31,040 bases of DNA from a virus, in the IMG/VR virus record IMGVR_UViG_3300013126_000146, positions 1 through 31,040 of that record; one strand, given 5' to 3'. The position numbers and the translations under genes are program-made. This document shows, in pieces, positions 1 through 31,040 of this stretch (within the stretch, counting starts at the first letter, position 1; the number at the start of each line of letters is the position of its first letter). The notes beneath the pieces are model-generated. The model saw only the letters and a program-made list of their open reading frames with translations. It was not told the DNA's origin and did no database searches.

Positions 1-2
1 GT

Positions 3-200
3 ATTGATGAATGGTGGGATAGTGGCAACGAGCAATATGAAGTCTTACAACAACACTTAGACAGGCTGGTGGAACTTGTAGCCGCCCGTGAACGAGAAGC
101 CTGTGCAAAGCTGTGTGATGAACTATCTGACAAACACACATGGGAGGGAAGCTATGCAGATGAATGCGCCCAAGCCATCCGAGCAAGGGGACAAGCATGA
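3..200 (+). CDS. Partial small phage protein, C-terminal 65 residues
   Basis: An open frame enters from the left edge and stops at TGA 198-200. The readable residues are charged and helical, with an AAREREACAKLCDEL stretch and a C-terminal AIRARGQA. Such Cys/Arg/Glu-rich tails are common at the end of short accessory phage proteins of unknown function. Its stop overlaps the ATG of the next gene (ATGA, 197-200), so the two are probably translationally coupled. The start lies outside the window and no function can be given. Confidence 0.7.
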   Translation: MDEWWDSGNEQYEVLQQHLDRLVELVAAREREACAKLCDELSDKHTWEGSYADECAQAIRARGQA

Positions 201-568
201 GCATTGAAGCAATGAAACAAGCGTTGGAGGCGTTGGAAAAAACTTTACGTTATCACGGTGTAATGTTGCTTTCTGACCCGCCACAAGAAGCATGGAAATA
301 CCACCGTGTTGAACAAACGGTGCTTGATGCCATCACATCCCTAAAACAAGCCATCGCAGAGGCAGAGAAGCAAGAAACTGCGGCAGATGACTTTTACAGG
401 ATGATTGCAGATAGAAATCCAAAACCATTTGACCCACCACAACGCCAATGGGTAGGGTTAACAAATCAAGAACGGTTTGAATTGGCTGTTCAAACAGGTG
501 CAATGAGCGCAGATTGGTTGATATTTTTGGAAGCAGTTGAAGCCAAACTCAAGGAACGCAATACTTGA
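197..568 (+). CDS. Hypothetical early phage protein (123 aa)
   Basis: The start is set at ATG 197, which overlaps the upstream stop and has a GGGG purine run at 187-190. An in-frame ATG at 164 lies inside the preceding gene and lacks a good ribosome site. The N-terminus is a predicted amphipathic helix (MSIEAMKQALEALEKTL), and a second helix is rich in Lys, Ala and Glu around residues 50-65. Short proteins opening with this type of helix are frequent in phages of Proteobacteria, with no assigned role. It is followed by a TTG-started gene overlapping by 4 nt. Confidence 0.75.
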   Translation: MSIEAMKQALEALEKTLRYHGVMLLSDPPQEAWKYHRVEQTVLDAITSLKQAIAEAEKQETAADDFYRMIADRNPKPFDPPQRQWVGLTNQERFELAVQTGAMSADWLIFLEAVEAKLKERNT

Positions 569-942
569 AATCCACACGCTTACCCAGAGTCGTTGACCTG
601 TTGCAGCGTCACGCGCTGACTGCGCCAGAGCTGGCGGCCAAGGTCTACTGTACCGAGCGTTCAGCGCAGCAGATGATCAACAAACTGAGACTCAAAGGCG
701 TGGTCCATATTCAAAGCTGGCGCAGAGTCGGCAACATATTAGTGGCAGAGTACCGCCATGGCATTGGCACTGATGCCCTCAAACCACCACCGCTGACACC
801 AATTGAGAGGTTGCGTAGGCATCGAGCCAAAGAGTCGCTGGACGATAAGGCGTTTCGTTTGGCGCGTGAGAGAGGCAAGAGATTTAAGCCACGGCGCGAT
901 CCGCTGGTGGCCGCACTGTTTGGAGATAAAAATGCCATATGA
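565..942 (+). CDS. Winged-helix/HTH-like DNA-binding protein (125 aa)
   Basis: The start is TTG 565, overlapping the previous stop as TTGA. Residues about 8-65 look like a winged helix: a helix at VVDLLQRHALTAPELAAKVYC, a recognition-helix-like ERSAQQMINKLRLKG, and a short beta wing (VVHIQSWRRV..ILVAEYRHG). The C-terminal 50 residues are strongly basic (repeated Arg/Lys, for example RERGKRFKPRRDP), consistent with extra DNA contact. Small proteins of this design are common in early regions of Proteobacteria phages and may regulate transcription. Target and role are not visible. The HTH reading is inference from sequence pattern. Confidence 0.7.
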   Translation: MKSTRLPRVVDLLQRHALTAPELAAKVYCTERSAQQMINKLRLKGVVHIQSWRRVGNILVAEYRHGIGTDALKPPPLTPIERLRRHRAKESLDDKAFRLARERGKRFKPRRDPLVAALFGDKNAI

Positions 943-1057
943 ATACATCACCCATGAAAATGGGTTTACTGAAATCATCGCGGTCAATTTGACCCCTGCT
1001 GAAGAATTTGACCCACCAACTCAAGGAGAAAAACATGACTTGACATCACCTAATTAA
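932..1057 (+). CDS. Very small hypothetical protein (41 aa)
   Basis: ATG 932 has a GGAGATAAA ribosome site just upstream (922-930), and the gene overlaps the end of the DNA-binding gene by 11 nt. The protein begins MPYEYITHENGF, is acidic and has no motif I recognise. A longer in-frame ORF reaches back to 803, but that part lies within the upstream gene and reads unnaturally, so the short form is preferred. The stop overlaps a strong promoter-like sequence for the next gene. Confidence 0.55.
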   Translation: MPYEYITHENGFTEIIAVNLTPAEEFDPPTQGEKHDLTSPN

Positions 1058-1070
1058 CTGTGCTTATAAT
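1040..1070 (+). promoter_or_regulatory. Candidate sigma-70-type promoter
   Basis: A perfect TTGACA (1040-1045) and a perfect TATAAT (1065-1070) are separated by 19 bp, longer than the usual 16-18. It lies across the end of the 41-aa gene and 34 bp before ATG 1104, in the only real break of the early cluster. It could start a transcript for the zinc-ribbon, exonuclease and RecT genes. The long spacer suggests a weak or activator-dependent promoter. Confidence 0.5.
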
Positions 1071-1103
1071 CTAATCCCGTTTAACTTTGAAAGGTTTGTG
1101 ACC

Positions 1104-1364
1104 ATGACCAAGTTGTGCATCCACTGTAAACACATATTGCCTGATTCTCTAGGCAAGATTACCCAAACCGCTAGATGCGGCTATGACCGCCCTATAAGCC
1201 TCGTTACAGGGCTTTTAAGAGAGCCTGACACCCTACCCTTTGCCGAGCTAGAAAGACGACCTACGGGGGCTTGTAGCTTGTCTGCGATACGGTGGGAAGC
1301 TACTGACCATGTGATGACAGAAGAAGAAGAAAAGGAACTTATGAAAGGATTCCCAAATGTCTGA
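1104..1364 (+). CDS. Cys-rich zinc-ribbon-like phage protein (86 aa)
   Basis: ATG 1104 is preferred over GTG 1098 because GAAAGG (1089-1094) then lies 9 nt upstream. Four cysteines are visible: a CIHC knuckle at residues 5-8, C25 (ARCGYDR) and C56 (TGACS). This is the usual layout of a small metal-binding phage protein carrying LVTG and ERRP turns. The C-terminus is an acidic helix (MTEEEEKELM). Proteins of this type are widespread next to phage recombination genes, but their role is unknown. It overlaps the exonuclease gene by 8 nt, suggesting co-translation. Confidence 0.7.
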   Translation: MTKLCIHCKHILPDSLGKITQTARCGYDRPISLVTGLLREPDTLPFAELERRPTGACSLSAIRWEATDHVMTEEEEKELMKGFPNV

Positions 1365-2253
1365 CTTCTCACCACAAACCCGTAACAGTGCCATCTGGTC
1401 TGGTGACTCCAGAAAGGTAGCCAACGGCAAAGCCAACGAGGTCATTCTGACAAAACAGGGAAAAATGGAAATCCCTGACCTGTCTGACAACGAGGCTGTC
1501 CAGATGGGTCATGTGATGGAACCAGTGATAGGTAGACTTGCACAGGCCAAGCTAGGCGTAGAGTTGACCAAGATTGAGGAGAGTCTCACCCATGCCAAAC
1601 ATACTTGGTTTAAATCACACTTTGACTTTGCAGGTAAAAAAGATGGAAAGACTATTCTGGTCGAGGCTAAGAACTACAACGCTGGTGTGCGTAACAAGTT
1701 TGATGTTGCGGGTATCTGTCCCCCTGCTGACCTTGCACAACTGGTGCACGAGGCTGCTGTTTACGGTGTCGATTTGGTTTATCTCGCCATATTATTCGGT
1801 GGTCAAGAATTCGTCCTCATTGAGTTCCACATCACTGATGAGCAGAAGGAAGACCTTATCAAACAAATGGCAGTCATCTGGGGGCATGTACAGTCAGGGA
1901 CTACCCTCCCACCTGAAGACCTTGAGCAAGTCAAACTTCTCTATCCTGTTTCAACAGAGTCGGTCAAGACAGCTTCTGCTTCAGTCGAGCAAGCGTGTCT
2001 AGCTCTTGCTCAAATCAAGGCCAACATCAAGGCTTTAGAAGAGCAAGAAGAGCAGTACGACACCCTAGTGAGGGGGTACATGGCAGACAGGGACACACTG
2101 GCGACCGTGGACGGCAAAGTGCTTGCAACTTGGAAGTCTGCCAAGTCAAGCATGAAGTTCGACAGCAAATTGTTTGAACAATCCATGCCAGACATCTATA
2201 AGCAGTACATGCGTGAAGTGCCTGGTAGCAGACGTTTTCTTTTGAAAGGGTGA
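1357..2253 (+). CDS. YqaJ-type viral recombinase / 5'-3' exonuclease
   Basis: This 298-residue protein fits the YqaJ viral recombinase family, relatives of lambda exonuclease with a PD-(D/E)XK fold. Visible motifs in order are G51..E55 (MGHVMEPVIGRLAQ), the catalytic D90 (SHFDFAG), E103-x-K105 (ILVEAKNY), and Q128 in a helix (DLAQLVHEAAVYG). The expected job is resecting double-stranded ends to give 3' single strands, which the RecT-like protein encoded downstream would anneal. The C-terminal part (about 200-298) is helical and less conserved. The start ATG 1357 has AAGGA upstream inside the previous gene. The fold call is from motif order. Confidence 0.85.
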   Translation: MSDFSPQTRNSAIWSGDSRKVANGKANEVILTKQGKMEIPDLSDNEAVQMGHVMEPVIGRLAQAKLGVELTKIEESLTHAKHTWFKSHFDFAGKKDGKTILVEAKNYNAGVRNKFDVAGICPPADLAQLVHEAAVYGVDLVYLAILFGGQEFVLIEFHITDEQKEDLIKQMAVIWGHVQSGTTLPPEDLEQVKLLYPVSTESVKTASASVEQACLALAQIKANIKALEEQEEQYDTLVRGYMADRDTLATVDGKVLATWKSAKSSMKFDSKLFEQSMPDIYKQYMREVPGSRRFLLKG

Positions 2254-2261
2254 GGTTCACC

Positions 2262-2450
2262 ATGTTTTTCAGAAACAAAAATTTAGAGAGAAGAGTAGCT
2301 GATTTAGAAGCTAACTTGTTCAAAGTAAAGTTGGAGTTGGATACGACCACTATTCGACTTAACAGCTTATTGAAAGCCTATCCACATGGCACTACACGCA
2401 CAGGTGCACCACGTAAGAAGCCAGGCAGAAAGGCAAAGGTGACAACATGA
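2262..2450 (+). CDS. Small coiled-coil protein (62 aa)
   Basis: ATG 2262 is favoured, with GGTGAGG at 2249-2255; a GTG at 2250 overlaps that purine run. Residues 8-40 form a heptad-like coiled coil (NLERRVADLEANLFKVKLEL). The last 18 residues are basic and Pro/Gly-rich (GAPRKKPGRKAKVTT), like an AT-hook or a nucleic-acid-binding tail. It lies between the exonuclease and RecT-type genes, so a role in the recombination module is possible. I do not recognise a named family. Confidence 0.65.
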   Translation: MFFRNKNLERRVADLEANLFKVKLELDTTTIRLNSLLKAYPHGTTRTGAPRKKPGRKAKVTT

Positions 2451-2662
2451 AAGCCTATCCCTACATGCACAAACACCCCACCTCTGGACAAACCACGATA
2501 GAAGAGGGTATGGATTTGAGAGATTACTTTGCGGCTAAGGCTATGCAAGGCTTGTTGTCATCTGATGTTCATGCGCCTATAGAAGAGTTTGCAAAGAACG
2601 CATACACAATGGCAGACGCAATGATTGAACAACGTAACAAAAAGGAGGTTTCCAGTGAGTAA
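2447..2662 (+). CDS. Conserved small phage protein (71 aa)
   Basis: The start overlaps the previous stop (ATGA). The core MDLRDYFAAKAMQGLL followed by a helix ending AYTMADAMIEQR is a recurring pattern in short phage proteins encoded beside recombination genes, with unknown function. The end of this gene carries the AGGAGG ribosome site (2642-2647) used by the RecT-type gene, which starts 8 nt before this gene stops. Confidence 0.7.
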   Translation: MKAYPYMHKHPTSGQTTIEEGMDLRDYFAAKAMQGLLSSDVHAPIEEFAKNAYTMADAMIEQRNKKEVSSE

Positions 2663-3518
2663 CTTAATCGCAGTCAGTGACATGCAAGTAATGGCAGAGG
2701 CCATTGTCAAATCAAACTTCTACGGTTTTAAAACAAAAGAACAGATGTTGGCAGTCATGCTTGTGGCTCAAGCAGAAGGTAAACACCCTGCAACAGTAGT
2801 ACAAGAATACGACATAATTCAAGGCCGACCAGCATTGAAATCTCAAGCTATGCTCGCTCGCTTTCAACTTGCGGGTGGTACTGTCCAGTGGGATGAGGTC
2901 AGCCCTCAAGCTGTCAAAGGTACGTTCAAACACCCGTCTGGCGGCAGCTTGACGGTTGAGTGGACGATTGACATGGCAAAGCAAGCAGGGCTTGTCAGAG
3001 AGGGTTCAGGATGGACGAAATATCCTGAAGACATGCTAAGGTCTAGAGTCATCTCTAGAGCCGTTAGAAGCGTCTATCCCGCCTGTATCTTGGGGCACTA
3101 TGCTGTAGAAGAGGTGGCTGATTTTGACCCACCTAAAACCAAGCACATGGGCATGGTGGAACGGGTGGATGACCTACCGCCAGTTGAAGTTGTTGAGATG
3201 GTTGAGGACGGAGCGTTTGCACTTTTCGTCCCGAATGCTGAAGAGCCATACAAGCGATTTACAAGCAAAGAAGATTGGATAGAGGGCTATGCCGACCTCG
3301 TTTCTCGCATCATGGAGAGCAAAAAATTCACTTTGGCGCAAAAGGAAGACAAGCTCACCGCTCTTGCCGACTGCAATAAAGATATTACAGAAAACTTTTC
3401 AAGCATGGAGCGAGTCAAGCTCAAAGCAAGAATTGTCGAGTCAGGAGGGTCAGCAAGCCCAAAGTCGGTCAAGTCCCATCCCGAAGCCGATTCGCATCTC
3501 AAAGAACAAATATTCTGA
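2655..3518 (+). CDS. recT: RecT-family single-strand annealing protein
   Basis: A 287-residue protein of the RecT/phage annealing family. It shows the family's N-terminal helix pair (VMAEAIVKSNFYGFKTKEQM), the alternation AQAEGKHPATVVQEYDIIQG then RPALKSQAMLARFQLAGG, and the beta segment ending WTIDMAKQAGLV before SRVISRAVRSVYP. It should coat single strands left by the upstream exonuclease and pair them with complementary DNA during replication or repair. The start is GTG 2655 because a perfect AGGAGG lies 8 nt upstream; an in-frame TTG at 2625 sits inside the neighbour and has no site. The C-terminal 80 residues are charged and variable. Confidence 0.85.
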   Translation: MSNLIAVSDMQVMAEAIVKSNFYGFKTKEQMLAVMLVAQAEGKHPATVVQEYDIIQGRPALKSQAMLARFQLAGGTVQWDEVSPQAVKGTFKHPSGGSLTVEWTIDMAKQAGLVREGSGWTKYPEDMLRSRVISRAVRSVYPACILGHYAVEEVADFDPPKTKHMGMVERVDDLPPVEVVEMVEDGAFALFVPNAEEPYKRFTSKEDWIEGYADLVSRIMESKKFTLAQKEDKLTALADCNKDITENFSSMERVKLKARIVESGGSASPKSVKSHPEADSHLKEQIF

Positions 3519-3523
3519 GATGG

Positions 3524-3685
3524 ATGCAAAGCGGGAAAACCATCACTCCGATAGAGGCTCTAAATGAATTCAACTGTTTCAGGCTTGCAGCCCATATCGA
3601 AGTTCTTAGACGGGAGGGACACCGAATCTTCACGCACATGGTTGACCAAAATGGTAAGAAGTTTGCCCGTTACACACTCAACTGA
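3524..3685 (+). CDS. Small HTH-type phage protein, start uncertain (53 aa or more)
   Basis: From ATG 3524 the frame encodes GKTITPIEALNEFNCFRLAA, then HIEVLRREGH and KKFARYTLN. This is the widespread phage helix-turn-helix domain (HTH_39-like) in which the ITPIEAL helix, CFRLAA helix and REGH turn form a compact wing. It probably binds DNA. Family-like sequence continues upstream of the ATG (SQRTNILRWM), but no ATG, GTG or TTG exists there in frame. A CTG at 3515 overlaps the RecT stop as CTGA and would restore part of helix 1. No strong ribosome site is seen for either start. Confidence 0.7.
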   Translation: MQSGKTITPIEALNEFNCFRLAAHIEVLRREGHRIFTHMVDQNGKKFARYTLN

Positions 3686-3695
3686 AAGGAACTAC

Positions 3696-4025
3696 ATGAG
3701 GAACGAACACAAAGAAATGCCTGGTTCAGGCGTGATGTATTGGGAAGATGAGGAACAGCGCAAGTCTCCCAAAGGCCCTGACTTTAAAGGATTCCTTGTC
3801 CTAGAAATGGATTACAGGGCGGGGGAGAAGTTGAAGATTGCTGCATGGCAAAAGCCTACCAGTAGAGGCTCTAACCTACTTGCTTTGAAGGAGGACAACT
3901 GGAGCAAGAAGAAACGTGAAGAAGAACGTGCAGACAAAGAAGTCCCTTCCTCATACAACAAATCCTATAACAAGGGTGGGTTTCGCAGACCTTCACGGGA
4001 TGATGACGAATCTATTCCATTTTGA
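3696..4025 (+). CDS. Small protein with SSB-like acidic C-terminal tip (109 aa)
   Basis: ATG 3696 has GAAAGGA 5-11 nt upstream. Residues 10-70 read as a short beta-rich domain (GFLVLEMDY, KLKIAAWQKPT, NLLALKEDNW), resembling compact DUF736-like or OB-type domains. A Lys/Arg/Glu-rich linker follows, and the protein ends DDDESIPF. That ending closely matches the acidic tip of bacterial SSB that recruits partner proteins. It could therefore be a single-stranded-DNA-associated factor of the recombination module. The beta domain is shorter than a normal SSB OB fold, so SSB identity is not claimed. Confidence 0.65.
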   Translation: MRNEHKEMPGSGVMYWEDEEQRKSPKGPDFKGFLVLEMDYRAGEKLKIAAWQKPTSRGSNLLALKEDNWSKKKREEERADKEVPSSYNKSYNKGGFRRPSRDDDESIPF

Positions 4026-4348
4026 TGGCAACAAAAGTCTCTCCCACACAGCGTAGCTTGGCTCATCTCCGTGAACTTGGCTACCACGTTGAAGTAGTTG
4101 AGAAGTGGAACAGCTTCACTAAACAACGAAAAGACCTGTGGGGATGGGCAGATTTACTTGCTATCAGGAAGGGTGAGGTTTTGGCAGTGCAGGTTACCGC
4201 CTCTGCTGTCAGTGACCGCATAAAAAAGATTATGGCCTCTGACACGCTTGCTCTTGTGAGAGATGCAGGGATTCGTGTGGAGGTGCATGGCTGGCGCAAG
4301 TCAGCAAAGACCAACAAATATGTTTTAAGAATTGAGGACATTTCATGA
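4025..4348 (+). CDS. PD-(D/E)XK-like nuclease / resolvase-like protein (107 aa)
   Basis: The protein has the size and order of a minimal restriction-endonuclease fold: a helix with EVVEKWN, then DLWGWADLLAIR (D43), a turn, and EVLAVQVT. In Hjc-like resolvases the last strand would be E-x-K; here Q56-x-T58 occupies that place. Similar phage proteins with this QVT strand exist, and their activity is uncertain. ATG 4025 overlaps the upstream stop as TGATG. The position after the SSB-tail gene suits a recombination or repair role. It could also be a catalytically altered nuclease-fold DNA binder. Confidence 0.65.
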   Translation: MATKVSPTQRSLAHLRELGYHVEVVEKWNSFTKQRKDLWGWADLLAIRKGEVLAVQVTASAVSDRIKKIMASDTLALVRDAGIRVEVHGWRKSAKTNKYVLRIEDIS

Positions 4349-4536
4349 GTGACGCTAAACCATCACCACAACAACTCCAGATGAGCCAAGACTCACTCAC
4401 AAAAGCCAACAACAGCATGAACTACACCATCAATTTGGTCAACATGTCTCTGCAACAATTGTGGAACATTGCCTACGCTGCTGGCTTTGAAGACGCACAA
4501 GAGATTATGAAAACAGACAGAGGTACACAACAATGA
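4345..4536 (+). CDS. Hypothetical early protein (63 aa)
   Basis: The start overlaps the nuclease stop (ATGA), and the end overlaps the glycosyltransferase start (ATGA). The protein is Gln/Ser/Asn-rich with a C-terminal helix (LQQLWNIAYAAGFEDAQEIM). The AYAAGFEDA turn is like those in many small phage proteins of unknown role. No domain is recognised. Support comes mainly from exact packing between two convincing genes. Confidence 0.65.
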   Translation: MSDAKPSPQQLQMSQDSLTKANNSMNYTINLVNMSLQQLWNIAYAAGFEDAQEIMKTDRGTQQ

Positions 4537-5279
4537 GCAAAGCACATGTCTTTATCTCAACCCCTATGTATGGTGGCATGTGTACAGGGTACTTCACACA
4601 GTCTCTGGTCAACACCATAGGAGTGATGTCACAGGCGGGTATCACTGTCAGTTTCTCTTGCATGTTCAACGAGAGCCTTATTCAGCGTGGGCGTAACGCT
4701 CTTGCACATGGGTTTCTCAAGCGTCCTGAGCCTACCCACTTGATGTTCATAGACGCAGACATACGGTGGAATCCCGCTGATATTGTGAAGATGGTAGAGG
4801 CAGACAAGGACATCATCTGCGGTATCTATCCCAAGAAGGAAATCAACTGGCATGGCGTGGAAGCTGCCGTCAAAGAAGGCGTGGCTGTTGACCAACTCAA
4901 GACAAGAACAGGTAGCCTGGTCGTTAACCTTGTGGATTACCAAGGCACAGTCACAGTACCCGCACATGAGCCTGTAGAGATATGGAACGGCGGTACAGGG
5001 TTCATGCTTATCAAGCGGTCTTGTTTGGAAGACTTGGCAACAAAGATGCCTACCTATGTCAATGATGTCACCGACCTGTCAGGACAGATGAAGAACGACA
5101 ACATCACCGAGTTCTTTGCCTGTGCCATAGAGCCAGGTGTCAACAGACTTCTGTCAGAAGATTACTACTTCTGCATGAAAGCACGAGAGCATGGGTACAA
5201 GATTTACGCTGCTCCGTGGGCTGTGCTAGGTCACTTTGGCACATATTTGTTTGAGGGTGGCTTGCTACCCGCACCATGA
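4533..5279 (+). CDS. GT-A-fold glycosyltransferase
   Basis: A 248-residue protein with an N-terminal HVFISTPMYGG strand-turn, the QRGRNALAH helix (about 51-59) and the DxD-type MFIDADIRWNP (D74-A-D76), expected to bind metal and a nucleotide sugar. It has further GT-A features: DKDIICGIYPKKE and a GTGFMLIKRS strand, then EDYYFCMKAREHGYKIYAAP near the C-terminus, where an acidic residue would act in transfer. The acceptor (phage DNA, virion protein or host surface) cannot be read from sequence. It overlaps the following methyltransferase by 4 nt, forming a two-gene modification cassette. Confidence 0.8.
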   Translation: MSKAHVFISTPMYGGMCTGYFTQSLVNTIGVMSQAGITVSFSCMFNESLIQRGRNALAHGFLKRPEPTHLMFIDADIRWNPADIVKMVEADKDIICGIYPKKEINWHGVEAAVKEGVAVDQLKTRTGSLVVNLVDYQGTVTVPAHEPVEIWNGGTGFMLIKRSCLEDLATKMPTYVNDVTDLSGQMKNDNITEFFACAIEPGVNRLLSEDYYFCMKAREHGYKIYAAPWAVLGHFGTYLFEGGLLPAP

Positions 5280-5746
5280 CTATTTCACTTGACCTTGGGT
5301 GCGGAGAAACCATCCGCAACCCTTACCAAGCCAGTCAGGTCATAGGACTGGATATAGAGGACGCTGACCTTGCTATCCAGCCTATCCCCTACAGGGACGA
5401 GTATTTTGACTTTGTGACCGCCTACGACTTCCTAGAGCATATTCCAAGGTTGTTGTATGTCCCACAGCGCAGATACCCGTTTGTGGAACTGATGTCAGAG
5501 ATTTACAGGGTGATGAAGGTGGGTGGCAAGTTCTTGTCCTCCACCCCCGCATTCCCACATGCGCCAGCCTTCCAAGACCCCACCCATGTCAACATCATCA
5601 CGCCTGATACCTTCTACGAGTATTTTGATGACGAGAAGACTTGGGCAAAACAATATGGGTTTAAGGGCAAATTCCACATCAACAATATGCGCTACCACGG
5701 CCCTCACCTGATAGCCGAGCTACAGAAGGTGCATGTCAACGTTTAG
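5276..5746 (+). CDS. Class I SAM-dependent methyltransferase (156 aa)
   Basis: The Rossmann methyltransferase motifs are clear: motif I LDLGCG (5-10), the acidic end of strand 2 at VIGLDIED, motif IV-like FDFVTAYDFLEHI (44-56), and a VMKVGGKFL strand-turn with STPAFPHAP after it. It most resembles small methyltransferases encoded beside glycosyltransferases, which often act on sugars, but the substrate is unknown. It is at the 3' end of the plus-strand cluster. Its last 11 bp overlap the end of a convergent 48-aa gene on the other strand. Confidence 0.8.
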   Translation: MTISLDLGCGETIRNPYQASQVIGLDIEDADLAIQPIPYRDEYFDFVTAYDFLEHIPRLLYVPQRRYPFVELMSEIYRVMKVGGKFLSSTPAFPHAPAFQDPTHVNIITPDTFYEYFDDEKTWAKQYGFKGKFHINNMRYHGPHLIAELQKVHVNV

Positions 5747-5882
5747 CGGTTCTCTTTGACCTGATAAACGCTTCTTTGGTGGGGTAACCCGCCATGCCTG
5801 GTCGCTTGGGCGGCAACCCTGCCGCTCTGCGTTGGTTGATGTTGAAATACAAGCCTCGTTGGGCTTTAGGTGTATATGCCAT
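5736..5882 (-). CDS. Small basic conserved phage protein, last gene of late strand (48 aa)
   Basis: Reading the minus strand, ATG 5882-5880 lies 6 nt after a canonical AAGGAG (plus-strand CTCCTT, 5889-5894). The frame runs to TGA at 5736 without interruption. The peptide is basic, with GLYFNINQRRAAG, then KRPGMAGYPTKEAF and a KRTAKR end. The GLYxNIN...GYPTKEAF...RTAKR pattern matches a family of tiny proteins common in phage late regions (DUF6321-like, by memory). Function is unknown. It shows that the late strand extends past the endonuclease gene to meet the early cluster, overlapping it by 11 bp. Confidence 0.75.
   Translation of the reverse strand: MAYTPKAQRGLYFNINQRRAAGLPPKRPGMAGYPTKEAFIRSKRTAKR
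5810..5825. repeat. 6-bp inverted repeat, tight hairpin
   Basis: GCGGCA (5810-5815) and TGCCGC (5820-5825) pair perfectly around a 4-nt loop. It lies inside the 48-aa minus gene, near the convergence of early and late transcription. No T-run follows on either strand, so it is not a normal intrinsic terminator. It may be chance in a GC-rich codon run. Confidence 0.3.
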
Positions 5883-5891
5883 ACAAACTCC

Positions 5892-5920
5892 TTGACATCC
5901 AGTTATTTGTTCGTGACAAT
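5892..5920 (+). promoter_or_regulatory. Candidate promoter for the opposite-strand endonuclease
   Basis: A perfect TTGACA (5892-5897), a 17-bp spacer and GACAAT (5915-5920, four of six consensus bases) end just 6 bp before ATG 5927. Transcription would start at or very near the start codon, giving a leaderless message. The -35 box overlaps the ribosome-site DNA of the divergent 48-aa gene. Only sequence similarity supports it. Confidence 0.4.
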
Positions 5921-5926
5921 AAAGAC

Positions 5927-6523
5927 ATGAACAATCGTAAACGCTTTGAACGGGTTTGTCTATTGTGCGGCAAGTTTGAATTGGTCAGGTCTGACCAGTT
6001 GAAAAGCAAATGTCGAGATTGCCAAAATAAACTTGGTGCACAGCAACTGGAAGAATTTCACAAATTGAATCCAGAAGCTGCTGGAAACGCATCCAGAAAA
6101 CATGGCATGCACAAGACACGTTTGTACCGCATACACAAAACAATGATGGAAAGATGCGGTCACATGGGTAGACGGCACAAATGGGCTATGTATTACGAAG
6201 ACAGAGGTATCAAAGTCTGCAAAGAATGGCACAACAGAGAGGTGTTTTTTGCTTGGGCTTTGACAAATGGATACTCTGACGAACTTGAGCTAGACAGAAT
6301 AGACAACGATAAAGGCTACCAACCAGATAATTGTCGTTGGGTTACACACAAACAAAATCAAAACAACAGAAGAAACAGCAGGTCTGTTCGTTGGTCTTCT
6401 TATGGTAATCAATGTTTTTGTTGTGGGTCATCTAAAAAACCCCATTTAGCAAAAGGATTGTGTTCCCCTTGCTATCAAAAGTCTATCTACATCCCCAACG
6501 CTTCAAAGATGCTTTTGCCCTAG
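5927..6523 (+). CDS. Free-standing HNH/homing-endonuclease-like protein with zinc knuckles (198 aa)
   Basis: The centre (about 58-150) has the pattern of phage homing-type endonucleases: HGMHKTRLYRIHKTMMERC, a YYEDRGIKVCKEW segment, FAWALTNGY, then ELDRIDNDKGYQPDNCRWVT and QNQNNRRN. The LDRIDNDxGYxPDNCRW segment is the hallmark of this group. N-terminal CxxC pairs (C11/C14, C29/C32) and a C-terminal set (C163-C166, C179/C182) suggest two zinc knuckles. ATG 5927 is chosen because earlier starts (5870, 5876) lie in the start region of the opposite 48-aa gene. It runs against the late strand, and its 3' end overlaps the convergent 84-aa gene by 41 bp, as expected for an inserted selfish gene. 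Confidence 0.75.
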   Translation: MNNRKRFERVCLLCGKFELVRSDQLKSKCRDCQNKLGAQQLEEFHKLNPEAAGNASRKHGMHKTRLYRIHKTMMERCGHMGRRHKWAMYYEDRGIKVCKEWHNREVFFAWALTNGYSDELELDRIDNDKGYQPDNCRWVTHKQNQNNRRNSRSVRWSSYGNQCFCCGSSKKPHLAKGLCSPCYQKSIYIPNASKMLLP

Positions 6524-6737
6524 TTGCAGGGCCTTTAGATTTTTTTACAACGCCTTTCATTCTGGCACAGAATGACTTGTGACGAGGGTTTGATGTATCT
6601 TTGGTTGGGGCTTTAAGGTTGCTACCTGTCGCCCTGTTTGCCTTTGCTCTGCCCTTGGCAGTCAGTCCCGCACCCGCTTTCACAGACAGCTTCTCGCCTC
6701 TGCCCACAGATAGGTTGGGAAACTTCTTTCTAGGCAT
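6483..6737 (-). CDS. Basic conserved phage protein (84 aa)
   Basis: A highly Lys/Arg-rich protein with Gly/Ala: NLSVGRGEKLSVKAGAGLTA, then a SFCARMKGVVKKSKGPATRA segment and KASLKRWGC at the end. The SFCARMKG...LKRW block recurs in small phage proteins encoded near lysis or tail genes. Its role is unknown, and binding to nucleic acid is plausible from charge alone. ATG 6737 overlaps the stop of the M15 peptidase gene by 8 nt, with CGAGG upstream. The 3' end overlaps the opposite endonuclease gene. Confidence 0.75.
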   Translation of the reverse strand: MPRKKFPNLSVGRGEKLSVKAGAGLTAKGRAKANRATGSNLKAPTKDTSNPRHKSFCARMKGVVKKSKGPATRAKASLKRWGCR

Positions 6738-7152
6738 AAAACCTCGTACCTTGTTTGTCTATGATTAAGGCTATCTTACGAGGTTCTGCATCATCTGTGT
6801 TAGGAATAGAGATGTGTGTCCATCCCAACTCTAGTATCAACTGGTCGTAAGGCAGTTTGGCATCATAAATAGCTTTTACCACTTGAGCAGAGGTCATCTG
6901 CGGTACACGAAAATCTGCGGCACACCCACGCAAATGTTGACTCACAGAAGTGCTTCCTACCGCATGGTTAACCTCTGGTGACCTGTACCCAGAATCAATG
7001 ATGATGGGCTTGCCCAACACCTTTCTCACCTGCTCTAAAAACTCAGCAAGCCTTTGTAAGTTGTTGATTTGTACCGCATTTGGGGTGTTGTCAAACTCCC
7101 TGTGGGAAGTGAATGTCAATTCGGCAAGGGTAAAGTGAGGCGTGAGCTTCAT
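6730..7152 (-). CDS. M15-family peptidoglycan peptidase (endolysin)
   Basis: A 140-residue Peptidase M15_3-type enzyme. It shows FTLAELTFTSH at the N-terminus, the conserved IIDSGYRSPEVNHAVGS, the zinc motif SQHLRGCAADF (H73, D80), and the second half DQLILELGWTHIS (E108 near the active site, H113 as third zinc ligand). Members cleave peptide cross-links of peptidoglycan, so this is the likely lysis enzyme. It lacks a signal peptide or membrane segment, so it needs the holin encoded immediately upstream (ATGA overlap) to reach the wall. Confidence 0.88.
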   Translation of the reverse strand: MKLTPHFTLAELTFTSHREFDNTPNAVQINNLQRLAEFLEQVRKVLGKPIIIDSGYRSPEVNHAVGSTSVSQHLRGCAADFRVPQMTSAQVVKAIYDAKLPYDQLILELGWTHISIPNTDDAEPRKIALIIDKQGTRFYA

Positions 7153-7556
7153 GGTCTAGCAACACCTTGCAACTTCTCAACCGTGCGTAAACCACCTAGT
7201 CCAAGCAAGCCTATCAACACAGGCATCATTTCAGACAGGTCAGCGGGGGCAATAGGAAAAGGTATTTGTTGGTACACAGAGAGGGCTTTGACAAGCGGTA
7301 TGCCTATCCAATTCCATGCACAGGCAGAGCCACATACCCAACCTATGAATGGCCTCCACCCAGAGACAAAAACAGAGGCATTCTGAGCCTCTGCTTTGTT
7401 GATTTCCATCTGACCTGTGATGACCGCAAGTTCACCCGACTGCTGAAGTTTTATCAACTCCAGTTTGGCTTGGGCAGCTTGGGAAGGGTCAGGCCATACC
7501 CTGTCGATAACCTTGTTGCCTACTTCTAAAAGAATAGAAACAGGGTCTAAGGCCAT
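7149..7556 (-). CDS. Holin of the 3TM/GTA family
   Basis: A 135-residue protein with an N-terminal amphipathic and charged helix (about 1-55, EINKAEAQNAS) and the family signature SGWRPFIGWVCG (65-76). Hydrophobic segments at about 69-98 and 108-124 (MMPVLIGLLGLGGL) follow. This matches the GTA_holin_3TM family, which forms membrane lesions to release endolysin. It is coupled to the peptidase gene by ATGA, and its start overlaps the upstream stop as TAATG. Confidence 0.85.
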   Translation of the reverse strand: MALDPVSILLEVGNKVIDRVWPDPSQAAQAKLELIKLQQSGELAVITGQMEINKAEAQNASVFVSGWRPFIGWVCGSACAWNWIGIPLVKALSVYQQIPFPIAPADLSEMMPVLIGLLGLGGLRTVEKLQGVARP

Positions 7557-7912
7557 TACGACAGTCCTTCACCTGGTGTCAGATACGCCTCTGGAGTACC
7601 TGTCTCAGAAACAAAGGTGACGTACACAGGTGCAGTGTTTGTCACTTGTGGGCCAGTAACAACCATGACAGTGTCGGGAGGAACAATCACAGAATATGTA
7701 GGAGAACCATTACTAGGCAATGCCACGTTTGCAGTAGCACTGTTGCTAATACGTACGTACACAGGCAACCCTGCGCCACCCGTAGGCTCATGGCTGACCA
7801 ACATGTACTGATTGGAGGGACTGTCAGAATAGACTGTAGTTTGCTGAATGGTGGTAGCCGCATTCAGCTTGTACGTTTTACCCATAGGCTGGAAGGCAAT
7901 GTTATTAGCCAT
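7556..7912 (-). CDS. Beta-rich structural-type protein (118 aa)
   Basis: The sequence alternates Thr/Val/Ser beta strands (VYVRISNSATANVAL, YSVIVPPDTVMVV) and ends EAYLTPGEGLS. The layout and the NQY and TPG-G landmarks resemble the protein encoded at 16894-17223, so they look like distant paralogues. Small virion surface or tip proteins of this kind bind capsid or tail, but no specific role is supported. It is the last structural-type gene before the holin. Its start overlaps the upstream stop as TGATG. Confidence 0.6.
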   Translation of the reverse strand: MANNIAFQPMGKTYKLNAATTIQQTTVYSDSPSNQYMLVSHEPTGGAGLPVYVRISNSATANVALPSNGSPTYSVIVPPDTVMVVTGPQVTNTAPVYVTFVSETGTPEAYLTPGEGLS

Positions 7913-8127
7913 CAGTAGACCTTTCCACCACCACCAGAAGTAGGCGATTCCTTGCGGGTGAAGTAATCGTTAGGTTGATTGTTTTTGAAGTTCCAGACAG
8001 ACTGGAAGCCACCTGCGGGAAGTTTGCCAGGGGTAAATTCACCAGGCATACACAATTTGTTTTGTATGACACCAGTGCCAACTTGAGCCTCTAACTTAGT
8101 TGTCTTTACTTTCGGAATCATGTCCAT
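7912..8127 (-). CDS. Hypothetical late protein (71 aa)
   Basis: A good AAAGGAG ribosome site lies before ATG 8127, within the end of the upstream membrane-protein gene (32-nt overlap). The protein is rich in Lys, Gly and Pro (MPGEFTPGKLPAGGFQSVW) and ends in a flexible SGGGGKVY. No domain is recognised. Translational coupling with both neighbours supports its being real. Confidence 0.65.
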   Translation of the reverse strand: MDMIPKVKTTKLEAQVGTGVIQNKLCMPGEFTPGKLPAGGFQSVWNFKNNQPNDYFTRKESPTSGGGGKVY

Positions 8128-8317
8128 GTTTTTTCTCCTTTACCATTACTAGCAGATAACTGAATATTACATAAATTGCAAGTATTGTCACCCTCTCCCA
8201 ACCCATCCCCCACATGGCCCAACAAGCCAGTCCACAAGAGGTGAGCAGAGCAAGAATAGTGATAAGGCGTTCTGACAGCACCTGTAGTGCCAAGCGAATG
8301 ATTGCGGTTGCTTCCAT
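8096..8317 (-). CDS. Small two-helix membrane protein, possible accessory lysis protein
   Basis: A strong AAGGAG site precedes ATG 8317. Residues about 18-37 (LITILALLTSCGLACWAMWG) and 43-60 (VTILAIYVIFSYLLVMV) are hydrophobic. A charged tail follows (KEKKHGHDSESKDN), probably cytoplasmic. Two-helix proteins beside a holin are often second holins, antiholins or pinholins. This is inference from topology and position only; no family signature is seen. Confidence 0.6.
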   Translation of the reverse strand: MEATAIIRLALQVLSERLITILALLTSCGLACWAMWGMGWERVTILAIYVIFSYLLVMVKEKKHGHDSESKDN

Positions 8318-8349
8318 TTTCTCTCCTTAATGTCGGGATAACCATATTA

Positions 8350-8559
8350 TCATGTCTCCTCGTCATCATCTCCAAACAGACCAGCACCGTATCCCTCGTC
8401 AGCGTCCTTCATCTTCAAGGCTTCTAGCTTTAAAGCACGGTCAATGACTTTCATCTTGTCGGTGATAGAGGACGTTTGGTCAGACATGACCTCTGCCATC
8501 AGCTTGTTGATGTGCTTCTCAAGCTCTGGGTTTATACCCCTGTCCTTCTTTTTGCTCAT
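8350..8559 (-). CDS. Conserved small acidic/charged protein (69 aa)
   Basis: The protein is helical: LEKHINKLMAEVM, then a conserved-looking ITDKMKVIDRALKLEALKM and a Gly/Asp/Glu tail (LFGDDDEET). The DKMKVIDRALKLEALK helix is a pattern I recall from small phage late proteins of unknown role. Its start overlaps the stop of the 58-aa gene (ATGA at 8556-8559). Confidence 0.7.
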   Translation of the reverse strand: MSKKKDRGINPELEKHINKLMAEVMSDQTSSITDKMKVIDRALKLEALKMKDADEGYGAGLFGDDDEET

Positions 8560-8732
8560 CGCTTCATCTTGCGAGGCTCGGCACGTTTCATTTGCTTTGC
8601 CTGTTCTTTCATCATCATGCGGTTGTAGTCCTCAGACGCACGAAGCTCGTTTTCTCCACCCTCACGGGCCATGCGGTCGATTTGGGCTTGTGTGTACTTG
8701 CCCATAGATTTTTTGTCGTACTGGTCTTTCAT
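8556..8732 (-). CDS. Small charged helical protein (58 aa)
   Basis: The frame runs from ATG 8732 to TGA 8556 with TAGGAAA upstream. The product begins MKDQYDKKSMGKYTQAQIDR and ends KRAEPRKMKR, a Lys/Arg/Glu/Met-rich helix. It is linked by ATGA overlaps to the genes on both sides (8729-8732 and 8556-8559), which is the main evidence. Function is unknown. It is one of three consecutive basic mini-proteins here. Confidence 0.65.
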   Translation of the reverse strand: MKDQYDKKSMGKYTQAQIDRMAREGGENELRASEDYNRMMMKEQAKQMKRAEPRKMKR

Positions 8733-8872
8733 TGTTTCCTAGCCTTTCTTTTGGCTTTTCTTGCCGTTGTGAGTGCAATAGCAATTGCTTGCTTTTGCGG
8801 TTTACCCGCCTTCATCTCTCTGCGGATGTTGGCAGAAATGGTTTTCTGACTACTACCTTGTTTCAATGGCAT
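8729..8872 (-). CDS. DUF6496-like basic mini-protein (47 aa)
   Basis: The peptide reads MPLKQGSSQKTISANIRREM, then KAGKPQKQAIAIALTTARKA and a basic end. The SxKTISxNIRxEMKAGKPQKQAIAIAL core is a widely recurring short phage protein family (DUF6496, by recall) with no known role. It is probably a small helical virion or nucleic-acid-associated protein. ATG 8872 follows GGAG and comes 1 nt after the TAG of the 866-aa gene. Confidence 0.75.
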   Translation of the reverse strand: MPLKQGSSQKTISANIRREMKAGKPQKQAIAIALTTARKAKRKARKQ

Positions 8873-8873
8873 A

Positions 8874-11474
8874 CTAATCTCCAGTTACAGTTTCTATAAT
8901 TGCACCTACAGGTCTTGGAACGCCATAACCTAAAATTGCGTTGTTTATCAATCTTTGTGTTATAGACATCTTGTCTGCCAAGGATGCAGGTGCTACATAG
9001 ATTTCGTTTAACTTTGCAGCAATAGCATCTGTTTGAGACTTGGTCATCAATCCGTATGACACCAAGTCATCACTGATATATTTCCAATCGTTAATTGCTC
9101 CCTTTAAGCTACCCCCTGCTTTGTCGGCTATAACTTGACCAACGGCTTTAGCAAATTGTTCTTTGCCATCAGGCTCAGCCAAAACAATACGAGACATCTC
9201 TTCAAACTCAGCACGGTTTTTGCCTAGAATAATGTCTCGCACACGCCTAGAGTCTGTTGTTCCAGCAAGAATTACTTTAGCCTTATCTTCTGCGGCTTGT
9301 CTGATTGCAGATGCTTCTGTACCAGCTTGTTTTGTAACAGCGGCGGCTTCTTTTTCACCAGTAGCTTTAATCTCAGATGCTGTTTTCTTTTCCAGCTTCA
9401 ATGCTTTTGCAGCATCTTGTATGCGTTTTTGCTCAACCTTTGCCGCTTGCTTTTCTGCTTCAGAGGTAATTATTGGAGTTTGCTTTGTCAACATCTCTGG
9501 CAAACCTTGCGCTTCTGTACGCAAAGCTGTAGCAAGTTTTCCTCTTGCGCCACCAAATTGTTCTGCCCTTGCAAGGTTTGTAACATACGCTTGAACTTTT
9601 GCTTGCAAGTCAGACAAAGATGGGTGAGACAAGAAGTCTTGATTCTTTGCTTGGTTTAACCATGAACTTGCCTGTTGAGCATTCATTCCTCTAAGCTGAC
9701 TTGCAACATAGTCACCAGCGGTTTGTCTTACTAGACGTTCATCACCTGTCTGCGTAATTAACCTGTCAACCCCTGTTCTATTAGAGAAAAATACATTTCC
9801 AAGTTCGGCAGGTGGCTTTAACACATCTGCTGTACCTTGTTCTATCTCAGTCAGAGATTTACCTGCCTTCGTTTCAAACAACTCTAAACGCTTAGTAGCC
9901 TGTGCCCAGTTGTCTTGCAAGGCTTTACGCTGTACTTGACCAACATAATCTTCTTGCAACTTCTTGAGCAAGGCATAAGCATTTTGCTGAACTTGTCCTT
10001 TTACCGCCTCATAACCTTCAGGTGGATTCTTAAACACTGTGCCAGCAAACCTACGAGCATCATCAGCCGCTTCAAAAGATGAATTGAAAACTCTATAAAA
10101 CCTACCGCCATCTTGTTGCACAGGGAAACCAAGGTTTGATGCTGCCTTTGCTTGTTCTTCTGTCAACTCATAACGCTGGTCAATTACAGAGTCTCGAATA
10201 CGCTTGTAAAAGGCAAGCACACCTGAGTCTGTAACTCTACGCACAGTTGGTGATGTAACTGGGTCAAAAGGTCGTGTAAGAGCTTCTATTTGTTTGTAAG
10301 CATCCATGTCAGACAGTTTTATGCCCTTGGATTCATTTGCCGCAACAATTTTTGCTTGCTCTTGACGCAAAGTCTTATCAAGCTCATCCCTTTCTTTAAT
10401 AATGGTTTTTTGTCTTTCTAAGGTAGTTTTTTGTACAGGCGTAAATACATCTGTCAAAGGCTTATCTTGTCCGATAGTTTTTATTTCTGCTTGCGCCTTG
10501 CCAATGTTTTGCTGACTTCTTTGTGTCAACTCACCTGATTTTTTTCTCAAGTTTGCAATTTGAGCACGGGTTTGTTTTTCAAGTTGTTGAACTTTAGCTT
10601 GAGCTTTACTGAGAATATCTTTTGCATCCATCTCTGCAAGTTGACGTACAGACGGACTGTAAGACCTTGCTCTTGCTCTAATTTCATTTGCACGTTTTGT
10701 AGCATCATCTAAGATTTGTTTTGATTGAAAAGCGGCTTGTGATTCTATTGTTGCTGCATCTGTTGCCGCTGTACTACGCAACCGTGCTACATCTTTCTTG
10801 AGCATCTCAACAATTTCTTTTTCTGCTTCTATGCTGCTATGACCACCACGGATGTCATCTAGCTTTTTTTGAATAAACGCACGTTGTTCTGCTGAAAGAT
10901 TAGGTGCAGCAATACCTTGCTCTTGCAATAACTGTCCTACAGTTCTGCCTGTAGAAAAGCCAGGTATGCCCATCTTTGTACCTAATGCAGAAATCAAACC
11001 ACCTGTCTTTGTGCCTAAATACTGAACAGGAACAGGGCCAAGAGTGCTTGCTGTCAGTCGAGTTAACTCAGCACCAAGGCCAGGGCCATATTGAGATTCA
11101 TAAACTTGACCAGCAGTTTCTCCAGCCACACCACCAACAACACCTGTTGCCATTGCCGCAGGGCGTGATGACTTCATTGCTGTTCCAGCCAACTCCAAAC
11201 CAGTACCTACATATCTAGCTACTCTTCCAGCAGAGCCAGGTAAAACTTCACCCTTGCGTATAACCTTGCCTGTGGTTTCTGCTATCTCAGGAAACACAGT
11301 ACCAGCAATACCACCTATCAAACCTTGGCGACCTACTTCAACAGCTTGTCCCGCTATGTCTTTTTTAGGTTTGTCTTCTGCATAGGTTTGTTCAAGTATG
11401 GGTGAGTCAACAACATCAACATCAGACAGTTTTAATTTAACTGGCTTATCTTCGGTTACTTCAGAAAGTTTCAT
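8874..11474 (-). CDS. Large internal virion / ejection-type protein (866 aa)
   Basis: The N-terminus has repeated KLSEV/KLSDVD motifs. Glycine-rich, membrane-like stretches follow at about 50-62 (GLIGGIAGTVF) and 106-123 (AAMATGVVGGVAGETAG). Long Ala/Lys/Glu/Gln coiled coils lie at about 190-380 and 650-760. A third KLSD motif (GIKLSDMDAYKQIEAL) lies near 400. Size, coiled coils and position after the tail genes match the ejected core proteins of podoviruses. No lysozyme or transglycosylase motif is visible. The start overlaps the upstream stop (ATGA). Function is inferred from context and composition. Confidence 0.65.
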   Translation of the reverse strand: MKLSEVTEDKPVKLKLSDVDVVDSPILEQTYAEDKPKKDIAGQAVEVGRQGLIGGIAGTVFPEIAETTGKVIRKGEVLPGSAGRVARYVGTGLELAGTAMKSSRPAAMATGVVGGVAGETAGQVYESQYGPGLGAELTRLTASTLGPVPVQYLGTKTGGLISALGTKMGIPGFSTGRTVGQLLQEQGIAAPNLSAEQRAFIQKKLDDIRGGHSSIEAEKEIVEMLKKDVARLRSTAATDAATIESQAAFQSKQILDDATKRANEIRARARSYSPSVRQLAEMDAKDILSKAQAKVQQLEKQTRAQIANLRKKSGELTQRSQQNIGKAQAEIKTIGQDKPLTDVFTPVQKTTLERQKTIIKERDELDKTLRQEQAKIVAANESKGIKLSDMDAYKQIEALTRPFDPVTSPTVRRVTDSGVLAFYKRIRDSVIDQRYELTEEQAKAASNLGFPVQQDGGRFYRVFNSSFEAADDARRFAGTVFKNPPEGYEAVKGQVQQNAYALLKKLQEDYVGQVQRKALQDNWAQATKRLELFETKAGKSLTEIEQGTADVLKPPAELGNVFFSNRTGVDRLITQTGDERLVRQTAGDYVASQLRGMNAQQASSWLNQAKNQDFLSHPSLSDLQAKVQAYVTNLARAEQFGGARGKLATALRTEAQGLPEMLTKQTPIITSEAEKQAAKVEQKRIQDAAKALKLEKKTASEIKATGEKEAAAVTKQAGTEASAIRQAAEDKAKVILAGTTDSRRVRDIILGKNRAEFEEMSRIVLAEPDGKEQFAKAVGQVIADKAGGSLKGAINDWKYISDDLVSYGLMTKSQTDAIAAKLNEIYVAPASLADKMSITQRLINNAILGYGVPRPVGAIIETVTGD

Positions 11475-13081
11475 TTCACTTCCTCAATATCAGGGTCATT
11501 AGGGTCATCAAGACCAATAATTCGGTAAGTCTTATTGCCTTTTTTAATTATTTGGTTCATCTCATATTTATTTTGTGTGTCTTGTTGCTTCATACTTACG
11601 TTTGGAACAATTTGAGGTTGTGTCAAAAGTTGTTCCATTTTTTTTCCTAAAGGCTTTCTGTTTGCTTTTAATACATTTAAAGTGTCTTCCACACTAAATG
11701 GCACAGTTCGATTTATTCTTTCAATATTTTTAAGATTGTTTTGTTTTTGACCAGGTGTTGCGCCTGGCATTTCAGCATGTACCTTAATGCCTGTTTCAAT
11801 TTCTTGTTTAACACGAGCAAGATAAATTGCCATATTAATAGCATCATCTCCCTCTCTTGGTTTAATTGCGCTAAAACTTGCTATTGCTGCTCTTGTTGAA
11901 CCATTAGCAAGACCTTGAGCCTCTAACCTAGCAAGAGCAGCATCTAAGCTGTTTGCTATTTGTTCAAAAGCACGTTGGTCTTTATCTGTAACTTTTCGTG
12001 CGGCAAAAGCTGTAATGTTTCGCAAGACAGTATCTCTGTCTGCTCCTATCATTCCAGCAAAAATAGGAGACTCAGCAACTGCTGGCAAATTTGTCAAGTT
12101 AACTAAATCATTGGTAGCGTTTTCAATATTGCCATACACCCGTGAAGCAAATGTCAAAGCGTTTTGACCTTGTCTTCCTGGTTGTGACGCTCTTAATTCT
12201 GCCAATTGTTTGTTTTGCTCCCTAGCAAGCCTTGCTCTTTCATCTGCCGCAAGACGATTTTCTCTAGCTATGCGCTCTTGTTGCGCTCTGGCTGCTGCGG
12301 CATCTGCTCTAGCATCTGCTTTTGATTGCAAATTATTTTGCAAGTTGACAAGAGTGTCTACATCTTTTCTCACACCCCTGACGGCATTTAGTACAGCAAC
12401 ATTGCCTACCTTATCTTTCAGAGCTTTTAACAGCGGAGGATTTTCTGCTCTTGCAAGAGCAACCGTTATTCTTTGTTCTCTAGCTTGAGCATCATATTTT
12501 TTAACATCCATAGCCTCTGTCAACTCTTTTTCAAGAGTTGTAATTTTTGTTTGCATGGCTTTGAAGTTTTTATCAAATATGTCTTTTTCTTTTTTGTATA
12601 GGTCTGCTCTACCTTTTTGGTAACCTTCTAACATGCCATTCATGGCTGACATGGCAAGTTGCGAATTATCTTTACCAACCACCATCCCAACCACACTTAT
12701 CAAAGAAAACAAAACAGCAAGGTTTTGTGCTGTGTCTTGTGTAGGCACAAAAGCCATATTTCTCAATTCTTGTCGACCTTCTGTCAAAGCCTTGCGTTCT
12801 GGCAAGCCTTGCATTTCTTGACCAATCTCTGTGTACATCTTTGCTTTTTGTTCTGCTTCTGTAGCTTTTTCTGCACGTCTGGCTGCTTCTATGGCAACTT
12901 CAGCTTCACCTACTTTTTGTTCAGCTAATATCTCTGCATCTTTTATTTCTTTATACGCAGGGCCAACTTCTTTACTTCCTAAATAACCTTTAGGAGATTC
13001 TTTAGCGCTTGTTAATAATCCACTTGAAAGTGGAAGTTTTGGAATACTAGCTAATTCTTTGATTGCAGTATCAACCATCAT
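11471..13081 (-). CDS. Coiled-coil virion / ejection-type protein (536 aa)
   Basis: Heptad-rich Ala/Glu/Lys helices span about 45-110 (EAEVAIEAARRAEKATEAEQ) and 165-310 (repeated RADA/RLAREQ). Between them lies a hydrophobic segment at about 120-150 (AVLFSLISVVGMVVG). This composition is typical of internal ejection proteins that stack inside the capsid and form the periplasmic channel. Two adjacent ATGs (13081, 13078) are possible starts; the first overlaps the upstream stop as ATGA. No enzymatic motif is seen. Confidence 0.65.
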   Translation of the reverse strand: MMVDTAIKELASIPKLPLSSGLLTSAKESPKGYLGSKEVGPAYKEIKDAEILAEQKVGEAEVAIEAARRAEKATEAEQKAKMYTEIGQEMQGLPERKALTEGRQELRNMAFVPTQDTAQNLAVLFSLISVVGMVVGKDNSQLAMSAMNGMLEGYQKGRADLYKKEKDIFDKNFKAMQTKITTLEKELTEAMDVKKYDAQAREQRITVALARAENPPLLKALKDKVGNVAVLNAVRGVRKDVDTLVNLQNNLQSKADARADAAAARAQQERIARENRLAADERARLAREQNKQLAELRASQPGRQGQNALTFASRVYGNIENATNDLVNLTNLPAVAESPIFAGMIGADRDTVLRNITAFAARKVTDKDQRAFEQIANSLDAALARLEAQGLANGSTRAAIASFSAIKPREGDDAINMAIYLARVKQEIETGIKVHAEMPGATPGQKQNNLKNIERINRTVPFSVEDTLNVLKANRKPLGKKMEQLLTQPQIVPNVSMKQQDTQNKYEMNQIIKKGNKTYRIIGLDDPNDPDIEEVK

Positions 13082-14220
13082 AAAACTCCTGTTTGTGTTT
13101 GCTGTCCAGGTGTATTTGAAGTTGAACCAAATACAGTTCTAGCGATATTGTTGAAATAACTGCTTGTTAATGCACTGACATATTGGTCTGCTTGTAATCC
13201 TGTCTTGATAGCACCCAAGGCAACTTGGTCACCAATACCTGACAACTTCAATCCATAGTCATACTGGTTTTGTAACAACTGGTTGCGGAAGGCTTCTATC
13301 TGAGCGGCAGTCTGCGCTGCGCCCACCCCACCTCTGGCAGCAGCACCTTGCGCCACTTGCGCTTGGACAGCCTGTAATTGTTGTTGGGCAGCGGGGGTAA
13401 GCTCACCCGCTTGAGCTTGGCGTTGCAATTCTGCACCTTTTGCTTGATAAGGTGCGGCAAGACGCTGTTGCTCTTCTTTTGCTTTACGGCCTTGCTCTGC
13501 GGCATCTTTGGCTCGTTTAGCGCCTAAAACAGCTTGTACGCCTCCTATACCTAATCTAGCAAGCGTGTCTTTGCTGATACCCAAATACTTGGATAAATCG
13601 TCTATTCGTTCCCCTATAGAGCGTTGTGCAGGGGGCGTAGTGTCAAAAGAAACATCTCGTTTTGAACTTACATCGTATGCGCCACCAAGCGTAGGTGTAT
13701 AACCAGGCAAAATGTCTGTAGAAGGAACAGCCATTCCAAGTTGAGCACTTGGTTGACTACCATAGTATCCTCCACCTGCTATAGGAGCGCCTAAAGAGTA
13801 ATCAGCAGATGGTCGCAAAGATAAACCTCGACCTTCCATAGGTGGCTCAATATCTTGATATGAAGAAACAGCACTATATTGTGGTAGTTGAGAAGCACTT
13901 CCATACAGCGTGACAGGCGTTGTATATGGCTGCATATAGTCAGGAGCGGGGGCAGGAGGCAAATCTGTTACTGAAGGCTCTGCCAAATAAACAGGTGTAC
14001 CAGCTTCAGGTTGACTGTAATATTGTTCAGGGTCGTATTCAAAAGTAGGAATTCCTGTTTGCAAGTCAGGCATACCGCTACCACCTCTAGACTTTAGTAA
14101 CTCTGCTTCTTCTGGAGTAATGTAAGCAAGAATGTGGTTTTCAGGTGCTTTTGCTTGCAACAGACGGGCTATCTGGCGCACATCCGCACCTATACGGGTC
14201 ATTTTCTTTAATGTTGCCAT
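13078..14220 (-). CDS. Virion protein with N-terminal LLK-GGSG motif (380 aa)
   Basis: Residues 27-50 (ENHILAYITPEEAELLKSRG followed by GSGMPDLQTGIPTF) form a conserved phage pattern (HIxPEEAxLLKxxGGSG...TGxPxF) found in large virion proteins. The middle (55-205) is Pro/Tyr/Ser-rich and disordered. The end (205-380) is an Ala/Gln coiled coil, then an NQYDYGLKLSGIGDQVALG helix. Together with its neighbours it probably belongs to the internal or ejection group. The ribosome site AGGAG sits inside the final codons of the upstream gene. Confidence 0.65.
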   Translation of the reverse strand: MATLKKMTRIGADVRQIARLLQAKAPENHILAYITPEEAELLKSRGGSGMPDLQTGIPTFEYDPEQYYSQPEAGTPVYLAEPSVTDLPPAPAPDYMQPYTTPVTLYGSASQLPQYSAVSSYQDIEPPMEGRGLSLRPSADYSLGAPIAGGGYYGSQPSAQLGMAVPSTDILPGYTPTLGGAYDVSSKRDVSFDTTPPAQRSIGERIDDLSKYLGISKDTLARLGIGGVQAVLGAKRAKDAAEQGRKAKEEQQRLAAPYQAKGAELQRQAQAGELTPAAQQQLQAVQAQVAQGAAARGGVGAAQTAAQIEAFRNQLLQNQYDYGLKLSGIGDQVALGAIKTGLQADQYVSALTSSYFNNIARTVFGSTSNTPGQQTQTGVL

Positions 14221-14236
14221 GTCACACTCCTAAAGC
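14215..14236 (-). repeat. Copy 1 of a 22-bp gene-junction repeat
   Basis: This stretch is identical at 21 of 22 bases to 15637-15658. On the minus strand both encode the last residues LGV of one gene, the TGA, an embedded AGGAG ribosome site and the ATG plus next codon of the following gene. Confidence 0.6.
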
Positions 14237-15211
14237 ATCTTTGAGGCGTAAAGACTCTTCATTCCACACATTTTGTCTTTGTTTTCCTGTTTCTTTACCT
14301 TCAATTTCACCCGCACCCCCCGCACCTGTCAAGCCTGTGGTAACACCCGCAGTAGGCGTAGATAAGGCAGCAGCGGTACTTGCAGAAGGTATACCTGGAA
14401 CTTTTGGCCCAAGCCCAAACAACTCTGCTAACGCACCAGAAATAACTGGTTTTGCAAGTTGTTCTGTTGTCTTTGAAATCACAGGCTCAGGTATTTCTGT
14501 CACTGTTCTTGGTTCTTGATATGGCGTAGATGGAGATATTCCAGAAGAATCACCCGCAGAAGTGTAAGCAGGTTGCAACCCGCCTTCTTCTGTACCTCTG
14601 ACCCGACTGCCTGTGCTAGGCGTGAATTGAGAGGTGTACAAAACAGTAGCAGGGTCTACCGTCAATCCCTGTCCACCACCTGTAGGCACTTTGTCTGTGA
14701 AACCTTCCCCACTAACTTTGGTCTGGTCACCAAACAACTCAGTGCCTTTACCTGGTACAGCTTTGATACCTTGACCTGTTTCTGGTGGAGCAAGCGCATA
14801 CTTACCCGCTTCTATTACCCCTTGTGTTGAACCAGAAAGCGCACCAGCAGTCAAACCTGCTTCTAGCGCCTTGTCTATAGGTTGACCAGAGGCAAGTGCG
14901 GCAGTCACCGTAGAAGCAGATGCACCTGCCGCAGAAGCCACAATATTTGCAGTTGCCGCAGAAGCGCCAGCATTGGAAGCGGCAGAGCCAGCCGCACCAC
15001 CAACTTGACCTCCTACATAAGTTGATACGCCAGCAGTAACAACATCTTCCATACTTCCACCTTTGGCAGCAGTGACAGCGGCAGAAGCTAAAGCGGGAGG
15101 AACACCCACAGAAGTAAGTGCAACAGTTGCAATAAATGGTAGAGGGTCTTTGACAACGGCTTCCACTGTATCACCCACAAAATTAGCGGCTTGTTCAACT
15201 TTTTTTCCCAT
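14222..15211 (-). CDS. Ala/Gly-rich virion protein (329 aa)
   Basis: ATG 15211 is favoured, overlapping the upstream stop as TGATG; a GTG one codon earlier is possible. The first 145 residues are dominated by Ala, Gly, Ser, Val and Thr (GGQVGGAAGSAASNAGASAA), with a hydrophobic start (DPLPFIATVALTSVGVPPAL). The rest is Gly/Pro/Thr-rich and probably disordered. Such glycine-zipper-like composition is common in internal virion proteins that meet membranes. No domain is recognised. It lies upstream of the other putative ejection genes. Confidence 0.6.
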   Translation of the reverse strand: MGKKVEQAANFVGDTVEAVVKDPLPFIATVALTSVGVPPALASAAVTAAKGGSMEDVVTAGVSTYVGGQVGGAAGSAASNAGASAATANIVASAAGASASTVTAALASGQPIDKALEAGLTAGALSGSTQGVIEAGKYALAPPETGQGIKAVPGKGTELFGDQTKVSGEGFTDKVPTGGGQGLTVDPATVLYTSQFTPSTGSRVRGTEEGGLQPAYTSAGDSSGISPSTPYQEPRTVTEIPEPVISKTTEQLAKPVISGALAELFGLGPKVPGIPSASTAAALSTPTAGVTTGLTGAGGAGEIEGKETGKQRQNVWNEESLRLKDALGV

Positions 15212-15642
15212 CACTGCACCCGTATGGTTAATTGATATTGAGGAATTCCATCCGCAGACGGTATCTGCTGAACAGACACAGGAATCTTTGCCGCATTCAA
15301 GGCTTTAGCTATGCTTGCGTTATCTGTAATAGCTGTACCCACTCTAAAATCAGCTTTCTTCATGGCTTGATACAAGTCTTGTAAAGCAATAACTAGCCGA
15401 CTTGCATCGTCAATAGTAGAAATATGAACCTCTGCTTCACCTGGCTTCAAAATGTCATATATCAACAAAGTATTGCCAGAACGCATGATTCTTGTCTTTC
15501 CCGCTTTAATATCTTGTTTCAACATGGAATACAAGTTATCAAAGTCAACGCCTCTTTGTTCTGCGTCTTGCCGAAGAATATCAAGCATAGGCACATCCTC
15601 TGCAACCCTTTGCTTTCTCATCGCTTGCATTACATCTGCCAT
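15211..15642 (-). CDS. Conserved late protein, alpha/beta domain (143 aa)
   Basis: The protein has an N-terminal helix region and then an alternating strand/helix core: TRIMRSGNTLLIYDILKPGE, EVHISTIDDASRLVIALQDL and FRVGTAITDNASIAKALNAA, ending in IPQYQLTIRV. The order recalls the small GNAT-like or acetyltransferase-like proteins some podoviruses encode among core proteins, but no cofactor motif is clear. It begins 2 nt after the upstream stop, with AGGAG embedded in that gene's last codons. Confidence 0.6.
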   Translation of the reverse strand: MADVMQAMRKQRVAEDVPMLDILRQDAEQRGVDFDNLYSMLKQDIKAGKTRIMRSGNTLLIYDILKPGEAEVHISTIDDASRLVIALQDLYQAMKKADFRVGTAITDNASIAKALNAAKIPVSVQQIPSADGIPQYQLTIRVQ

Positions 15643-15658
15643 ATCACACTCCTAAAGC
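15637..15658 (-). repeat. Copy 2 of the 22-bp gene-junction repeat
   Basis: Matches 14215-14236 with one mismatch, at the base between TGA and ATG. Here it joins the 112-aa gene (ending ALGV) to the 143-aa gene. Confidence 0.6.
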
Positions 15659-15982
15659 TGTTGCTATCTGTTGATGAATGGTCTGGTGTACACCTATCCA
15701 ATCATAGAAATCTTCTTCCACATTCCAGTCACTGTCGAGCAATTGGAAGGGATTATCCAAGCCTAGAACACTTGCCAGACGCTGATGTTCTTGATTGTGC
15801 ACAAACAGCCAGTCATCCAAGTTATCGTAATCAGCATCTGTCAGTGGATACTTCTGCACAGCAATACCGTTATCTCCCAAGATTTCGTAGAACAACTGGT
15901 GTTGCACACCGTTTTCAAACAAGAACTCTCCCAGTCCGTCTTTGTCACCGAACTTCACGTAAGACAAAACTTCAAAATTCAT
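15644..15982 (-). CDS. Acidic late protein (112 aa)
   Basis: An acidic, His- and Trp-containing protein: FENGVQHQLFYEIL, DNLDDWLFVHNQEHQRLASV and DFYDWIGVHQTIHQQIATAL. The repeated W-x2-VHQ/VHN-x-x-H units (about 78-90 and 94-108) suggest two related helical halves. No family is identified. It is encoded between a small membrane protein and the putative core proteins and overlaps the former by ATGA. Confidence 0.65.
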   Translation of the reverse strand: MNFEVLSYVKFGDKDGLGEFLFENGVQHQLFYEILGDNGIAVQKYPLTDADYDNLDDWLFVHNQEHQRLASVLGLDNPFQLLDSDWNVEEDFYDWIGVHQTIHQQIATALGV

Positions 15983-16200
15983 TTGTCTGCTTTGTTGTCT
16001 AGCTTGTTGAAGATTTGTTTGAGAATATCTTTGACTTCAGAAATGTCAGCACGGTAATCATCTTTTGCCACATATTCTTTAGGTAATTCATTTATCTTGT
16101 CCTCCAGTTTCTGCATCTGTCTTGTCGTGTTGTTAAAGACATAGACAGCAAGAAAGCCAGCAATGCTGACCACGATGTTGAAGATTTGTTGGTTATCCAT
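15979..16200 (-). CDS. Single-helix membrane protein with coiled coil (73 aa)
   Basis: Residues 7-22 (FNIVVSIAGFLAVYVF) are a transmembrane helix. A charged coiled coil follows (KLEDKINELPKEYVAKDDYR then a DISEVKDILKQIFNKLDNK end). The topology resembles i-spanin or Rz-like proteins and small holin-associated proteins. This type, with ELPKEYVxKDDYR, is frequent among phage tail-end genes, but its function is not established. It is far from the holin/endolysin pair (about 8.5 kb), which weakens a spanin call. Confidence 0.6.
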   Translation of the reverse strand: MDNQQIFNIVVSIAGFLAVYVFNNTTRQMQKLEDKINELPKEYVAKDDYRADISEVKDILKQIFNKLDNKADK

Positions 16201-16201
16201 G

Positions 16202-16885
16202 TCAGACAGCGTAGTAAGGTACTTTTACTACCACCCCGTTAAGGTTGACTTGCATGAATCCAGCAGGTTGCAAAGGCAGACTTGCTATGCCGTATGTTGC
16301 TGTAGCCGTTGTATTTCCTGTGAAATTGAACACAGCAGCGTTGGTTGTGCCACCAATAATGGTGACGTTTGCCAGTGTCAGGTCGCCTACGTTAGATACT
16401 GTGCTACCAAGGGTCAGGGTAGTGTTACCTAACACCACGTTAGAGTTCTGTAGGTTGCTGTTACCTATGGCAATAGTGACGTTAGAAGCACTTGTCAGTC
16501 TGCCTTGCTGGTCTACGGTAAAGGAAGCTACGTTTGTAGCGTCACCGTATGTGCCTATAGTCACAGCAGTGTTGGCAAGAGATACAGTGCCTGTAGAGGT
16601 TATAGGGCCACCTGTAAGGCCTGTACCTGTGGCTACGTTGCTGACATAGACAACCTCAGAGTTATCTACCTTTTGCCACACAGAGCCGTTAAACACACAC
16701 CAGTCACTTACTACCCAGTCTGTGATGCCGTTAAGGTTGGTAGAGCCAGAAACAGACACAACGTAGTAGTCCCCTTTCGTACCTACGCTAGAGGTAAGGG
16801 TAGGGTCGTTGGTAGCGGCATCCCATGTACCTTTGTAGTTAAGTGCACCTACGACATTGAGAGAGGAACTGACTGTTTTTAACAT
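16202..16885 (-). CDS. Tail fibre / tip protein with beta repeats (227 aa)
   Basis: Residues 18-75 hold a GTWDAATNDPTL...GDYYVVSVSG...VSDWCVFNGSVWQKVD module of the type found in phage tail and fibre proteins, likely binding a surface ligand. TGTGLTGGPITSTGTVSLAN (87-106) is a classic fibre repeat turn. Asn/Val/Thr strands follow (SNVTIAIGNSNLQNSNVVLG) and then a hydrophobic end. It is probably a trimeric receptor-contacting protein. GAGG precedes ATG 16885. Confidence 0.7.
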   Translation of the reverse strand: MLKTVSSSLNVVGALNYKGTWDAATNDPTLTSSVGTKGDYYVVSVSGSTNLNGITDWVVSDWCVFNGSVWQKVDNSEVVYVSNVATGTGLTGGPITSTGTVSLANTAVTIGTYGDATNVASFTVDQQGRLTSASNVTIAIGNSNLQNSNVVLGNTTLTLGSTVSNVGDLTLANVTIIGGTTNAAVFNFTGNTTATATYGIASLPLQPAGFMQVNLNGVVVKVPYYAV

Positions 16886-16893
16886 GGTTTACC

Positions 16894-17223
16894 TCATGAA
16901 CCATCGCCAGGTGTCACGTAGATAGTAGCGTTGCTACTAGCGGTAATGCCTGTGAAATAAGCGTTGGGTACGAAAGAGAGAATCTCATCTGTACCTGGCA
17001 ACAGTGGAATAGATGTGCCTGTGGTAGTAATGACTGCGGCATTACTGTTTGCACTAGCACCATCTGAGCCGTAACCTAGAAAGACAGTAACAGTACCAGC
17101 ATTGATGATGCGGTACTGATTTCCACCAAGCGTGGTAGATACGGCTTGTACAGCAGTAGGTGCTGTTGTAGCCGCTAGGAAAGTGACAGTGTTGCCTGTC
17201 CTTGTGAAGGCTTGAATTCCCAT
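16894..17223 (-). CDS. Small beta-rich tip or decoration protein (109 aa)
   Basis: ATG 17223 overlaps the upstream stop as TAATG, with a GGAG site 9 nt upstream; an in-frame ATG at 17238 lies inside the neighbour. The protein is a run of Thr/Val strands, including GGNQYRIINAGTVTVFLGYG, then GTSIPLLPGTDEILSFVPN and the end IYVTPGDGS. This is a compact jelly-roll or Ig-like pattern. It shares layout and the TPG-G ending with the 7556-7912 product. A role on the virion surface is inferred. Confidence 0.65.
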   Translation of the reverse strand: MGIQAFTRTGNTVTFLAATTAPTAVQAVSTTLGGNQYRIINAGTVTVFLGYGSDGASANSNAAVITTTGTSIPLLPGTDEILSFVPNAYFTGITASSNATIYVTPGDGS

Positions 17224-17522
17224 TATGTGTTGCTCCAAGGCACTCCTGTGGCAGTCACTGGATTCTTCTTCAGTTCAATCTGAGCTGTTAGAGCCGCCTC
17301 AATTGCGTCCTTATCCACGCCATTTGCCCAAATCCATCCCAACACTTGTTCTTGTGTCAGGTCGGCATAAGGGGTTGTGGGAGTGCCAACAGACCATGAA
17401 CAGGTAGAGTAGACAGAGGCTGAATGCTCTCCATCTACTGCTGTGGCTTGCCAGTGGGCAGTGGTTACAAATCCATCAGAAGTTTGACGGTTGAGTTGAG
17501 AGATGTTCCAAGTAGTTGTCAT
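17223..17522 (-). CDS. Conserved fibre-associated protein, DUF7936-like (99 aa)
   Basis: The protein has the recurrent layout TTWNISQLNRQTSDGFVTTA then HWQATAVDGEHSASVYSTCS, an ADLTQEQVLGWIWANGVDKD helix, and the ending AQIELKKNP...GVPW. This pattern (beta-rich half, then TxxxVLxWxWxxG...AQIExxKxP...PW) occurs beside phage tail-fibre genes and I recall it as DUF7936. It may help fibre assembly or be a small tip component. The start overlaps the 12-aa minigene by ATGA. Confidence 0.7.
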   Translation of the reverse strand: MTTTWNISQLNRQTSDGFVTTAHWQATAVDGEHSASVYSTCSWSVGTPTTPYADLTQEQVLGWIWANGVDKDAIEAALTAQIELKKNPVTATGVPWSNT

Positions 17523-17557
17523 GCTTTGCTTTCGAGTGCAGTGATGCGGACAGTCAT
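17519..17557 (-). CDS. 12-aa minigene MTVRITALESKA
   Basis: On the minus strand AAGGAG (plus 17565-17570) lies 7 nt before ATG 17557. The frame stops at TGA 17519. Its start overlaps the S74 fibre stop (ATGA, 17554-17557), and its stop overlaps the next gene's start (ATGA, 17519-17522). Without it, the downstream gene would lack a ribosome site and coupling. It may be a relic of a longer coiled-coil gene (RITALESK fits a heptad) or a relay for ribosomes. Confidence 0.55.
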   Translation of the reverse strand: MTVRITALESKA

Positions 17558-18672
17558 GGTGTTGCTCCTTTTAATGCGGCAATCTCTGCCTTGGCAATGT
17601 CAAGTTCGGCTTTGAGTTCTTGGATGGCTTTTGTCAAAAGTGAAACCATGTTGGCGTAAATAACACCTTCAGGCTTTTCTTCTTCGTTGTAAAGCATGAC
17701 TTCTGTTAACCCAATTTCGTTGATTTCTTCTGCAATAAAACCAATGTTGGTACGGTCTTCGCCATTAAACTTAAACACCACGGCACGCAGTTGCATCACT
17801 TCAGAAAGACCCTTGTTGTAGTCTTCAATGTCATGCTTGTATCGCAAAGAAGATGACGATGCCTTTAAGTCTCCGTTGGTGTCAAAACCTATTGCGGTAA
17901 TCGTTCCCGCAGCAGGTCGGTTGGTGTAGCGAATTGTTCCATCTACATGAAGTTTTGCAGCAGGACTACTCGTCCCAATACCCACGTTACCGCTGGAGTC
18001 GATACGCATACGTTCTGCGCCACCATTAGAAAAGGTAAAGGCAGGGAAAGATGAATTGCCGCCAACAGAAAATCCAGCGGTTGCGGCTGTATCACTAACG
18101 TCAATGTTTAACCGAGTATTATTTGCTCCGCTTGTTGTGCGGAAAATTGCAATAGTTCCGTCAGTTGAGTTTGTTTGAAGTTTTGCACTCGGCGAACTCG
18201 TACCAATCCCCACTTTCGTGCCATCAAACACAAAATCAGTGCCTGTGGTTGCGACTTTAGAAGTGTTGAGATACACAACACCGTTAGCTGTGCCATACGA
18301 CAATGTTTGACTTGTGGTGACAATGCTTGTCGCTATGTTGGCAGTGGTCACGTTAGCAGTGGTGATTGTTCCCACATTCATGCTGACATTACCAGTCACA
18401 GAAATGTTTCCACCAACAGTGGCGTTGGAAGTAACCACCAACGTGCCTATATTTGCAGTCGTTGCATTTGCTGTAGTTACACTGACATTTGTAATTGTCA
18501 CGTTACCGCTACTGATAGTGACATTTGCAAGTGTCATGTTGTTAAGCGTGGTAACAGTATTACCAAGCTGTACAGCCGTGTTACCGATAGTGATAGCGGT
18601 AGCAAAGTTGCTGTCCAGTTGCGACAGCGGGATGGAAGATGTGGCAGAGCCAAACGTATACGGAACTGGCAT
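17554..18672 (-). CDS. Tail fibre with C-terminal S74 intramolecular chaperone
   Basis: Residues 1-30 (VPYTFGSATSSIPLSQLDSN) match the N-terminal anchor common to podovirus fibres. Residues 31-120 are an Asn/Val/Thr repeat array (ANVTI, TTANVTTANI). Two related KVGIGTSSP/NVGIGTSSP modules follow at about 153-165 and 229-243. The C-terminus is a Peptidase S74 domain: SSSSLRYKHDIEDYNKGLSE with a Ser274/Lys279 pair, VVFKFNGEDRTNIGFIAEEI, and a final coiled coil. S74 domains trimerise the fibre and then cut themselves off just before the Ser. The catalytic pair is present, so autocleavage is expected. It is the likely receptor-binding fibre. Confidence 0.85.
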   Translation of the reverse strand: MPVPYTFGSATSSIPLSQLDSNFATAITIGNTAVQLGNTVTTLNNMTLANVTISSGNVTITNVSVTTANATTANIGTLVVTSNATVGGNISVTGNVSMNVGTITTANVTTANIATSIVTTSQTLSYGTANGVVYLNTSKVATTGTDFVFDGTKVGIGTSSPSAKLQTNSTDGTIAIFRTTSGANNTRLNIDVSDTAATAGFSVGGNSSFPAFTFSNGGAERMRIDSSGNVGIGTSSPAAKLHVDGTIRYTNRPAAGTITAIGFDTNGDLKASSSSLRYKHDIEDYNKGLSEVMQLRAVVFKFNGEDRTNIGFIAEEINEIGLTEVMLYNEEEKPEGVIYANMVSLLTKAIQELKAELDIAKAEIAALKGATP

Positions 18673-20667
18673 TTAGAACCTCACTCTCAATTCATGTTCA
18701 AACTCAATGGTGTTAAGCACAAAAGCAGGGTCTGTAGAGGTAATCGTCATACCTAAATACTTGCCATACTGCTGTGCATCCGACTTGTAAAGAGCATACC
18801 CGCTACTGATAACCCACAACACAACCTGTGAAGAATTGTTTATCCACGGAATAGTTGTCCCAAAGTTGTTGTACCAAGTGACATTGTTTGTCAGGGTGTA
18901 AGCAGGGCTTGACCCGTACTCACTGTCTACCGTCACAGTCAGCGTGGCAGAGTTGGTAAGCGTTGCTTCTATCCCAAACTTTAGTGCTTGCTTGGTGCGG
19001 ATAGGGTCTTTCATGGGAGACAGCGATGTCTGTATCTCACTAGAGACATTGGCAGTTGCACTTGCATACAACTTGTAGAGGGCAGTGTCTGTCACCCCGT
19101 ACATGTTTATCACCCCACCTACAGCAATAGAAGTGGTGTATGTCAGGCTACCTTGGCTTGTGATAAACCATTTTTTCTCAAAAAATACCGCTTGTAGATA
19201 CCTAGAAGGTGTAGACAAGGGAAAAGAACTGTTCACATAGAAGTTAAATGCTGCACACAAAATATTGTTGAGCAAAACCTGACCGCCTGTTATGGGCAAA
19301 GTAAAGTCTATGTAGGGGAAAATGCCGTCAAGTTGGTCAGAAATCTTGCTCGTGGTCGAGCCTACAAGGGCATACACCCCGTAGTTGTTCATAAACAGCA
19401 CAGAACGGAAATAGGGGAACACACCGTATTTCAGCTTGCTACCGACAGAGGCAGACACGTTGGTGTTGGTGAAGAGCGTTGTGCCTAGCGTGGTCACCCG
19501 CACATCTGAGAACACGTTAATGCTGTCTTCTCCAAATATGTAGAGAAAGTTATTAGCAGACAACATGTACTGAATATTGTTGTGCAAAGTCGAGTCTGAA
19601 ATGGTGAATGAACCAGCAGATACAGAAGTGAAGTCAGTAGGGCTAGTAGATGACGAATAGGTCACTGTACGCCCTGTAGCCACCCAAACACGACCTGAAA
19701 AGGTAGCAACGCTCACAATTGGGTCAAGGTTGGGTACGCCTATGGCTGTAGCAGTTGTGTTGCCAGACGCTGTGGGAGGTGCGGCAATGGTGACAGTGGG
19801 CACAGAGGTGAAGTTGTCTCCCACATTGCTCATAATGACTTGTGTGACCGCATTGCCAAACACAATCGCTGTACCAGCGGCATTTCCACCTCCACCACCG
19901 CTGATGGTGACAGAAGGAGGCGAAGACGGGTTGTAGCCAGAACCACCGTTGGTGACTTGGATGGCAAGTGCACCCTTGGTAAAGGTCAACAGTTGGGCAA
20001 CAGCAGTTGCACCAGAACCACCACCACCTGTAATGGTTACGGTTGGTGCGGCAGTGTATCCGCTACCTCCGTTGGTAATGGAAATTAAAGATACAGCATT
20101 GGCTGTAATAGTAGATGTAGCCGTTGCTTGTACGCCATTTGTTTGGTTTGGGGCTGAAATAGTGACTGCTGGCGCAGATGTATAGCCAGAACCCCTATTT
20201 GTAATACCTATTTGCCCGACACCCCCAACAGCAAGCAAATCTGTTTCATTCCAAGTAAACAAACCCTTGTCGGTGTCCCCGATAAAGATTTGCTCGTTTT
20301 TCCACTGGGCAACCGAGACATTGGAAGAGGAAAAAGTTCCTGTGACTGCAACATTTCCAACTGTTAGAGTGTCTAGCTTGAAATACTCACCACGACCATT
20401 GTCTTCAAACGCCAAAAGAAAGTCTGACAAGCCCAAATTACAAGACTCAAGGGTAGTGACTGTGTTGGCAAACACCACCGCATTTCCGTTGGAATCGTTG
20501 ACAGCCGACTGTGCAGAGACTATCTTGACATTGCCAAACCCAATAGGCATGGCATTTTCAATCCAAGCAAACTCTTCATCGTTAATAGCAGTCCTGTTGC
20601 CCTTGGTGTTAAGACCTTGAAAGTTCTTGTAGACAGCGTAGGATTTTTTTTGCTCTGCGGCTGCCAT
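18673..20667 (-). CDS. Tail nozzle / stabilisation protein with inserted beta repeats (664 aa)
   Basis: Size and position, directly after the adaptor gene in transcription order, fit the podovirus nozzle (T7 gp12 / P22-like stabilisation class). The flanks carry the expected motifs [39 protein letters not shown] and [20 protein letters not shown], and a late [20 protein letters not shown] segment. Between residues about 152 and 310 lie four repeats of roughly 41 residues ([20 protein letters not shown]-type) that interrupt the nozzle body. These are probably outward beta domains. The nozzle assignment rests on context and motif recall. Confidence 0.75.
19738..20214 (-). repeat. Four in-gene ~41-residue beta repeats
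   Basis: Repeat landmarks begin near residues 152 ([15 protein letters not shown]), 195 ([16 protein letters not shown]), 236 ([18 protein letters not shown]) and 277 ([16 protein letters not shown]). Each is followed by a GA-T-A-type strand. The fourth copy has lost GSGY. The array is an in-frame insertion in the nozzle gene. Confidence 0.75.
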
Positions 20668-20669
20668 GA

Positions 20670-21521
20670 TTAGAACGTGGTGTAGGGGTCAGGGATTCTG
20701 CGTGTGTAAACAGAGTTCAAGACAGCCTGAACATGCTTCATGTACTCTTGTTTATAAATTTCAGCCTCACCATAGCTCTGCTCTTTGTACTTGGCTTTAT
20801 AAGCCGCATAAAACGCTACAGGCGTGGTGTAAGGGTCATTTATGGGGTCAGTCGCATCTGGACTGGCTAAAGTAAGAGGTGTGGGCAAAATAACTGTATC
20901 CAAGTCAATGGCATACGACTGGTCAGGCACAGGGCCTATGTAAATCTGCTGTTGTCCATACACAGAAAAACAAACAGGTCTGCCTACATAATTTTGCCAA
21001 TAACGCAACTGAGAATTAAAGTTTGACCACGGCAAATACCGCAGTGGTATTCTGCTGTTGCCCCAGTACAGGTTTAAATTAAGAATATCTAGTGTTTGCA
21101 AGCCTTCTGGCAAAGAAGCAAATTGAATGATTTCACAGGGAGAGTCGTACTGGAAAACCATGTTTGTACTGCCAGATACCGTAAATGTCGTGCTTGGCGG
21201 GTAGGCTTGGTTTCCATAAGGGTAGGGAGGCACGGTTGCGCCCAAAGTGCCACCTGTGACAACCTCATAGATAAAAATGCCTGAAAAGACAAACTCCCCT
21301 GCGGTGAGAACAGTCCCTTCAGCCCAAGCAACAGCGGCTACGCCAGTGCTTGAAAGCGGTGCATATGTTGATTGAATAGTGCGAAGGCAACCAGTATCCC
21401 TGACTACTCGCTCACGGGCATCGTTGATGTAGTCCGTTAGCTCCGAAGTAGACCAGAATACAGAGTTTGCGTCATGCAGTAAACGCTGTACTTCCGTGAT
21501 GTAGGAAGAGAGAGTTGCCAT
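20670..21521 (-). CDS. Head-tail adaptor protein, SU10-adaptor-like
   Basis: A 283-residue protein beginning [20 protein letters not shown], then [20 protein letters not shown]. This N-terminal helical pattern (xxLxxEVxxLLxD...WsxxELxxYINdArrrV) is the hallmark of podovirus adaptor proteins of the SU10/P22 gp4 class. The middle is beta-rich, with a [19 protein letters not shown] segment, and the end is a helical region ([20 protein letters not shown]). It should ring the portal and connect it to the nozzle. GAAGGT precedes ATG 21521. Confidence 0.75.
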
Positions 21522-21533
21522 GTTACCTTCATG

Positions 21534-21875
21534 TTAAGCAACCCTCTGATTGACCTTTCCCCCTACGGACTTTTCAATCCGCAAGGGTACTACGCCAATA
21601 GCCGAGGGTAACGAGCTATTCTTTTTTGGATGAATTTCAGAAATTTCAACTTTCCGAAACTTTTCCGTTGCTTCCTCAAGTTCGCTGTGAAGTCGTATCA
21701 AGCCCAGTTGAGCCAGATACTTCTCCTTGTTCTCATCACCGTAACCAAGAATGTGTTTGGCAGCACCCAAAGGTATCTCCACGGTTTTGCCAACAGGGAA
21801 CGAATAGCCGACAAAGCAGTACTCGTAGTACAAATCTTTGTCGGTATTGTTGGTTACATAGACTGTTTCGGTCAT
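21534..21875 (-). CDS. Small head/connector-type protein (113 aa)
   Basis: The N-terminal half is beta-rich (ETVYVTNNTDKDLYYEYCFV, FPVGKTVEIPLGAAKHILGY). The second half is helical and basic (EKYLAQLGLIRLHSELEEAT). Proteins with this VTN...F.VGKTV.IP...A.HI.GYG layout sit between capsid and tail genes in several phages. A head-completion role is plausible but not demonstrable. It overlaps the upstream decoration-like gene by ATGA. Confidence 0.65.
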   Translation of the reverse strand: MTETVYVTNNTDKDLYYEYCFVGYSFPVGKTVEIPLGAAKHILGYGDENKEKYLAQLGLIRLHSELEEATEKFRKVEISEIHPKKNSSLPSAIGVVPLRIEKSVGGKVNQRVA

Positions 21876-22282
21876 AGCGATACAACGTCACCGTACACGG
21901 TAAAGTCAACAGTGTTGTTTGCCGCAGCCGCTGTGTTCACACACACATACAACGAACCAGAGTAGATTGTGGTTGAGGTGTTAGCCGTCAACGCCAAATC
22001 TTGATAATTGGTGGTTGCTGTGACATTTGAGAGCACAGTTGCATTCGACACTGCGTTTGCCAAATTGCCATCATTGCTTGTGAAGATGGTGACATTAGCA
22101 AGCGCAACACTTCCGTTGGCGTTAGCAGCGACAATACGGCGAACAATGTAGCTAGTACCAACAGTTGCAATGGTTGCCACAGCGTTACCAGTTGCTCCCA
22201 TCGCAACGGGAACAGTGGTTGTACCAACGCCAAAGTTGCCAAAACTGTCTGGGTACAGTGCGCCTACATGGTTCGAATTCAT
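21872..22282 (-). CDS. Capsid decoration-like beta protein (136 aa)
   Basis: An Ala/Thr/Val/Asn-rich protein with alternating strands (NAVATIATVGTSYIVRRIVA, ANVTIFTSNDGNLANAVSNA, STTIYSGSLYVCVNTAAAAN). It follows the capsid gene and a similar small beta gene, so a decoration or head-surface role is inferred. TAGGAG precedes ATG 22282. No named family is recognised. Confidence 0.6.
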   Translation of the reverse strand: MNSNHVGALYPDSFGNFGVGTTTVPVAMGATGNAVATIATVGTSYIVRRIVAANANGSVALANVTIFTSNDGNLANAVSNATVLSNVTATTNYQDLALTANTSTTIYSGSLYVCVNTAAAANNTVDFTVYGDVVSL

Positions 22283-22293
22283 GTCTGCTCCTA

Positions 22294-22617
22294 TCAGGTG
22301 TTGTAAGTGCCAGATACGTTCACGCCACCATTGACGGTGAGCAGTGTCACAGTACCGTTACCTGCAATCGTTGATTGAGCATTCACGTTCACGCCATCAG
22401 AAATAATCATGCCACCAGTGTTGTTGGCAAGAAGAGTTGTGATGGTTGCGCCGTTGTTGGCTGTGATAACCACATTAGCGGTTGGGAACACCAAGTATGT
22501 ACCAGCGGGAATCACCGCACCAGAGTTGGTCGCTGTGACGGTGGTGTTGCTGAAATACGCACCAGCGGCGTTGGTGGTTGCATTTGCAAGAATGATTTTG
22601 TTTAAGCCTAATGCCAT
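22294..22617 (-). CDS. Capsid decoration-like beta protein (107 aa)
   Basis: Composition is dominated by Asn, Thr, Ala, Val and Gly (LANATTNAAGAYFSNTTVTA, YLVFPTANVVITANNGATIT, GNGTVTLLTVNGGVNVSGTY). The PAGTYLVFPTANVVI segment reads like the tower or head-spike domains of small decoration proteins. AAGGAG precedes ATG 22617, directly after the capsid gene. Function is inferred from place and composition. Confidence 0.6.
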   Translation of the reverse strand: MALGLNKIILANATTNAAGAYFSNTTVTATNSGAVIPAGTYLVFPTANVVITANNGATITTLLANNTGGMIISDGVNVNAQSTIAGNGTVTLLTVNGGVNVSGTYNT

Positions 22618-22627
22618 GTCGTTCTCC

Positions 22628-23629
22628 TTACAGTGAGAGGTAGTTGTAACCTGTCACCTTGGTCATGGACTTGGGCTTGACGCTTACCAATTCGGCAATC
22701 ATCAGCACAGCACCAACATAACCAATCTGCCAGTTCGGGAGTGTGGACTCAAAACCTGTAAACACAAACGAGCCTTGTTCATGTATGTACAAAGACAAGT
22801 AGTTGGTGTTCAAGAAGTACACAATACCTTCTGGGCAATAGGGGTCAGGATAAATAGGTACGCCAGCAACCATCAAAGCACGGAAAGCGGCTTGAGGGCC
22901 ATTTGTGTCACCGTCAAACCCTGCACCTGGGGTGATAACGTATTGCTCTTGACCTACGAAGTCTTGAGCCAACAGCGTCCAAGTACCAAACCCGCAAACA
23001 CCGAAGCTAGGCATCTCAGCACCGTTTTTCACAGTACCAGAAATGTATTGCAGAATGTTTTGACGGGTTGGGTTCACAGAGCCAGCGGCATACTGTGAAG
23101 ATTTCCACCAAGTGTAGGTAGAACGGTCAATGTTGCCGTATGTACCTGAGTTGGCAACAGCAGCGGGCAAGCCGATGAACTGTTGGGTGTTGGAAGTATT
23201 TGTGTACAAGGCAGTAGCCATTGCATCCATCATCACGTTGGTCGCATCGTTCATACGAGCTTCAATCAAAGGGATGATGGCGGCATCTTGCTGAACTGCG
23301 CCTTCCATGCCGAGGAACGGCACAGGAGATATCATCAGCTTCAGGTCAAATTCAGCGTTGTAAGCACCTTGTTGGACTGCTGGTTGGGCAAAAGAGCCAC
23401 TGTAGTCAGACCACTGGGCATTCACAAACTGTGCGCCTTGGACAGGAACGGTTACAGAAGAAACACCGCCAGAGGCTTGCTGACTGTTGGCAATCAGCGC
23501 CGCCATGAGGGGTGTCGAGTTGTAAAGCTGGACAACCAGCTTGGGGATAAAGGCTCTACGAGTAACGTAAGTCAGTTCATTGAACTGTGCTGACCCTGTT
23601 GCTGGTAGGATGCCGCCGCCAATAGCCAT
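22628..23629 (-). CDS. Major capsid protein, HK97 fold
   Basis: A 333-residue protein in the position expected for the coat protein, after the scaffold. Features include an N-arm (FNELTYVTRRAFIPKLVVQL YNSTPL region), VTVPVQGAQFVNAQWSDYSG, the spine helix DAAIIPLIEARMNDATNVMM, and an A-domain-like VAGVPIYPDPYCPEGIVYFL. The KLMISPVPF and TLPNWQIGYVGAVLMIAELV strands also fit. A perfect AGGAGG precedes ATG 23629, consistent with very high expression. The fold call rests on pattern and context. Confidence 0.85.
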   Translation of the reverse strand: MAIGGGILPATGSAQFNELTYVTRRAFIPKLVVQLYNSTPLMAALIANSQQASGGVSSVTVPVQGAQFVNAQWSDYSGSFAQPAVQQGAYNAEFDLKLMISPVPFLGMEGAVQQDAAIIPLIEARMNDATNVMMDAMATALYTNTSNTQQFIGLPAAVANSGTYGNIDRSTYTWWKSSQYAAGSVNPTRQNILQYISGTVKNGAEMPSFGVCGFGTWTLLAQDFVGQEQYVITPGAGFDGDTNGPQAAFRALMVAGVPIYPDPYCPEGIVYFLNTNYLSLYIHEQGSFVFTGFESTLPNWQIGYVGAVLMIAELVSVKPKSMTKVTGYNYLSL

Positions 23630-23658
23630 AAGGCCTCCTATGAAAAAACAATACCCTC

Positions 23659-24192
23659 TTACAGCCCAATCGGTCTGCGTGGATTACGCAGTTCGTTGAG
23701 CGCATTTTGTGCTTCTGTACGAGCAGCGGAGACAGGATTCTTCCAATACTTATTCAAGTCAAATTGCTTGACAGGATTGGGGTTGTACCCTGTTGAAGTA
23801 GGCTTTGCTGCTTGCTTCATCCACTGATAGTGTTCAGCGGCTGTCTCGTGGTTGGTGATGCCACGTTCCAGCATGATTTTTTCCACATCATTTACCTCTG
23901 ATTTACTAGAAATCAGACCCTTTTCCATCAACGAATTGCGTCTGTTTTGCAATTCTTCCATTGCCTCTTTCTCCCGCAACTTGGCTTCCAAGGCTTGCAC
24001 ACGCTCTTCAGACTTGCTGACGGCTCTGTGTGTATAGTCTTCAATGTCAAGTTCAGGAATGGGAAGCTCTGGCTTGATACGTTTGGTCATCCGCAAAAAG
24101 TCTTTGCGGGTTTCAGGGTTTTCCGCAAGAGTCTGGGCAAGAGCCGCCAACTCGTCACGGGCTTCCAGAGATAGATTTTCTAATGATGACAT
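23659..24192 (-). CDS. Capsid scaffolding protein
   Basis: ATG 24192 is preferred, with AAAGAGGG 6-13 nt upstream; an in-frame GTG-side extension to 24228 lies inside the HNH gene. The 177-residue product is almost wholly charged helix: LSLEARDELAALAQTLAENP, EERVQALEAKLREKEAMEEL and RNSLMEKGLISSKSEVNDVE. It has a Pro/Asn linker and a basic C-terminus (NALNELRNPRRPIGL) that could bind the coat. Location just before the capsid gene and composition are typical of scaffolds. Confidence 0.8.
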   Translation of the reverse strand: MSSLENLSLEARDELAALAQTLAENPETRKDFLRMTKRIKPELPIPELDIEDYTHRAVSKSEERVQALEAKLREKEAMEELQNRRNSLMEKGLISSKSEVNDVEKIMLERGITNHETAAEHYQWMKQAAKPTSTGYNPNPVKQFDLNKYWKNPVSAARTEAQNALNELRNPRRPIGL

Positions 24193-24205
24193 GTGCTTAC
24201 CCTCT

Positions 24206-24652
24206 TTATACGTTCCATGTTGCACCACGTTTTATGTAACCAATGTTTGCATGGGATACATTAAACATAGCCCCAAGTTTACGATGAGACAAATCAGATT
24301 CACGAATGAACTTAACTTGCTCTTCAGTTAGTTTTGATTTGCCGCACTTTTCATGCTTTGCTTGTCGTTTTTTTTGAACCATGTCATTTGAGTTTTGCTT
24401 GTGTGTAGCAAGCCACAAATGTTCAGGGTTTACACAATAAGGATTGTCGCAACTGTGAGCCACTAACATATCCTCTGGGATTTCTCCTTTAAAGATACGA
24501 TAAGAGGCACGATGTGCTAATTCATTATTTTTTTTCCGACCAGGCGGATTTGCAAATCCATAACCAGCAGGCGTTACAGCTCCCATCCAAATCCAGCATC
24601 CCGCTTCAGGGATAGCAACTGATTTGTTGAAAATGTAATCCTGCTCAGTCAT
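24206..24652 (-). CDS. HNH homing endonuclease with C-terminal HTH
   Basis: Residues 19-90 hold the HNH_3 pattern: CWIWMGAVTPAGYG, LAHRASYRIFKG (H47) and VAHSCDNPYCVNPEHLWLAT (H66, C68, C73, N75, H78), then HKQNSNDM. Residues 107-148 (KLTEEQVKFIRESDLSHRKL through IGYIKRGATW) are the DNA-binding HTH that often follows. It cuts DNA at a specific site and promotes its own spread. It separates the scaffold gene from the small 60-aa gene, starts within that gene's stop (TAATG), and keeps transcription of the late operon intact. Confidence 0.85.
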   Translation of the reverse strand: MTEQDYIFNKSVAIPEAGCWIWMGAVTPAGYGFANPPGRKKNNELAHRASYRIFKGEIPEDMLVAHSCDNPYCVNPEHLWLATHKQNSNDMVQKKRQAKHEKCGKSKLTEEQVKFIRESDLSHRKLGAMFNVSHANIGYIKRGATWNV

Positions 24653-24834
24653 TAAATTACCTTACGACCATCACCAGGCTTTTGGACAGCCATACCTGAT
24701 TTCCCAACTTTGTTGGGGGCTGATAAGCCACCGAGTTGAGAAAAACGAGGTGTGTTTGTGATGACACCGTTTTGTTGGTTGTTGTCAGTTGGTTTGCGTG
24801 GTGACGAGGCAACACGGGGTTTAAAAAGTTCCAA
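24652..24834 (-). CDS. Small basic linker-type protein, TTG start (60 aa)
   Basis: The minus strand reads AAGGAG, 6 nt, then TTG GAA CTT TTT at 24834, directly after the TAA of the upstream gene. An ORF running further upstream (to 25014) overlaps that gene and reads unnaturally. The 60-aa product is Pro/Asn/Gly/Lys-rich (FKPRVASSPRKPTDNNQQNG, SAPNKVGKSGMAVQKPGDGR). It is likely disordered with unknown function. Confidence 0.65.
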   Translation of the reverse strand: MELFKPRVASSPRKPTDNNQQNGVITNTPRFSQLGGLSAPNKVGKSGMAVQKPGDGRKVI

Positions 24835-24844
24835 GGTATTCTCC

Positions 24845-25294
24845 TTACATGGGTGGGGGTGTTGGCATTCCGCTAGAGGCGGGTATACCAGGGATGGGTG
24901 CTTGAGCAATTGCTCTGCCTTCAGGGGTAGCACCACCCGCCTGTGGCAAGGTTTGGAGCATCTGAAGAATTTCAGACTGCTGTAACTCGTCTGTTCTGCC
25001 TTTTTTCTGACCAATCAATCCGCTAAGTACACGAATAGCATTTAGGGTTTTCTTTCCCTCGTCTGAAACTGAGCCAAAAGCGGGAAGAGATTGTTCAAGC
25101 AAATCAATCGCCATGCTGATATTGATGAGTGCGGCTTCTTTGCTTCCCATCTTGGGTTCGGGCGTACTCATAGGGGAGGCCATCGGTGGAGCTTCAGTGT
25201 CTCCCATTGCATCGACAGGTGTTGGGGTGGGAGTACCAGCAGCCGCTTGGCTACCTTTCATTAACTCCATCAACTTATCTGGTGGGACACTCAT
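24845..25294 (-). CDS. Pro/Met-rich hypothetical head protein (149 aa)
   Basis: ATG 25294 is preferred, with AAGGAG 6 nt upstream. Termini are Pro/Thr/Ala/Met-rich (PTPTPVDAMGDTEAPPMASP; ASSGMPTPPPM at the end). The centre is helical (KEAALINISMAIDLLEQSLP, LNAIRVLSGLIGQKKGRTDE). Proteins of this layout (disordered ends around a single helical hairpin) are frequent between portal and scaffold in podoviruses. A role as a scaffold or portal helper is conjecture. It sits right after a promoter-like sequence. Confidence 0.65.
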   Translation of the reverse strand: MSVPPDKLMELMKGSQAAAGTPTPTPVDAMGDTEAPPMASPMSTPEPKMGSKEAALINISMAIDLLEQSLPAFGSVSDEGKKTLNAIRVLSGLIGQKKGRTDELQQSEILQMLQTLPQAGGATPEGRAIAQAPIPGIPASSGMPTPPPM

Positions 25295-25312
25295 AATCAC
25301 TCCTTGGGCGTG

Positions 25313-25341
25313 TTTGTAACCACTTACTTACACTTTGTCAA
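25313..25341 (-). promoter_or_regulatory. Candidate promoter ahead of the capsid gene block
   Basis: On the minus strand: a perfect TTGACA (plus 25336-25341), a 17-bp spacer, and TACAAA (25313-25318, four of six consensus bases). It lies 18 nt before ATG 25294 in one of the very few gaps of the late strand. It could add transcripts of scaffold and capsid genes above those from upstream. Confidence 0.45.
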
Positions 25342-25346
25342 TAGGT

Positions 25347-25371
25347 GGGAGGCATTTTATGTCAGCCTCCC
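25347..25371. repeat. 7-bp inverted repeat, hairpin in the late-strand gap
   Basis: GGGAGGC (25347-25353) and GCCTCCC (25365-25371) pair perfectly around an 11-nt AT-rich loop. No T-run follows on either strand, so a classical terminator is unlikely. It may be an RNA-processing, stability or attenuation element between portal-proximal minigenes and the promoter ahead of the capsid genes. Confidence 0.45.
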
Positions 25372-25388
25372 AAGACAATCCTTGCAGA

Positions 25389-25427
25389 TTACATGCGAGA
25401 CTTGCGTCCCTTACGACCCTTACGCAT
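25389..25427 (-). CDS. Arg/Lys-rich 12-aa minigene MRKGRKGRKSRM
   Basis: AAGGAG (plus 25434-25439) is 6 nt before ATG 25427. The frame stops at TAA 25389. Seven of 12 residues are Arg or Lys. The DNA and peptide resemble the minigene at 25496-25537 (both have a CAAGGAG site, ATG, and a GRK core). The start lies inside the end of the 18-aa ORF. It may be a nucleic-acid-binding peptide or a coupling device. Such a short ORF could also occur by chance. Confidence 0.5.
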   Translation of the reverse strand: MRKGRKGRKSRM

Positions 25428-25476
25428 GATGCGCTCCTTGGTTGAGGCGGCCACTTACTTGAGGGGAAGCAGCCAT
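25420..25476 (-). CDS. 18-aa ORF MAASPQVSGRLNQGAHHA
   Basis: AAGGAAAAGGG lies immediately upstream of ATG 25476. The frame stops at TAA 25420 after crossing the ribosome site and ATG of the 12-aa basic minigene. The overlap suggests that ribosomes finishing here could re-start on that gene. No function is recognised, and the case rests on the ribosome site and arrangement. Confidence 0.4.
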   Translation of the reverse strand: MAASPQVSGRLNQGAHHA

Positions 25477-25495
25477 ACCCTTTTCCTTTCGGAAA

Positions 25496-25537
25496 TCAAC
25501 GACAGGTCTTACGACCACGCTTTGCTTTGTACATCAT
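25496..25537 (-). CDS. Arg/Lys-rich 13-aa minigene MMYKAKRGRKTCR
   Basis: AAGGAG (plus 25541-25546) lies 3 nt before the first ATG and 6 nt before the second (25534). The first ATG overlaps the stop of the 57-aa gene as ATGA. The peptide is strongly basic, with a GRK core like the 25389-25427 minigene, so the two look like tandem relatives. Whether one or both ATGs are used is unknown. Confidence 0.5.
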   Translation of the reverse strand: MMYKAKRGRKTCR

Positions 25538-25707
25538 CCACTCCTTGTTTGTATGCGGTTGGAATCTCTTTGGCTTCTGCCATAGGAGGTTTTATACCCA
25601 GTTTGACGCAAAGTCAAGTTAGGACTCCCTTCGTCTCTTTTCAGTGATTCTGTTGAAACTCTGGGTTGGTCAGCCTTGGGTTGAGTCATTTGTTGTGTAG
25701 CCATCAT
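25534..25707 (-). CDS. Hypothetical polar protein downstream of portal (57 aa)
   Basis: The start ATG overlaps the portal stop as ATGA (25704-25707). GTAGG upstream could serve as ribosome site, or coupling alone may suffice. The product is Gln/Thr/Ser/Arg-rich (MATQQMTQPKADQPRVSTES; YGRSQRDSNRIQTRSG at the end) with no domain. Its stop overlaps the 13-aa basic minigene. A 24-aa ORF in another frame overlaps its second half, but that one has no ribosome site. Confidence 0.55.
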   Translation of the reverse strand: MMATQQMTQPKADQPRVSTESLKRDEGSPNLTLRQTGYKTSYGRSQRDSNRIQTRSG

Positions 25708-27338
25708 CCTACCTTTTTAAGTTCAGGTTTACCCTCTGCCTTTGGAGGCATGACTTGCTGTAGCGCCTGTGCTTCAGCTTGCCTTTCCTCCGTTTTCTTT
25801 AAACGGTCTTTGAGCAACTGCTTCATGGGTGGCTCAATCAAGTCAAGCAAAGACTCCTTGTCAATGACTTGAGCACTGAAGAGTTCAAACGCCAGTCTGC
25901 GGCTGTCTTCCATGAATATAGGTGAATTGGAGTGAGCGTCCACTTTCACTACAAAGTCCTTGGTGAACTGGTCGGCAATGAATTTATTGCCATTCATGTC
26001 TTTCAAATGCGTGTTGTTGTAGACCTGCATACACTTGAGATACAGCGTTGCCATCTTCTCTAAACTGTCCTCAATAATCAGTGCTCGTTTCTTGGCACGG
26101 CTTGAACCCAGACGAGCCAGTTGGGAGGCGTGACCAGAAGAACGCACCCCCGCCTCGCCTCTGCCTTGCAAAACGCTGACAATGCCAGATGCTTCTTCAA
26201 ACATCAAGTCAATTTCGCCTATTTCTCTAAACAAATCAGGTGGGATAGTGGGCGCTAACTTCTCTACTTTGGCATTAGGCATGTCGGTTGCCAGCAAGCC
26301 ACCAGCACGGTTGAGAGCAAAGTTCTTCTCATCCAAAATGCCTGTAAACCCAATCAATGCGGTGGGCGGCCTGACCTGTTTAGAGAGCAAGTCCAAAATT
26401 TCTGTCATGCGTTTGTTACGCAACTGTTGCAGATAGATAAGTCTTGCCACTTCAGAAGCACCCCAGTAGTAATCGTACAGGGGGTTGGGGCAAATTTGTA
26501 TAAAAGGCAACTCGCCTTTTAAGAACATTTGCTCACCTGGTCGGTCATAAATGATGATGTCAGGGTCAGCCTTGGTGACTACCTGATAGTCTTTGGTTTC
26601 ATCATTCCATACCCACAACTCCACCATTTCTACGGTTTCTTCTGCAACTTCTGCCTTGTAATTGGGGTTACCCGCCAAGTCCAAATTAACAGTACCGTAC
26701 ATGGTTGGAGTGGATTGTGAAAGGATGATGCGCTGAACACCATTTGCAATCTCTGTACGCTCATGCTGCGTAGAGGCTACCCGCTTGACAATGGCATCCC
26801 GTTGAGGATGACTGTATAACCTGTCGTACAACTCAGACTTGGTGATGTAGTAAGTCTGGACAAGGGCTTCTTGTCTGTCAGTGTACGGGCTGTCTTCTCG
26901 CAAAACACCAATACAAGCGGGTTCAACCATGTAGGGCTTTATTCCGTTAGCAATCACTAACTTAACAAAGGTAGTGTTATAGCAAAGCGCCCAAGTAACT
27001 GCGGAAGAAAACACTTGGTCAGCGTTAGAGTTGAGCCATTCATCGTGGAGGGCTTTGGATAGACTGGGGACTTTGCTTTGTTCTTGTTCTGGCACGGCAG
27101 CGCCAACATCAATACTAAATCTGGTGGTTTCTGCCGAATAAAGAAATGAGGTCAGTTGGTCGATATGTGGATAGATTTTGTTGTACAAAGCGGGCACTTC
27201 ATCAGGGCCATTGCCAAACAAATAGTAAGAACGCAAGCTGGAATATTCTGGCTTTCTTGTTTCTCGACTGACCAAGCATTTTTCTATCAAATCAAGATAA
27301 AACTGTTGTCTGTCGATAGGGTCGCTAGGTATCCTCAT
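25704..27338 (-). CDS. Portal protein
   Basis: A 544-residue protein with podovirus portal features. It has an N-terminal helical region (REQFYLDLIEKC-like RQQFYLDLIEKCLVSRETRK), then YNKIYPHIDQLTSFLYSAET and VSSAVTWALCYNTTFVKLVI-type clip/wing segments. It continues with FIQICPNPLYDYYWGASEVA, a crown-side IDLMFEEASGIVSVLQGRGE, and a long final helix set (LLDLIEPPMKQLLKDRLKKT). It forms the dodecamer for DNA entry and exit. It is encoded between the packaging genes and scaffold, as expected. Its start overlaps the upstream gene by 4 nt. Confidence 0.85.
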   Translation of the reverse strand: MRIPSDPIDRQQFYLDLIEKCLVSRETRKPEYSSLRSYYLFGNGPDEVPALYNKIYPHIDQLTSFLYSAETTRFSIDVGAAVPEQEQSKVPSLSKALHDEWLNSNADQVFSSAVTWALCYNTTFVKLVIANGIKPYMVEPACIGVLREDSPYTDRQEALVQTYYITKSELYDRLYSHPQRDAIVKRVASTQHERTEIANGVQRIILSQSTPTMYGTVNLDLAGNPNYKAEVAEETVEMVELWVWNDETKDYQVVTKADPDIIIYDRPGEQMFLKGELPFIQICPNPLYDYYWGASEVARLIYLQQLRNKRMTEILDLLSKQVRPPTALIGFTGILDEKNFALNRAGGLLATDMPNAKVEKLAPTIPPDLFREIGEIDLMFEEASGIVSVLQGRGEAGVRSSGHASQLARLGSSRAKKRALIIEDSLEKMATLYLKCMQVYNNTHLKDMNGNKFIADQFTKDFVVKVDAHSNSPIFMEDSRRLAFELFSAQVIDKESLLDLIEPPMKQLLKDRLKKTEERQAEAQALQQVMPPKAEGKPELKKVG

Positions 27339-27841
27339 GGCTTCACCTGTAAGTTTTCATGGTCGTTCATCACCACATTTGCCTTTGGGCTTTGGAAATT
27401 TCCAACAGAGTTAGGAATCACACTCACGGATTCTCCAGCAACCGACTTAAATTGTCCACCCAAGACCGATTTCATGTTGATAGACCCGCCACCACCCCAA
27501 ATAACGGAGTCACCAGGTCGTGCTTGCCTCTGTTCTGGGGGCTGATTGGCTTGCATGGCGGCTGTAGCCTCTGCAAATTGCTTGTCAGAGAGCTTATTCT
27601 TGCGTTTCATGTAGCCAGTCTGGTGTTCACCCTCTCTGGTTGACTTAATATCGGTCATATCGTAGTCAATAGCCAGTTGTTTGAGGTTTTTGTCCGCTGC
27701 TTTGGTTTTATCGGACTTCAAAGCCACTGGTTTTAAGAAAACCTTGGAAATTTCCCCGTTACAGTGCTTCATAGGGCATTTTGCCTCCCATGCCTCAAAT
27801 ATGCCGTGACTTTCACAGTAATAATCGTGCAGTACCCCCAT
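27335..27841 (-). CDS. Conserved zinc-binding-like phage protein (168 aa)
   Basis: The N-terminus HDYYCESHGIFEAWEAKCPM then KHCNGEISKVFLKP has a C-x2-H ... C-x4-C pattern of a small zinc ribbon, as in FmdB-like proteins. A helical stretch (LKQLAIDYDMTDIKSTREGE) and a Gly/Pro-rich tail follow. This type sits beside the portal gene in several phages and may act in packaging or portal assembly. Its function is not established. It ends in the ATGA overlap with portal. Confidence 0.7.
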   Translation of the reverse strand: MGVLHDYYCESHGIFEAWEAKCPMKHCNGEISKVFLKPVALKSDKTKAADKNLKQLAIDYDMTDIKSTREGEHQTGYMKRKNKLSDKQFAEATAAMQANQPPEQRQARPGDSVIWGGGGSINMKSVLGGQFKSVAGESVSVIPNSVGNFQSPKANVVMNDHENLQVKP

Positions 27842-27843
27842 AT

Positions 27844-28206
27844 TTACCCTTTCAGTGCTTCGTCAAGTGAAATTTCGCTGTAATCATGCCTATTTGCCAT
27901 CCCAACCTTGATTTTTATGCCTTCTGAGGTCACTTGTAACCCCATTTTTGGCTTAAAAACAGGCTGCGGTGTCTTTCTATAGTCCACATAACGGGTGTTA
28001 TCCATGCGTTTCATCACCTTCACATTACCCGCCTTCCACTGTTGATAGGCTTTGCTAACCCGTATTTGCATATTTTTTGTCAATGGTTCTGTTTCATATA
28101 TGAAAATATCGTAGAAATGACCGTGGCTTATGCCACAAAGTTCAACAAACAAGCGGATAGAGATGCCTCTTTCCTTGTCGGCATAGAACCTTTTCATATG
28201 AAGCAT
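27844..28206 (-). CDS. HTH DNA-binding protein near terminase (120 aa)
   Basis: ATG 28206 follows the glycosyltransferase stop by 4 nt. A longer ORF reaching 28440 lies inside that gene and is rejected. Residues about 1-60 form an HTH-like set: KRFYADKERGISIRLFVELC, GISHGHFYDIFIYETEP, LTKNMQIRVSKAYQQW. A basic and beta C-terminus follows (PVFKPKMGLQVTSEGIKIKV). DNA-binding proteins at this position can serve as small terminase or as regulators. A TerS role is possible but unproven. No strong ribosome site is seen. Confidence 0.65.
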   Translation of the reverse strand: MLHMKRFYADKERGISIRLFVELCGISHGHFYDIFIYETEPLTKNMQIRVSKAYQQWKAGNVKVMKRMDNTRYVDYRKTPQPVFKPKMGLQVTSEGIKIKVGMANRHDYSEISLDEALKG

Positions 28207-28210
28207 GAGT

Positions 28211-29017
28211 TCACGCTTGCTTAGAGGGGGCAATTTTGTACTCCACGGTATAGCCTTGGCTTTGTAGCCACAGCATAAAAGCCACTTCTCCATAGGCTTG
28301 GGTAGGGTCAGAGGGGACAATGATGTGGTTGTTGGGCGTGAGCTTCCTTGTTTGGGCGTGATGACCCAACAAAGAGCCAAAATCAAACCCATCTTCGTGA
28401 AAGCCGTGCCCGACATACTCCATGCTGAAGTGCTTGGCAATGTCGATAGGGCAATATTTGTACCCGTAAGACTCCAACACAGGCTTCAGGATGGCTGACA
28501 ACTGAGCATCTTCGTTCCACCCGTGTATCTCGTTGCTGTTCAAGTGCATGATGCCATGCCTGTTACAGGCTTCTAGGAAGCGTTTGCTTCTCAGGCTAAA
28601 CCCACCGTTTTGCACGACAGAGACAGGCTCTTGTGCTTGTGTCCACGAGAATTTCAGGTAGAGGTTGCCGTACCCAAACGCACAGTGTGAGGGTGCGCCT
28701 ATGTAGTCATAATCATAGTATTCAGGTTTGAAGTTCTTGCCGTTCAACACCCATCCGTCATCTTGGACTATCAAACAGTAGTCTGTCTCTATGTAGGCGT
28801 ACAAGCCGTGCATCATAAAGAGCGAGTACCCAAGATAGTCTATAGGGTGGCAACGCTTCCAGACTATGTTGCTTGGCAAGTCGGGTGGTTCTTCTATAGA
28901 AATAAGTAAGCCTTTACTACCAGGCAACTCTTGCATAGACTTGAGGATAGAGGGTATGGCAGACGCACCATTGTTGTGCCCGTAGATAGACACGATGGTT
29001 AATTTATTGTGAACCAT
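28211..29017 (-). CDS. DUF5672-type glycosyltransferase (GT-A)
   Basis: A 268-residue protein with the family's steps: LTIVSIYGHNNGA at the N-terminus, TDYCLIVQDDGWVLN (QDD 85-87, metal/sugar-nucleotide site), YDYDYIGAPS, VVQNGGFSLRSKRFLEAC, and GWNEDAQLS with the acidic NED at 168-170. Such enzymes move sugars onto unknown acceptors. Here the gene lies between TerL and the HTH gene and is co-transcribed with packaging genes, so a virion or DNA target is possible. It overlaps the end of the TerL gene by 14 nt. Confidence 0.8.
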   Translation of the reverse strand: MVHNKLTIVSIYGHNNGASAIPSILKSMQELPGSKGLLISIEEPPDLPSNIVWKRCHPIDYLGYSLFMMHGLYAYIETDYCLIVQDDGWVLNGKNFKPEYYDYDYIGAPSHCAFGYGNLYLKFSWTQAQEPVSVVQNGGFSLRSKRFLEACNRHGIMHLNSNEIHGWNEDAQLSAILKPVLESYGYKYCPIDIAKHFSMEYVGHGFHEDGFDFGSLLGHHAQTRKLTPNNHIIVPSDPTQAYGEVAFMLWLQSQGYTVEYKIAPSKQA

Positions 29018-30761
29018 AAAGACCTATACGTTTGAGATAGTCGCTGACATTTCTACCCACAGAAATTTGCTCAGGGGTGTAGGATTCTTGGGAAGCACTG
29101 ACCGCACGGGTGACCTTACCTGCTATCAGTCTTGGCTGAATCTGCTCGGCATAGGCAACGGCTGCCAGTGCAGAGGCAATCACTCTGTCATCCTTGCCAC
29201 GCCCAGGTGCGCCTAAAAACCCACCCTCTCGCACAATACCTTTCATCTCCTCAAGTGTGTCCATGCTGAAGATTTTCATCATCCCACGCTCAAAATAGTC
29301 TTTCATGTACTGCAACATGCGCTCCTTGCTGTTGCTCGTGGTCAGGTAGCCAATACTGTTGGACAAGCCTCCAAGCGTGTCATTACGCCTCCAAATGTAG
29401 TTGGTCATACTGCCAAGCACGTCCATCAAGTCCCGCCCTGTAGCCCCTCCCATAGAACTTGCCAAGCGTTTTAAGTTCCTAAGTTCGTTAATCACAGCCT
29501 GACCTGGCCCATTTACCTCTAAGTTCAAGGTAGAGTTCTTGTAAGCACCCGCCAAGTGTGCAATTACCCACGCAAACTGGTAGGTGTTGAGTTCAGAGGT
29601 TGCAAACTCTGCGACTTGGTCTAACCCATCTGCATAGCATCTGTAGACCTGAATACAGAACCTGTCAGCCCAGTCAGAACTGCCGTAGGCGGGGTCAGCA
29701 CCAATCACATAATAGGCTGTGTCTATCGGTTCTTCCCAGACCTTTAATGTTCCTAATCGCTCTGTTGAGCGCAACACTTCTGTGTCTTGGAAGAGTTGAC
29801 CAAACGAATAGCGATAGTTATCAGGGTATGTTGCTTTGCTTATCTTTGCCGCCTCCGTACATCTGGAGTGGGAGAAGAAGGAAGTCCCCGTCATCACAAA
29901 GGCATAGTCCTCAGTGGGTGGGAATTCTTGGTACATGAGCGCATCGTCTTTGATACCCTCGTGCATCTTCCATCTCCACCAAGCCATCTGCCGAGAGTTA
30001 ATCTCAAAACCGTAGAGTTTCTTAATATCTTTGTGCCATTCCTTTTCCTCGCCTGTCAGCTTGCCATCCCAGTACACCTTGTAGATGTTGGAGTCAGAAG
30101 GAACAGAATAGAACTCGTTACGCCACCACCCACAAAAGATTGCCCTCTGTGTCTTTGCCCGCTTGGCAGTCTTGTACATGTCGTGGAACATGTTAAAACC
30201 CTGAGCCGTACTCTCAAACATGTACAGCCTCTCTGCATTTTTTTCAGCCAGAGAAGCGATGAGTGAGGCTAGACCCTCTTCATTTCCCCAAGAAGCAGTT
30301 TCTGTACCGTGAAGATATGTGATAGCTTTGCCTTGCCCCAGACGAGACTTATTCCCCGCAATTTGGTAGAACAATCGTGACCTGTTCTTGAGAACCATCT
30401 GATTGCGGTTATGGGCAACCAACGGAATTTTGTACTCTTTGGGCAAACCCTCAATGTACATAGCCAGAGTGCTTCTGAACATGTCTCTGTTCTCTTCCGT
30501 ATCTGCCACCAACGTCCCTTGCCACCCTGGGTGGGTGAACTGCCAGTAAAGGTCAAGCGCCAAGGAAATAGTCGTGATACCCAGTTGCCTACCTTTGAGA
30601 ATAACGAAGAAATGGACATCATCTTTCAAACCTTTCTCAATCTCACTCATCACATACGTCTGCGTACCAAGTAGAGTACCCATCTTCTTCAAGCCCTCTT
30701 CCTTAGTCTCAATCTTGAGTTCAGCACAGAATTTGTAAAACTTCTTAAGGTCAAAATTCAT
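29004..30761 (-). CDS. terL: Terminase large subunit
   Basis: A 585-residue two-domain packaging motor. ATPase part: Walker A-like VILKGRQLGITT (about 53-64), Walker B region AITYLHGTETASW (E154 likely catalytic) and coupling motif FESTAQG (182-188). Nuclease part, RNase H-like: VIGADPAYGSSDWAD (D356), LNLEVNGPG (E415) and GKDDRVIASALAA (D524/D525). It cuts concatemers and pumps DNA into the prohead through the portal. The start overlaps the upstream small gene by 11 nt. Confidence 0.92.
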   Translation of the reverse strand: MNFDLKKFYKFCAELKIETKEEGLKKMGTLLGTQTYVMSEIEKGLKDDVHFFVILKGRQLGITTISLALDLYWQFTHPGWQGTLVADTEENRDMFRSTLAMYIEGLPKEYKIPLVAHNRNQMVLKNRSRLFYQIAGNKSRLGQGKAITYLHGTETASWGNEEGLASLIASLAEKNAERLYMFESTAQGFNMFHDMYKTAKRAKTQRAIFCGWWRNEFYSVPSDSNIYKVYWDGKLTGEEKEWHKDIKKLYGFEINSRQMAWWRWKMHEGIKDDALMYQEFPPTEDYAFVMTGTSFFSHSRCTEAAKISKATYPDNYRYSFGQLFQDTEVLRSTERLGTLKVWEEPIDTAYYVIGADPAYGSSDWADRFCIQVYRCYADGLDQVAEFATSELNTYQFAWVIAHLAGAYKNSTLNLEVNGPGQAVINELRNLKRLASSMGGATGRDLMDVLGSMTNYIWRRNDTLGGLSNSIGYLTTSNSKERMLQYMKDYFERGMMKIFSMDTLEEMKGIVREGGFLGAPGRGKDDRVIASALAAVAYAEQIQPRLIAGKVTRAVSASQESYTPEQISVGRNVSDYLKRIGLYGSQ

Positions 30762-30975
30762 CTACATTCCAGTTAATGATGTCACCAGCAGCACTCTTAT
30801 TCCTCACACAGTTGAGCAAGGTCTTGACATGGTGCTTGTCATACTTGCCCTCCCACTCCTTCACCAACGCTAACTTCTGCTTCTTACTAGTGCAAGACAA
30901 GGCTCTCCATATCTCTTCCCGAAAACGAATACGGCTCTCCCTCAACGCCATCCTCGTATCCCACTCTGTAGCCAT
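30751..30975 (-). CDS. Small conserved protein upstream of terL (74 aa)
   Basis: ATG 30975 is used, giving MATEWDTRMALRESRIRFRE; an ORF start at 30996 lies in the neighbour. The C-terminal half LALVKEWEGKYDKHHVKTLL then NCVRNKSAAGDIINWNVDEF is a compact helical pattern I recall from small phage genes next to terminase. It could be a small terminase-associated factor, although it is shorter than typical TerS. AAGGCGG lies upstream. It overlaps terL by 11 nt. Confidence 0.65.
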   Translation of the reverse strand: MATEWDTRMALRESRIRFREEIWRALSCTSKKQKLALVKEWEGKYDKHHVKTLLNCVRNKSAAGDIINWNVDEF

Positions 30976-31039
30976 GCTCCACCGCCTTCTCCACACTCAC
31001 CGCCATCAGCAACAACCTATGCTCCGTCTGACAAAGACG
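30887..31039 (-). CDS. Partial small protein at right edge (39 aa or longer)
   Basis: The frame is open from the window edge to TAG 30887, with an internal ATG at 31006. It reads EHGYRVGYEDGVEGEPYSFS, a style seen in small phage proteins (HGYxxGYEDG). It overlaps the 74-aa gene by 89 nt, unusual for this compact but mostly short-overlap genome, so only one of the two may be real. The alternative frames stop within 35 nt of the edge. Confidence 0.4.
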   Translation of the reverse strand, partial: RLCQTEHRLLLMAVSVEKAVEHGYRVGYEDGVEGEPYSFSGRDMESLVLH

Positions 31040-31040
31040 A

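Follow-up and report, generated by a model that had tools for sequence, protein, structure and literature searches.

An HNH endonuclease cassette lying antisense at the joint of the last two late genes of a virus genome

A gene that faces the transcription of its neighbours raises the question of how it came to lie between them, and of how it and they can then be expressed. Such a case is found in a 31,040-base virus record, which was analysed as a whole and is referred to here as the window: a plus-strand gene for a 198-aa HNH-type endonuclease lies between the last two genes of the minus strand, a DUF6321 gene and a 48-aa gene that we call p48. The explanation that we favour, at a probability of about 75%, is that a free-standing HNH cassette of about 0.6 kb was inserted in antisense orientation between the stop codon of the one gene and the start codon of the other, bringing its own promoter, leaving p48 with a repaired ribosome site and spreading by homing.

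Layout of the locus and its empty counterparts

In profile searches, the minus strand gave family matches for terminase, portal, major head protein, adaptor, tail fibre, holin and endolysin, and its assignment as the late strand holds. By the same searches, the plus strand has a methyltransferase gene, genes resembling RecE and RecT, and one with a weak likeness to glycosyltransferases; the RecE-like exonuclease and RecT-like annealing genes are found at 1357-3518, upstream of the methyltransferase. By order of transcription, the final late genes are the holin, the endolysin, the 84-aa DUF6321 gene and p48, with the HNH gene between the last two. The features of the region, with the evidence for each in brackets, are:

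5276..5746, plus strand: methyltransferase, last gene of the plus-strand run, converging on p48 and overlapping it by 11 bp (PF08241, 2.7e-8)
5736..5882, minus strand: p48, 48 aa, last late-strand gene (PHROG matches, 64 viral loci, low dN/dS)
5883..6482, no strand: 600-bp segment separating DUF6321 stop and p48 ATG, absent at empty sites (alignment, census)
5888..5893, minus strand: AAGGAG Shine-Dalgarno sequence of p48, spanning the cassette edge at 5891 (sequence)
5892..5920, plus strand: TTGACA-N17-GACAAT, promoter-like, at the edge of the cassette and 6 nt upstream of the HNH ATG (10/12 consensus)
5927..6523, plus strand: 198-aa endonuclease of HNH type, carrying one CxxC..CxxC in its N-terminal part and a further CxxC..CxxC stretch at the C terminus (PHROG, alignments)
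6371..6523, plus strand: C-terminal part of HNH, about residues 149-198, absent from the HNH of relatives L082/L086 (alignment)
6483..6523, no strand: antisense overlap of the HNH and DUF6321 3' ends, 41 bp (sequence)
6483..6737, minus strand: DUF6321 late gene, 84 aa, C-terminal end type ...PATRAKASLKRWGCR (PF19846, 1.3e-15; relatives)
6730..7152, minus strand: endolysin, peptidase M15 (PF08291, 8.8e-20; phrog_894, 1.1e-36)
7149..7556, minus strand: holin, GTA_holin_3TM (PF11351, 1.9e-25; phrog_3427, 2.1e-31)

A preliminary description of this DNA had taken the minus-strand frame at 5736-5882, with its canonical AAGGAG, for a familiar small phage protein, and had proposed that the late strand runs on past the endonuclease. 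All of this is borne out: the AAGGAG stands 5 nt before the p48 ATG, p48 is conserved, and the strand carries late gene families. The protein matches 3 PHROG families of unknown function in profile searches (3.2e-6 to 7.2e-5); its relatives are encoded at 64 viral loci and, at E values up to 0.01, in 44 annotated phage records, 41 of which are Synechococcus, Prochlorococcus or other cyanophages. Between the window and one relative, L004 (loci are given as L numbers), p48 shows 10 synonymous and 0 nonsynonymous differences, and dN/dS is below 0.13 in all nine comparisons with computable dS (of eleven run). Judged by these patterns, p48 is a conserved gene and more than a chance ORF. A single 141-position profile, phrog_11180, matches both p48 (positions 12-53) and DUF6321 (positions 73-141), in the order p48 then DUF6321, and the two genes occur in this reverse order at 13 loci (for instance L035, L039 and L070); together, the fused profile and the reversed loci suggest a joint function for the two genes.

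To compare the DUF6321/p48 joint between viruses, a census was made from the best 80 of at least 587 confirmed DUF6321 relatives, plus p48 relatives: 157 sequences, less 20 (19 repeats and the window's own locus), gave 137 loci including the window. Both genes are held by 112 of the 137, while 20 have DUF6321 with no recognised p48 and 5 have no recognised DUF6321; since loci were picked by similarity to the window, such fractions are not population frequencies. Among the both-gene loci, p48 directly follows DUF6321 at 84, the order is reversed at the 13 mentioned above, and the genes are more than 200 bp apart at 15. The gap between adjacent genes is about -16 to +8, measured to the first residue of the query and uncertain by a few bases. 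In the closest relatives among those sampled, the DUF6321 stop and the p48 start share one base, TAATG, an overlap that recurs at 40 loci (34 unique sequences). The check proposed beforehand, that the two late genes be adjacent in endonuclease-free relatives, thus comes out positive.

Aligned with these empty sites, the window has an extra segment with exact borders, 600 bp long, that separates the stop codon of DUF6321 from the ATG of p48. It contains the plus-strand HNH gene, placed antisense exactly between the two late genes as had been described, with the 41-bp overlap of the endonuclease 3' end with the 84-aa gene that had likewise been noted. In L082, which bears HNH, the flanking genes show roughly the same divergence from the window as they do at empty loci. 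The extra segment is precise, its presence among comparably diverged relatives is sporadic, and its flanks in the window are intact. The layout of a free-standing insertion is supported by these observations, the endonuclease having its own ORF and no intron or intein position. Two earlier expectations stood only in part. The gap does define the insertion site; it need not define the cut site, because known free-standing endonucleases of phages cleave at distances of hundreds or thousands of bp (PMC2988022, in the part used here). Neither gene is broken in the window, but in one contig that appears as both L084 and L096 DUF6321 and HNH have both lost their 3' ends to a deletion of 54 bp, as compared with L082, and in L155 the HNH gene borders an apparently bare DUF6321 3' tail. 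The deletion spans the HNH/DUF6321 overlap, and the DUF6321 frame there runs on antisense through the HNH gene.

The start of p48 is unusually uniform in its codons. At positions of conserved amino acid in the 34 unique empty alleles (for instance L004:6165-6300), the commonest synonymous codon has a share of 0.94 in codons 2-14 (11 codons) against 0.64 in codons 15-48 (22 codons; p = 4e-5), and restricting the comparison to 4- and 6-fold codons leaves 0.91 against 0.63 (p = 0.002); these p values are a guide only, because the sequences are related. With regard to codon bias as a cause, the same amino acids take mixed codons further along p48. Other p48 types show the conservation of codons 2-14 less clearly. 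The contrast appears to mark the p48 start region as being under nucleotide-level constraint at the joint beyond the protein code, and a joint with this property would suit an endonuclease target. RNA structure as the reason for the synonymous conservation is not supported, as none of 19 predicted pairs shows a compensatory change in 13 aligned empty alleles. An inverted repeat, AAGCC-N6-GGCTT, is present in most of these 13.

The cassette edge and translation of p48

The sequence common to four divergent cassettes (window, L150, L153 and L155) starts with CTTGACA, and these cassettes adjoin three different contexts: the p48 junction, the end of a glycosyltransferase-like gene and a DUF6321 tail. 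It is the comparison of L153 and L155 with the window that sets the extent of this shared edge; the window and L150 share 8 more bases. After TTGACA and 17 further nucleotides comes GACAAT in the window and L153, GAAAAT in L150 and GATAAT in L155, and this putative -10 box is separated from the HNH ATG by 6 nt in the first three cassettes listed and by 5 nt in L155. The cassette edge in the window is the best and only 10/12 consensus match in positions 1-10000; promoter-like sites in that region are not above shuffles (8 against 11.4 expected), and the whole 31-kb window has eight 10/12 matches, seven of them outside the cassette edge. The hexamers are weakly more conserved than the spacer (11/12 against 10/17 columns, p = 0.06). 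A strict four-edge pattern, built from the very cassettes that it finds, has exact matches in no viral contigs but six, each of which was a known carrier of this HNH, and none in 100 shuffled versions of the window.

No Shine-Dalgarno sequence is found between the -10 box and the ATG in any of the four cassettes. With the textbook distance from a -10 box to the transcript start, the placement of the two boxes would fit a leaderless sigma70 gene in all four. We infer that the HNH gene probably has its own promoter and a leaderless start. This inference is of moderate strength, because hexamer conservation is weak, the promoter scan is at chance level and other genes also do without a Shine-Dalgarno sequence: by a loose rule, one is present at 24 of 32 picked genes of the window, and seven genes besides HNH have none. 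Expression by another route, with HNH as the distal gene of the plus-strand run reached by read-through past the convergent joint, would be compatible with insertion. In favour of it, the HNH gene shares its strand with the RecE/RecT-like genes and the methyltransferase gene, and starts 180 bp after the stop of the latter; against it, four divergent cassettes in three contexts have all retained the promoter-like edge, and there is no Shine-Dalgarno sequence for translation inside a longer mRNA. We consider read-through doubtful on this balance.

Insertion would also affect p48. In the 18 nt before its ATG, no AGGA, GGAG or GAGG is found at any of the 34 unique TAATG empty sites, so that p48 is there probably translated by coupling to DUF6321. 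At the occupied joint, TGTCAAGGAGTTTGT precedes the p48 ATG in the window, L092, L094 and L096, and an exact search for this junction found, besides the window, only those three. Of this sequence, TGTCAAG corresponds to the cassette edge read as its reverse complement, and GAGTTTGT is additional. Since the cassette edge supplies TGTCAAG and the neighbour GAG, the AAGGAG appears to have been made where the two meet. At the corresponding place L085/L086, in which p48 was not found, read TGTCAAGCGTTAAG, and AAGGAG is absent. The junction AAGGAG may replace the lost stop-start coupling, in which case the uncoupled p48 would be translated from this new site, formed where the TCAAG of the cassette edge meets GAG.

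These arrangements allow a more tentative proposal, to which we give somewhat less than even odds: that the cassette is self-contained and leaderless, that its edge works on both strands, as a -35 box on the plus strand and, through TCAAG and GAG, as half of a new Shine-Dalgarno sequence on the minus strand, thereby allowing an antisense landing, and that endonuclease genes of at least two classes, along with genes of two further types, have landed time and again at the overlapping joint.

The endonuclease and other genes at the joint

The frame of the HNH gene is open upstream to 5870, with candidate starts at 5870/5876 and 5927. We prefer 5927 to the two upstream starts for two reasons: in L155 the frame is closed by a TAA only three codons ahead of the corresponding ATG, and the upstream stretch coincides with the promoter-like block. 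In profile searches, the longer frame (5870-6523) matches phrog_374 (1.3e-34) and phrog_3377 (1.3e-31), and by profile match the protein is a member of the PHROG_374/PHROG_3377 family of HNH endonucleases; no Pfam HNH model and no NCBIfam model matches. By tblastn, 552 phage records match, all at below 60% identity and none covering 80% of the protein. A scan of bacterial and archaeal genome contigs for a relative gave 32 pattern matches, none of which was confirmed. Closer relatives are the HNH proteins of L082-L086, 77-78% identical over the first 148-154 residues, and of L155, 72% identical. Compared with L082, pN is 0.143 and pS 0.73, values by which the HNH core is under purifying selection. 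An excess of pS as a sign of separate arrival was not used, as 0.73 compares with 0.30-0.69 for other genes against L082 and there is no excess against L086. In a weak profile alignment with I-HmuI (1u3e; E 0.19, not significant), the motif D-H-K-D aligns with D-R-I-D; because the histidine position reads arginine in this family, and the alignment is itself weak, catalysis is not assured. With regard to the beta-beta-alpha-metal fold of HNH enzymes, with its catalytic His and Asn, an AF2 model places strands at 120-125 and 136-140 and a helix at 141-151, and is poor (mean pLDDT 54).

The cassette is also found in other surroundings, and its neighbourhood bears marks of decay and possibly of exchange. 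HNH is beside DUF6321 in L085/L086, and no methyltransferase was found in L086. In L155, which is cut by the contig end, the HNH 5' edge adjoins what we take to be the 3' tail of a DUF6321 gene (KGKRGKAARRRWGCR and stop), a stretch of insufficient length for detection by BLAST. A second HNH gene, 42% identical and in sense orientation, is present in L094 (10557-10994), directly after an apparent RecE-like gene (labelled by eye). The PATRAKASLKRWGCR type of DUF6321 3' end in the window differs from that of its close relatives and also occurs in HNH-free loci such as L006 and L010, and the HNH genes of the window and L082 differ in the 3' portion next to it. Genes around the cassette are mosaic (pS 0.30-0.69 against L082). 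Exchange around the insertion has been reported for phage endonuclease genes (PMC10448857, in the part consulted), and the differences in the DUF6321 end and the HNH 3' part would fit such exchange; as these phages are mosaic throughout, local signs of this kind are not proof of a conversion tract. A sliding identity plot of the empty alleles was uninformative, with unrelated stretches force-aligned.

The 15 interrupted loci hold four kinds of insertion: the antisense HNH at 4, a sense methyltransferase at 7, a 190-aa sense protein at 3 and a NUMOD4-HNH gene at 1. The antisense HNH loci (4 of the 112 with both genes) are the window, L092, L094 and L096, the last three being near-identical contigs that count as one lineage. 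The 174-aa methyltransferase lies in a 505-bp gap in every case (L036, L050, L062, L017, L020, L044 and L054), and its L036 copy matches phrog_32762 (3.2e-62). The 190-aa protein is encoded between DUF6321 and p48 in L128, L131 and L144, and its L128 copy has no Pfam, PHROG or NCBIfam match; the gap in L131 is 553 by BLAST coordinates, as in L128, a scripted value of 634 being wrong because the contig end cuts DUF6321. In L128 (2794-3366) this gene overlaps both DUF6321 and p48. The remaining locus, L125, has a sense NUMOD4-HNH endonuclease (NUMOD4 1.8e-14, HNH_3 1.3e-11). All genes at the joint other than the cassette lie in sense orientation. Gene insertion at this joint has therefore happened repeatedly, and the two endonuclease architectures found there face opposite ways.

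Competing explanations and known systems

The variety of genes at the joint could also be explained by passive insertion, with the joint accepting genes by illegitimate or homologous recombination and HNH not homing, or no longer doing so. Its methyltransferase and 190-aa genes, neither recognised as a nuclease, speak for this, as does the arginine aligned with the I-HmuI motif histidine, but the purifying selection on the HNH core and the occurrence of the same cassette with the same edge in other contexts make it unlikely in our estimation. That selection would also agree with a nuclease domesticated for a phage function such as packaging, rival exclusion or regulation, for which the HNH protein of HK97, acting with terminase, is a precedent (PMC10448857, as far as used here). 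A domesticated gene is hard to reconcile with the sporadic presence of HNH among both-gene loci and with its distance from the terminase gene at 29004-30761, and we regard this explanation as improbable. Least credible of all is an ancestral HNH gene that relatives lost precisely: adjacent pairs could come from deletion, and L084/L096 shows one at this place, but that real deletion destroys the DUF6321 3' end, repeated deletion to exactly TAATG is far less likely than insertion, and other insertions sit at the same joint.

Under the favoured explanation of insertion and homing, the HNH cassette would have landed antisense exactly where the stop codon of DUF6321 overlaps the start codon of p48. 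A sigma70-like promoter at its edge would give it a leaderless mRNA, independently of late transcription, and it would spread by cutting empty alleles and then being copied into them by recombination, which the phage-encoded RecE/RecT-like proteins could carry out. Beyond the preliminary description, the analysis adds the overlap of the two genes at empty sites, the promoter-like edge that the cassettes have in common, the Shine-Dalgarno sequence formed at the junction and the insertion hotspot. The locus offers a natural pair of occupied and empty alleles, defined to a base or two, for an endonuclease gene facing late transcription, and it points to the DUF6321/p48 joint as a specific hotspot of insertion in mosaic phages.

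Neither the arrangement nor the term DUF6321 was found in the open-licence papers searched. Several known systems resemble it in part. The hidden HNH element of ShiLan is likewise an HNH insertion, proposed to be translated with neither a leader nor a ribosome site, but it lies inside a methylase gene in another frame, whereas the present cassette occupies a gene junction, antisense, with a promoter-like edge (PMC11855218, in the part drawn on). The mob genes of T4 are free-standing, intergenic HNH genes with tight stop/start geometry, such as the UAAUGA coupling of mobE; they have the same orientation as their neighbours, whereas here the HNH gene is antisense and the coupling was between the two neighbours (PMC2988022, in the sections used). 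The closest precedent is T4 segD, a free-standing gene between genes 23 and 24 that, like this HNH gene, is oriented against its neighbours, and the sole T4 endonuclease gene against its surroundings according to the same sections. It differs in being of the GIY-YIG class, and in that, by the same review, no segD-specific promoter was found, whereas a promoter-like edge is shared by the cassettes described here. A layout against late transcription has thus been represented by one uncharacterised gene in T4, and the present locus suggests how such an antisense gene may be tolerated: through its own promoter, the lack of a leader and a repaired ribosome site for its neighbour.
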